Assembly: GCA_025765615.1 (NCBI GenBank)
Contig: JAIVFJ010000011.1
Coordinates: 124,001 to 188,000, forward strand
Origin: Zopfochytrium polystomum
Lineage: Eukaryota; Chytridiomycota; Chytridiomycetes; Chytridiales; Chytridiaceae
DNA: 64,000 bases
Reading direction: 5' to 3'
Position numbers and translations under genes: made by a program. Below, piece by piece: positions 1 to 64,000 of the stretch. Every line of letters starts with the position of its first letter. The stretch's first letter is position 1. The notes under the pieces were generated by a model. The model had not been told where the DNA came from and did no database searches. It worked only from the letters and a program-made list of their open reading frames with translations.

Positions 1-1356
1 TCTTCGGAGAAGGGGCCCATCAGCTACGTGAACGTGGACGAGCATCCCTCTGCAGAGCTGTTGGACGGCGTCATTTTGCTGCGGATTGAGGTCCCGCTCC
101 TCTTTTACAATGCAGGACAGGCTCGCAGGGCCATCGACGCGTTGATGCAGGCGGAGTTGCGGCTCGCGCGGGAAAGAGACCGCAGGCGGCGTGTGCGGCA
201 GCGGAGAAGGCTGCGTGGCGCGGCGGGACGAGCAGACGGCAGCGGGGCATACGGGGCGGTGGGAACGGGCGGCGGGCGAGACAGCTTGGAAATGAGCATC
301 GTCACGACGTCCGAGGTCGAGGCGGCGGGAGCGGCGGCGGCGGCAGCGGCCAAGGCAGGCGTTGGCGCGGGTCGGCGGCGCGCGGGACGCAGCGATCGAG
401 GCCGCGGGTGGCGGCGGATGGAGGACGAGGAGACTGGCGGCGAGCGGGGCTTTGCAGAGGCGATTGCCATCTCTCTGGGCGAGGCCAGCGCAGCGGCGGC
501 GGCGGGGAAGACAGACGCGGACACGTCAGCCGTTGGTTCGACGGCGTCGGCAGACGGAGCGGCGGCGACCGGTGCGGCGGTGGTCCCCGCGCTGCTAAAG
601 AAACCCGCCAAAAAGCGCGGGCCGTGGAAGAAGCGGCGGGGCAGCGGCGGCGGCCGTGGTGGCCGCGGCGGCGGGGGCGGCGGATTGGGTGGTGTTGGCG
701 GGATCGGTGGCGCGGGCGGCGGGGTGTCGGGAGACCTGCGCATGGCGGACGACGACCTATCGCTGGACGACTTTGCGTCGGACGTGTCGTCTACGGGTTC
801 GCGGCACTCGGGAGACGGCAGTGACGGCGAGGGCGGGTACGGCGGCCGCCGCCGCAGGCGGCGCAGACGCCGCGGAGACGGGGGCGGCGACGCGGGCGGC
901 GCCGGGGACGGCGGTGGAGCACCAGACTCGCGGGGGTTGTCGTCGGGATCGGAATCAGGGTTGTCGGGGTCGGGCTCCGGGTCGGAGGAGTCCTCATCCT
1001 CGTCGTCCTCGTCGTCGTCCTCGCGCGGGCTGCATACGATCGTGCTAGACTTTAAGCGGTGCACGGACATGGACTCTGCGGCGACGTTTGTGCTGCGCAA
1101 GATCTTCCGCACGTTCAACCGCCAAGGGATGCGGGTGTGCCTCGTGGGACTGCACGAGTTCCAGATCAGCCTGTTCCAGCGGGCGGGCATGTCTGCGATC
1201 CTCGACGGCAGCATGTTTGACACGATGGCGGCGGCGGTCGACGACATTGAGGAGAAGCTGGCGCAGCGGCGTGACGGCGACGACGGTGGAGTCCACGCGG
1301 GTGTGGGCGGCGCGCAGCTGCAGCTCTCGGCGATGGGGTTCGACGATGACTTTTGA
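1..1356 (+). CDS. SulP/SLC26-type anion transporter, C-terminal STAS region (5' partial)
   Basis: The frame is open from base 1 to a TGA at 1354-1356 (451 codons), so the gene starts left of the window. The first ~55 residues (DGVILLRIEVPLLFYNAGQ) look like the first strand and helix of the STAS domain that ends SulP sulfate/anion permeases. The last ~110 residues, with LDFKRCTDMDSAA followed by MRVCLVGLHEFQI and a final helix, look like its second half. Between them (about nt 165-1025) lies a ~285-residue insert of Arg, Gly, Ala, Ser and Asp runs, placed where the family's variable intervening loop sits. STAS domains are cytosolic and regulate transport in this family. The transmembrane part is outside the window, so substrate cannot be judged. 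Family call from motif memory only. Large minus-strand frames here are shadows of the GC-rich insert. Confidence 0.6.
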   Translation, partial: SSEKGPISYVNVDEHPSAELLDGVILLRIEVPLLFYNAGQARRAIDALMQAELRLARERDRRRRVRQRRRLRGAAGRADGSGAYGAVGTGGGRDSLEMSIVTTSEVEAAGAAAAAAAKAGVGAGRRRAGRSDRGRGWRRMEDEETGGERGFAEAIAISLGEASAAAAAGKTDADTSAVGSTASADGAAATGAAVVPALLKKPAKKRGPWKKRRGSGGGRGGRGGGGGGLGGVGGIGGAGGGVSGDLRMADDDLSLDDFASDVSSTGSRHSGDGSDGEGGYGGRRRRRRRRRGDGGGDAGGAGDGGGAPDSRGLSSGSESGLSGSGSGSEESSSSSSSSSSSRGLHTIVLDFKRCTDMDSAATFVLRKIFRTFNRQGMRVCLVGLHEFQISLFQRAGMSAILDGSMFDTMAAAVDDIEEKLAQRRDGDDGGVHAGVGGAQLQLSAMGFDDDF

Positions 1357-1683
1357 AGAAGGGGGTGGGACGGAGGTGGGTCGGAGTTTGCGCGGGGTTG
1401 CACGCTGCGCGGCGGGGGGTGCGGCTGGTGTTTGGTGTAGGTGTCGGTGTGTTTAGCTTTTTTTTTTTTTTTCCCCCGTGCTTGATTGCCCTCTGTTTGC
1501 TGCCTCTCTAAATATGGACTTGACTTTTTTTTTCCCTTCTTTGAGCGGTTGCTTTTCTTTCTTCTGGCGGACCCGTCGAATTCCCTCTCCTCCTTCTTTC
1601 TAATAATGACGAAAAGTCCAAGCAAGTGGGTGTGCACCTGATGGTTCAGTTGAGGCAGACTTCCCGGCCGTCAGGCATCTTTC
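1357..1683. other. 3' flank of the STAS gene
   Basis: No coding signal. T-rich tracts at about 1457-1472 and 1525-1534 fit a 3' untranslated/termination region. GC content drops sharply here compared with the upstream gene. Confidence 0.4.
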
Positions 1684-3101
1684 TCACTCAAAACACTGGC
1701 TGGAATGGAAATTGCGCAGACAACCTGTTTCTCGCAGTTTGTTGGCAAGCAGAGCCCACGGGAAGAACCAAACATTTTGGTCTGAGGAGGTCAGTATTGC
1801 AGGATCAGCCTGACGTACATGCGTAAGTGCAGCGATAGAGTGTGCCAGGTGCATTTCCATGGCCTCCACGCTGTCAGTCGCTCTCTTCACTAGCTCATTG
1901 TATGCATCAACAGTTTGCTTCTCCTCACATTGCTTCATCACTTCGTCCAGCTTCGTTACAGTCTCTTGCCAATGATCTCGCATCATCTTGCTTGTAGTGA
2001 CTATGAATGAGAGGGATGACTCAGCATACCCCACGATTGTATCTGCCTCTTCCCTGGTGGTTTCTTGCCTACTGCAGGTCATGGTTGTTGGTAAGCTGAG
2101 GTCATACCTGCCACATGCCAGCGCAAGAAGTGCACACAGATTCGAGTACGTATGCTTACAGTCTCCATCACTAAGTGATACAGTTCACCATGTAGTACCT
2201 GTGTGATCCAATGATGCGCAGCTCCTCAGGGTTATACCACGTCCATGTGTGGGTCTTGCAGTTTCTGCTCATGCTCTGTGCTGATTGTTGCTGTGGGTCA
2301 GTGTACATGGCTAGTGATGTGTACTTGCACTCTGCACTGTATCCCGTGCTTTGCTCATGCGTTCAGATGATGCCTTACGTGCTAGGTATACTGGGTGACT
2401 CATTCCCATGCTCAGCACATTGAGTTCCAGTCTCTCGTACTGCGTCAGGCTATTCATGCAGTGTGATACTGTCTCTCTTGCATCATTTCCCATTGGCACT
2501 AGCAGGAGCTTGGATCGGGCACACACTGATCTGGTGCAGATGATCTCGTACACCATCTTGGCTGTCGCTGCTTTCAGCTTGATGCTTAGTGCCATGCTCC
2601 CTGTGTTGAATGGTATGGCATTGATAAGTGCAGCGCCAGTATGCAGCATCAGTTGGCTGTTGGTCAGCAGATTGGGTATCAGCATGGACTGCCTGCGGTC
2701 TCTGTCTGCTATAAACTGTGACAGCACCTGTACTGATGGTGTATAGCCAATGCAACTGTATGGGTTGAATGCGAATGCAGCAGCAAACTCTGGCAGCAGG
2801 TCCTCTGTGTATGGGCTCTGACCGATGAATAGCATCTGAATGGGTATAGACAAGGGTATCAGCAGGAGATAGTTAGCCACTCTGTGATCCAGTGTTCCTC
2901 CTGTGATGATCTGCAATTCCTGCACCTACCTGGTGACAATGTGCGCGGTGGCCTCTCTCTTCTCTCTGATTCTGCTGTCAGCACAAAGGCGGTGGCAGGA
3001 TGTGGAATGCGTGATGGGAATGAGCCGACCCATTCCTGACTGAAGGCAAAAGGTATGAACTGAATTCCCGCAACAACTTTCCTCTCAACCTGGTTGCACA
3101 T
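1684..3101 (-). pseudogene. Broken uracil-DNA-glycosylase-like gene, possible viral relic
   Basis: Several minus-strand frames line up as pieces of one gene: 3101-2859, 2925-2311, about 2310-2150 and about 2180-1684, joined only by frameshifts or stops with no usable intron between them. The 2925-2311 piece has a UDG-like order of motifs: VLFIGQSPY-like (here LFIGQSPYTED) near its start, a LINAIPF segment after a helical stretch, KLLLVPMGNDA, and a late SHPVYLA. This parallels GQDPYH ... LLNxxLT ... WGxxA ... HPSPLS of uracil-DNA glycosylases. The catalytic Asp and the His of GQDPYH are replaced by Ser and Thr. The 3' piece is a helical, coiled-coil-like segment. GC content is clearly lower than in the host genes. 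Whether the source is a DNA virus, a virus-like element or a divergent host gene is inference; a dead remnant is the safest reading. Confidence 0.4.
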
Positions 3102-3582
3102 ATCACACTTGATATCTTCGCCCAGCGTCCCAAAAATATTAAGTTACCCCCGATTGAACATTGCAGTTTTCTTCTTCATAATGTCCAAAGAAATCAAACG
3201 ATTTTACTGTGTAGAACCCAGAGTGCAAGTGACTTGTCTTGAAACATATCAATATTGACGTCTTTTTTCCGACTCATGCCAAAATCTTGCCCAGCCATCT
3301 GGCAGCCTTGCTCTTTTGCGCAAAAATGCTTTAGCATGTTTTCTATGCAGATCAAATCAGCTTGCACAATTTTGCTGATAAAGTACGGAGAATTTTGCAT
3401 TTCAAAGTGGTCTTTGTTGGATTTGCCTGGGTGGGGTTGGAAACTTTCACCCATTCCTTTTTTGGCGCCCCCACTAGCTTCTCAAACAGGCCACAAAAGC
3501 AATCATTAAGACAGAAAATGCCAATAGAACTTTACATAACATGACCTGCACCAAGTTTTCCTGTGTTTGGGCAGTTGCCAGT
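3102..3582. other. AT-rich unassigned stretch
   Basis: Only short overlapping frames on both strands and no recognisable motif. Lies between the UDG-like relic and a solo LTR. Confidence 0.3.
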
Positions 3583-3888
3583 TGTCGGGAACAGGGCAGG
3601 ACAGGATAAGGCAGACAAGGAACTGAGCAGTGATGATTGTATTGGAAACAATAATTCACTCGAGGGATGGGACAGGGCCCCCATCCCCTTTTTATACCTT
3701 TTGAGAGTCTTCCTTGTCAAGACTCAAAGAAAATTCCAGAAAGAGCAATTAGTAATACAATGATACCAATGATACCAATGACAACAAGACAAGTCAGGAA
3801 AGCAAAGAAGGTTCCAGAAGGTTCCACAAGGTTCCATGAAGGAATGTTCTAGAAGGTTCCAGAGGTTTCGAGAGGGTGATTCATAGCA
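3583..3888 (-). repeat. Solo LTR of the gypsy element, reversed and diverged
   Basis: Reverse complement of the 353-bp LTRs at 34-52 kb: it starts TGTCGGGAACAGGG and ends GATTCATAGCA, keeping the TATA region, the AAGTGAATTAT-type segment and part of the GGAACCTTCT repeats. About 47 bp shorter than the young LTRs, with several substitutions. No gag/pol sequence next to it. The flanks (CCAGT and AAGTT) do not give a clear target-site duplication. Confidence 0.85.
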
Positions 3889-4640
3889 AAGTTGGAGAGA
3901 AGGACCACCCACAAACACACATTTCCACTTCAGTCACTCCTTCCACTCACTCACTCATAGTGGACTGTTTACACCAGGCGCAACCACCAACATCTCAATC
4001 AACATTCATCTCAGTGAGCTCATCGGGGTCAGCATCCCTTGGTTGAGGAAGCTTCGAGTAAAAAGTGTTTTTGAGAGTGTGGACATAATGCTGCTCTGGA
4101 GAAGATGATAAAATGGGGGAACACAGCGAAATAATATTCCTAGAGAGGTGATTACCTTAAACAGCAGCTCAACTCTCTTTTTTAGACAAAGTTCTTTGAG
4201 ATATGGACAAGAAGAGTCAAACACAAAATTGGGTGAGGAACAGAGGTGATAGTCCAATTAAGGGAGCTAAGAACTCTCCTTTGGGTTCTACCTGAGGTAT
4301 CAGAACAATGGCGTCATCATTATCGTGTTATTGGACAATTTGGATGGACTCTTTGTCTGAGTTGTCAGGACGCTGGTTTGAAACAATATCAGCGACAGTT
4401 GCACATTGGCATTAAGACACACAGTCTTTCTCCACCTGGTCTCCACCTCTCTTTATCACTCTCGATTCACGTTGCCCCTGAAGCAATCTTCAAGTATTGC
4501 CGTCACTGGCCAAAGGGGGATGGTCTGCTTGGCACCCTTCCGGCTTCTTCTTGGCACCGTGGCTTTGGGCCGTGGCTGCGCAGCATTTGGTTGTTGCAAA
4601 GTCGTTCCACTCCAAACACAAACACACACACTTGACTAAA
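3889..4640. other. Intergenic region upstream of the F-box gene
   Basis: No convincing coding sequence. A pyrimidine-rich stretch (about 4430-4475) lies roughly 170 bp upstream of the TATA-like motif of the next gene. Confidence 0.3.
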
Positions 4641-4647
4641 TATAAAT
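4641..4647 (+). promoter_or_regulatory. TATA-like box of the F-box gene
   Basis: TATAAAT lies 57 bp before the ATG at 4698. Judged by sequence and position only. Confidence 0.35.
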
Positions 4648-4697
4648 GGGCCACCCGAAAACGCCCCTCCAGCTTCACTCCAACGGTGAAAGGAAAC

Positions 4698-6030
4698 ATG
4701 GGCGCGTGGGATTGCTACTGTGCGCTCTGCGGCACTTCCATCACAACCTTTTGCACGGGCTACCACCAGACGGCGAGAGGTAAGGCTCTTTCTTCATTCA
4801 TTTTTTAAGTCCGGTCCGTTTTTTGTTGTCATGCAAGACCTTCTCAAGCCCTGGGCCTCCTCCCTCCAAAGGCCTGCTGCACAGGAGGGCCCGCTGGTCC
4901 AAGGTCGGCTACGAATCAAACTATGGCGGGCTCGATCCGATCGGCGATGACGCGCAGGGCACCGCGGAGACGCAGCCCAACTTCGACCCAGATCTCGCCG
5001 CCAGAGACGAGGACTGCTGGTACCGTATGACGAACGCTGTGCAGGAACACGCTTCGTTCTACTACGAAGGACGAATTACCCGGGGTAAGGCGATTCTGCG
5101 CCTTTTCCGCACTCGGGTTCCCCCCTTCAAGAATGACTGATCGAATGACTGATCCAATGCTCTTTCGCGCAAACAGACTTCGGCTACCCGTTCCACGCCG
5201 GTTGCGCAAAGTGGGTCGACCACTACTTCAAGGACCGCAACATCCCGCTCAAGCAGCTCGCCTTCCTCCTGAGCGCCGGCGTCGCGTCGCAGGACGGCTC
5301 GGCGTGCTGGACTGAGGCGCACAACGGCTGCCCCGACGACGCCGGGATCCAGGCGTCGCAGGAGCAGGCTCCGCAAATGACGCGTGCGCAGGGGTTCACG
5401 CTGGCGAGGCCGGATACCATCCACTGGATCGACTCTTTGACCGCACTGCTCGGCGACGGGGACGGTAACGAAGAGCAGGACGAGGAGGCGGAGGGAGGTG
5501 GCAACAGCAGCTCGCGAGACGTTGGGATTGACATTACGATCAACCGGGACTTGGAGTGGGTGCGGCGCGGTGCGTACGAGGTTTCCGTCGCGAGGGCGCC
5601 CCCGCCGCAGCTCCACGGAGAAGCAGAGACCCAGTCGTCCGGCACGGCGGAGCAGGAGCCGCAGCAGCAGAAGGAGGACCCGCCACAGCTGTTTGCCGCG
5701 ACGTTGTCCACGCCGTCCCAGCTTCCTCCACACGTCGTCGACGGCGTCGTGGAGCGGCTGCCGGCCGCCGACGCGCTTCAGCTGCTCTCGACGTCGCGGG
5801 CGTGGTACCGCTACGGACGCAAGCGCGGGTGGCGGGCGCTGTGCCGGCGCGACGACTTTGCTCGCGTGCCGGTTCGTACGATGGAGGAGGCGCTGGCAGA
5901 GTATGCGCAAAAGGGGGTGGACTGGAAACACTTGTACTACTGCTACGAGAGTCGGAGCGCTCGTAGAATTTGGAGGATTCTGCGATTCCTTGCTGAGCGC
6001 GCCCCAAGCGCGAGCGATGCACTGGGTTAG
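4698..6030 (+). CDS. F-box protein with Cys-rich N-terminus (three exons)
   Basis: Exons 4698-4779, 4872-5084 and 5177-6030 join in frame (GT-AG, phases 1 and 1, two 92-nt introns) into 382 aa. The start is the first ATG after a TATA-like box. The N-terminus has CYCALCG and CTGYHQ, a Cys-rich lead common in fungal F-box proteins. An F-box-like segment (LPPHVVDGVVERLPAADALQ, then WYRYGRKRGWRALCRRDDF) falls near residues 275-320. F-box proteins bridge Skp1 in SCF ubiquitin ligases to a substrate; the substrate is unknown here. The middle is acidic and Gln-rich (about residues 185-260). Stop TAG at 6028-6030, followed by a T-rich 3' flank. The exon model is by hand; the family call is moderate because the F-box is short and divergent. 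Confidence 0.65.
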
Positions 6031-6897
6031 ATAATAACTTTTTAACGTTTTCTTTTCTTATCTTTCCTTTCCATTATTTTTTTTTTTTTTTTTTGGTTTG
6101 TCGGTCGATCGAGATCGAGTTTTGTGTTTGAGTGTTTTGCACCTGCACCCTGCTCTGTTGTCTCCTTCCACACTGAAGCGAATATTTCAATGCCGGAGGT
6201 TGGTTTCTTCGAAGCTGTCAGTACAAGGCCAGCCACAACACCTTCAAGTAGAGAACTATCCCTTAGGACCATGTTGGTGAAAGGTTTGATGGGACATTAC
6301 ATCAGGTTTGTTTTCTCTCATTTTTGCGCCTCGATCCCAGTGCAGCTTCCCCCTGAGCTCTCCAGCTTCCATGCGCACTGACTGCAGTTGTCCGACCAGC
6401 GAGAGCACCGCCAACTCCTGAGGCAGATAAGTGCTGACGTCCTGGATCGGTCCTGGTTTGAATCCTTTCAGATGGCCCGCCTGGATTGAATAAAGGCAAA
6501 TCTATTGCAATCTATCTTCGACCAGGCTGGATGGTCCAGCTACCAGTGTGCCTTTGGACTGCAGAGTTTTCCTTGAACGCCACCCCCAGATTAACGCCAC
6601 CCCCAGATTTGGCCGAGGAGGCAAGGTTTCTGAAGCACGAACTTCGCCGGTCTTTGCCCAGTACAGGTTCGATCGAAGCCCACCACTGACCAAAAGGTGC
6701 TAACAAGTGTCCCCACTCAGATTGGACAGCCAACCGCACGAGAATACTACAGAACATGCACCAATCACCAAGGCTCAGTACCGCCAGCTTCAAAAGGATA
6801 TTGACAAATTCTAGGTCGTTCCTGCTACGAAATCCACAAGTACACGAAACAGACCCCAGCTCTCCAGGCAGACCTTCCTGTCCTGATAGCAGACAAC
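6031..6897. other. 3' flank and unassigned sequence
   Basis: T-rich run at about 6077-6095, then short frames with no recognisable family. Possibly the decayed 5' part of the plus-strand relic that follows. Confidence 0.25.
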
Positions 6898-8475
6898 AAT
6901 CACCTTATTGACGAGACTGTGCGCCTCCCTGAGGAAAACAAGGACCTCTGCCACAGGCTGTCTGCCTTTGCCTTGCAGACGCCTGTCTCCTTTGCTGGAT
7001 CACCAAGGGAGGAAACAGCAGACATTTGACACTCCACAGTCCACAGGCGCAATCTCAGCCTCACAGGAAGGTTCTTTCTCCTCCACGCCGCAGCAGCCAC
7101 CAGCCACTTCCACCTTGCTTCTGTGGTCCTCGGTGCTCCAGTGGCAGTGGCCCCATTTCGTCGCCCCCAAACTGGCCAAGGAGGATGTGAAAGCTCTGCA
7201 ACTCCCTCGGCCACTTTTGGCGCAAGCACATCATCCTAGCCCCAGGCTCACGCTACTACTTGGTCCCCTCCCACCTGACTGATGAGCTTCTGGCTGAGGC
7301 AGCTAAGCATGCCAGAGACATTCTGGACAAGCTGGGAAAGCCAAAGGGAGATTTCATTATCGCTGGTGGCAGCAGTGCTAGAAACAGCAGCACCAGCACC
7401 AGCAGCAGCAGTGGAGCACCCAGTGGCTTAGTTCACCCGCTTGAAGAAGTTGAGGGAGCGGAGGAGGAGGAAGAGGAGGATGTGAGAGGCTGGTGTCCCT
7501 GGTTGGACCTTGTCCCAGAGCAGTCGCCCCAGTTCTTGCTCCACGATTTGAGCACCGTGGTGGCATCTGGAATCTGGTTTTCCAGTACTGCAGCTCCCAC
7601 AACCTCACCACTCACATGCCCTCGCAGCTATTTCTAGGCAAACTGGTCAAAGCAATCCCACCTTGGCTGGCTGAAGACTTTCTGGAGGCTGTGACAGGGC
7701 GGTTTGGAGAGGCATTGGATTTGATAGCCAGTTTGGCGTGAGAGCAATGTGGAAGAGAAGGCAGTCTGGGGATAGCAGCAGCAGCAGCAGTAGCACGCCA
7801 TCTCCCAACTCTGCCAAAAAGCACAAAGCCACCGGCAATGGATCTGGAGAACCCGTTGGCTGGTTCGATGCAAATGGCCCAATATTCGTCTTGGGAAGAC
7901 ATTAAGTTAATTGCCCGCCTGGCCTATCAGTACTGCACGGCCTGAAGCACCAGCAGGTTCTAACAGAGAGGAAGCAAAAGTCTGTGGGAATCCCAGCGGC
8001 TCTTGCGAAGGAATTTCTCGACCATGTTACCCGCACAGCTGGGGACGTGCTGGACAAACGCTTCCCCAACACCGCCACCGCAGCACCTGGCCCGGTTCCT
8101 TTAGCTGACGGCACTGCTGGCAGGGGAGAGAGCCAAGCCCCAGGACTCATGGAGAATCTTGTTGACGACGGCGACTGAGTGGCCTGCGCAGACCTCGTGA
8201 GAAGAGTGTGGCCATCGTACCTGGCATCACCTGACTCAGTTTGCCCGACCGTTTCTCTTGCGTTTTGCAAGAAGCACAACCTGAATGCCACCATAAAGTC
8301 TCCCACTACTGGGAAATGGTGCCGTGCGGAGAGGTTGTTTTCGGAGAAGTTGCTTCGGGAGGCTGGAGAGAAGCTGGAGGTTCGCCGATGCTGGCTGAGA
8401 ATGGACTGGTGCGACTGGGAAAGTGATTTTGAATGCCAAACTAATATTTTTTTTTCCCTCGTCACTCGTAGTTGA
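6898..8475 (+). pseudogene. Decayed plus-strand gene with repeated helical units
   Basis: Plus-strand frames switch repeatedly between stops, but similar segments recur: PSHLTDELLAEAAKHARDIL (from about 7263), IPPWLAEDFLEAVTGRFGEA (about 7655), IPAALAKEFLDHVTRTAGDV (about 7987) and RLFSEKLLREAGEKL (about 8328). The units are spaced roughly 330-390 nt. Two units are preceded by a YCxxHNL / FCKKHNL motif. A 5' piece (about 6890-7030) reads as a Leu/Glu-rich coiled-coil. The pattern suggests a gene with a ~115-aa repeated domain that has accumulated frameshifts. I do not recognise the family. An intron-rich living gene is possible but I found no clean set of splice sites. Confidence 0.35.
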
Positions 8476-8700
8476 TGTACTGCTCGTCGGACGAGGCACT
8501 GCCGAAGACAAAGTAAATGTCGCAGCGGCAACGTTCTTGGCGCTGGCAAGGTCGTAGTTGCTCAAGCTCTTCTTGATGACGAACTTGTTGCCGTCCTTGT
8601 CGGAGAACGCCTTAAGCGGGGTCACAAGGCAGGGGAAGTAGGTGGTGCCAAAGCCCCAGCCTTCCGCAATGTTGCCGTAAATGCCGGCCTTGTCTTATAC
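8468..8700 (-). pseudogene. C-terminal remnant of an unidentified gene
   Basis: Three minus-strand segments in successive frames read like one protein end: AGIYGNIAEGWGFGTTYF (from ~8685), then TPLKAFSDKDGNKFVIKKSL (~8622-8560), then DIYFVFGSASSDEQYINYE and a stop (~8524-8468). The breaks look like single-base indels, not introns. Family not recognised. Confidence 0.3.
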
Positions 8701-9050
8701 ACAGAGAAACAAGAAATCCCCTTCACAGGGGTGTTGGGTGATGTGTCCCAGAAGAAAGCATCATACCATTCATTACTGGTAACTAGCTCATAATACCATT
8801 CTTATTCTTTATTTTCTTTGTAGGTCTAGACTTCAGTATGGGATGGGGTTAAGGTATGTGTTCCGTTATGTGTAACTTGCCTCTCTGACACCTGATCCTC
8901 TTACCATTTCGTTTCCCTTTTCTTTTTCATTTTTCATTTTTCTAATATTTCGACATGTACTTTTGTCTTTGTTGGGGTCCTTGTCACTTGTCTTTAACAG
9001 TATTCTCTGACGTCTGACTCTTGATGCGGAGGCAGGGTTACTGTCGTTGA

Positions 9051-9053
<3 letters not shown>
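8701..9053. other. Unassigned AT-rich stretch
   Basis: No coding signal seen; ends at a GT microsatellite. Confidence 0.3.

Positions 9054-9094
<41 letters not shown>
9054..9094 (+). repeat. (GT)n microsatellite
   Basis: About 20 uninterrupted GT units just before the Tc1/mariner relic. Confidence 0.95.
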
Positions 9095-9095
<1 letters not shown>

Positions 9096-9154
9096 CGCAT
9101 CTGAACGATTGTGAGCAACAGTTTTGGTGATTTTCCAATACATGCAGTCTTTTT

Positions 9155-9615
9155 TTGCGAAAAGCAGAAACCTTCAACTTGCATGCAAAGGGATGGAGCC
9201 TTGGCAAGATCAGTGACTTTGTTCCAATCAAGCAATCTAGCACCCAAAGTATAAAACACCGCTTTGATAAGACCAGAAGCGTGGTGGATCTCCCACACAG
9301 TGGACAGCCAAAAAAGGTATCAGTCTTTGATCTAAAATGTCTGGCTTGGGTAACAAGTGGTTCTGCTGAGAATTGTCACTGTTTGTTACAAGACATCTCA
9401 AACATCATGAATTCAGCTCAATTGTCCCTGTTACAACCAGAACCATTCGGAAATTCTTGCACCTGCTTGGAATTCACAGCTGTATTTTAAATAGAGGCCT
9501 CCTTTTTTGTCTGCGAAGTACCAAGCTGGGCACCTGGCATTTGCTCCCAAGCATAAGGACTGAACTGTCAAATATTGGGCTAAAGTTATTTGGACTGACG
9601 TTCAATCCAGAATAA
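9155..9615 (+). pseudogene. Tc1/mariner-type transposase relic
   Basis: The first frame (9155-9490) reads LHAKGWSLGKISDF, then a Ser/Thr-rich helix, then SVVDLPHSGQPKK. This is the order of the paired-like helix-turn-helix DNA-binding half of Tc1/mariner transposases, which usually ends in a GRP-type motif. A +1 switch near 9370-9450 continues in another frame with TTRTIRKFLHLLGIHSCILN, matching the second helix-turn-helix. The catalytic DDE part is missing or unrecognisable after about 9615. Dead element; terminal inverted repeats were not found. Confidence 0.6.
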
Positions 9616-9898
9616 TTCAAATCATCGTTCCAGACTTCGTATTACACCTGGAGATGGGGCGAATCGGGTGGGGAAGGAGTTTGACAAAACTGCGTCAGCC
9701 GGCAGGCCGAACCGAAGCGACCGGAAAACATACTTCCTGTTGAGAATTGTCTGGGTGGCGCTTATCGACCAACCCGAGTCCCTCCACTCATTTCTGCTGG
9801 GGACCTGAAGCGTGCGTTGCCGACCTCATTAAGCTTCGCACCCACACGCACGAAAAAAAAAGAAAAAAAAGAATGAACGCTGCTCTCCTATTCGATAC
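9616..9898. other. Unassigned stretch between two relics
   Basis: May hold the scrambled rest of the Tc1-like element; no motif can be supported. Confidence 0.25.
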
Positions 9899-10118
9899 GG
9901 TCTTCCTTGGGAGCAAAGTCAGCGATGAGTGAATTAATGACCTGCAATCCCCCCACCGCCCACTTCGGTCTATAGCGAGGGCAAGCATCTTAAAAACACT
10001 GGAATGGCGGGCACCGCAGAACGCGCTCTCGACCTCAAAGATGACGATAGCCGTCAGGCAGACCGGCTTGGGGTGGGCTAATGAATGCCTGCCGACTTGG
10101 CCGTGCCGTTCTCGCAAA
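9899..10118 (-). pseudogene. Intronless relic of the adjacent MFS transporter
   Basis: Minus-strand DNA aligns by eye with exons 2 and 3 of the transporter at 10909-13072. Matching blocks on the plus strand include GACTTGGCCGT, ACCTCAAAGATGACGAT versus ATCTCAAAGACAATGAT, and CGGTCTTCCTTGGGAGC versus CGGTCCTTGCTGGGCAC. The protein reads AIVIFEVESAFCGA against AIIVFEIGSALCGA, with the motif-A region eroded. The 187-nt intron that separates these exons in the living gene is absent. Internal indels make it non-functional. Confidence 0.7.
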
Positions 10119-10908
10119 AGCCAATTTCCGAAGGCCATCTCTAAACTTTTCACGGATCAGCTCCCAAACCAAAAGAATAGCGGAAGTGAGGGAACCCCCC
10201 AGTCCAGACGGGCAGCAGCAAGACGGCGGGGCGGGCGAGCAGAGCACGGAACTTCGCGAGGCGTTTTTGCGGAGGCAAAAAATACGATCGAGGTGGGGGG
10301 GCAGGGTCTTTTGAAAGCCCAAACCAGGAACTGAAAATGCGGAGTCTGCACCTTCCTATCCAGCAAACCGACACGCCTCCAAATCGAAGAAATGAAAAAA
10401 ACCTTCGTGCCGAATCGAACCACTCAGCCAAGCACCAGCGTGAGGTTTAAGTGCACTGTCGAGAAAGGACTGAAGAGGCAAGGTAAAAACTAGGTCAAGC
10501 ATCCAATTTTTCTCGCATGCGCACATAGGTAGGCAAACGCTGGGCTTTCATAAGTAAAATGTTACCCCAGCTTTCATAAGCGAAAATGTTCCATGTTCCA
10601 ATTGATGTCTTCGAGGGAGAAAAAAAAAAGACAACGAAAACAATCCCACAACAGCTGAACTGGAGAAAAAAAATAAGAAGAAAGAGACCTTAAACATGCG
10701 AGAAAGAGAGAGAAGATTGAGTCAACACCAAAATGCAAAAGTTCGTGGACCAGCTCCGTTGCAGAGCAATGCGTGGGAGAGGGAAAACCCAATGAACTGA
10801 TAAGGATATGAAGCGGGGGGTGGAACTCTTTTTGTTTTGCTTTACTTGTTGTTTTCTTTTGGAGAGCTTGAAGGCAGAGGGACACATGAACTTAGACCCC
10901 AACCGCAT
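10119..10908. other. Intergenic, 3' of the MFS gene
   Basis: No supported gene. A-rich segments near 10619-10685. Confidence 0.3.
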
Positions 10909-13072
10909 TCAGAACGCGACCTCGATGGAGCGGTTCGACGGCAGCCGCGACTTTTTCATGAACATGGCGCAGACAATAACCATCGCGGAAAACGGGATGG
11001 TCATGTAAAACACCAGCTGAATGGTCTTTACGTAGCCGTGCACGACGGGCCCCCACTCGTCCTCGGGGAGGGTCTTCCTGATGAGCTCTGCGGCCTTGTA
11101 CAGGGACTCGACGGTGACGCCGGGGACCAAAAAGTGGAGAGTCGTGTTGGAGGCCTGCAAGCTTTCGGTGACGTAACTGGGCAGCTTTGCGTTGAAGGCG
11201 ACGGACAAGGCGGCGAGGCCGAGGACGCCGCCGAGGGTCTGGAAAAAGTTGATGATTGCGGTCATTTGGGAGAGGGCGGCCTCTTCGACGGAGAACTGGC
11301 CGACAAGCGTGATGGTCTGGATCAGCAGGCCGGCGCCGACGCCCGCGACGAGGAGGAAGATGATTTGCTCCCACATGGCGCTGGATTCGTCGAGGAGGGT
11401 GCAGAGGAAGCTGGAGAGGAGCAGTAGGACGCCGCCCGTGGGGACCAGCGGCCACGCTTGGCCCGTCGCGCTGCAAAAGATGCCCGAGGTGACTGCGCAG
11501 ATGATGAGGCCGAGGATTAGGGGCAGCGTACGGATGCCGGCGTTTGTGGCGGAGGCTGCGCGTGGGCGGACGGGGAAGGCGATGATTAGGATGTTTTTCT
11601 TGGTTTGAGAACGAATTTATCGAAAACTAAAACGAAATGTAACACTCACCGTCCTTGACAACCTGGAACCACTGCGGCAAGTAAAACACCAGGCCAAAGA
11701 ACGTGCACCCGAAAAAGAACATTGTGGCCAGGGTGAACGCGACGCGGTAGTCGGACACGAGCTTTGGCGGGATGATGGGGTTCGTGGCGACCTTTGCCTC
11801 GATGTAGACGAAGGCGATCGCGAGGAGGCCGCCGACGATGAACATGGCGATGACGGTGGCGGAGGACCAGGCGTACTGGGTGCCGCCGCCCTCAAGCGGG
11901 ATCAGGATGCAGATGACGGCGGCGACGAGCACAAAGGTGCCGAGCCAGTCGATGCGGCCGAGGGCGGCCATGCGGTTGTCAACCTCGGCGGTCACGTTGA
12001 CGTTGAGGAAGAAGGCGACGGCGAGGACGGCGATAGCGCCGACGGGGAGGTTGATGTAAAAGACCCATCGCCACGAGATTTGGTCGACGAACACGCCGCC
12101 GAGGAGCGGGCCTTGTGGGGGGGTGGGTTGAGGGAAGGTTAGCTCAAGCGGGTGATACAACGTGCATACGGTATGTATGTACGTACCGGCGACGGATGCA
12201 ATGCCAAAGGCGGCGCCGATGAGGCCGGACCACTTTGCGCGGTCCTTGCTGGGCACGACGTCGGCGATGATGACTTGCACGAGCGAGATGATGCCGCCAC
12301 CGCCCAGGCCAGCGACGGCGCGCGCGATGATGAGCATCTGATTTGCATTGGCAGAAGACAAAGGAGAAAAAAAAAAAGGAATTAAAGTTTGAGTTTGAAA
12401 CCCCCAAAAATGCAATAGACGCACCCAAAAAGGGCAAAGAAAGGAAAGAAGAAAAGAAAACAAGAGAGAAAAAAAAAAAAAATCTGATTGCATGAATGAT
12501 ACAATCAAGCGAGCTTTTCCTTACCATCATGCTGTTGGCGGCGCCGCACAATGCGCTGCCGATCTCAAAGACAATGATGGCAAACAAGAAGGTCGGCTTG
12601 CGGCCAATGATGTCGGCGACTTGGCCGTACGACGGGATGAAGGCGGTGGCCGTCAGGAAGTACGCCGTCGCGACCCACGCCACTTGGTCCTGCGCGTTGA
12701 ACTCGGTCGAGATGGCCTGCAGAGCGACCGACACGATCGTCTGGCGTACGGTGCGAGCGAGCGAAGCGGTTTTGTGAGTGGATTTGCATGGATAATTCGT
12801 CGCAAATAAACACTAATAGTTACCTGGTCGAGGGCCGCCAAGAACACGGCAATGTCGAGGCCGAGGAACAGGAGCGCAAACTGCAGGTTGCTCATTGTGG
12901 GAACCGCCTGGTTGCCCTTTGGCGCGCCCGCCGGCTTGGTGCTGTCGTCGGCATCGGCGGCTGCGGCTGCGGACGCGCCGCCTGCGTACTCGATGTCAAC
13001 TTGGTTCGCGGCGTCTGCGTCGTTTGCGGTAGTGACGCTCAGGCGCGATGGAGGATGGCTCTTGGAAGCCAT
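10909..13072 (-). CDS. MFS drug/H+ antiporter, DHA2 (14-helix) type, five exons
   Basis: Minus-strand exons 13072-12824, 12740-12525, 12337-12187, 12111-11650 and 11555-10909 join in frame (phases 0, 0, 1, 1) into 574 aa. All introns are GT-AG (84-187 nt). Hydrophobic helices follow a hydrophilic ~65-residue N-terminus. Family signatures are present: AALDQTIVSVALQAI at the start of helix 1, GQVADIIGRKP (motif A), RAVAGLGGGGI (motif B) and GPLLGGVF (motif C of antiporters), then WRWVFYINLPVGA. A late extracytoplasmic loop and short cytosolic tail fit fungal DHA2 exporters of toxins or drugs at the plasma membrane. Substrate unknown; no biosynthetic cluster is adjacent. The exon 5 acceptor was chosen because it gives the expected SATNAGIRTLPLILG; an alternative upstream acceptor breaks the frame. 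Confidence 0.85.
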
Positions 13073-13256
13073 TGTGTTTATGGCTCGGAAGATAAGCGAG
13101 AGGTGGTGGAAAGGATTTCAAAGGAAGGGAGCTGTGTGTGTCTGCCTGGTGGGTGAGTGGTGCGAGCGAGCGAGTGTGTGTGTTCGTGTGATTGTGTTGA
13201 TCGGAGGAGACTCGGTTGAGGAGGTGTGCGAGTTGGGAGGTGGGCTGGAGTGCCTG

Positions 13257-13270
13257 AATATAAATATATA
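13257..13270 (-). promoter_or_regulatory. TATA region of the MFS gene
   Basis: AATATAAATATATA lies ~185 bp upstream of the minus-strand ATG. A GAA/GAG-rich run at 13368-13440 (CTT-rich on the coding strand) lies about 100 bp further upstream. Confidence 0.45.
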
Positions 13271-13590
13271 TTGCTTGTGTGGGAGGAACAACGGATATGA
13301 ATGATCAAAGCAAATATCTGTTGATTGCATCACTTGGGGGCTGGACAGAACGAAGAAAAGGAACAAGAAGACCGAAGAAGAAGAAGAAGAAGAAGGAGAA
13401 GGAGAACCAAACAAAAAGAAAAAAGACAAGAAGATGCGGAGACGGACACGGAGGTCTCTTTGAGCGAGCCCGGCCACCGCCGCCTCCGCGAGTGCGGAGT
13501 CCCGCCGCCTGCCGGGCCAACGCCAACGCTGGCCAATGGCTGGGCTCGCGGACACGGGCCCGGTATGCCGCAGCAGATTCTATATTACAG

Positions 13591-13964
13591 GGAATGTTTG
13601 TACTTTTTTTTCTTCTTTTTTTTCTTCTTTTTTTTCTTTCTTCTTTTTTTTTCCCTTTTCTATTTTTTTTTGTTCCGATTTTTCTCCCTTTCCTCACTTC
13701 ATTGCGATGGACCCCCTTACGCAAGCACACAGCAAGAAAGAGAAGCGAAAGGCCCATCCGGACATCCGGACACGGCCGGGCGGATAAGCGAAAGAACCAT
13801 CTCTCTCTCTGTCTCTGCCTCTGTCTCCTGCCTCTGTCTCCCGCCTCTCACTCTCGCTGTCTCTCTCTCTCACACACACACACTCTCTCTCTGTCTCTCT
13901 CTCTCTCACACACACTCTCTCTCTGCCTCTCTCTGTCTCTCTCTCTCTCCGTCTCCCAGTCTCT
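13591..13964. repeat. Low-complexity T/TTC and CT/CA tracts
   Basis: Poly-T/TTC from about 13600 to 13690, then mixed (CT)n with short (CA)n at 13801-13964. Long frames across this stretch are repeat artefacts. Confidence 0.9.
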
Positions 13965-14037
13965 TTCTTCTTGCCAAAAAAGAAGTGCGACGACTTTACT
14001 TCACGAAAGCCGTAATACAGAGGGAAAACAAAACACC

Positions 14038-17000
14038 CTTTTGCCGTCGTCCACGGCGACGACGGCGTTTTACCCGTTTTCCCGGCGGCCGCTCCCGCCT
14101 CTCCCTGGCCGTCGTTGCGGCGGCGGCGGTGCCTTTGCGCCGGGTTTCGCCCGACAGGCGTTTTCGCCGTCGCCGGCGTGGGGTATCGTGGGCTGCGCGC
14201 TGGGTGCGGCAGTACCAGCTTTCGATCCCGCGCTCGCCTTGGCCAGCCCGGCTGCCGCTTTCGGTCCTGATTTCGACCAGGCGGCGCCAACGCCCGCCCC
14301 GCCGCTTTACCCGCTTTCGAGGTCGCAGGCGCCGTGGCCTTGTCCTGTTCAGCTGTTGATGCCGCGTTCTTCCCAGCCACGGCGATCTCACTCACACCCG
14401 TACCGGCTTTCACTCCGGCAGGTGCGCTTGGACTTCCTTCGGGCCAGTCGCCTTTGCGCTCTTGCCGGTGCCGCTACTAGTTGCCGTTTTCGCCTGTGCG
14501 GACTTGGCTGTCGAAGTCTTTTCCATTCTTCGGTGCGTTCCCCTCCTTGCCGTTGGCAGCTGTCTTTGGCGTTTTCGCTCCGCCGGCCTTGGCAGCAGCA
14601 GGTGACTTGGCCGCTCGCGACGTGGCAGCAGCCTTAGCGTTGGCAGCGGTCTCAGTGTTTTTCGCTCCACCCGCTTTGCAGAGTCCGTTCTGCCGCCTGC
14701 TCTGCTCGTCTTTGCAGCCGACTTTTGACGCCGCCGGCTCTTCTTTCGCGCCTGCAGGGTGGCGGTCTTGGCTGTCGATGTCTTTCCGTTCGCTGCGGCT
14801 GGTCCCTTCGGTGCCTTTCCCGTCCTTGCCGTTGGCAGCTGTCTTCCGCGTTTTCGCTCCGCCCGCTTTGGTAGCGTCAGCTTTAGCGCTTGCTTTGCTC
14901 GTCTTTCCAGCCCACTGCGCGCCTGCCCCTTTTGCGCCCTTTGACGCCGCCGGCGGTTCTTTCGCGCCTGCAGGAGATTTGGCTGGGCTCCCCTTTCCAA
15001 TGCTCTTTGCAGCCGCTCCCTTTGGATCTTTGGCGGTGGTCTTCGCGTTCTTGCCGGTCACCCCTGCTTTCGGCACTGTTTGCACCTTTGCTCTCCTCTC
15101 GCTCTTGGCCGTCGTGCTTTCGCCTTTCCTCCCGCTCAAGGCGGTCTTGGGTCCCCCTTCTGCCCGGCCAAAGCTTTGGTATTGGTTGCGGAACCTTTCG
15201 CCGCCGCTCCTCTCGTGGCGGCGGCTTTGGCGCCTTTTGCGCCAGCTCCCTTTGCAGAAGCTGCCGTCGGGGCAGATCTCGCCGTTGTCGCGCCCTTGCC
15301 GCCCTTTGCCAGACCGGCGGCAGCTTTCCCTCCGCTCGTGCCGCTTGCCGCCGGCCTCGTTTGCGCCCTTTGCGGATTTGGCTTCGGCTTTGGCGCCGTT
15401 TGCTCCGATTTCCCTTGGAAGGCAACCTGCAGGCCTGGCGTCGGTACAGTTCGCTTCCGTCCCTTCGCGCCAAGGAGCAGCTGGCCGAAGTGCTGGCGCC
15501 ACCTTTTTCCGCGGCCTTATTCGCCTGCGCCTGTTTTATGACTATTGGCGCGAAAGAAGTTTACAGTTGGGATTTGGAGTCGGGGTTGGGGGTAAGGGAG
15601 TTGTAAGAAAAATTTCAGACTATCAATTGAACTTTCGTCTGCGCTGCTTAAGGGGCCATCCTGGAAGTCCGAGGGAAGATCCTGAGGCCGAGCCCTCCTT
15701 CGGCTTATTGAGTGAACAATGCGGAATTCTTTCGCTGGCGGTCCAATAAATCAGTTGATAGCAGCGTGCGTTCCTTCAATGACCGAATCTTTTTCCTGCG
15801 CCCTTTCGGGTGAAAATCCTGATTAAGTCCTGCTTTACCCGCAGCAGCCCCGCTGAAGGTCGCAAAACCGTTCTGGAGCGACACTGGTTTGTTTGAAGCT
15901 TGGAACTGGGCGTTATTCGACTTCAAATTAAAGTGGTGATGAGTCTCCCTTCATCAGGCCCGAGCGACTTTGTTCCACCTTTTCTTTGCTGGAGGTTCAT
16001 CTGCTCAAGGTTGTTTGGAACACGCAAACGCTCCCAACGGATCAAATTGCAGCCTTACGTCCGTTGCTGTCGTTAGGCATCAAATTTGTGTTTCCTTGAT
16101 TGCGCCGGCAACCACAGGTTTGGATTTGGAGCCGCACAAGAATTAATTATCAAACCCACGAGGTCCGTTTTTGCCCAAGCTCATCATATGCTTTGCACCC
16201 TCTGCAGCGCCTCCGACGGTAGTCACTGTCGCAGTAGTTGCATCGCCGGCTAGTTCCCATTCAGGAAAGGATAAGATTTTAGTGGTGCGAGATAATTCAC
16301 AAAACACTCTCTTACCTATAACGCCGAGTCCACCGTGTTCCACAAGCTTTTGAACCACATTACCTGCCTTGAAAGGTACGGCTGATGGGGTAGGAGCAAG
16401 AAATTTAAGTAAAGGAGGCCGGGGGTAAATAATATCAAGACCAAAAGCAGCAAAGTTCTTGAATTCATTTAAAGCAGCGAAGTTCCAAAAACTCACAGTT
16501 TCTTTCATGCCATGCCCGGTCACCACGTTCGAGATAGTCTTTGCAGCGGATCGGAAAGCGCCAGCAACGACCGCCGAGGCGCCCTTCTGCAGCGCCACCA
16601 GTTCGTGGCGGCAGTACAAGGTGGCAGCTGCGCCCTCTGGAAGGCAACTGCCGCGAAAGTAATGCGCGTAATTAAATGCCCCAAATTTTTCAGCTATCGC
16701 CAATTTCTGGCCATTTCATTAGCGATTTTAACGGTTTCTTCGTTAATCGATGCACAATAGTGGGGAGAACTGATGTATCTTGGAAATAGGGGGTTCGTGT
16801 CAGTAGGGTCAGCTGTTTTATTGTGTCGAGTGAATTTGCTTGTGTTTGATGTCCCGCACTGTAAGTATTAATTTTTTTTTTTGATGATCAGTGTGAGCAG
16901 CGGGCTTTCGCAGTCGCTGAAGAAAATTGATTGATACTTACAGTTTCCGAGTGCCTTTGCGTCTGCATCCATGGCGCCTGCCAGAGCACTTTTGGCCATC

Positions 17001-17478
17001 TCTGTTCCAGCATTCTATGGTGTTAGTCAAATTAGGGCGAACAGCATATTTGCGAAGACGGAGCTGTGGTCAACAACAAAAAAAAAAAAAAAAACCAAAA
17101 AAAAACTACTTACGTTTCCTGCTCTCGTTCTTCGCGTAGCTCTCCATAGCACTCTCGCCTCAATAGCACCGGCAACACCAAGCTTGGCCACTGTTCCGGC
17201 TTAAGTACGAAGGAGTGACGCAGAGGTAAGTAGTTGGTGAAGAGGGCGGAAGCGCATAACGAACCGACGGGTCCTGCAACATCTGAGACAGCCTTTTCTG
17301 CAGGAGCGGGAGCGCCCTTGTCGATAAGAAGATCGGTTCCTGCTTTCCCGATGGCCGCTGTTCCCTCTTCCCATCTTGTTTCGGATTTTAGTCGGTTATC
17401 TGTGAACGGTTCTTCTAATGGACATTGCCTCTCACCACAGCTGTGGCATGTTGGACGGTGTCTTTGATGGACTCCTGC
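14038..17478 (-). pseudogene. Decayed 3'-partial copy of the modular gene at 18.2-28.8 kb
   Basis: Order and sequence follow the 3' half of the downstream paralogue. A D-type exon end (ESIKDTVQHAT) is at ~17475. An E-type exon starts at ATG 17374. F-type at ~17200, G-type at ~16990, then the I, J and K modules (e.g. VVQKLVEHGGLGVIG at ~16350 and GGAAEGAKHMMSLGKNGPRG at ~16180), and an exon-30-like piece at ~15870-15700. The tail starts SLARRDGSELYRRQAC at ~15480. Breaks: the E exon has lost 2 nt (22 bases against 24 in the intact copy's opening), the F exon is frameshifted, the exon-30-like piece runs into stops, and the tail changes frame several times. The tail is about 1.5 kb against 4.6 kb in the intact copy, and the last ~400 nt are missing. 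A tandem segmental duplication followed by decay explains this. Confidence 0.8.
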
Positions 17479-18096
17479 GAAAGAACAACAGCTAAAGTTT
17501 CAAATTGATACGCCATCACGACATTGGACCCTCCGTATCACACCTGGAACAGTCCTGCGCATTGTTCGCAGGACGTGGGGTCGATTCCCGCTGACACACT
17601 AAAATTAAGGTCCCCAATGCTCGATAATTCACGCTGTACCGTTGCGCATGCCGTGTGTTGTTGTCTGCGAGAATAATCGGTATCACCTTATCGATTTGAA
17701 ACCTTTGCTGCAGTCAAGCCACAACACCTCCTTTCCTCGGTGCTGCTGAGGCAGGCGATGCTACAACAGGAACAATGATCAAAGCAGGGTTGAGGATGCG
17801 ATGGGGGAGGGAAGGGTATCTTCAACACAGTGGATGGCCAAGAAGGCGCTTTCTTTCAAACTGGGAAGCAGGGTAAGGTCCACGTGTTGGCTGCACTGAT
17901 GCACAAGGCTGTCATGCACACCTTCTTAAAAACACTCACACACACACAGAAACTCACGTCAGAAACCAAATTCGGTTCCCGATCGTCTTATAGATTCATA
18001 TATTTGCTCTTCGATTCTTGAAGTTACTAGCAAGACATGTGTGTACAATAGATTTCAATAGTAAGTGTAGTCTCCCTCCCCCTCTCCCAACCCAAC

Positions 18097-18134
<38 letters not shown>

Positions 18135-18192
18135 AAATCAACCTATCATCTAAACCGAACACCCCCACAAAACAGGCTAGAGCTCAGTTCCT
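17479..18192. other. Spacer between the paralogues
   Basis: No gene seen. Holds an 8-bp perfect hairpin at about 17552-17574 followed by a tRNA T-arm-like segment, and a poly-A run at 18098-18132 (poly-T on the strand of the modular gene, ~60 bp past its stop). Confidence 0.4.
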
Positions 18193-21100
18193 TCACTTGC
18201 GACCAGACTTCGCCGCTGGTGCTTGCTTAGCAGGGACTTGCTTAGCGGTCGCTTGCTTCGCGCTAGCCTGCGTAGCAGGGGTTTGCTTCGCGGGAGCAGC
18301 GGCAGGCTTCGCAGGCGTCTTGGCGGCCTTGGTCTGCGCTGCCGTCTGCGCGGGAGCCGCGGCCTTTGCCGCTTGCGGACGCGCCGCGACAGCTTTGCTG
18401 CTGCTGCCACCACCACTTGCGCTCGTCTTGCCCGCGGAACCCGTCCCCGTCGAGCCCTTCGCAGACGCCGCCGGTGCGGCCTTCCCACCACCCGGCTTGG
18501 TCGCACCGCCTCGTCCCGCCGCCCCCGTCCCACCCGGAGATGCTGGCTGCTTGCCCGTCGTGGTCGTCGTCCTCGCGGCGTTTTTGGCGACACCCTTTGC
18601 CGTCGTCGACGGCGACGATTGCGTCTTACCGGTTTTCGCGGCAGCCGCGGCCGCGACGGGAGCGCCCTTGGAGTTCTTGGCCCTGGCGGTCGCCCCAACA
18701 GGTGTTTTCGCCGTGTTTGCGGACGCGGCGGCACGGGGCGTCTTGGCCTGCGCGCTCGGTGCGGCAGCAGCTTTCGATCCCGCGGCGCCCGGCGCTTTGC
18801 CCGTCTTCCCGGCCGCACTCGCAGTTGCCGGCGTCTTGCCCGTTCTAGAGTTCGCCGCCGCCGCGTTCTTCCCAGCACCGGCAACGCCCTTGGAGCTCTT
18901 GGCCCCGGCGGCGGAGGCCGTTGTGGCAGCGGTACCTTTGGTGGCCTTGCCGGCGGCGGCGCCGGTTTTCGTCCCGGTGGGCGCTGCAGTCTTTTTACCG
19001 GACCCGGCCGCCTGGGGCGTTTTGGCCGGCTGCCCGGCGGCTGCTTTTGATCCCGCCGTCGATCCCGCTTTAGATCCCGCGGTCGCTTTGCCCGCTTGCG
19101 ACTTGGCGGCGGGAGCGCCCTTTGAGTTCTTGGCCCCGCCGCCGGCTGCGGCGCCGCCGGTTTTCGCCCCGGCTGGCGCTTTCGCCTTGTTCGCGGTCGC
19201 CACTGTTCCCCGGGGCGTCTTGGCCTGCCCGGCCAGCCCTGATTTCGACCCTGCGGCGCCAGCGCCCGGCGCTTTGCCCGCTTTCGCGGCCGCGGGCGCC
19301 GTCGCCTTGCCCGCTCGAGAATTTGCTGCCGTGTTCTTCCCACCGCTGGCAGCGCCCTTGGAGTTCTTGGCCCCGGCGGCGGTGGTGGTGGTTGCAGCGT
19401 TACCCTTGCCAGCCTTGCCGGCGGCGGCGCCGGTTTTCGCCGCGGCTGGTGTTTTCGCCTTATTTCCCGGCGCCTGTCCGGCTGCCGTTTTTGAACCTGC
19501 TGTAGGTCTTGCGGCGCCGGCGCCCGGCGCTTTGCCCGCTTTCCCGGTCGCAGGGGCCGTCGTTTTGCCTCCTCGAGACTTTGCTGCTGCCGCATCCTTC
19601 CCAGCGCCGGCTGCGCCCTTGGAGTTCTTGGCCCCGCCGGCTGCGGTGGGAGCGGTGCTCTTGGCAGCCTTGCCCGAAGCGGCGCCGGTTTTCGCGCCGG
19701 AAGAGGCTTTCGTCCCGGCAGTCGCTTTCGTCCCGGTAGGAGCTTTCCCCTTGGCCAGCCCGGCTGCCGTTTTCGGTCCAGATTTGGACCCCGCGGCGAC
19801 GGCGCCCGGTGCTTTGCTCGCTTTCGTGGTCGCAGGCGCCACCGTCTTGCCCGCTCGAGCCGTTGCTGCTGCGTTCTTTCCGGCTGCGGCGGGACCCTTG
19901 GCGGCCTTGCTTCCACCGGCTTTCGCTCCGGCAGGTGCAGTCGTGCTCTTGGCGGACGCTTGGCCGCCTTTCGCGCCCGCTTTTGCGCTCTTGCCGTTGC
20001 CGCTACTAGTAGTTGTTTTCGCCGCTACCTTGGGAGACTTTGACTTTGTAGCCGCCGCCACACCGCCCTTTGCGGCGGGACCCTGGGTCCCTTTCGCGGT
20101 GGTCGCTGCTTTCGGCATCTTTCCGCCCTTGGCGCTGGTAGCTGCTGTCTTTGGCGCTTTCGCTCCAGCAGTTTTGGAACCAGTAGGCGACTTGGCCGCT
20201 CCAGTCTTGGCGGTGGCGGCCGCGCCGCCCTTCGTGGCAGGACTCTTGGCATTTTTCGTGGAAGTTGCTGCCTTCGGCGCCGTTCCGCCCTTGGCGGTAG
20301 CAGCTGCCTTGGGCGCTTTCGTTCCGGCGGCTTTGGTACCGGTAGGCGACTTAGCCGCTCCTGCCTTTGCGGCGGTTGGGCTCCGAGGGACCGCTTTGCC
20401 GGCTTTCTGAGTGACGGTCTTGGCTGACGTAGCCTTCGGGCCTTTTGTGGCGGCCGCGCCGCCCTTCGCGACAGGACTCTTCGCGTTTTTCGCAGGGGTA
20501 GCTGCCTTTTGCGCCGTTCCGCCCTTGGCGGTGGCAGCTGCCTTGGGCCCTTTCGTTCCAGCGGCTTTGGAACCGGTAGGCGACGTCGCCGCTCCCGTCT
20601 TGGCGGCGGTAGGACTCCGAGGTACTGCTTTGCCGGCTTTTTGCGTGACAGACTTAGGCGTCGGCGTCTTAGCGCCCTTTGCGGCGGCCACGCCTCCTTT
20701 CGCGCCGGTGGCTTTTGCACTTTTCGCAACGGCTGCTCCTTTAGGCTCCTTTCCGCCTTTGGCGCTGGCAGGTGTCTTTGAGGTCTTTCCACCGGCTTTG
20801 GTGGCAGCAGGTGACTTGGAGGCAGCCGAATTCCCTTTACCTGCCTTTTGGGCGGCGCTCTTGGGCGACGAGGTCTTTGCCCCTTTCGCGACAGTCGCAC
20901 CACTTTTCGCCGCTGCAGGAGCTTTTGCCCCTTTCGCAGCGCCTGCTGCCTTCGGCGCGTTTCCGTTTTTGCCGGCTGTCTTTGGCGCTTTTTGGGTGGC
21001 GGTCTTGGCTGTCGATGTCTTTCCGTTCGCTGCGGCTGATCCTTTCGGTGCCTTCCCGCCCTTGCCGTTGGCAGCTGTCTTCGGCGTTTTCGCTCCGCCC

Positions 21101-24100
21101 GCTTTGGTAGCGTCTGCTTTAGCGCCTGCTTTGCTCGTCTTTCCAGCCGACTGCGCGCCTGCCCCTTTTGCGCCCTTTGACGCCACCGACGGTTCTTTCG
21201 CGCCTTTAGGAGATTTGACTGGGCTGCCCTTTCCAAGATTCTTTGCAGCCACTCCCTTTGCATCTTTGGCTGTGGTCTTCGCGTTCTTGCCGGTCACCCC
21301 TCCTTTCGGCACTGTTTGCGCCTTTGCTCCCTTTGCGCTCTTGGCCGTCGTACTTGGGCCTTTCGTCCCGCTCACGACATTCTTAGGGCCACCTTTCTGC
21401 CCGGCCAAAGCTTTGGTGTTGGTTGCCGAACCTTTCGCCGCCGCTCCTCTCGTGGCGGCGACTTTGGCGCCTTTTGCGCCAGCTCCCTTTGCAGAAGCTG
21501 CCGTCGGGGCAGATCTCGCCGTCGTCGCGCCCTTGCCGCCCTTTGCCAGACCAGTGGCAGCTTTCCCTCCGTTCGAGCCGCTTGCCGCTTTCGCGGCGGC
21601 TCCCCCGCCAGTTTTCTTTGCAGACGCTGTGGCAGCAGGTGACTTGGAGGCAGCCGAATTCCCTTTACCTGCCTTTTGAGTGGTGCGCTTGGGCGACGAG
21701 GTCGTTGCCCCTTTCGCGGCAGTCGCGCCACTTTTCGCTGCTGCAGGAGCTTTTGCCCCTTTCGCGGCGCCTGCTGTTTTCGGCGCGTTTCCGTTTTTGG
21801 CGTTGCCGGCTGTCTTTGGCGCTTTTTGGGTGGCAGTCTTGGCTGTCGATGTCTTTCCGTTCGCTGCGGCTGATCCTTTCGGTGCCTTCCCGTCCTTGCC
21901 GTTGGCAGCTGTCTTCGGCGTTTTCGCTCCGCCTGCTTTGGTAACGTCAGCTTTAGCGCCTGCTTTGCTCGTCTTTCCAGCCGACTGCGCGCCTGCCCCT
22001 TTTGCGCCCTTTGACGCCACCGACGGTTCTTTCGCGCCTTTAGGAGACTTGACTGCGCTGCCCTTTCCAAGATTCTTTGCAGCCACTCCCTTTGCATCTT
22101 TGGCTGTGGCCTTCGCGTTCTTGCCGGTCACCCCTCCTTTCGGCACTGTTTGCGCCTTTGCTCCCTTTGCGCTCTTGGCCGCCGTACTTGGGCCTTTCGT
22201 CCCGCTCACGACATTCTTAGGGCCACCTTTCTGCCCGGCCAAAGCTTTGGTGTTGGTTGCCGAACCTTTCGCCGCAGCTCCTCTCGCGGTGGCGGCTTTG
22301 GCACCTTTGGCGTCAGCTCCAGCTCCTTTCGCCGCCGTGGCAGATCTCGCCGTCGTCGCGCCCTTGCCGCCCTTTGCCAGACCAGCGGCAGCTTTCCCTC
22401 CGTTCGCTCCGGTTGCAGCTTTCGTGGAGGCGCCGGTTTTCTTGGCGGACGCTGCCGTCGGAGCCGCCGACCTCGTCGTCGCGGCCTTGGCGCCCTTTGT
22501 GGTGTTGGCGTCGGCTTTCGCTCCAATAGGGGCTTTCGCGGCTTCAGCTCTTTTCCCAGACGCCGTCGGGACGGGTTTCGCAGTCGCGCCCTTGGCTCCT
22601 TTTGCGGAATTGGCGTCGGCTTTCGCGCCCTTTGCTCCGATTGTGGCTTTGCCCGCCGCGTCGGCTTTCCCCTTGGAAGGCAACTTGCACGCCTGGCGTC
22701 GGTACAGTCCGCTTCCGTCCCTTCGCGCCAAGGAGCAGCTGGCCGAAGTGCTGGCGCCGCCTTTTTCCGCGGCCTTCTTCGCCTGGGCCTGTTTGATGAC
22801 TGTGGGAGTGGGAGAAGTGAAAGGTTTGGGTTTGGGGAGAGAGAAGGGGACGGGGAAGTTGTAAGACAGAGATCCAGACTATCAATTGAGCTTTCGGCTG
22901 CACTCCTATGAACGCACCATCCTGGAAGTACGAGGGAAGATCCTGAGGCCGAGCCTCCTTCGGCTTGTCGGAGTGAACAATGCGGAATTCTTTCGCTGGC
23001 GGTCCGATAACTTTGTTGATGGCAGAGTGCGTTCCAGCAGTTACCGAGTTTTCGATAGCCTGAGCTGCACCGGGCGCAAATCCTTTTTTTAGTGCCACAT
23101 CTCCCGCAGAAGCCCCAGCGTAGGTCGCCACACCGTTCTGGATCGACGCTGTTTTTTTTTGTTTAGATTGGGATTCGGCTTCAAATCAAAGTGGTGGACT
23201 TACTTCGATATGACTCCCCCTTCATAAGACCTGAAGCGACTTTGTTCCACCCTTTCTTTACGGGAGGCTCGCCTGCGTATGTTAAAGGTTATTGTGAACA
23301 CGCAAGCGCTCGCAGCGGAGGGAACAGCAGCCTTACGTCCGTTGCTGTCGTTGGGGATCAATTTTGTGTTTCCCTTGATTGCGCCGGCAACTGCTCCCTT
23401 GACGACCTCTGTGGAAGATGAAGCACAGGTCAGGATTCGAAACTGCATGAGTAGAGATGTTGATACCCACGCGGTCCGTTTCCGCCCAAGCTCATCATAT
23501 GCTTTGCACCTTCCGCAGCGCCTCCGACGGTAGCCATTGTTGCAGTCGTTGCATCGCCGGCTGGTTCCCATTTTAGGATAGGGTAAAGATTTATTTGCTG
23601 CGAGATAATCCACAAAAACACTCTCCTACCTATGACGCCGAGTCCACCGTGTCCCACAAGCTTTTGAACCACTTTACCTGTCTTTACAGGTGCAGCTGAG
23701 GGCAAGAACTTTAGATGCTGGTGATAGCAAGACCAAAGCAGCAAATTTTCTTGGACTCACAGTTTCTTTCGCTCTCCGGCACGTTCGTGTACGCCGACTT
23801 CATGTTCCCGGTCACCACGTTTGAGAGATGCTTTGCCGCCGACCCGAAAGCGCCAGCAACGGCCGCCGGAGCGCCTTTCTGCAGCGCCAAGTTGGTAGCG
23901 GCAGAGGACGTGGTTGCAGCAGCACCTTTCTGGAAGGCGGCTGTTTTGGTTTTGCGGGGGTGGAGGGACGGAGTGCTAAGATGTCAGGAGTCGTCGCTTC
24001 TCTCGGCGCAGGTTCACGCACCTTTCACTTTCGCTCCCTTCTTGAGCTCATCTGCCGTCGCCTGAAGACCATCTTTAATCGGACGAACAGTTGGTGCTGA

Positions 24101-27100
24101 TTTTTTTCGTTTTTTTTTGGCAGCCAGTGTTAGAAGCCTGCAGCGGTAGTCACTGGAGAAACCTAATTGATGCTTACAGTTTCCGAGTGCCTTTGCGTCC
24201 GCATCCATGGCGCCTGCCAGTGCACTTTTGGCCATCTCTGTTTCAGAATTAAGGGATTAGTCAAATCGGAACTGGCTACCTTGCAAGATATTTGCAATGA
24301 TGGCTGAGGTCAACAAAAAAAAAAAAATCGACTTACGTTTCCCGCTCTCGTTCTTGGCGTAGCTCTCCATCGCACCCTTTGTCGCACCAATAGCGCCGGC
24401 AACGCCAAGCTTGGCCACTGTTCCGGCTAAAGTACGAAGAAGGGTGACGCAGGAATAAGTAATTGGTGAGAAGTGCCGAAGGGCCAAACGAACCAGCTGG
24501 TCCGGCCACAGCCGAGACAGCCTTCTCCGCGGCCGCCGGAGCACCCTTGTCGATAAGTACGTCGGTCCCTGCCTTCACGATGGCCGCTGTTCCCTCTTTC
24601 CCCATCTAGTTTCGGATTTTGGTCTGTCAATCTTTGAAGTGGCCCTTCTCATGGGCATTGCTCTCTCTCACCGCAGCTGTAGCGTGTTTGACGGTGTCTT
24701 TGACCGATTCCTTCTTCATCGCCGACATTGCCACGGACTCAACGCCGTCTTTTACTGCCTTTCGGAGATCGTCTTTTTTTTTCGGAGTTTGGAAATTTCC
24801 GGGTTAGCAAACAGGCTATCAACATCTTTGGCAGGAACACTGCACCGACCCACCTTTTGCTCCAGCTTGTCCAGCAACTGCGCTCGCAGCGACGCCAGCG
24901 GCGCTCGCAGCTCCTTCTTTCAAAGCGGCTGGCGTGTAGCAGAAAAAATTGGGCGTCAGAATGTCGTTTCGCCGAGTATCGCTTCGTCATTACTTTTGAT
25001 GGAGTTGTTTTTTTGAAGGCTCGCCGAGACCTTTTGGATGGGCTCGACCAATGTCTGTGCCTCTTTCTTAACCTTCTCTTTGGCTTTGGGATTTTAAAGC
25101 GAGACGGAAAACATTTAGGGTTGGGGTTGCTCTTATAAAGAGAGAAGCAAACCTTCTGGACCGGCGACAGCGCCTGCCACAGACCCGGCGACCTTTGGAA
25201 CAACTTCCGTCGCTTTATTGACGGCCGCAATCGCCACTGCCTTCTTCCCTTCCGGGCCCATCTGGGGTGTGTGTTTTGTTAAGTTTTGTTAAGGCATATG
25301 GTGGGTTACTCGCGTGGCTCTCAATCCAAAAGAGCAACCCCCAACACTTACAGCGTCCCCAACGTTCTTGGCGGTCTCCTTGAGCGTGTTGTGGTTGAGG
25401 GCGGAGGTGACTGCGGCTTTGGTACCGTCGTGCACGGCTTTCTGGAGTGTCGCTGTGGTCCGGCGAACAAGGCGGGTTTTAGTTTTGCGCCGAAGCGTTT
25501 CGAGCAAACAACGGGGGAGGCAGAAGAAGAAAAAAACGCGGTCCAACACACCGTCTGCGCCTTTGTGCTTGGCGATGGCGGCGGCAGTTCCACCGGCTAG
25601 CTCGCCCGTGCCTTCTTTCAAGGCGTCTGTCATTTTGAGGGTCATCAATATAGGAGGTTGCGTGGGTGCATGTGAAGGGACTGCCTCCTTACTTATGACG
25701 CCGTGTCCCTGTATAACCTGCTTTGCGGTGGTTTTGATGGCAGGAACGACGACAGGAGCTATTCCCCGATTTCAGTCTGCTGTCAGGAAACTGGGGAAAG
25801 CTGAAAATGTTCCACGGCAAGTACTGACCTACGGCTTTGGCTGTATCGAGAACCGGATGTGAACCCTTTTTCCCTTTGGCGCCATCGAGGGCGCCCTTGA
25901 ACGCGTCGATCGCGGTTTCTGTGCGTGGGGCAGGAGTAGGTTTAAGCCAATGACAACAGAGCCCCCTTTCTTTTGCTTACGCGTTGTCGTTTGGCCCTTT
26001 TTATGGCCAGCAATGGCACCGCTTACACCACCGAGGACGCCGCCAGTGGCGGCTTGCGCAGCACTACCAGCTTCACACGGGTGTTAGATTGGTGCAAGCG
26101 TGGAAAAGATAGGCAAAAAAAGCAGCCCACGAGTGGTGGTCGTGGTACACACCGAGGGGACCTGCCACCGCCGTAACAGCTCCTCCGACGAGGGCTGGTC
26201 CTCCTTTTTGTGCAACGTGGTCGGATCCATCTCTAATGATTGCCCGTGTTCCGTCCTTCCCCATCTAATTTGTGAGAGAAGGTAGCGGGTACCGGGAGGC
26301 GAGGTGGTTGCAATGCGAGCTATAACGCTTGGCAAAGGTGACAAAAAGGCGACCAGCATGCCATACCGCCTGGGCCGCTCGCTTCAAAGTTCGCCGAAGA
26401 CCCTCCTTTCTCTCCATCGACATTTTGACAGCGTCAGCCCCTGCTTGCGCAGCAGCCCTTGTGTCCTCTGTGTTCTTAAAATGTGAGAACGTAGTTGCGG
26501 AAGATTGCCAAAAGGTAGTCACCAGGTAGGTCTTTTTTCCCGGCTGATGGAGGGGCGGAGGAAGGAGTCAAATGGCTGCAAGCAGCAGCAAGTGAGAAAA
26601 AGGAGAATGCACTTTACCGATCCTTTCTCCGGCCGAAACATAGCCGGCTTGGATTCCGGTTTTTACAGCGGCTGCGCGTTGTTCAAGAGTTTGAGAGGGG
26701 GCGGAAACCAGAATGCGCACACTTTACTTTTTACGGAAGCTCCTTCCTTTAGCTCGTGGGCTGTTGTCTTCAAACCGTCGCGAATAGGGTTGTCTAGACG
26801 GATGTTTTTAAGCGATAACGGAGTGAGGACGTAGTGTGGCGTGTCGAAGTGGAACTTACGTTTTTGGACATTTTTCGCGCTAACTTCCAGCGCACCAGCC
26901 AAGCTGTCCTTGCCGATTTCTGGAAATGTGTAACAAGCGGGTGGCGGGGAGGTGATAAAGAGGAGGTAGGAAGGGTGGAAGGGCGGGGAATTGGGTTGAA
27001 AAAGCAGAAAATTGGTGAGTGCTATCATTTTGTCGGCACGAAAGTTTGCGTCATACGTGGAAGAGAGTGATCTTGTTTGATTCCCGAGACGGCGCCTTCG

Positions 27101-28797
27101 ACGCCACCGATCACACCGGCGACCGCATGTGTCGTAGCCTTGCCAGCTGTTTGTAGAGTGGGCGAGGCACGACGGTCAGAACACGACCTCCTCCTTTTTC
27201 TCCCAAGAAGAAACAGGAAAGCAGGCAAAACAGACCTATTGATCCAGCGACCATCCCGACAGCGCCGCCGGCGACTTTGGGGACCCCTTGCTCCAGCACA
27301 ACTCTACCCGCCTCCTTCGCGAGGGTCTTGGCTCCTTCTTTTCCAATCTGGTCGAGGGAGAAACGGTAGGGAAAAAACAATGTGATAAGAGGACATGGAC
27401 CGCGCGAGAAAACTCTTGCCCCTTTTCCTCTGGCTTTGCGACTAACCGCGTCTTTCAGGTTGCCCACGGTTTCAGAAAAGCCTTCCTGCTTAATCGCCGA
27501 CGACGCGAGGGATTCTGCCGAGTTTTTCGCAACCTTTTGCAGCGGAACTTTGGGTGGGAGCAGAACGGGAATCAGTGCGCTACACATAAAAAATAAAAAT
27601 AAAAATAAAAATTGACAGAAATCAAGAAGCAGCAAGAAAACAAAGGGCGCTGCTTGCTCACCGCTCGCTCCGGCGTGCCCTGCCAGTGCTCCGGCCGTGA
27701 CGCCAGCCAGATTCGCAGCGCCTTCTCCCATCGCAGCTGTTGTTGTATTTCAGTTCAGGGGGAAGTGGGGAAGTTGGGGAAGTTGTTGGGTGGAGGAAAG
27801 TGGGTTATATGATTTGCAACACCACACATGTTTTGTTTCGTTCCGCATGGGCATCTTGCAGCCTGTGGCGTACGTACTCTTGATCGAGTTCTGCCTCGCG
27901 AGGCTGTCCGAGACCTTTTCGAGCGGCTCGGCCAGCCCGTTGATGCCGTTCTTGACGGCCTGTTTGCCTTTTTTTTTTTGTTTTCATTTTTTTTTTTTTT
28001 GTGTGTTGCCACGTGTCCGGTCGAGTCGGACCAGTGGTGGGAAGGGTTTCTCACGTCAGCGATCGATCACACATACAAATACACAAACGACGACAGAAAC
28101 AAAAAAGGAGGGGGAAAAAGGGGAAAAACAGGAAACAAAGAAAGGGAAATAAAAAAAGGACGCCCCCCCCCAAAGACCCAAAGACGAACACCAGAGTGTG
28201 GCGCTTTGTGGGGCTCATGACCTGTTGGGGGCCACCCACCCCACTCACACACCAACACGCAAACCCACACAAACCCTGCGCACCTTTCTCGTTCTTGACC
28301 AAATTCGACGCCGTGTCCGCGGCGTCCGACAGGTAGACCCGCCCCAGGTCGACGCCGGCGTGCGCGATCTTCTTCGCGTCCTCGTTCTTGCTGGTGCTGC
28401 TGAACCACCCCTGCGGATCGCGCCGCCGCAAATTATAATTATCGTCCGCACCAATCATGACCGCTGCTTCTCCGGCGGCTTGTGCTTCTGCTTCTGCGCC
28501 GCCGCTGCGGGTTGCTGCTACGATGGGTGCTGGCGCTGGTGCTGCTATCGCCGCCGCTGCTGATGTCCCGTCGGCGGCGGCGGCGGCCGGAGAAAGGATG
28601 ATGACGACGACGGCGACTGGGAGGAGGAGTAGGAGGAAGAGGAGGAGGAGAGGAGCGGCGAGTGCGAGTCCCGGGAGAGGCCCGCCAGCGAGGGTCTGTC
28701 GGCGGCGGTGACGAAGGCTGCGGCCGCGGCCGCGCCAAGCCGCAGTGGAAGCCGGCATCGCTGGCGGTGGTGCTGGTGGTGGGAGGAGTGGTTTCAT
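18193..28797 (-). CDS. Large modular Ala-rich protein, 31 exons, with H1-like Lys/Ala tail
   Basis: Hand-built model: 31 exons, 7,824 nt, divisible by three, 2,607 aa, GT-AG throughout. Exon 1 carries a hydrophobic LALAAPLLLLFLLLLLP-like segment (probable membrane anchor) after ~45 residues. Exons 2-30 encode short Ala-rich, probably amphipathic helical modules that recur with the same exon length and phase; see the exon map. The single last exon (22799-18193) encodes ~1,535 residues dominated by Lys, Ala, Gly, Thr and Pro with KTPKTAANGK-type repeats, like linker-histone tails. I do not recognise the family and assign no function; a surface, vesicle-coating or nucleic-acid-binding role would be guesswork. 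The start could also be an in-frame ATG at 28932, but that lies about 25 bp from the TATA-like box, so 28797 is preferred. The long plus-strand frames here are shadows. Confidence 0.72.
20830..22490 (-). repeat. ~830-bp tandem duplication inside the Lys/Ala tail exon
   Basis: Two head-to-tail blocks of about 276-278 codons. For example TTGGGCGACGAGGTC occurs at 20861 and 21689, and GAACCTTTCGCCGC at 21428 and 22262 (offsets 828 and 834). Shorter ~200-bp repeats occur at 20.1-20.75 kb. Confidence 0.8.
22799..28797 (-). other. Exon/module map of the modular gene
   Basis: Exons (5' to 3'): 1 28797-28284; 2 27967-27878 B; 3 27736-27662 C; 4 27547-27447 D; 5 27347-27236 E; 6 27146-27057 F; 7 26919-26860 G; 8 26793-26728 H; 9 26671-26618; 10 26467-26367 D; 11 26264-26153 E; 12 26070-25981 F; 13 25918-25829 G/H fused; 14 25758-25693 J; 15 25626-25552 C; 16 25452-25352 D; 17 25261-25153 E; 18 25083-24994 B; 19 24928-24854 C; 20 24772-24672 D; 21 24605-24494 E; 22 24426-24337 F; 23 24237-24178 G; 24 24096-24022 H; 25 23940-23761 I; 26 23695-23630 J; 27 23560-23471 K; 28 23408-23337; 29 23272-23204; 30 23148-22918; 31 from 22799. 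Lengths repeat: B 90, C 75, D 101, E 112 (once 109), F 90, G 60, J 66. D exons are phase 1-0, E exons 0-1, the other internal ones 1-1. Confidence 0.7.
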
Positions 28798-28956
28798 AGG
28801 GGGAGACGATAGGGAGATGCGGTGGATAAGATGATGTCGGGTGACGGGGAATATTGGCCCGAGTGACCGCAACGCTGCGCTTGCAAGTTCTCGTGGGTGC
28901 TGGCGAACGCTGCCCTCCCTCGTGTGCAGCATGGCGCCGTTGAAGGCGAAACCCTG

Positions 28957-28964
28957 TTTAAATA
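28957..28964 (-). promoter_or_regulatory. TATA-like box of the modular gene
   Basis: TATTTAAA on the minus strand, 160 bp before the preferred ATG. The (GA)n tract at 28988-29082 (CT on the coding strand) lies directly upstream. Confidence 0.4.
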
Positions 28965-28986
28965 CGGCTCTACAGTGCAGACAACC

Positions 28987-28987
<1 letters not shown>

Positions 28988-29059
<72 letters not shown>

Positions 29060-29097
29060 GCGAGTGAGAGAGAGAGAGAGAGTGTGTGTGTGTGTGT
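28988..29097 (+). repeat. (GA)n/(GT)n microsatellite
   Basis: Nearly pure GA for ~95 bp followed by GT units. Confidence 0.95.
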
Positions 29098-32000
29098 TGG
29101 GCTATTTAATCAATCAAACAAGCCGCCCTTTCTTCTTGATCAGTTTGTTTTGTTTCCCCCCCTTCTCATCTTCCACTCAACACACTGCGTCTGTCTCTGT
29201 CTCTCTCTCCAGCGCCCTGTCTCCTCGCCTTTGAGCCCAAGTCTGCATCTCTCGAAACTCCAGTGGACAGACAAATGTCTCTTTGGCACTCATTTGGAAA
29301 TGAGAGAGAGAAAGAGAGACAGAGATGGAGACAGAGACCACAGCAACCAATCGTGCATCCTTTCAGACAAAGTTTTTCCATGGCGAAGCTTTTTTTTTTT
29401 TCAAAAGGTCTTAATTCTTTTTTGTTTGTCATTTTTAGTTATTCTTCTTCCTCCTGTCCCTTTGTTTTCGAGCTCTCCACGAAGGGTGCTCAGCCCGGCC
29501 GACCCTTCCGCAGACTGACAAGAGCCTTATTGGGATGGGCGCAGCACACGAAATGTGTCGAGACTGACAGACAGACAGACAGACAGAGACAAGCGCCATC
29601 AAAACTACTTCTAGGCAGGAGACAGGCAAGCAGAACGCGAGACAGGTTTTGGAGTGCAGAACAAAGAGTATCTGTGTGTGACGCCACCGCCCCTGTACAC
29701 ACCACAACGAAAAGAGTGCACCAACCAATGCGCTTGTGTCTCCTTCGCTCAGCGGAACTCAGCCAGCGATTCGGCCGCATAGCGGACCGCAAAGCAACCC
29801 TAGCGATCGCGGCGGGTCGCCCGAGAGAAAGGATTAGAGACGGCGGGCGGTTGAAGGCGAGCGCGAGCGTGTTGGCCCTCTCTGACGCCTTGCGGTCTTC
29901 CGAGGGTGGGGGTTGGAGGTTGGACCATGAAATATCGATCGTGGGCAGGGGAAGTTAACGAAGCGATATTATTAGAGCGCGTTTTGGTTCGATTCGTGCC
30001 GCCGGTTACCCAATCTTGAAGGTGCACGGCGCGAAGGCGGGAAAGAAAATACGGTTACTTGCGGCGGAGAAATGATTCATGCTGGCTGCTGGCTCGTGTT
30101 TGAAACAAGCAACCACAGACAAACAGGTTGCTCGCGAAGGTGGCGGTGGCGCAAGGCGCGGGCGCAGCACCGCCAAAATGCGGGAAAGACAAACCAAATC
30201 ACGTGATCTGAATGGAACTCTCTCTGTCTCTCCCTCTCCCTCTCTCACTCTCACTCTCACTCTCTCTCTCTCTCTCTCTCTCTGTTTCGCTGTCGGAGTT
30301 TCTTCCGTGGAATGGGGGGGAAGGGTTTATCCGTTAGTCAGCAACTCCCTGCATCGGTGATACAGTTGTTCATTCCATTACACTCTGTGCAAGCCAAGCG
30401 GGAAAGTTGACGCATTTCCCCTCTCTTGCAAACATGGGCTGGCAGAGAATGAAATAGCATGCGTACAATTCTGCTTATTCGCAAACAAGTTGAATACGTT
30501 GCACTCAGCAAATAAGGCAGCAGAGGCACGAATCGCGCACCACCGCTGTGACTGTTCGCGAAGTAGGGAGCTCCACGAACTCGCGGCAAAAAGAAATAAC
30601 GAGAGGAAGGAAGAAAAAAATATTAGTTTTTTAATTCACCGTCTTCGATTGATTAAATCCGGTTTGGTGTCACACGTCGATCGAAACCTTCAAAGGAACA
30701 TCGAAGCACTTATTTCGAAATATGTGTGTGGTGAAAACTTAAAATCAACCAAACAACAAAAAAACAATAAGTGCACCTCCCTGCGGAAAGGGCAAAGAAA
30801 AATGAACTGGTCGATGCCTTAGTCTTCGTATCGCCGTCAGTAGTGACTGGGAACTCCTCTTATGTCAGGACCTACTTTTAATATTTAGTCAAATTTGCGC
30901 ACTTGCGAATCGAAACACAATATGCTAAAATAGCTGGGAGTGTGCTTAGCTTTTTTTTTTAAAACGGTTACTCGCAGAAATACAGCCACTTTTATTCTTT
31001 GACGGCGTGTTTCGGGCAACCAAACCAGCAGAATGATAATAAATCAGCATATTTGTTCGTGGGAATAGCTCGAACACAATGGTACCAATTTCTTGGGGCC
31101 AGTCTGTGTGGCTTGTAACAAGCGAATATTTTTTGAAGTATCTTGAGCAGGGCAGTTTCGAGGGATCACGGTTGGCGCACACAAGCATAAGAGCAAGGCT
31201 GGCTGATGGCTCGGCAAGATTTTGGCATGATTTGGAGAACTTCGCTTTATCAGGAAGAGAAACTCTAATGGGATAAACTGGGCCATGACCCATTGATGTT
31301 GGGATGCTGGCAATGTGCCAAAATGGGAGGTGACGATAAGAAAGAAGATATGTGTTTGGTTCAGTGTTTGACTTTTTGATGTTTTTGTCGGTATGGCTTT
31401 TCTCTCACACATACACACACCTGTGATTACCATTACACCATCATTCTGCATTGGGTCTTGGGGCGTTCCCCAATGTCCAAAAAAAATCGGAAAGCCTGCA
31501 TATTCTGAGGGCCCTGATGATGTAACACCAAATTGCTAGCAGCTAGTGACTGCTAAACCAGCGACCACCAACAATCTGCGCCACCAGGGCCAAAAGGGTT
31601 AAGCAGAATTTGCTTTGCACCAGTAGATAGTAATGTGCTGCTGCTAGCGCGAAAGGCGAATCGAGACCTCGTCAAGTGTGTGGATGGGTTTTCTTTCGCA
31701 AATTTCAACCGCAATCCCTCATTTTGGCGAGAAACCCCTTCTATTTTAAAATAGACTTTCTTATGTTTCAGCCCATCGGTATATTCCTCCCTGTTTTTCC
31801 TCCCTCCAACTCTTCCTCTGAAGAAATGGCGAAAAAGGAATCAGATTCATCCTTTTTTGTGCCGTCTCTGTTTCTCTGATAAAAAAAAAAAGAAAAAAAA
31901 ACAAGAAAACCCCGAAGAGAAAGGTCCACCAAATGGAAGAATGAACAAGAGAAGAGAAAAAGGCGAAGTGGTGAAGTTCATGAACCGTCAATTTTTATTT

Positions 32001-32955
32001 TTCTAATTTTTCGTATGTGGCGATCACGATGGTGATGCATTTGAACCTTCACCTTACTGCAATATGGTGGTAAATCTTTCCTTGAAAAGGGGGCGAAAAG
32101 GTGCTGCAAATATGAGCAGAAAAGGATGAAAACTTCATGAAGAGAACAGAGACAAAGACGGCCCAGTGAGGGCACTTCGAAAAGAAAAACGGGAAAGGCT
32201 AATCACAGACTCCCCCCAACTGTGAGGGTAGGCAGAGTTGGAGACCCCCTTGAACCAAATTAACGTAGTGTGGTAGGCCGCAATGTGTGTGCAAAATGAA
32301 CGTAGTGTGGCCAGCCACAAAGCGCCACGATGTAATTGTGTGAAAAGCAGAGTGGCAGACTCAGCACAGCCATGGCTGACGCCCTGACAGAAGCTCGGGG
32401 CTAACTCCCAGAGCCAAAAGAGAGAGAGAAAGAGACAGAGAGGCGGGCAGACAGACAGACAGACAAAGAAAGAAGGTCGACAAGCAAACAACCCAGACAG
32501 TAAGAGAGAGAGAGAGTTAGACAGACAGATAGACGTCTTCACACAGAAATGAATAAACAATGAAAAATGTGAAAAGACAAGAAAGGTGGTCTTTTGTGGA
32601 GTGTACAGGGGTACGTAGTAGGTGGTGAAGTGCCAAGCAATTAAGCAACGTTTGAGTCAGGCTATTTATATCTGGCAGATTTATCTTCTGTTGCCATGAA
32701 GGGGCGACGTCAATGACTGGGTTGTGGACAGAGTGGTTGTCATGCCGGTCCCATGAAGGGGCCTTGACGCGGGGGAGATGACTGTGGGAGGCAGGCGCAG
32801 TGCGTTTGTCTCTCACCCATCTGCTGCGAAAGGATACCTTGTGGGCAACAGATGGAGTTGACTGTGGGCAACAGACAAACGATGTTTGTCTCTCCACATA
32901 TCGGAGGTGAATCAATCTGTCCACACAGATGGCGGACAGGCGAGTCGAGCCTGTC
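29098..32955. other. Gene-poor intergenic region
   Basis: About 3.9 kb without a supportable gene. Contains a (CT)n microsatellite at 30218-30284 and AT-rich stretches. Frames of 60-230 codons here show no recognisable motif and several cross simple repeats. Confidence 0.4.
30218..30284 (+). repeat. (CT)n microsatellite
   Basis: CT/CTC repeats with short interruptions, then a pure CT run. Confidence 0.95.
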
Positions 32956-33252
32956 TGTCAAGGAACATGCAGGACAGGGCAAAGCAGACAAGGAACTGAG
33001 AGGAGTGATGATTGTATTGGAAACAATAATTCACTTGAGGGATGGGACAGGTCCCCCATCCCCCTTTTATACCTTTTGAGAGTCTTTCTTGTCAAAACTC
33101 AAAGAAAATTACAGAAGCAATCGATAATACAATGATACCAATGATACCAATGACAACAACACGGCAAGACCGAAAGGCAAAGAAGGTTCCAGAAAGTCCC
33201 ATAAAGTCCCAGCTAGAAGGTTCCAGAAGGTTCCAGGGGGTGATTCATAACA
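32956..33252 (-). repeat. Solo LTR of the gypsy element, reversed
   Basis: Reverse-orientation relative of the 353-bp LTR, from TGTCAAGGAACATGCAGG to GTGATTCATAACA, 297 bp, with internal deletions in the GGAACCTTCT repeat block. Flanked by CTGTC and CTGCC, a possible 5-bp target-site duplication with one mismatch. Confidence 0.85.
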
Positions 33253-34367
33253 CTGCCCCTTTCCCAGTGCAGCTTTTGTAGGCCAATGAAGGGCGTGAAG
33301 TCTGTCCAGCTTGGAGACAGGCATGTGATGCCTGTCAGAACCCCCTTGATCTGCTTTGGCAAAACGACTTGCCAGGTGGGAGCAACTTTGTGGAGGTGTG
33401 TCATTGTGGCAGGCAGAGCCTGTCGGGGATGACTCTGCCTTTTTAGGAACTCTGTGGAGGCGCCTTTGCTTCCCTACTGTAATGGGCAGATCGTGCATAT
33501 TTTCTAGTTCATAATTGGACCCTTCCTGTGAGGCCTGGGCTGTGCGGTGCGCACTGCGCAGCGCTGGCTGGGTCCAACAACACCAACATCCGAACTGGGG
33601 GAGATTTAAGCCTTTAAATATCTTTTTTTTTTTTCGGTGGATAGCGCTGGCGACGGCCTTTAAAGTTCAAAAGGGGGAGCCAAATATTTGCGTTCCTAGG
33701 AGTTATCGCTTCAGGGGAAGTAAGAAATGTTTTCTGGACGACAGACTGAAAGAAAGGAAATGCCACGTGAAGGGAAGAGTTGTGTAAGGCCAATACAAAG
33801 CCTGTGTGGCACCCTTTTTTGGGTTTTGAAGTAATTACCTTTGTGATTCCTGATATTGCCACAGACCCCCAAAATTCTAGTAAAGTGAGAGCTTTGCATT
33901 AAACTTCGCTTTTATTCTTGTGACCAATAGGGGTAGTCAAACCTCGAGTTTTCGGCCAAAAAAGCGATGATAAAAAACCGAAAAGCGGTTTTGTCAGCAC
34001 GAAAAGCGCATTTGTGGGGGAAATGCAAAAACTGGAGGTGTTTTTGCTGATCTCGCCCACAAAGACAAGCTGCTTGCAACGAAATTTTTCCATTGATTAC
34101 TCAACAAAAATTAGATGATGACTGCTTTTATCGAAAGTATTGCTCTTCCCGTCCAAACCAGGCCCCAGAGGAAGCCCCAACTTTTCAGGTTTGAAAACCG
34201 ATTGCCCATTTTCAATTAGAAAAATGAGAAAAGAAAGAGAAAAAAAAGTCAGTGATAGTAAAAAGAGGAAAAAAACTGACAAGTGCTCTTGTTGGCCCGC
34301 CTGCCCACCGACAACTGACGTTGGCTGTCGCTTGCTGCCACGATCATCGTGGCAAACAGCTGGTGCT
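33253..34367. other. Sequence upstream of the LTR array; probable 5' part of transposon X
   Basis: No independent gene. A plus-strand frame open from 34140 to the LTR continues in frame into X once the gypsy array and one GTGCT are removed, so at least 34140-34367 probably belongs to X. The left end of X was not found. A small hairpin (AAAACCG/CGGTTTT) lies at about 33975. Confidence 0.4.
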
Positions 34368-34396
34368 TGTTATGAATCACCCTCTGGAAACCTCTG

Positions 34397-34489
34397 GAAC
34401 CTTCCAGAACATTCCTTCATGGAACCTTCTGGAACCTTCTGGAACCTTCTAGAACATTCCTTCATGGAACCTTGTGGAACCTTCTGGAA
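34397..34489 (+). promoter_or_regulatory. Heat-shock-element array in the LTR U3
   Basis: Alternating GAA/TTC triplets with exact 2-nt gaps, the binding pattern of heat shock factor. Cluster 1 (34397-34414) has four units, cluster 2 (34422-34459) eight uninterrupted units, cluster 3 (34467-34489) about five with one mismatch. They end ~115 bp before the TATA box. The same block is present in LTRs 2-5 with few changes. Confidence 0.65.
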
Positions 34490-34604
34490 CCCTCTTTGCT
34501 TTCCTGACTTGTCTTGTTGTCATTGGTATCATTGGTATCATTGTATTACTAATTGCTCTTTCTGGAACTTTCTTTGAGACTTGACAAGGAAGACTCTCAA
34601 AAGG

Positions 34605-34650
34605 TATAAAAGGGGGATGGGGGACCTGTCCCATCCCTCAAGTGAATTAT
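34605..34650 (+). promoter_or_regulatory. LTR TATA box and predicted 5' end of the retroelement RNA
   Basis: TATAAAAG at 34605-34612. AAGTGAATTAT at 34640-34650, about 35 bp downstream and so at or next to the expected transcript start, is the exact reverse complement of the 11 nt at 34723-34733. Confidence 0.6.
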
Positions 34651-34722
34651 TGTTTCCAATACAATCATCACTCCTCTCAGTTCCTTGTCTGCCTTGTCCT
34701 GTCCTGCCCTGTTCCTGACATT

Positions 34723-34733
34723 ATAATTCACTT
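34723..34733 (+). other. Self-priming primer binding site, gypsy copy 1
   Basis: ATAATTCACTT starts 2 nt after the LTR and pairs perfectly over 11 nt with the start of R. There is no TGG-type tRNA 3'-end complement after the LTR. This matches the Tf1/sushi self-priming mode. Same in copy 2 at 39675-39685. Confidence 0.65.
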
Positions 34734-34760
34734 CACCCTCTCCCACTACTCTCTGCCATC

Positions 34761-35684
34761 ATGTCTGACCCAAACAACACCTTCCCTGATGCAACTGCCT
34801 TCCAAGCCTTGATGGACCAATTACAAGCCCTCTCAAGACAGACACACCAACTTCAAGAACAAGTCCTTCACCAGCAGCACCAGCTTCAACAACAACTTCA
34901 CCAACAAGAACATCAAGCTCTTCCCCTGCCTCAAGCCAACCAAGCAAGAGAGCCCAAGGTTCCCAGCCCTGACAAGTTCACTGGGCTGGCCAAAGACCTT
35001 AGGAACTTCATGGCCACTGTGGAGAATGTCATCCTTCTCCAACCTTCAAGATTTCCCAGTGAGCAAGTCAAGGTTCTTTTCACAAGCACCCTCCTGTCTG
35101 GTCAAGCTCAATCATGGTACAGATCTCTCCCAAGCACACCCACCACCCTGCAAGAGCTCTGGGAGGGGCTGGAAGCTACCTTTGGTGACCCCTACGCATC
35201 TTGGACAGCAAGATCCAAGCTCAAGCATATCAAGCAAGGAAAGCAATCTTGTGTGGCCTACACCAACCAATTCAAGCAACTAGCCAGAGACTCTGGATAC
35301 AATGATGCAGCTCTGATGGAGCTGTACCATGATGGTCTCCATGAGTCTATCCAAGACATGCTCTCCCAGTCTCTGCACATCCCTGAGACCTTGGAAGAGT
35401 ACATTCTCCTTGCCATCAAGATTGACAACAGACTCTACTCCAAGAGGCTGAAGCAAAGACAAGTAGGAACTACATCAAGACCTACCCCAGTCCCTCAAGC
35501 TCTTACAGTTCCTGAACCCATGCAAGTGGATGCAGTTGAGACACTTCCTAAGGGTCCTCTGAGCCAAGAGGAGAAAACAAGGAGGGCCCAGCAGGGACTG
35601 TGTTTTTACTGTGGCTCCAAGGAGCATGCTGTCAAGGACTGCCCAAGGAAGAAGCACCCAAACTCCCAGGTCCAGGCTCACTGA
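34761..35684 (+). CDS. gag: Gag (copy 1)
   Basis: 307 aa, the first ATG after the primer site. Gln/His-rich helical N-terminus, then a capsid-like core (PDKFTGLAKDLRNFMATVEN, later LLSGQAQSWYRSL) typical of the retrotransposon Gag family. One CCHC zinc knuckle follows (C281, C284, H289, C294). Gag builds the virus-like particle and packages the RNA. The last ~130 nt overlap the open pol frame and contain the frameshift signal. The copy at 39713-40636 has the same protein sequence. Confidence 0.95.
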   Translation: MSDPNNTFPDATAFQALMDQLQALSRQTHQLQEQVLHQQHQLQQQLHQQEHQALPLPQANQAREPKVPSPDKFTGLAKDLRNFMATVENVILLQPSRFPSEQVKVLFTSTLLSGQAQSWYRSLPSTPTTLQELWEGLEATFGDPYASWTARSKLKHIKQGKQSCVAYTNQFKQLARDSGYNDAALMELYHDGLHESIQDMLSQSLHIPETLEEYILLAIKIDNRLYSKRLKQRQVGTTSRPTPVPQALTVPEPMQVDAVETLPKGPLSQEEKTRRAQQGLCFYCGSKEHAVKDCPRKKHPNSQVQAH

Positions 35685-38600
35685 GGGGCAATTCCCTGGA
35701 CCCTCCTCCAAGCTGCCCCTGTTTCATCACCACCACCAGCACCACAAACACCTCAGATTCCAAGCCCCACCAACTCACCATGGATGTCAAGATTCAACTC
35801 TCACCCAAGTCAACCATCACAACCAAGGCCCTTATAGACTCTGGATCATCCTGCAACATCATTGATGCCACCCTTGCCAAGTCTTGTGCCATTCCTACGA
35901 TCAAGAAATCCACACCCCTCAAGGTCCACTTTGCCAATCATGCTCTGTTCAAGGAAATCAGCCATGAAACCAAGCTAAACCTCCACATCCAAGACTTTCC
36001 ACCATCCATGGTCAATCTGGAAGTATTGGATCTTGGCTCACCCACATTCTCTGTCATCCTGGGATTACCATGGCTGCAAGCCCAGAACCCTGCCATTGAT
36101 TGGGTCACTGGTCAAGTCCAACCTCCACCAATCGGAACAGTCACCCAAAACTCAAGTCAAGCCCCCAAGTCTCATGCTCTCAAGCCCTTGATTCAAGATT
36201 CACAGCCAGCCAAGACTCAAGTTCCACAGTTCACAGTTCACAGTCAAGATTCAAGTAGAGCTCATAGAGCTCACAGTCATGGCCATGACTCTTGTTCACA
36301 GAACCCACAGTCAAAGATTCAAGTACCACAGTTCACAGTCCACATTCAAGATTCAAGTTCCACAGCTCACAGTCTTTGCCAAGAACAGAACTCTCAGTCA
36401 AAGATTCAAGAATCACAGTTCCCAGTCAAGAATTCAAGCCCCACTGCTGAGGAGCACGACAACCTGGACCCATCAGACCTTTTGCTGGCATCCAAGCTAC
36501 CAAAAGAATATCTCCCTTATGCTGATGTGTTTTCCAAGACCAAGGCAGACCTGCTACCAGCTCAGAGGCCTTATGACTGTGAAATCCCACTCAAGGATGA
36601 AACTTGCAGCCCACCTTTCAAGCCACTGTACCACCTCTCTCCACCAGAAGCCAAGGCCCTCCAAGAATACATTGAAGAAATGCTGAACAAGGGATTCATC
36701 CAACCTTCCAAGTCACCAGCTGGAGCTCCCATCTTTTTTGTCAAGAAGAAGGATGGGGGACTGAGACCCTGTGTGGACTACAGAGATCTCAATGAGATGA
36801 CAGTCAAGAACCGCTATCCACTGCCTCTCATCTCTGAATTACTGGACAAACTGAGCCATGCAAGGATATTTTCCAAGATTGACCTCAGAGGTGCCTACAA
36901 TTTGGTCAGAATTAAGCCCCAGGATCAATGGAAGACTGCCTTCAGATGCAAATACGGTCACTTTGAGTACTTGGTTATGCCCTTTGGACTTACCAATGCT
37001 CCAGCTATTTTCCAAGGCATGATGAATGACATCTTCAGGGATATTCTGGACCTTTTTGTCATTGTCTACCTGGATGATATCCTGGTATTTTCATCTGACA
37101 CTGCAAGCCATATGGGACATGTCAAGACTGTCTTGGAGAGACTCAGACAGCATCACCTCTATGCAAAGCTGGAGAAGTGTGAATTCCACAAGACCTCCAT
37201 TGAGTTTTTGGGGTTCATTGTGTCTGACAAAGGGATCTCCATGGCACCAGACAAGATCCAAACTATTCTTGAATGGAAGGCTCCAAATTCCATCAAGGAT
37301 GTTCAAAGCTTCCTTGGATTTTGCAACTTCTACAGAACCTTCATTGCCAACTATTCTGCCATAGCCAAGCCTCTCACTGATCTCACCAAGAAGACCACCA
37401 AGTTTGAATGGACCCCAGCAGCAGAGCAAGCCTGGCTAGCTCTTAAGACAGCAACCACAAGTGCACCACTCCTTAAGCATGTGGATCCCTTGCTTCCCTT
37501 CACCTTGGAAACTGATGCCTCAGACTATGCCCTTGGCGCTGTTCTGTCCCAGCCAAGCTCTCAGGACCCCTCTGCTCCTCTGCATCCAGTGGCATATTAC
37601 TCCAGGAAGCTGAACAGTGCTGAGTGTAACTACACAGTCCATGACAAGGAGTTGCTTGCAATTGTGGAAGCATTCAAATTCTGGAGACACTACTTGGCTG
37701 GTTCTAAAGGCATCTCTGTCTATTCTGATCACAAGAACCTCACCTTCTTCAGGGCAAGGAGGTTGCTCAAGCAGAGGCATGCCAGGTGGGCTGAACTGCT
37801 CTCTGAGTATGACTTTAAGCTGTGCTATTCTCCTGGCCACCTTAACACTGTGGCTGATGCCCTGTCAAGAAGAACAGACCTTGCACCTGAAGGGGGAGAT
37901 GGTTTCACCCCACCATCCAAGACACACCTTTCATTGCTTCCTGACAGTGTGTGGGCCCATGCTATTTCCAAGGACCCCAAGCCTCACAAGATTCAAATCA
38001 GCCAAGAAGAGGAAAAACTTGAGATACTCAAGACAAGGCATGATGCAGCAACAGCTGGACACCCAGGAGAGCACAAGACATATGAGCTTGTTTCCAGAGA
38101 CTTCTACTGGCCAGGCATGAGGAAGTACATCAAGAACTATGTCAGCAGCTGTGAAACCTGTCAAAGAAACAAATCCAGCAGACACAAGCCCTATGGACTT
38201 CTGGAGCCCCTCCCAATTGCCATCAGCCCTTGGTCATCAATATCCATGGACTTCATTGTGAAACTGCCCCCATCCCATGGATTTGACTCTATCCTTGTTG
38301 TCATCTGCAGAAGGACAAAGTTGGCCCATTTCATCCCCTGCACTGAGAATATAGATGCACAAGGAACAGCAGACCTGTTTTTGCAGCACATATTCAGGCT
38401 CCATGGGCTGCCTCAGTCAATCGTCAGTGACAGAGGACCACAGTTCAGATCTCAATTTTGGAAAGCACTCACAGCAGCCCTTGGAATCAAGTCTCAACTG
38501 TCAACTGCTTATCACCCTCAGACTGATGGACAAACAGAAAGAACAAACCAGACTCTGGAGCAGTATTTGAGGTGCTATGTCAGCTATCAACAGGATGATT

Positions 38601-39319
38601 GGCCCACCCTCCTTCCACTGGCAGAATTTGCTCTCAACAATTCTCTCCACTCAAGCACCCAGCTATCTCCTTTCTTTGCAACCTATGGCTTCAATCCAAG
38701 AGGAGATCTTCTGGGACAAGAGACCCTATCCAATGTCCAAGCTCCTGCTGCGGCTTCACACTTACATAAGCTCAAGATCATCAACTCCTTCCTGGACTCC
38801 ACCCTGAAGCAAGCCCAAGAAGATGCCTCAAGATTTGCCAACACTCACAGAATGGACCATGACCTTGCTGTGGGTCAGCAAGTTTGGCTTCTGAGGAAGA
38901 ACTTGCAGACCAAAAGACCAAGTCCCAAGCTAGACAACCTCAAGTTGGGTCCTTTCAAGATCTTGGAGCAAATCAATCCAGTCACCTTCAAGCTGGATCT
39001 CCCTGCATCCATGAAGATCCACCCAGTTTTCCATGTCAGCCTTTTAGAGAAGTTTGTGGCCAATTCCATTCCAGGCAGAGTTGTTCCTCCTCCTCCTCCA
39101 GTTGAGGTAGAAGGTGAAGAGGAATTTGAGGTTGAACAAATCTTGGATGCCAAGTGGTTTGGAAGGACACTCAAGTTCCTTGTTAAGTGGAAAGGTTACT
39201 CAGATGCTGACAACACCTGGGAGCCTGAGTCAAACCTCACTCACTGCCAAGACCTTCTGCTCGAGTTCAAGACCAGGTACCCCACCAAGTTGCAGAAGAG
39301 GCCTAAAAGGGGGAGATGA
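35600..39319 (+). CDS. pol: Pol polyprotein: protease, RT, RNase H, integrase, chromodomain (copy 1)
   Basis: Open frame of 1,239 codons, made by -1 frameshift from gag, so codon 1 here is not a true start. Counting from 35600: aspartic protease ALIDSGSS (Asp80); reverse transcriptase with YLDD at 490-493; RNase H with TDAS (Asp639); integrase zinc module HPGEH (821-825) with later CETC; catalytic Asp884, Asp944, Glu980 (D-59-D-35-E); C-terminal chromodomain about 1175-1230 with FLVKWKGYS and NTWEPE. Chromodomains direct integration to marked chromatin in chromoviruses. All key residues are present and the frame is intact, so the element may be recently active. Confidence 0.95.
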   Translation: MFLLWLQGACCQGLPKEEAPKLPGPGSLRGNSLDPPPSCPCFITTTSTTNTSDSKPHQLTMDVKIQLSPKSTITTKALIDSGSSCNIIDATLAKSCAIPTIKKSTPLKVHFANHALFKEISHETKLNLHIQDFPPSMVNLEVLDLGSPTFSVILGLPWLQAQNPAIDWVTGQVQPPPIGTVTQNSSQAPKSHALKPLIQDSQPAKTQVPQFTVHSQDSSRAHRAHSHGHDSCSQNPQSKIQVPQFTVHIQDSSSTAHSLCQEQNSQSKIQESQFPVKNSSPTAEEHDNLDPSDLLLASKLPKEYLPYADVFSKTKADLLPAQRPYDCEIPLKDETCSPPFKPLYHLSPPEAKALQEYIEEMLNKGFIQPSKSPAGAPIFFVKKKDGGLRPCVDYRDLNEMTVKNRYPLPLISELLDKLSHARIFSKIDLRGAYNLVRIKPQDQWKTAFRCKYGHFEYLVMPFGLTNAPAIFQGMMNDIFRDILDLFVIVYLDDILVFSSDTASHMGHVKTVLERLRQHHLYAKLEKCEFHKTSIEFLGFIVSDKGISMAPDKIQTILEWKAPNSIKDVQSFLGFCNFYRTFIANYSAIAKPLTDLTKKTTKFEWTPAAEQAWLALKTATTSAPLLKHVDPLLPFTLETDASDYALGAVLSQPSSQDPSAPLHPVAYYSRKLNSAECNYTVHDKELLAIVEAFKFWRHYLAGSKGISVYSDHKNLTFFRARRLLKQRHARWAELLSEYDFKLCYSPGHLNTVADALSRRTDLAPEGGDGFTPPSKTHLSLLPDSVWAHAISKDPKPHKIQISQEEEKLEILKTRHDAATAGHPGEHKTYELVSRDFYWPGMRKYIKNYVSSCETCQRNKSSRHKPYGLLEPLPIAISPWSSISMDFIVKLPPSHGFDSILVVICRRTKLAHFIPCTENIDAQGTADLFLQHIFRLHGLPQSIVSDRGPQFRSQFWKALTAALGIKSQLSTAYHPQTDGQTERTNQTLEQYLRCYVSYQQDDWPTLLPLAEFALNNSLHSSTQLSPFFATYGFNPRGDLLGQETLSNVQAPAAASHLHKLKIINSFLDSTLKQAQEDASRFANTHRMDHDLAVGQQVWLLRKNLQTKRPSPKLDNLKLGPFKILEQINPVTFKLDLPASMKIHPVFHVSLLEKFVANSIPGRVVPPPPPVEVEGEEEFEVEQILDAKWFGRTLKFLVKWKGYSDADNTWEPESNLTHCQDLLLEFKTRYPTKLQKRPKRGR
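35657..35702 (+). promoter_or_regulatory. -1 ribosomal frameshift signal (copy 1)
   Basis: Slippery heptamer C CCA AAC (35657-35663) in the gag frame, a 5-nt spacer, then an 8-bp perfect stem GGTCCAGG/CCTGGACC (35669-35676 with 35695-35702) with an 18-nt loop. The heptamer precedes the gag stop (35682-35684). Pol is in the -1 frame, as required. Confidence 0.75.
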
Positions 39320-39672
39320 TGTTATGAATCACCCTCTGGAAACCTCTGGAACCTTCTAGAACATTCCTTCATGGAACCTTCTGGAACCTTCTGGAACCTT
39401 CTAGAACATTCCTTCATGGAACCTTGTGGAACCTTCTGGAACCTTCTTTGCTTTCCTGACTTGTCTTGTTGTCATTGGTATCATTGGTATCATTGTATTA
39501 CTAATTGCTCTTTCTGGAACTTTCTTGGAGTCTTGACAAGGAACACTCTCAAAAGGTATAAAAGGGGGATGGGGGACCTGTCCCATCCCTCAAGTGAATT
39601 ATTGTTTCCAATACAATCATCACTCCTCTCAGTTCCTTGTCTGCCTTGTCCTGTCCTGCCCTGTTCCTGACA
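39320..39672 (+). repeat. LTR 2 (shared between the two gypsy copies)
   Basis: 353 bp. Differs from LTR 1 at several bases (for example CTTGGAGTCTTG against CTTTGAGACTTG, and GGAACACTC against GGAAGACTC). Confidence 0.95.
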
Positions 39673-39712
39673 TCATAATTCACTTCACCCTCTCCCACTA
39701 CTCTCTGCCATC

Positions 39713-40636
39713 ATGTCTGACCCAAACAACACCTTCCCTGATGCAACTGCCTTCCAAGCCTTGATGGACCAATTACAAGCCCTCTCAAGACAGACACACC
39801 AACTTCAAGAACAAGTCCTTCACCAGCAGCACCAGCTTCAACAACAACTTCACCAACAAGAACATCAAGCTCTTCCCCTGCCTCAAGCCAACCAAGCAAG
39901 AGAGCCCAAGGTTCCCAGCCCTGACAAGTTCACTGGGCTGGCCAAAGACCTTAGGAACTTCATGGCCACTGTGGAGAATGTCATCCTTCTCCAACCTTCA
40001 AGATTTCCCAGTGAGCAAGTCAAGGTTCTTTTCACAAGCACCCTCCTGTCTGGTCAAGCTCAATCATGGTACAGATCTCTCCCAAGCACACCCACCACCC
40101 TGCAAGAGCTCTGGGAGGGGCTGGAAGCTACCTTTGGTGACCCCTACGCATCTTGGACAGCAAGATCCAAGCTCAAGCATATCAAGCAAGGAAAGCAATC
40201 TTGTGTGGCCTACACCAACCAATTCAAGCAACTAGCCAGAGACTCTGGATACAATGATGCAGCTCTGATGGAGCTGTACCATGATGGTCTCCATGAGTCT
40301 ATCCAAGACATGCTCTCCCAGTCTCTGCACATCCCTGAGACCTTGGAAGAGTACATTCTCCTTGCCATCAAGATTGACAACAGACTCTACTCCAAGAGGC
40401 TGAAGCAAAGACAAGTAGGAACTACATCAAGACCTACCCCAGTTCCTCAAGCTCTTACAGTTCCTGAACCCATGCAAGTGGATGCAGTTGAGACACTTCC
40501 TAAGGGTCCTCTGAGCCAAGAGGAGAAAACAAGGAGGGCCCAGCAGGGACTGTGTTTTTACTGTGGCTCCAAGGAGCATGCTGTCAAGGACTGCCCAAGG
40601 AAGAAGCACCCAAACTCCCAGGTCCAGGCTCACTGA
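39713..40636 (+). CDS. gag: Gag (copy 2)
   Basis: 307 aa, same protein sequence as copy 1, including the CCHC knuckle. The frameshift signal recurs at 40609-40654. Confidence 0.95.
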   Translation: MSDPNNTFPDATAFQALMDQLQALSRQTHQLQEQVLHQQHQLQQQLHQQEHQALPLPQANQAREPKVPSPDKFTGLAKDLRNFMATVENVILLQPSRFPSEQVKVLFTSTLLSGQAQSWYRSLPSTPTTLQELWEGLEATFGDPYASWTARSKLKHIKQGKQSCVAYTNQFKQLARDSGYNDAALMELYHDGLHESIQDMLSQSLHIPETLEEYILLAIKIDNRLYSKRLKQRQVGTTSRPTPVPQALTVPEPMQVDAVETLPKGPLSQEEKTRRAQQGLCFYCGSKEHAVKDCPRKKHPNSQVQAH

Positions 40637-43600
40637 GGGGCAATTCCCTGGACCCTCCTCCAAGCTGCCCCTGTTTCATCACCACCACCAGCACCACAAA
40701 CACCTCAGATTCCAAGCCCCACCAACTCACCATGGATGTCAAGATTCAACTCTCACCCAAGTCAACCATCACAACCAAGGCCCTTATAGACTCTGGATCA
40801 TCCTGCAACATCATTGATGCCACCCTTGCCAAGTCTTGTGCCATTCCTACGATCAAGAAATCCACACCCCTCAAGGTCCACTTTGCCAATCATGCTCTGT
40901 TCAAGGAAATCAGCCATGAAACCAAGCTAAACCTCCACATCCAAGACTTTCCACCATCCATGGTCAATCTGGAAGTATTGGATCTTGGCTCACCCACATT
41001 CTCTGTCATCCTGGGATTACCATGGCTGCAAGCCCAGAACCCTGCCATTGATTGGGTCACTGGTCAAGTCCAACCTCCACCAATCGGAACAGTCACCCAA
41101 AACTCAAGTCAAGCCCCCAAGTCTCATGCTCTCAAGCCCTTGATTCAAGATTCACAGCCAGCCAAGACTCAAGTTCCACAGTTCACAGTTCACAGTCAAG
41201 ATTCAAGTAGAGCTCATAGAGCTCACAGTCATGGCCATGACTCTTGTTCACAGAACCCACAGTCAAAGATTCAAGTACCACAGTTCACAGTCCACATTCA
41301 AGATTCAAGTTCCACAGCTCACAGTCTTTGCCAAGAACAGAACTCTCAGTCAAAGATTCAAGAATCACAGTTCCCAGTCAAGAATTCAAGCCCCACTGCT
41401 GAGGAGCACGACAACCTGGACCCATCAGACCTTTTGCTGGCATCCAAGCTACCAAAAGAATATCTCCCTTATGCTGATGTGTTTTCCAAGACCAAGGCAG
41501 ACCTGCTACCAGCTCAGAGGCCTTATGACTGTGAAATCCCACTCAAGGATGAAACTTGCAGCCCACCTTTCAAGCCACTGTACCACCTCTCTCCACCAGA
41601 AGCCAAGGCCCTCCAAGAATACATTGAAGAAATGCTGAACAAGGGATTCATCCAACCTTCCAAGTCACCAGCTGGAGCTCCCATCTTTTTTGTCAAGAAG
41701 AAGGATGGGGGACTGAGACCCTGTGTGGACTACAGAGATCTCAATGAGATGACAGTCAAGAACCGCTATCCACTGCCTCTCATCTCTGAATTACTGGACA
41801 AACTGAGCCATGCAAGGATATTTTCCAAGATTGACCTCAGAGGTGCCTACAATTTGGTCAGAATTAAGCCCCAGGATCAATGGAAGACTGCCTTCAGATG
41901 CAAATACGGTCACTTTGAGTACTTGGTTATGCCCTTTGGACTTACCAATGCTCCAGCTATTTTCCAAGGCATGATGAATGACATCTTCAGGGATATTCTG
42001 GACCTTTTTGTCATTGTCTACCTGGATGATATCCTGGTATTTTCATCTGACACTGCAAGCCATATGGGACATGTCAAGACTGTCTTGGAGAGACTCAGAC
42101 AGCATCACCTCTATGCAAAGCTGGAGAAGTGTGAATTCCACAAGACCTCCATTGAGTTTTTGGGGTTCATTGTGTCTGACAAAGGGATCTCCATGGCACC
42201 AGACAAGATCCAAACTATTCTTGAATGGAAGGCTCCAAATTCCATCAAGGATGTTCAAAGCTTCCTTGGATTTTGCAACTTCTACAGAACCTTCATTGCC
42301 AACTATTCTGCCATAGCCAAGCCTCTCACTGATCTCACCAAGAAGACCACCAAGTTTGAATGGACCCCAGCAGCAGAGCAAGCCTGGCTAGCTCTTAAGA
42401 CAGCAACCACAAGTGCACCACTCCTTAAGCATGTGGATCCCTTGCTTCCCTTCACCTTGGAAACTGATGCCTCAGACTATGCCCTTGGCGCTGTTCTGTC
42501 CCAGCCAAGCTCTCAGGACCCCTCTGCTCCTCTGCATCCAGTGGCATATTACTCCAGGAAGCTGAACAGTGCTGAGTGTAACTACACAGTCCATGACAAG
42601 GAGTTGCTTGCAATTGTGGAAGCATTCAAATTCTGGAGACACTACTTGGCTGGTTCTAAAGGCATCTCTGTCTATTCTGATCACAAGAACCTCACCTTCT
42701 TCAGGGCAAGGAGGTTGCTCAAGCAGAGGCATGCCAGGTGGGCTGAACTGCTCTCTGAGTATGACTTTAAGCTGTGCTATTCTCCTGGCCACCTTAACAC
42801 TGTGGCTGATGCCCTGTCAAGAAGAACAGACCTTGCACCTGAAGGGGGAGATGGTTTCACCCCACCATCCAAGACACACCTTTCATTGCTTCCTGACAGT
42901 GTGTGGGCCCATGCTATTTCCAAGGACCCCAAGCCTCACAAGATTCAAATCAGCCAAGAAGAGGAAAAACTTGAGATACTCAAGACAAGGCATGATGCAG
43001 CAACAGCTGGACACCCAGGAGAGCACAAGACATATGAGCTTGTTTCCAGAGACTTCTACTGGCCAGGCATGAGGAAGTACATCAAGAACTATGTCAGCAG
43101 CTGTGAAACCTGTCAAAGAAACAAATCCAGCAGACACAAGCCCTATGGACTTCTGGAGCCCCTCCCAATTGCCATCAGCCCTTGGTCATCAATATCCATG
43201 GACTTCATTGTGAAACTGCCCCCATCCCATGGATTTGACTCTATCCTTGTTGTCATCTGCAGAAGGACAAAGTTGGCCCATTTCATCCCCTGCACTGAGA
43301 ATATAGATGCACAAGGAACAGCAGACCTGTTTTTGCAGCACATATTCAGGCTCCATGGGCTGCCTCAGTCAATCGTCAGTGACAGAGGACCACAGTTCAG
43401 ATCTCAATTTTGGAAAGCACTCACAGCAGCCCTTGGAATCAAGTCTCAACTGTCAACTGCTTATCACCCTCAGACTGATGGACAAACAGAAAGAACAAAC
43501 CAGACTCTGGAGCAGTATTTGAGGTGCTATGTCAGCTATCAACAGGATGATTGGCCCACCCTCCTTCCACTGGCAGAATTTGCTCTCAACAATTCTCTCC

Positions 43601-44271
43601 ACTCAAGCACCCAGCTATCTCCTTTCTTTGCAACCTATGGCTTCAATCCAAGAGGAGATCTTCTGGGACAAGAGACCCTATCCAATGTCCAAGCTCCTGC
43701 TGCGGCTTCACACTTACATAAGCTCAAGATCATCAACTCCTTCCTGGACTCCACCCTGAAGCAAGCCCAAGAAGATGCCTCAAGATTTGCCAACACTCAC
43801 AGAATGGACCATGACCTTGCTGTGGGTCAGCAAGTTTGGCTTCTGAGGAAGAACTTGCAGACCAAAAGACCAAGTCCCAAGCTAGACAACCTCAAGTTGG
43901 GTCCTTTCAAGATCTTGGAGCAAATCAATCCAGTCACCTTCAAGCTGGATCTCCCTGCATCCATGAAGATCCACCCAGTTTTCCATGTCAGCCTTTTAGA
44001 GAAGTTTGTGGCCAATTCCATTCCAGGCAGAGTTGTTCCTCCTCCTCCTCCAGTTGAGGTAGAAGGTGAAGAGGAATTTGAGGTTGAACAAATCTTGGAT
44101 GCCAAGTGGTTTGGAAGGACACTCAAGTTCCTTGTTAAGTGGAAAGGTTACTCAGATGCTGACAACACCTGGGAGCCTGAGTCAAACCTCACTCACTGCC
44201 AAGACCTTCTGCTCGAGTTCAAGACCAGGTACCCCACCAAGTTGCAGAAGAGGCCTAAAAGGGGGAGATGA
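40552..44271 (+). CDS. pol: Pol polyprotein (copy 2)
   Basis: 1,239-codon open frame matching copy 1 with all protease, RT, RNase H, integrase and chromodomain signatures. Read by -1 frameshift at CCCAAAC (40609-40615). Its TGA stop abuts LTR 3. Confidence 0.95.
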   Translation: MFLLWLQGACCQGLPKEEAPKLPGPGSLRGNSLDPPPSCPCFITTTSTTNTSDSKPHQLTMDVKIQLSPKSTITTKALIDSGSSCNIIDATLAKSCAIPTIKKSTPLKVHFANHALFKEISHETKLNLHIQDFPPSMVNLEVLDLGSPTFSVILGLPWLQAQNPAIDWVTGQVQPPPIGTVTQNSSQAPKSHALKPLIQDSQPAKTQVPQFTVHSQDSSRAHRAHSHGHDSCSQNPQSKIQVPQFTVHIQDSSSTAHSLCQEQNSQSKIQESQFPVKNSSPTAEEHDNLDPSDLLLASKLPKEYLPYADVFSKTKADLLPAQRPYDCEIPLKDETCSPPFKPLYHLSPPEAKALQEYIEEMLNKGFIQPSKSPAGAPIFFVKKKDGGLRPCVDYRDLNEMTVKNRYPLPLISELLDKLSHARIFSKIDLRGAYNLVRIKPQDQWKTAFRCKYGHFEYLVMPFGLTNAPAIFQGMMNDIFRDILDLFVIVYLDDILVFSSDTASHMGHVKTVLERLRQHHLYAKLEKCEFHKTSIEFLGFIVSDKGISMAPDKIQTILEWKAPNSIKDVQSFLGFCNFYRTFIANYSAIAKPLTDLTKKTTKFEWTPAAEQAWLALKTATTSAPLLKHVDPLLPFTLETDASDYALGAVLSQPSSQDPSAPLHPVAYYSRKLNSAECNYTVHDKELLAIVEAFKFWRHYLAGSKGISVYSDHKNLTFFRARRLLKQRHARWAELLSEYDFKLCYSPGHLNTVADALSRRTDLAPEGGDGFTPPSKTHLSLLPDSVWAHAISKDPKPHKIQISQEEEKLEILKTRHDAATAGHPGEHKTYELVSRDFYWPGMRKYIKNYVSSCETCQRNKSSRHKPYGLLEPLPIAISPWSSISMDFIVKLPPSHGFDSILVVICRRTKLAHFIPCTENIDAQGTADLFLQHIFRLHGLPQSIVSDRGPQFRSQFWKALTAALGIKSQLSTAYHPQTDGQTERTNQTLEQYLRCYVSYQQDDWPTLLPLAEFALNNSLHSSTQLSPFFATYGFNPRGDLLGQETLSNVQAPAAASHLHKLKIINSFLDSTLKQAQEDASRFANTHRMDHDLAVGQQVWLLRKNLQTKRPSPKLDNLKLGPFKILEQINPVTFKLDLPASMKIHPVFHVSLLEKFVANSIPGRVVPPPPPVEVEGEEEFEVEQILDAKWFGRTLKFLVKWKGYSDADNTWEPESNLTHCQDLLLEFKTRYPTKLQKRPKRGR

Positions 44272-44625
44272 TGTTATGAATCACCCTCTGGAAACCTCTG
44301 GAACCTTCTAGAACATTCCTTCATGGAACCTTCTGGAACCTTCTGGAACATTCTAGAACATTCCTTCATGGAACCTTGTGGAACCTTCTGGAACCCTCTT
44401 TGCTTTCCTGACTTGTCTTGTTGTCATTGGTATCATTGGTATCATTGTATTACTAATTGCTCTTTCTGGAACTTTCTTTGAGTACTTGACAAGGAAGACT
44501 CTCAAAAGGTATAAAAGGGGGATGGGGGACCTGTCCCATCCCTCAAGTGAATTATTGTTTCCAATACAATCATCACTCCTCTCAGTTCCTTGTCTGCCTT
44601 GTCCTGTCCTGCCCTGTTCCTGACA
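44272..44625 (+). repeat. LTR 3 (end of the gypsy tandem, start of X)
   Basis: 354 bp with a small insertion (GAGTACTTGAC). Followed by GTGCT, matching the 5 bp before LTR 1: the target-site duplication of the gypsy insertion. Confidence 0.95.
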
Positions 44626-47600
44626 GTGCTGCACACCAAATACACAAACCAACTGAGAGAGAAGTAAATTACCCCCTTGCCGCCACTCCAGCCCACACCA
44701 TTTGCCCTGATCTTGATCTCATCTCTGCTACAACCCACAGTTACACTCTCAACCATCATTGGACAGAGTCTACGCAATATCTCTGAGAGGTAAGGTGAGC
44801 ATTGTTTTTCGAGCCTCCACTGATCGCCTTGCAGTGTTCAATGCAAATGCTATCAATCAGAAGCGAACGAAAACAAAATGTTATGGTCTGCATAAAGGGC
44901 CCTGTTCTGGACTCAAGCAGCCACAGTCTAGTGTATGATGGGAGAAACTTTCTCTCTCAAGTAGAGATTCATTTTGAGAAGTACCGCTATTACGACCTAG
45001 AACCACCAAATTCGAATGGAAGAGAGTATTTTCTTTTGACTGAATTCCGAAAAGCTTTTCTGAAGAAGGATTCAAGTTTGCATATACCAGCTGATAGATC
45101 GAAGGACATCATTCTCACACGTGTGTTTGGAGAATCTGATAATGACGAAGGACTTCAGTGGGCTGCTTCCTGGAATGGCATTCGATGGCTTCTCCTTGGG
45201 CAGTATCATGACAGTTTCATGACTGCTCTACTGGCTGGAGGAGAAGAAGTCACAAAACTTGCTGTCGCCCTTGCACAATTCGCTCACGAGCGCCCATATG
45301 TTGTGGAGAATGCCTTTGTGCATGTTCCCTATGCAAAGCCAACAAATTTTGAGAGACGTTCTAGAGATTCTCTTGTCAAGGATTTAAGAACTCGGACACA
45401 GGAAGTGAAAACCTTGAAGAATGAAGTGAGAAAGTGGACGTCCAAATGTGAGAAATGGCACTTAAAAGAACCATCAGTTCAAAAGGTTGATTTGTTCATT
45501 CTCTCTATTACTGCTCACAAAGATCTCAGTTGCTTGACTTGTATGGGTCAGAAGTTCTGCCAAAAATTCGTGCTCAGGAAGCTCAAGACTTAGCCCTGCT
45601 TGCTGTGAAGGCAATCTCTTCAGGGTATCTTGATTTGAATCAATTCCAGTACCACTTTGTGTGTTTGCAAATGAAGATGTATACGCTCCAAAATCTGTGT
45701 GGACAAGCTTCAGCAAAACTTTTTTCTGAAGTTATTTGGTCAAAGTTCATCTATTTGTATTCAAGCTCTCGTGAGAGTAGGAAGTTGATTGACGCACTCC
45801 AAGGTTCTGGATTTGATGAGAATGCTCTGGACAGCAATGATGTTGACCTTCCTCAGTTCCATCCATCTCGTTTCAATGGGGACCTTATGATACCTTCTCC
45901 CAGGTCCATCCGTGAAAGGATTAGTCAAAAGGAGCGCACTGCAGAGCCTGGATTCAGTTTGGGGAGAGCTGCTTTGATATATTCTGCTACAGCTGACCTC
46001 ATTGGCACTGTTCCTGTTGATGTAACTCTCGTTGCAGCACTGGATGATATGTCGATTGGTGCACCTGTTCCTGTGACATTCAGCCTGTCTAAGGGGAGAT
46101 TTCTTGGTGCAGCAGAGATCTCAAGTGAAAAAAATACCTGGCAAAGAAACAAACAAACGAAGGACTGTGAAAAGGTAATTTCGCACTTGTCTTCTTCAGT
46201 TCTAAGTAAAACATAGTTCTTGCAAAAATTGATATGCCAAAGCATGGAATGTATGACATATCTTCAATACCAGATGATGGTTTTCAGCTCTTCGGTTGGA
46301 CGGAAATTCTATTGCATGTTACAGAAATCTCCAGACTTGCTCTACGAGCAGTGAAGCGAGTTCAACTTGCTCACAATGAAGATTTGAAAGCATTCCAGAA
46401 GACCCAGCAAAGCATCAACAAGACAGTTTTGAAACGCTAGAAATCTGAGTCAGCTGCTGTTGCAACAGCTGCTGCTCAATCGAAGACATTGAATGTTAGA
46501 AGCCATAGACTGAAGCAGTTGAAGTCTCTGATGAAGATTAGCCATCCAGCAATCTTAGGATTGTCTGCACCTTTGTTGTTGAGAGATGAATGCAGAAATG
46601 TTGAAGTAAAGCATGGCATAATAACAGCAGATAGTTTCAGACATGATCATTTGAGATTCGATTCAGCAGACATTTTCACTCTGGACCAGAGAGCGTGGCT
46701 GCGATCACTCATTTCAGTGTTGACCAAGGGCATTGTTGAAATTGAGGCTGCTCTGACAGATGAAGCACATCATCTCACTGTAGTGACTCTGACAGACACT
46801 GTTAATACGAGGTCATCAATTTGCAGTACTCACCTGACAAGTACCTCTTCGGTTGATATGTGTTGACAATGATTGATCCAAGTTTCAGAATTCATGGGGC
46901 CAGAGGAATTCCTGTAACGTCTTGGACAACTGATGGTGCAACTGCACAGCTTGCTCATTTTCCATATGGGAAACATACACCAACATCATTTCTTGCTGTT
47001 TCGAGGATGGCCCATGCTGCATATGACAACCAACTGAAGCTGCTGAAGGGTTTACCACAAGGTTGCTGAATGAAATCAATTGCCAGCATGATTCTTCAGA
47101 GCGCCCCTTCATTTCTCCAAGCCACTGAAGAACGACCACCACCAGCACACAACTCTATTTCTTCTTTTCTCAAAAGAGACCTTCTTCTGCAAACAAATGG
47201 GCTTAAAGGAGTCAGTCATGAAGCAGATATGTTGGAAAGTCATGGAACTCAGCACAGAACAACCAATTTAACTGATCAAATGATGGTTGACAACGATTGT
47301 GAAAATTCAAGTAATGCAAGTTATGGAACTGAAAGCTCTACAGCACAGAGGCCATTAGAAACAATGTTGTACCCTTTGAATCCTAGCCCTCTGTCAGTCA
47401 AGTACTATTCATCCTCAAATTGGAAACTTGCCACCATACTGCCAACTGATCTTCAGATGCGAGAAATCTGGAAGCATACAACGTTTTCACCAACTTGGCA
47501 GTACTTTGCGTTTTCTTGTGGTTACTCTGTGGGTGACGATTTGATTTTGGATGAAACCATAGTGAGCCCTCCATCACTTCAGATTCGCAGCTGGCATGAT

Positions 47601-47958
47601 TCAGAGCGCCACTCTCCGTTCCTCCAGCTCCAGGAGGAGGTGAATAAGCTGCTTAACAGCCCTCTTGTGGAGCTTTTCTAAGCAGTGCAAACTTTGAAAA
47701 ACGCAAAATTGGCCAGAATACAGTGTCAAAACGCCGCTGCAGCAGCAGTTTATGGGCAGAAGACAGCATCCCAAAAGGTTCTGAAGTCTGCTCTGCGAAG
47801 TGAAAAGCAGAGTGAGAATTCATTCAGAGTGATTTGTGGTCAAGCTGCAGAATACCTGGAGTCCACAATTTGGACTCTACATTGCCTAAACTTGCAAGCA
47901 GACTGGATGGTGAAAAAGTGGGCTGTAGGGCAGCATGTGAAGGCCATTGCACAGAGAA
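44626..47958 (+). pseudogene. Transposon X, segment copy 1 (P-element-like transposase, broken)
   Basis: 3,333 bp holding consecutive plus-strand frames (44802-45593, 45530-46216, 46234-46440, 46489-46866, 46860-47069, 47070-47681, 47685 to the LTR) that read as one long protein broken by frameshifts and stops. A possible intron of ~45 nt (GTAAGG..TTGCAG) lies near 44790-44833. Motifs: LVAALDDMSIGAPVPVTFS (compare the DEMxI of P-type transposases), WTTDGAT (a second acidic site), and coiled-coil stretches. The 3' part of the same gene lies at 52003-53447. Superfamily assignment is tentative. No primer site follows LTR 3, so X is not a retroelement interior. Confidence 0.5.
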
Positions 47959-48311
47959 TGTTATGAATCACCCTCTGGAAACCTCTGGAACCTTCTAGAA
48001 CATTCCTTCATGGAACCTTCTGGAACCTTCTGGAACATTCTAGAACATTCCTTCATGGAACCTTGTGGAACCTTCTGGAACCCTCTTTGCTTTCCTGACT
48101 TGTCTTGTTGTCATTGGTATCATTGGTATCATTGTATTACTAATTGCTCTTTCTGGAACTTTCTTTGAGACTTGACAAGGAAGACTCTCAAAAGGTATAA
48201 AAGGGGGATGGGGGACCTGTCCCATCCCTCAAGTGAATTATTGTTTCCAATACAATCATCACTCCTCTCAGTTCCTTGTCTGCCTTGTCCTGTCCTGCCC
48301 TGTTCCTGACA
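47959..48311 (+). repeat. LTR 4 (recombinant, between X copies)
   Basis: 353 bp. Preceded by GAGAA (the end of X) and followed by GTGCT (the start of X). These mixed flanks are expected of an LTR created by unequal crossover. Confidence 0.95.
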
Positions 48312-51300
48312 GTGCTGCACACCAAATACACAAACCAACTGAGAGAGAAGTAAATTACCCCCTTGCCGCCACTCCAGCCCACACCATTTGCCCTGATCTT
48401 GATCTCATCTCTGCTACAACCCACAGTTACACTCTCAACCATCATTGGACAGAGTCTACGCAATATCTCTGAGAGGTAAGGTGAGCATTGTTTTTCGAGC
48501 CTCCACTGATCGCCTTGCAGTGTTCAATGCAAATGCTATCAATCAGAAGCGAACGAAAACAAAATGTTATGGTCTGCATAAAGGGCCCTGTTCTGGACTC
48601 AAGCAGCCACAGTCTAGTGTATGATGGGAGAAACTTTCTCTCTCAAGTAGAGATTCATTTTGAGAAGTACCGCTATTACGACCTAGAACCACCAAATTCG
48701 AATGGAAGAGAGTATTTTCTTTTGACTGAATTCCGAAAAGCTTTTCTGAAGAAGGATTCAAGTTTGCATATACCAGCTGATAGATCGAAGGACATCATTC
48801 TCACACGTGTGTTTGGAGAATCTGATAATGACGAAGGACTTCAGTGGGCTGCTTCCTGGAATGGCATTCGATGGCTTCTCCTTGGGCAGTATCATGACAG
48901 TTTCATGACTGCTCTACTGGCTGGAGGAGAAGAAGTCACAAAACTTGCTGTCGCCCTTGCACAATTCGCTCACGAGCGCCCATATGTTGTGGAGAATGCC
49001 TTTGTGCATGTTCCCTATGCAAAGCCAACAAATTTTGAGAGACGTTCTAGAGATTCTCTTGTCAAGGATTTAAGAACTCGGACACAGGAAGTGAAAACCT
49101 TGAAGAATGAAGTGAGAAAGTGGACGTCCAAATGTGAGAAATGGCACTTAAAAGAACCATCAGTTCAAAAGGTTGATTTGTTCATTCTCTCTATTACTGC
49201 TCACAAAGATCTCAGTTGCTTGACTTGTATGGGTCAGAAGTTCTGCCAAAAATTCGTGCTCAGGAAGCTCAAGACTTAGCCCTGCTTGCTGTGAAGGCAA
49301 TCTCTTCAGGGTATCTTGATTTGAATCAATTCCAGTACCACTTTGTGTGTTTGCAAATGAAGATGTATACGCTCCAAAATCTGTGTGGACAAGCTTCAGC
49401 AAAACTTTTTTCTGAAGTTATTTGGTCAAAGTTCATCTATTTGTATTCAAGCTCTCGTGAGAGTAGGAAGTTGATTGACGCACTCCAAGGTTCTGGATTT
49501 GATGAGAATGCTCTGGACAGCAATGATGTTGACCTTCCTCAGTTCCATCCATCTCGTTTCAATGGGGACCTTATGATACCTTCTCCCAGGTCCATCCGTG
49601 AAAGGATTAGTCAAAAGGAGCGCACTGCAGAGCCTGGATTCAGTTTGGGGAGAGCTGCTTTGATATATTCTGCTACAGCTGACCTCATTGGCACTGTTCC
49701 TGTTGATGTAACTCTCGTTGCAGCACTGGATGATATGTCGATTGGTGCACCTGTTCCTGTGACATTCAGCCTGTCTAAGGGGAGATTTCTTGGTGCAGCA
49801 GAGATCTCAAGTGAAAAAAATACCTGGCAAAGAAACAAACAAACGAAGGACTGTGAAAAGGTAATTTCGCACTTGTCTTCTTCAGTTCTAAGTAAAACAT
49901 AGTTCTTGCAAAAATTGATATGCCAAAGCATGGAATGTATGACATATCTTCAATACCAGATGATGGTTTTCAGCTCTTCGGTTGGACGGAAATTCTATTG
50001 CATGTTACAGAAATCTCCAGACTTGCTCTACGAGCAGTGAAGCGAGTTCAACTTGCTCACAATGAAGATTTGAAAGCATTCCAGAAGACCCAGCAAAGCA
50101 TCAACAAGACAGTTTTGAAACGCTAGAAATCTGAGTCAGCTGCTGTTGCAACAGCTGCTGCTCAATCGAAGACATTGAATGTTAGAAGCCATAGACTGAA
50201 GCAGTTGAAGTCTCTGATGAAGATTAGCCATCCAGCAATCTTAGGATTGTCTGCACCTTTGTTGTTGAGAGATGAATGCAGAAATGTTGAAGTAAAGCAT
50301 GGCATAATAACAGCAGATAGTTTCAGACATGATCATTTGAGATTCGATTCAGCAGACATTTTCACTCTGGACCAGAGAGCGTGGCTGCGATCACTCATTT
50401 CAGTGTTGACCAAGGGCATTGTTGAAATTGAGGCTGCTCTGACAGATGAAGCACATCATCTCACTGTAGTGACTCTGACAGACACTGTTAATACGAGGTC
50501 ATCAATTTGCAGTACTCACCTGACAAGTACCTCTTCGGTTGATATGTGTTGACAATGATTGATCCAAGTTTCAGAATTCATGGGGCCAGAGGAATTCCTG
50601 TAACGTCTTGGACAACTGATGGTGCAACTGCACAGCTTGCTCATTTTCCATATGGGAAACATACACCAACATCATTTCTTGCTGTTTCGAGGATGGCCCA
50701 TGCTGCATATGACAACCAACTGAAGCTGCTGAAGGGTTTACCACAAGGTTGCTGAATGAAATCAATTGCCAGCATGATTCTTCAGAGCGCCCCTTCATTT
50801 CTCCAAGCCACTGAAGAACGACCACCACCAGCACACAACTCTATTTCTTCTTTTCTCAAAAGAGACCTTCTTCTGCAAACAAATGGGCTTAAAGGAGTCA
50901 GTCATGAAGCAGATATGTTGGAAAGTCATGGAACTCAGCACAGAACAACCAATTTAACTGATCAAATGATGGTTGACAACGATTGTGAAAATTCAAGTAA
51001 TGCAAGTTATGGAACTGAAAGCTCTACAGCACAGAGGCCATTAGAAACAATGTTGTACCCTTTGAATCCTAGCCCTCTGTCAGTCAAGTACTATTCATCC
51101 TCAAATTGGAAACTTGCCACCATACTGCCAACTGATCTTCAGATGCGAGAAATCTGGAAGCATACAACGTTTTCACCAACTTGGCAGTACTTTGCGTTTT
51201 CTTGTGGTTACTCTGTGGGTGACGATTTGATTTTGGATGAAACCATAGTGAGCCCTCCATCACTTCAGATTCGCAGCTGGCATGATTCAGAGCGCCACTC

Positions 51301-51644
51301 TCCGTTCCTCCAGCTCCAGGAGGAGGTGAATAAGCTGCTTAACAGCCCTCTTGTGGAGCTTTTCTAAGCAGTGCAAACTTTGAAAAACGCAAAATTGGCC
51401 AGAATACAGTGTCAAAACGCCGCTGCAGCAGCAGTTTATGGGCAGAAGACAGCATCCCAAAAGGTTCTGAAGTCTGCTCTGCGAAGTGAAAAGCAGAGTG
51501 AGAATTCATTCAGAGTGATTTGTGGTCAAGCTGCAGAATACCTGGAGTCCACAATTTGGACTCTACATTGCCTAAACTTGCAAGCAGACTGGATGGTGAA
51601 AAAGTGGGCTGTAGGGCAGCATGTGAAGGCCATTGCACAGAGAA
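48312..51644 (+). pseudogene. Transposon X, segment copy 2
   Basis: 3,333 bp, the same length as copy 1. The translated frames are identical to those at 44626-47958 and I saw no base differences. Same breaks in the reading frame, so the duplication came after the decay. Confidence 0.5.
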
Positions 51645-51997
51645 TGTTATGAATCACCCTCTGGAAACCTCTGGAACCTTCTAGAACATTCCTTCATGGA
51701 ACCTTCTGGAACCTTCTGGAACATTCTAGAACATTCCTTCATGGAACCTTGTGGAACCTTCTGGAACCCTCTTTGCTTTCCTGACTTGTCTTGTTGTCAT
51801 TGGTATCATTGGTATCATTGTATTACTAATTGCTCTTTCTGGAACTTTCTTTGAGACTTGACAAGGAAGACTCTCAAAAGGTATAAAAGGGGGATGGGGG
51901 ACCTGTCCCATCCCTCAAGTGAATTATTGTTTCCAATACAATCATCACTCCTCTCAGTTCCTTGTCTGCCTTGTCCTGTCCTGCCCTGTTCCTGACA
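51645..51997 (+). repeat. LTR 5 (right end of the array)
   Basis: 353 bp, apparently identical to LTR 4. Flanked on both sides by GAGAA, the target-site duplication of a second, independent LTR-element insertion into X. Confidence 0.95.
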
Positions 51998-53447
51998 GAG
52001 AAGAGACTACGAGTCACAACAAGCCTCCTTTGCTGAGTCCATCCTAGCATCAGTGCCTGCAGAAATAAGCCAGAGAGCAAACTCCAGCATCGGTTTAAGA
52101 AGGCAGATATCTCATCTTACAGATTATTCAATGCTTATTCATTTTATGAACATTCCACAAATTTTGGGACAGCTTGTCAAAATGCCTGAAGTGTGGAAAG
52201 ACTTGAGAAATGATTTCCTGGATGCAACAGCTACTGAGATTGAAGTTGAGAAATTTCCACAGCAAGATATCCGAAAAGCGATACACATTCCTTTGAAAAA
52301 CCGTTTTGATTTAACAGGCTGTCACTTACTCACATTTTTTGAAGATCTTGCATGCAAAAGGCTTGTGAGGAACTTTCTGAAGCTGGAGTGCAAATTTGTT
52401 GGATTGAATCCATCTGCGTGGCAGAGAGTGACAGATTCTGCTGATGGTGAGACTCTGTTGCCAAAAGCCTGGTGGAAACATGACGCCATGGATGTTGAGC
52501 AAGGCAGACTTGCTTTTTCAGAAAAGGTGGAGAACAAACTTCGACAACTTGGTTTTGTAAAGGAGGCAGAGTTTGCTAGTGTGATCAGAGGCTTCTGATG
52601 CTTTTGATACTCGTGGACTTTCAGATGACGACTGTATGGCCAAATGCCAGTTGATTATTGACTACTTCATGAGCAAGTTAGGCTCAGAGCTATCTCAAGT
52701 TCATACTGCTACAAAGTCTCACTTTTCAGGACTTAACAAGTTGTTTAGGGCGTTCTTATGAATGCAACTGCATTGATAGCACTATTCCGAAATCCGCAGC
52801 AGATTCCAATCAACAACAATGTAACATTGAAAGCTATTGCAAGAAAAACTGTAGCTCATTCGATCTTGAACACACGGAGCTTGGGAACAAACCCTGTTGA
52901 GCAGTGTTTTAGCAGGATTCGGGAAAAGGATAGATCAGGTGGAAGAGGAAGGAATGATAAATCCAATGCAGAGCAAGTCAATGCCACTTTAAGATCCATT
53001 CTTGTGGCAGAGAAGTATATCCATCTGCCACATGCAGAGAGAGGATTTGCAATACCAAAGGCATCTAATGGAAGATCCTACCTGGATCGAACATCTGAAA
53101 AGGAGATCTCTTCATGGAATGACCCAGCTCAAAAATCCATACCAAGTAACAAGCAGATTAACAAGCAGACAAAATCTATGCGATACAGTCCATACTTGAT
53201 GCCAATTCCAACACCTCAAAGCAGTAGCAAAGCACGAGGAAAAGCTGCTGAATTGACTGCAATTCCAGTAACGAGAAGCAGGCTGGGAACGATTGCCCCA
53301 GTTTGCGCCTCTGCATCTGACCCTGTAGAACACTCAGACAGCATGGTATGTGAATCGATGGAAGCCAGGGAGGAAGTGCAAATCCTTCCACACCAAGCAG
53401 CTTTGGGTGATGTTACGAATGTTCAGCATTACATGTTGAATCAATGA
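51998..53447 (+). pseudogene. Transposon X, 3' part (transposase C-terminal region)
   Basis: Removing LTR 5 and one GAGAA joins the X frame directly to this one, open to 52598. A second frame (52758-53447) ends the gene. It contains LGTNPVEQCFSRIRE followed by a Gly/Arg/Asn-rich run and ATLRSIL, resembling the NxxE..F..IR(..)GG segment near the end of P/THAP9-type transposases, where the last catalytic acidic residue lies. At least one frameshift or stop separates the two frames (52599-52757). Right terminal inverted repeat not identified. Confidence 0.45.
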
Positions 53448-53776
53448 TTTGTGTCATCAATAAATGATTTCAAATCTGTGGGTGGTTTGTTGTAGTGTAG
53501 GTGACGTGGATGTGGTAGTCGCACCTTCATTCATTTCTCCTCCTGAAGAAGGGCAGTGACAGCAGACAAAAGAAATTTTTTTTCTCAGTTTTTGCTGAAA
53601 CCACCATCCACCAATCAGAGCCTTGCGAGCGGTGCAAAAGGCTTCCTCCGGGGCCTGCGTCCAAACTGGCATTCTCACCGATGAAAGAACAACTGTTGGT
53701 GAATTGTCTTTTATAACAAAATGATAAAAGTGTAAAGACAAACAGAAAAGGCCTTCAACTTTTTTTTTTTGTCAAA
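53448..53776. other. Spacer between X and the next transposase relic
   Basis: AT-rich with a T run at 53761-53770. May contain the right end of X. Confidence 0.3.
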
Positions 53777-54963
53777 ATGATTGACAGTTTGGCAGGGGCC
53801 GTTCGAAAGCAGGCGTCAATCAACACCAGGCTTCGTGCCATCCACGCTATTGTCAACCTCCAGCTTGCCATACCCGTTGTGGAGGAAGTTCTTTCAGCGG
53901 AGCATCCAGCGGTGGACATCAAGATACAGGAAGACTGGCTACCTCAGTCGACAGACGAAAGGGGCTTGCCATTGATGATTTGTTGCAAAGCACTGCGAGT
54001 GGATTCGAGACTTCGTGACATCACCTGCTCTCATTCCTGGAAGAGGTGAAAAAGGAATTTGAGGAGGAGTGGAGCTTGGAAATTGGTATCTGTATGGAGG
54101 ATCATGCGAGAATTGGGATTCACTAGGAAGATATGCTGATCTTTGTTCGTTCAGTCTGGATTCAGTGGCCAAACTTCATAATCATCTCCTCTCTTGTAAA
54201 TAAGGTCATTGAGCGGCGGGTACTGGACATCAAATGCAAGGACATCAATTGCTTCACGATGGAGCTCAGCAGCATCAATTGGAACCATTACAATCTCGTT
54301 TTTCTCAATGAGGTGTCGTTTGACAACCGTGGATTGCGTCGATCACAAGGATACGCTCTCGAAGGGCAGCGCTTGCGATTTTGAGGCGAGTTCAGGCGCC
54401 TACCAAGAGTTTCGCTTCTTTGCTTCATTGGTATTGGCAGCCTCCTTGAATCTGAGATGACGGAAGGGACGTTCACACACTTGAAGTTCTTGGATGCGTG
54501 CCGAAGCTTTGCGTTGAAATCAGGTTAGCACCGCCACCGCCCACGCCCTCTTGTTGCCCATTGACCTCTGGCTCACGATTCTTCCCTTGATTTGGCTACA
54601 TTTCACTAGGCAAAGTACGGTGCTATCCCAGTTATCATTCTGTATGGATTATGGACAGTGCCAAAATCCATTGCAACCCAAACATATCTCTCTACCTTCG
54701 GTCAATTGGAGTAATCCCAGTGTTTCTTCCAGCCTCTGTCCCTTTTTTAACCCCATCGAAACCCTAAAAAGTCACATGCAACGAGAGTATCCTGAAGGCG
54801 AACTGACACCAAGTACTCTCCCACGCTTTATCACAAAAATCATGCAGAGATTTGAAACCTTCCCCATGCAGAATATGTTTTGCCATTGTGGGTACCAGGA
54901 CGATGGTGTGTTCGATCCAGGCATTGGCTCCAAGGTCAACGTGAAGAAGATGGACTTTGAATA
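53777..54963 (+). pseudogene. IS630/Tc1/mariner-superfamily DDE transposase, broken
   Basis: Pieces in order: a helical N-terminal frame (53777-54049), then VIERRVLDIKCKDINCF leading to LVFLNEVSFDNRGLRRSQGY (~54190-54360). A GEF..PRVSLLCFIGI stretch follows. Next comes a clean 86-nt GT-AG intron (54524-54609), then VWIMDSAKIHC, YLRSIGVIPVFLPA and FFNPIET before a stop at 54963. This is the D..D..E layout of DDE superfamily endonucleases. The first Asp is Asn (LNEVS), a stop interrupts the frame at ~54382, and the T6 run near 54742 carries a frameshift. Non-functional as sequenced. Confidence 0.65.
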
Positions 54964-55089
54964 AACAGTGAAGTTAGATTCGCTCTCTTTATTCGCAGTT
55001 TCAAAAGTAATTTCACGAGTGAAACAGAATGGTGTCTTGAAAGAAAAAAAAACGAAGCGTTTCAACAAACAACACGGGTAGGTAAGAAC

Positions 55090-56261
55090 CTATATCAATG
55101 AGACTTCTTTTTGACTGCAAGAAAACCCACAAGCAGCCTTCGTGGCATTGCCAAGTTCATTCGGCGTGGTCCTCATCCTCTTGATCTTCAATGCCTCCAA
55201 GAAATGCACAAGCAGTTCTTGTCTCTCTTGGGGTGCCGAAAGCGACAATCCCTGTGAGAAAGTTAGATTGGCCATCAACCAACGATTGAAAAACCTGGAG
55301 ACGTGGCGAATGATCTTGGGTTGCAGCAATCAGTTCAGCAAGATGCATTTTATGTGACTGGAGCATGGTACCAATTGCTTTGTGCTCCGTTCGCATTTCC
55401 TCGAGTAGTTGTTCCACCTCGCCTGGTGCATGTTGAAAGAAAGTAGAAGCACATCTTGTGGTGGGGGTTGGTTTATCGCTTTTTCCTGATCGGCACTTGG
55501 CAGACCAAGAATCTGCGTTGCCCAAAGATTTCAGTACATATTGTGCTTCTCCTTAAGAGATGCAATGATCTGCTGAATGACCAACCGTGCTGGGCCCCGC
55601 CCAATCACGCGCAATTTGTTGACGAAGAACTTGGGATTCGAAAAGAGCTAAGACAGGCCTCATGCGCAGGAGTCCATACTTCATGACTGTCAGTTCTGCC
55701 TCGTGCCACTTGCAAAGCTCCTCCTCTGTGATGGTGTCACTCACAATCCCGCCTCGCAAGGAGTACTTTCGATTCCCACAAGGGTGCTTTTCGATGGCAA
55801 AGATATTCGGCCAGTCAGCTACAGTGGTTGGAGACCGTGAACGTCGTGCCGTTGGCTCCTCCCGCCCGTGCCATAGGCCCAAGGTGGCATTGAAAAATAT
55901 TTAAGGCCTTTTGGAAGAAGTCATCCCAGCCTGTTGCTGTTATTGTGATTGGAGCAAGAGCTGTGATGGTGCTGTGCTGCTGATAGAATTCTTTTATCAC
56001 TGGGTGCACAATGATGGAAAAGGATGGGACTTCGTCTGGGATACCAATGTGTGTGAGGTTTGTGAAGCGCTTGTGATCAGTACTGCACTCGAAATAAATA
56101 CTGGACGCAACCATGGTTAGATCTTCCATCTCTTCACCAAAACAAAAAAAAGAAAAAAGAAGAGGGTTGTCCACTAACAAAAGCGAAAGGCCGTTTTTCG
56201 GCGCCAGCGCCCACTGGGTGTGGGAGCAAGTGTCAAGTGACAAGTGAGGGCGAGGAAGCAC
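55090..56261 (-). pseudogene. Unidentified minus-strand coding remnant
   Basis: Three overlapping minus-strand frames (56261-55815, 55882-55553, 55525-55157) read as consecutive parts of a protein: a segment from MEDLTMVASSIYFECSTD, a segment with TITEEELCKWHEAELTVMKY, and a helical Glu/His-rich end. Frames change in the overlaps without clear introns. Family unknown; it sits in transposon debris. Confidence 0.3.
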
Positions 56262-56665
56262 GGTTCACAAGGATGTACTTAATGGTAATGGGAATTCAAG
56301 CCCACTAGCAGAGTAGCAGGGTGACTGAGTACAAGGAATATGAAGGATAGGAGGCAATTTGGGTGGAGGGGTATTTATTCAATGAGGTTCTCTTATGCTG
56401 CTTCCCTCCAACACCCTGCTTCCTTTTATACTGCCCAGGAGGAAAGACACTGCCCCAAAGTTCGAGGATGCTTGGGCCACTTCGCACTTTGCCAAGTGCA
56501 AGCGCCACACTGCAAACAAGTCAACCCAAAAATTCTGTCTGCCCAAATTCCAACATCCCCCTGACACAGCATCTGAAAAAGGAAAGAGGTCAAAGAAAAA
56601 ACAAAGAAAAACTTTGACAAGAACTGAGGGTGAGGAAGCATGGTTCACGAGGGTGTATTGCCAGG
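56240..56665 (+). repeat. Pair of imperfect ~35-bp direct repeats
   Basis: GTGAGGGCGAGGAAGCACGG at about 56243 and CTGAGGGTGAGGAAGCATGG at about 56626, each continuing into a GTTCAC..G.GTGTA-like stretch; ~383 bp apart. Could be degenerate ends of a small element. No protein supported between them. Confidence 0.4.
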
Positions 56666-57080
56666 GTTGCGAAGTAAGACTGAGAAAGAACATGAAGAGG
56701 CTACTGAACTACAGGGAAAAACTGGACTGAAAATGTGAAAGAAACAATCAACCAGAAGAAACCAAGTCAGAGAAGAAGTTGTTGGGATTCCCAGTGTTTT
56801 ATCATTGTTGCAAAAATCAGTCGCCAGCTACGAGCCGCATTACATATACGCAACGTCATTTGTGTCAGTGCCAGTGGATAGCGTATCACTGTGCTTGTCG
56901 AATCTCTCGATTGATGTTGCATGATGTTTTTCGCGGACGGACCCCTCGTTGTTGCCGCCCCTTCCTTCCTTCCTTCCTCCTCGTCGTCCTCCTCCTTCTC
57001 GTCCTCCGAAAGCCGCGGTCTCGGAAGAACTGCAGAACAAGACCAACTGTGAATCATTGAAGCCGGGTCTTTTCACTTTT

Positions 57081-57086
57081 GTCTCT

Positions 57087-57142
<56 letters not shown>

Positions 57143-57183
57143 GTCTCTCGCTCTCTCTGTCTCTTTCTCTCTCTCTGTCTCTC
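57081..57183 (+). repeat. (CT)n microsatellite
   Basis: Nearly pure CT with occasional CTG/CTCG interruptions. Confidence 0.95.
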
Positions 57184-57522
57184 GAGAAAGGTGGAACAGA
57201 CAGTGGACGTGACCGCGGAGCCTTCGTTTTGTCACGTTTTTTTTTCCCCCCTTACAAAAAAATATACATACTAAATATCAAAAAGTGAAGACGATCAACA
57301 CAAAACAACAGAGGGCTTTGTTTCGCCCAATGCTTTGCAAAAAAGACAGTAATAAATAGTAGAAACAGAAAGAAAAGCAGAAAAAAGTCAACAAAAACAA
57401 GCATACAGCACAGCGTTTTGTTGCGTCCGGATCATCGATTGCACTTGGCGCGACGCGGAAGCTGAAAAAAAAAAAAAAAAATATAGGAAGAAGCGTGCTG
57501 CATGATCGATGGAAGGAGGAGG

Positions 57523-57554
57523 GAGATAGAGAAAGAGAGAGAGAGAAAGAGAGC

Positions 57555-57594
<40 letters not shown>

Positions 57595-57596
57595 GG
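57523..57596 (+). repeat. (GA)n microsatellite
   Basis: GA repeats, in opposite orientation to the CT tracts on either side. Confidence 0.95.
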
Positions 57597-57778
57597 CACG
57601 TATTTTTTTCGGCAAAAGGATGGCAAGCGGCACAGCCTGTGAGCGTGTGTGACCAGTCCGCGTATAATACGCATGCAGACAGACAAAAGTTGAACAGCCG
57701 AACTCCATTGGATTTTCCACTCCGCTCACTCATTCTCTCTGTCTGTCTCCGTCTCTCTCCCCTGTTCTCCGTCACCGC

Positions 57779-57803
57779 CGCTCTCTCTCTCTCTGTCTCC
57801 CTT

Positions 57804-57900
<97 letters not shown>
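57779..57900 (+). repeat. (CT)n tract upstream of the stress-protein gene
   Basis: About 120 bp of CT, ending ~55 bp before the TATA box of the next gene. Confidence 0.95.
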
Positions 57901-57954
57901 CACTCCACAGTGGGTGTCACGCCGACTCCCATCGAACAACCGCACCACACTACA

Positions 57955-57960
57955 TATAAA
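57955..57960 (+). promoter_or_regulatory. TATA box of the universal stress protein gene
   Basis: TATAAA ~200 bp before the ATG, followed by an AT-rich leader and (CAA)n/(CTA)n repeats (58085-58156). Confidence 0.5.
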
Positions 57961-58156
57961 TCAATACCAAAAAGAAGCTGCAGTGTTTGGAGTCATCGCT
58001 TGTGTTTTGCTTTCGGTTTTGCCCAGTCGCCCGTCTCGCAACTTTCACTCCCCTGCTCGCCAGCCAGCTCCACTAACCCCCCCACAAACAACAACAACAA
58101 CAACAACAACTACAACTACAACAACAACTACAACTACAACAACAACTACAACAACA

Positions 58157-59080
58157 ATGCTCTCCTCATCCCCACCAACCTCGCCCTCTCCCGCCACCAC
58201 CACCGCCCCAACCACCACCACCGGCCGCCGCCGCTCCTCGGTGCCCGTCCAGCCGCGGCCGCAGCGCGAAATCTTTTTCGCCCTCGACGAGTCGACCCAC
58301 TCGGTCGCCGCCCTCATGTGGGCCATGGAGTCCATCGTCAAATCGGGCGTCCCAAAGGAAAACAAGGACAACCTCACCGTTGTCGTCGTCATGTCGGCCG
58401 AGAGCGAGCGGCTCGCGGTGAGTTGTGTACTTTTTTATTTTATTGTTTTTATGGTGTTATTGTGTGTTGGCGCGCTCCAGCTGCTGCATTGGCATGGATC
58501 CCCCTGTGTGTCGTGTGTGTGTTTGCGTGTGTGTGTGTGTTTGTGTATATGTGTGTATGATGCGTTTTGGTGGACGGAAAGCAGATTGTGGCGTTCCAAG
58601 CGGCTTCTGTCGTGCACAAGAGGCGCGTTCCGCTATCGTACTATGGCAACGCCATGCACAGAAAAAAACTGGCCCTCCTGCTCTTTTTCTCGTTTGCCCG
58701 AGGCCCCAACAAGCTAATCCGCATCACAACCACCCACCCAGACCATCTCCCGAATCAAAACGCTCCTCCGCGCCGTCTACCAATCGACGACGGCGGACGT
58801 GAACCTGTCGATCCGTGCGGTCGTCGGGTTCGGGTCGCAGGTGGGGCCGCTGATTTGCTCGCTGGTGGACGAGCACCGGCCCGACATGCTGGTGCTGGGG
58901 TCGGCGGGCAAGACGCACGTCGAAGGGTTCCTAGTCGGCTCCGTGTCGCAGTACTGCATCTCGCACGCAAACTGCCCCGTCGTCGTCGCGCGGCTGACGC
59001 CTGCCGACGAGAGGGGCAGGGACTTGAGGACCGGCGCAAAGCTTAGGAAGAGGAGCGTGAGCCCGTACATCCATGTGTAA
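58157..59080 (+). CDS. Universal stress protein (UspA family), two exons
   Basis: Exons 58157-58417 and 58742-59080 join in phase 0 (GTGAGT..CCCAG, 324-nt intron) into 199 aa. After a Ser/Thr/Pro-rich N-terminus the Usp fold starts at REIFFALDESTHSVAALMWA. The C-terminal ATP-binding signature G-2x-G-9x-G-S is exact: LVLGSAG, nine residues, GSVSQYC, then CPVVVARL. The USP fold binds ATP or acts as a chaperone-like stress regulator; the family is widespread in fungi, though the role here is unknown. The ATG at 58157 follows a CAA-rich leader. Earlier in-frame codons exist only across the simple repeat. The (GT)n run at 58517-58550 lies in the intron. Confidence 0.85.
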
Positions 59081-59890
59081 AAGCGAGTGCAGTGTGATTC
59101 TGTTGCTTTTTTTGTTGTGTTTTGTTGTTTTGTTTTGTTTTTGGGTTGAATTCTCTTTCTGTCTCGATGTGGTTTCTCGGTTGCAGTGAATCGATTTGGG
59201 TTACTCTTCATTTTCATTTTTTTGTTCACTCCTTTGCGACTGGTTACCACTCCTTTACTCTTTACTTTCTGTCTCTCTGGGCATTTCTCTTTTTCGGTGA
59301 GATGATCAATTGGAATGTGACAGGAGGATGAATTGGAGCGGATCGTAACAGAGACCTGCAAAGGCATCGCAGCCAAAGATTCCCTCCTATCATCATTAGC
59401 ACGTGTACGTGTAAAAAATGCACAAACGTCAACAGAAAGGTTGGACCAGCTCTTCGGCGCGACAAAACGCGACATACACTTGCTCAAACGCAAAAGTTTT
59501 GGTTGCAGACGGTGTGGGTGTCTGTTCCCTCCAATCCGTAGGAGAAAGCGAGGGAAAAACATGGAAAAAACGAGGAAACAAAAGACGACAGTTCAAGTGA
59601 TGGGAGCCGCGCGAAACAACCACCACCAATTTTGTCGGGAAAGGTCGGGAAGAAAAAGGAGACGAAAAGTATTAATGAAGAGGAGAAATACGGAAACGAG
59701 TGCAGGGGGGTAATGGTGGGAGGGCAGGCTTAGAACAAGAAAACGAAAATACTGAAAAGAATTTAGTCACACGATCTCGCACACACCAACACGGGAAGGC
59801 GGTTGGATCGAGTGCCAAAAAGCAGGTGACAGGGACCGCATGCATACCGATCCAACATAGCCCTTGTCCTCATGTTCTTTGAATCAAACG
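59081..59890. other. Convergent 3' flanks of the stress-protein and velvet genes
   Basis: T-rich just after 59080, A-rich before 59890 (T-rich on the velvet strand). No supported gene; the two genes converge here. Confidence 0.5.
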
Positions 59891-62800
59891 TCAAGAAGAG
59901 GAAGGCGCCGGCGCACCACCACCGGCCGCCGGGCCACCCATGCCGTCCACGAGTGGACCCCGCCGATCGTCCTCGTCGTAACGCACTCGACCGGAGCCAT
60001 CCAATCCAGCCCCGCCGGGTTTCCCGCCCAGCGGGGGCCCTCCTCCGTTCGCCGCTGAAGCAAGTCCGTCCCACATGGAATGATTCGACGAGCTCATGTG
60101 ATAGTCCGGGGGTCCTCCTCCCCCTCCTCCTCCAATCGGAGGCAGGCGCGTCGGTGTTGGCTCCTGCATGGACTGCGGTGGCGGCGGCGGCGCTACGGAT
60201 GGCTGTGGCCGCCCGTAAGTGGAAGGCACGTACTGATGGTGGGACGAAGCGTACCCTTGCGACGGCTGAGGTTGTGGCGGCGGCGGAAGCTGGCCATGGT
60301 AAGCGCCCTGAGCGTGGTGCTGTCCATATGGCGGATTCGTGACTCCAACGCCGCTGCTGACCGTATGTGGCGGTCCGTGGTACGGCGCCTGGTGCTCGTA
60401 AGTTGAATGGTACCGCCCACCTGCGGATGAGTGCTGAAGGTGGGGCGCAGCGGGGTACATTCCCTGGCCGTTCGTTCCCGCTCCGCTGCGAAGCACCGGC
60501 TGTTCCCGCGCGCCCGTGTGTGCTTGAAGGGAAGGAACAGATGTGAGGCGAGCTCCTCCAAAACCAGGTCCTCCGCTCCCCATTGTGGGGTCTGCCCTTT
60601 CCATCGAGTCGTTGTGTGCTGCTGACCCACGAGGTGGAATCGACACACCAGAGACGCCGGCGTTGGGACCCCGATAGGGAAAGTCGTAGTACCTGGGGTC
60701 GTCTGAAGAAGCATAAGGTTCCCTGCTCTCCTCTATTGGAATCGATGAGGGGTACGAATAATGTCGCGCGTCGGAAGAAGGCCCAGTCGGCGGTCCCTGC
60801 TGGTGATAGCCAGGTGGAGCATACGTTGACGGCGACGTGTACCTTCGCAGGTCGTCTGAAGGGAAGCCTGGTTGCGGCAAGCGTCGGGACACAGGGCCGG
60901 GGCTGCTGGTAGCTGGAAATCCAGTACCGTACGGTCTACCGCCATACTCGGGCATCCGGGATGGGACAGAATATGGGGCAGAAGGGGGTGCGCCGTATCG
61001 TCCATCCACACGATCAGAGTCAGTTGCGTAACCCTGGCCCACAGGAGGATTCAACTGAGGGGCATTTGGTCCGGCGGGGCGGCTTACGCGGGGATAATTG
61101 ACAGTAGCGGTATCGGCGCTTGAACCAGAATCTCTCCTGTTACCAGGGTGCGCTGCTCCAGCAGGCACCATCGCATGATGTGGACGGCTGGACACAGGAT
61201 CTTCATGGTTTGGTTCGGGTCCAAGACTTTGGGGAGCACCAGCTGCCGATGGGTTTGACGAGAGACCGAACGGGCTTCGCCGTCCGGAGGAGTGGTAACC
61301 GTCGGAACGAAGAGGCGACGGTGGGCGCTGGATAGGTGGGTACGGTGGGCGCCGAGAGTCATACTGAGAGGAGGGTCTGTGATATGTGCCATCCTCGTAC
61401 CCCTTGTAATCGTCATACTGGCTTGGCGGGGCCTGATGGCGTGCGTCCCAGTCATAATTGTATTGGTCGTACTGACCAGAAGGAGGTTGGTAGGGGCCAG
61501 CGGAAGGGGGCCCGGCCTGACGAGAATAGTATGGCCCTGAGGATTCGTAAAACTGGTGGGAGGAGGGCGTCGAGTTGGGTCGGTGTGGAGAGGTTGGCGC
61601 GTAGGAAGCAGAATGGGGTGGTAACGGTCCACTGCGTTCCTCTCCCGCGGGAAGCGGCTGCCGATATGGTCCAGCCGGTCCGTAAGACGGCCGCCAGCCC
61701 GACGCTGGTGGGGCAGTCCTTGGAGCCCCACCACTGAATCCTCCGTAGTATGAATCCGGTCGGTAAGATGGACGAGTGGGTGGAGCAGGGGGGCGTCCAT
61801 ACTCTGGAGGAGGCGCTGGTGGGAACTGCTGACGAACAGGAACCGGCGACTCTGACGGCATTCCTGGGACATCAGCTGACGTTCGTTCGGCACCGGACGA
61901 TTTCACTTTCTGCAAAAGGGCCGGATTGTCAGCTGCGGACATGCCCTGCCCACAGGAACGCGCACCTTCACTAATCTCTTCCCGTTCCTATCGTCATCCG
62001 ATGCCGAATCCGCATCACTATCGCTTCCCTTGATCCCTTTTACTTTCGGACGAGAGTCTTCGTCATCTGTGGCCGCACGTTTTGAGCGGCCCCTGTACGG
62101 AGTGTCAGCCAGGATCGAGCCAAAATGCAGTCCTACTGTTTTGAGCGGACGTCCTTTCGGATGCGAATTTTCAATCCTTGCTCCGCAAACATTTTCGAGA
62201 GGAAAGTCGATTCCTCCATTCCAGGAAATTTCTTTGCCGCATACACATCTATCATGCAAAAACTTGGTGAGCAGTAGGCAGTACGAACAGAATAGCAGTC
62301 TGCTTACGGAAAACGTCCGAGCAGATCGATGTGCAGAAGTAAATTTCGGTATTAACGATCTCAAAAAGAGAAAACTGGGCAGTTTTTTTTTTGAGAAATT
62401 GAGCATAAGTTTGACTGCACAAAAACCTTCAGTCGGTAGCGTCCCTCCAATCTGACAGACAGATCAGGGAAGACGAAAAACGCGCCCTCCTTGTTGTTGA
62501 CATCTTTGAGTCGGTAGAGGGAGGAGACAATAGAGCCTGTCGTGGACCTCGTCTTTCCGTCCCGCAGCAGATGGAGCTCATCGTCGGAGTCAGGCAGTAG
62601 AAGGGTCGCGTACATAAAATAGTACGGATTGTACAAGTACCAGCTGGAAAAAGGTGATGATAACCAGTGAGCCACGGGAGGCCATGAAGTGGTGTATAAC
62701 CCTTACGATTCATCCGAGCCCTGAGGCATTTTAATTTCCAGTTGAATTATTGGCGGCGGATCCACAGGTCTTCGATCCACTAAGAAAAAAGAAGATCAGT

Positions 62801-64000
62801 TTCAGGAACAGTAGTTTAGCAATGTTTGCTGGTGGTGGGACAGTGCCATGGAGCGAGAGTTGCGCTCAGGATGGATCGGGATGAGTGAGGTTTGGGGGAG
62901 TAGTGGTTTGCGATCCGGAACGTTAGTCACAACGGGAGGAGGGGTGGTTTGTCATAGGCTATCCTTGTTCGCTCAAACTGTATCCATAATGTCGTGTACG
63001 TTGACGAGAGAAGCAAAGAGGAGATGGAAGAAAAGTCAACGGCGCAGGGGGGGGCGAACCTTTTTCTCCAAAGCCGCACATCCTGGAGTGCTTTGGCTGT
63101 TGCCACAGGGTAAGGCTGTGAATTCTCGAAAGCTGGGGTTGGCAGCCTGACGCCCCGGGTTGTTGCAAAGGCAGGAGCAGCGACTTTGGCGGCTGGTGAG
63201 AAAGGGACTGCTGTGGTCGTTGAGATGATTCCATGGGGCCAGTACCGCTGTCCACGCCGGCGGCAGCGTCGGTGGCGTCATCTGAACCAGGCCCGCTGGA
63301 CGGGGTCTCCTGAGCCAATGGGTCGGCCGCGCTCAAACCAGATCGGGCGTCCGCGGAGCCTTCTCCACCGCGACGACCGTTGTTGCTACCGCTGGGGCCG
63401 CCGCCGCCGACGGCAGCAGTTAGTGAGCGCAAGCCGGGGTGGGGCAGAGAGACGAACTGGTAATGGGGCCCAGAGTCGTTTGTGGGGGACGAGGCAGGCG
63501 GTTGCGCTGGTTGCTGAGGAGGACCAGTGGGCATTACCGCCACATTCGCGCCATCCGAGGTGGCCGTGCCTGAACCAGCGGAGGAGTAGTCAGAGTTACG
63601 GGGGCGCCTGCGCGGGCCTTCGTTAGCGTCTTTCCCGCCGTAGCTGTTGCTGCCAGAGTAATTGTTTTCCTCCATACGGTCCAGGCTGGTTTTGGAGAAG
63701 GCAGGAGCGCCAGAGTGAGTCGCGTAGGGGGCTGCTGGGCCGTGGGGTGGCGCTGGTGATGGTGGTGTTGGCTGGATAGGGCCGGCCGCGAGAATGGCGG
63801 CCGCCGCCTCCGCCTCTGCGGAGGGAGACGATGAGTGGGTGTTGCTGTTGCTGGTTGAGTTGGTGGTGGTGGTGGTGCTGTTGGTGGTGGCGGCGGGGGC
63901 AGTCCTTGCGTCGGAAGTACCAGCGGCGGCAGCGGTGGCGGCAGCAGCAGCTGAGGGGTCGCGGCACGAGTCAGCCGCGGTGGTTGCCGAGCTTGGAGCT
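59891..64000 (-). CDS. Velvet-domain transcription regulator with long Pro/Gly/Tyr-rich tail (5' end unresolved)
   Basis: Minus-strand exons: beyond 64000 to 63060, 62779-62707, 62643-62427, 62374-62308, 62248-62137, 62092-61966, 61909-59891, all in frame with short GT-AG introns (44-63 nt, except the first, 280 nt). The velvet fold reads through the joins: [91 protein letters not shown] and GLKIRIRK. This is closest in feel to the VosA/VelB branch. Velvet proteins bind DNA as dimers and coordinate development and secondary metabolism in fungi. A 673-codon tail rich in Pro, Ser, Gly, Tyr and Gln follows. An ATG lies at 63675, but the frame stays open to the window edge with an Ala/Thr/Ser-rich sequence, so the start may lie outside. 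Confidence 0.85.

What the first reader, a model, noticed from the sequence alone, without database searches (positions are those of the whole stretch)
18193..28797. Undescribed-looking modular gene built from repeated mini-exons of fixed length and phase
I resolve 31 exons that sum to an exact multiple of three. Internal exons fall into types that recur with identical lengths: B 90/90, C 75/75/75, D 101 four times, E 112/112/109/112, F 90/90/90, G 60/60, J 66/66. D exons are always phase 1-0 and E exons 0-1; the other internal exons are 1-1, so any block can be duplicated without breaking the frame. The order B-C-D-E-F-G-H recurs in whole or in part four times. Seen in sequence: lengths, phases, splice signals, similar peptides. 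Inference: growth by exon-block duplication. I recognise no family.
Basis: partly seen in the sequence, partly recalled or inferred. Interest (0 to 1): 0.88.

Follow-up and report, generated by a model that had tools for sequence, protein, structure and literature searches.

The report
Fungal orphan gene of duplicated mini-exons
A gene in a probably flagellated fungus was built by copying a block of about six tiny exons several times over, a frame-safe building style usually described from animals, and it encodes a protein for which no relatives were found and whose job is unknown.

Summary
On the minus strand, 28797 to 18193, 31 exons join into a 2,607-aa frame; 30 of 30 introns are GT-AG, 26 in phase 1, 4 in phase 0. 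Exons of equal length resemble each other more than shuffled peptides do. I read the middle as six diverged copies of a ~176-aa unit, exons [B/J]-C-D-E-F-G; units 1-4 are clear, 5-6 condensed. It is a natural control: over 10 exons the copies differ at 9.2, 9.4 and 23.1% of codon positions 1, 2, 3, and at 27.9% of sites in 8 introns, supporting the frame without RNA. The host is a fungus with a flagellar gene, probably zoosporic. No relatives were found, but those negatives are soft: Ala/Gly-rich words swamp the searches, and the protein search of the host's own genome did not complete. Growth by exon-block duplication is well supported. Function is inference: an N-terminal hydrophobic segment, amphipathic and Gly/Ala helices and a +268 polycationic tail suggest a secreted or anchored structural protein.

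The parts
28284..28797 (-). Exon 1, head, 171 codons: proline/arginine-rich start, hydrophobic stretch (residues ~43-69), Ala-rich linker, start of the helical part; ends in phase 1
   Evidence: hydropathy (Kyte-Doolittle 3.52 at residues 50-68). Start codon not verified; the Leu run is coded by a CTC-type simple repeat (28620-28655)
26860..27967 (-). Unit 1, exons 2-7: B 27967-27878, C 27736-27662, D 27547-27447, E 27347-27236, F 27146-27057, G 26919-26860
25829..26793 (-). Unit 2, exons 8-13: J 26793-26728, C' 26671-26618 (placed by position), D 26467-26367, E 26264-26153, F 26070-25981, G' 25918-25829 (placed mainly by position)
25153..25758 (-). Unit 3, exons 14-17: J/H 25758-25693, C 25626-25552, D 25452-25352, E 25261-25153 (109 nt); F and G absent
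24178..25083 (-). Unit 4, exons 18-23: B 25083-24994, C 24928-24854, D 24772-24672, E 24605-24494, F 24426-24337, G 24237-24178
   Evidence: exons 20 (part) and 21-23 also compared with the decayed copy
23337..24096 (-). Unit 5 (condensed), exons 24-28: J 24096-24022, E-like 23940-23761 (180 nt), H 23695-23630 (placed mainly by position), F 23560-23471, G 23408-23337
22918..23272 (-). Unit 6 (condensed), exons 29-30: J 23272-23204, E-like plus linker 23148-22918 (231 nt)
18193..22799 (-). Exon 31: tail of ~1,525 aa of Ala/Lys/Gly/Thr/Ser/Pro repeats, 284 basic and 16 acidic residues, to the stop codon
   Evidence: two pairs of internal copies differ by 3- and 6-nt indels only
14033..17476 (-). 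Decayed, 5'-truncated tandem copy of the gene's 3' half (from inside exon 20 into the tail); frame-breaking indels in exons 21, 22, 25, 28, 29 and 30

Best explanation
This is a real spliced gene of a (probably zoosporic) fungus. It grew when a block of about six small exons, coding a ~176-aa helix-prone unit (amphipathic B/J, Gly/Ala-rich C, D, E with a G-x-P turn, Gly/Ala-rich F, short G), was duplicated repeatedly within the gene through introns. Because unit borders lie in phase-1 introns and the only phase-0 intron (D/E) sits inside the unit, every block copy stays in frame. Some copies later lost exons (unit 3) or became condensed (units 5, 6). Shown: the gene model as an open, splice-consistent frame, unit homology, frame under selection in the compared exons, and a tandem copy that decayed. 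Inferred: the order of duplications, the losses and the role of introns. Function (inference, about 0.35): the protein enters the secretory pathway by its N-terminal hydrophobic segment, the helical units pack or self-associate through Gly/Ala faces, and the strongly cationic tail sticks to an acidic polymer, giving a wall or surface structural protein.
Confidence: 0.62

Rival explanations
1. Chromatin-type protein: the Lys/Ala/Pro tail acts like a histone H1 or AlgP-type tail and binds DNA, the hydrophobic start being a wrong start codon.
For: Tail composition A 31, K 17, G 16, T 11.5, S 8, P 6 per cent with 284 basic and 16 acidic residues. Similarity to H1-like tails is recalled, not tested.
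Against: No H1 or other DNA-binding domain listed in Pfam for residues 1-1088 (tail not scanned); the strong hydrophobic segment in exon 1.
Confidence: 0.15
2. Membrane-remodelling or pore-like protein: each E-F pair forms a glycine-zipper hairpin that inserts into a bilayer.
For: Sub-threshold glycine-zipper matches over the E-F stretch: Gly-zipper_Omp on unit 1 (E 0.02, 15.2 bits v cut-off 25) and Rick_17kDa_Anti on unit 2 (E 0.42, 11.0 v 24.2); best of two profile hits is a SlyB-type glycine-zipper lipoprotein at E 0.62; small-xxx-small runs in E-F.
Against: All below cut-off, and unit 4, which has both E and F, gives no match; E-F hydropathy at most 1.48; units 3 and 6 lack F.
Confidence: 0.2
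3. Desiccation or stress protein of LEA type, largely disordered.
For: Ala/Gly/Lys/Thr-rich composition without clear domains.
Against: No LEA family among the two families listed (E up to 10, though HMMER's filters drop most weak matches); 12 columns invariant over units 1-4 and selection on positions 1 and 2 suggest a defined sequence rather than composition alone.
Confidence: 0.12
4. The pattern is a by-product of low-complexity Ala/Gly/Lys sequence and free choice of splice sites.
For: The coding region is Ala/Gly/Lys-rich throughout and long frames are open on both strands in the tail.
Against: Composition-preserving shuffles, codon-position pattern and intron contrast against the decayed copy, splice consensus.
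Confidence: 0.03

Closest known systems
Animal modular proteins built from class 1-1 exon modules (Patthy; PMC8001218: passages, section 8)
   Same: Repeated 3n blocks bounded by phase-1 introns, downstream of a possible secretory start; frame-safe duplication.
   Different: Fungal host; the unit is apparently helical and spread over about six exons rather than one mainly-beta domain; copies shown only inside one gene; no known domain recognised in it.
Tandem exon-duplicated repeat genes in general, e.g. collagens, apolipoproteins (recalled)
   Same: Internal growth by repeated exon blocks of constant length.
   Different: No sequence relation was looked for by name; none surfaced in Pfam or PDB.
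Micro-exon genes of schistosomes (search listing only)
   Same: Many short exons, most of them multiples of three, behind a secretory start (recalled).
   Different: Those exons are shorter and vary more (recalled); animal host; no sequence relation was tested directly.
Glycine-zipper proteins (Gly-zipper_Omp, Rick_17kDa_Anti, SlyB)
   Same: Gly/Ala-rich hairpin-like stretch at the E-F junction.
   Different: Only sub-threshold matches, in 2 of 4 units; repeated unit with other helices.

Membership tests
Class 1-1 exon-shuffled modular proteins | Modules bounded by introns of the same phase (1-1) | tested here: met
   The introns at the unit borders are phase 1; 26 of 30 introns phase 1, 4 phase 0, the four at D/E
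Class 1-1 exon-shuffled modular proteins | Module homologous between copies | tested here: met
Class 1-1 exon-shuffled modular proteins | Module also occurs in other, unrelated genes (shuffling, not just duplication) | tested here: inconclusive
   Only the window and 274 kb of the same contig could be scanned: the unit profile finds no copy beyond the gene and its decayed duplicate. Own-genome protein search unanswered in 15 of 15 tries
Class 1-1 exon-shuffled modular proteins | Extracellular or membrane protein (mostly) | tested here: inconclusive
   Hydrophobic N-terminal segment by hydropathy only
Class 1-1 exon-shuffled modular proteins | Metazoan host | tested here: not met
   Host carries Chitin_synth_1, 21 exon-level matches, and a TRI12-type MFS gene in the window
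Glycine-zipper families (PF13488, PF05433) | Score above Pfam cut-off | tested here: not met
   PF13488 15.2 bits v 25 on unit 1; PF05433 11.0 v 24.2 on unit 2; no match on units 3 and 4
MFMR_assoc (PF16596, disordered region) | Score above Pfam cut-off | tested here: not met
   Unit 3 only: E 0.0039, 18.1 bits v 31.1, the lowest E-value seen for any unit
Oleosin (PF01277) | Score above Pfam cut-off | tested here: not met
   E 1.1, 9.5 bits v 25, on the hydrophobic head only
Histone H1-like | Winged-helix globular domain | tested here: not met
   No such Pfam match listed in residues 1-1088; the tail was not scanned

The most novel reading that the evidence does not exclude
A fungus independently evolved an animal-style, frame-safe class 1-1 exon-module system with an all-helical module, and the modules were also spread to other genes in the same genome: exon shuffling outside animals.
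Probability: 0.12. Interest if true: 0.78.

Novelty: new variant of a known kind. Interest (0 to 1): 0.48.

Why it matters
A 2021 review (PMC8001218, section 8) states that proteins built by exon shuffling are restricted to animals, with practically no evidence in other eukaryotes, that the modules are of class 1-1, and asks why. A fungal gene grown from phase-1-bounded blocks shows that at least the within-gene step of that route also happens outside animals, with an apparently helical unit rather than the mainly-beta modules typical there. The decayed sister copy makes the gene model and the selection on it testable without RNA. It also adds an apparently orphan repeat protein to a probably zoosporic fungus.

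Tried and rejected
Low-complexity artefact: rejected by shuffles and by the codon-position pattern. The labels were mine, set after reading the peptides; one search repeats the test with length and phase only.

Ending exon 27 at 93 nt: gave a GG donor; corrected to 90 nt with donor GTGGGT.

Tandem copy as a second working gene: rejected, because its exons carry frame-breaking indels, exon 24 is not recognisable, and it lacks the 5' half. Whether it was dead from birth is open. Over the 10 exons the ratio of positions 1+2 to position 3 is about 0.40, which does not exclude death at birth. Leaving out exon 30 it is about 0.23 (24/461 v 51/228, my arithmetic), which would mean it worked for a while, but dropping exon 30 is a choice made after seeing the data.

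A relative in the flank: an uncorrected tblastn of the body (composition correction and low-complexity filter off) gave matches in locus L006 down to E 7e-8, 25% identity. Rejected: the unit profile does not find it at E 1 and 10 of 200 shuffles of that stretch score as high, z 1.8.

Intron similarity between same-type positions as a trace of recombination: none.

Structure: one fold of exon 25 with 5 other exon translations, pLDDT 57, a single helix, uninformative; no fold search was run on it, and the second fold job was not used.

Homology: whole protein database with 902 aa (none at E 10), profile of units 1-4 (two hits, best E 0.62), full length with region 110-1095 (none at E 10). Limits: each scored only the ~8,000 candidates sharing most words, which Ala/Gly/Lys words can fill, and by the stated length rule proteins of about 311-495 aa were never candidates. 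In PDB by sequence nothing at E 1 and three profile hits at E 0.63 or worse, to designed proteins by the names given for two of them. NCBIfam none; viral contigs, 370 aa of the body: 10 pattern hits, 0 relatives; prokaryote contigs, profile: 78 pattern hits, 0 relatives; phages, 465 aa of the body: none. Rfam (gathering threshold) and tRNA scans of the window: none.

Full report
WHAT IS THERE. I rebuilt the gene from the raw minus strand. From an ATG at 28797 to a stop ending at 18193 there are 31 exons and 30 introns of 55-316 nt, CDS 7,824 nt, 2,607 aa. All 30 introns are GT-AG; donor +5 is G in 27 of 30 and +3 a purine in 25 of 30; 26 are phase 1, 4 phase 0 and none phase 2. D exons (4 of 4) are 1-0, E exons (4 of 4) 0-1, and the remaining 21 of 29 internal exons 1-1.

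At 17476-14033, just downstream, lies a tandem copy of the gene's 3' half, from inside exon 20 into the tail. It is decayed: frame-breaking indels in exons 21, 22, 25, 28, 29 and 30, and exon 24 not recognisable. Between gene and copy, 10 exons (20-31 without 24 and 25; 20 and 31 in part) differ at 28/306, 29/307 and 70/303 of codon positions 1, 2 and 3, and 8 introns (20-22 and 26-30) at 156/559. Selection therefore acted on the predicted protein in the predicted frame over most of the compared exons. The support is for the set, not for each exon: exon 30 differs alike at its three positions (16/76, 17/76, 19/75), and the dropped exons 24 and 25 have only 0.47 and 0.67 identity. In the tail, two pairs of internal copies differ by 3- and 6-nt indels only, while the decayed copy's tail also has 1-nt indels; third-position excess is clear in one internal pair (11/4/23), weak in the other (19/10/22) and absent against the decayed copy (12/21/17, 21/27/27).

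THE PROTEIN. Head: a hydrophobic run at residues ~43-69 (Kyte-Doolittle 3.52) preceded by arginines, which looks like a signal peptide or anchor (no predictor was run); its leucines come from a simple repeat. Body: 911 aa, A 20%, G 13%, K 11%; 4 of 6 B/J exons (2, 8, 18, 24) are amphipathic at the 98th-100th percentile of shuffles; C, F and the second half of E are Gly/Ala-rich. Tail: 1,525 aa, 284 basic against 16 acidic residues. The attempted fold of exon 25 with five other exons is poor (pLDDT 57).

RELATIVES. None at a cut-off in Pfam (residues 1-1088; units 1-4) or NCBIfam; none convincing in PDB sequences, the protein database (12, 41, 53), viral and prokaryote contigs (30, 56) or phages. 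Sub-threshold matches: MFMR_assoc on unit 3 (E 0.0039, 18.1 bits v 31.1), Gly-zipper_Omp on unit 1 (E 0.02) and Rick_17kDa_Anti on unit 2 (E 0.42), the last two both over E-F; and a SlyB protein at E 0.62. The glycine-zipper hints are a lead only. The negatives are soft: Ala/Gly/Lys words fill the candidate lists, and the eukaryotic content of that database is not known to me. In the window plus 274 kb of the same contig a unit profile finds only this gene and its decayed copy; an uncorrected tblastn match in L006 did not stand up to shuffling. The search of the whole own genome did not complete (15 tries), so whether the unit occurs in other genes is open. A 601-base piece of the tail has 4 DNA matches listed in the 80-Mb genome, all within this locus, and that count is a lower bound.

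THE HOST. The genome has 21 exon-level matches to Chitin_synth_1 and a Radial_spoke_3 gene (E 3.4e-49), neither family found in the 14 control genomes of those calls, and the window has a TRI12-type MFS gene: a fungus that keeps a flagellar protein, hence probably zoosporic. The species is not known to me.

HOW IT WORKS, AND NOVELTY. Well supported: growth by repeated in-gene duplication of a phase-1-bounded exon block. Fixed lengths and phases follow from that descent and are not separate proof. Inferred: secretion, helical packing, polyanion binding by the tail. Patthy (PMC8001218; passages, section 8) writes that exon-shuffled proteins, whose modules are of class 1-1, are restricted to animals. 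This gene shows the within-gene half of that process in a fungus; it does not contradict the claim about shuffling between genes. My literature searches listed no such fungal case that I noticed in titles and abstract starts, but they cover open-licence papers only and a handful of word combinations.

VERDICT. Observation confirmed, interpretation supported, family unknown, function unproven. New variant of a known kind; interest 0.48, higher if the unit is found in other genes.

Noticed in passing
window 34719-39319 and 39671-44271: Two back-to-back copies of an LTR-type retroelement with gag-like and pol-like frames, the pol ending in a chromodomain-like stretch (my reading). The long frames differ at 2 bases (first frame, 1 residue) and 0 bases (second frame) between copies.
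   Followed up: partly
window 44799-45593 and 48485-49279: The same 264-aa frame twice, identical in DNA, 3.7 kb apart; no Pfam match for the first copy. A recent duplication next to the retroelement pair.
   Followed up: partly
window 28989-29097 and 13876-13968: Long GA-type simple repeat just upstream of the gene and a complementary repeat just beyond the end of its decayed copy; they flank the duplicated region in inverted orientation.
   Followed up: no
window 11627-12520: MFS transporter fragment with TRI12 match (E 5e-12) beyond the decayed copy.
   Followed up: partly
introns 3, 4, 7, 14, 15, 23, 26 of the gene: Seven of 30 introns are multiples of three and have no in-frame stop, so their retention would keep the frame open.
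   Followed up: no
window 14477-15535: The decayed copy's tail still holds a 352-aa open frame, and a 620-nt piece of its tail is 91% identical to the gene while its exon/intron part is 74-78%, which may point to later gene conversion or constraint.
   Followed up: no
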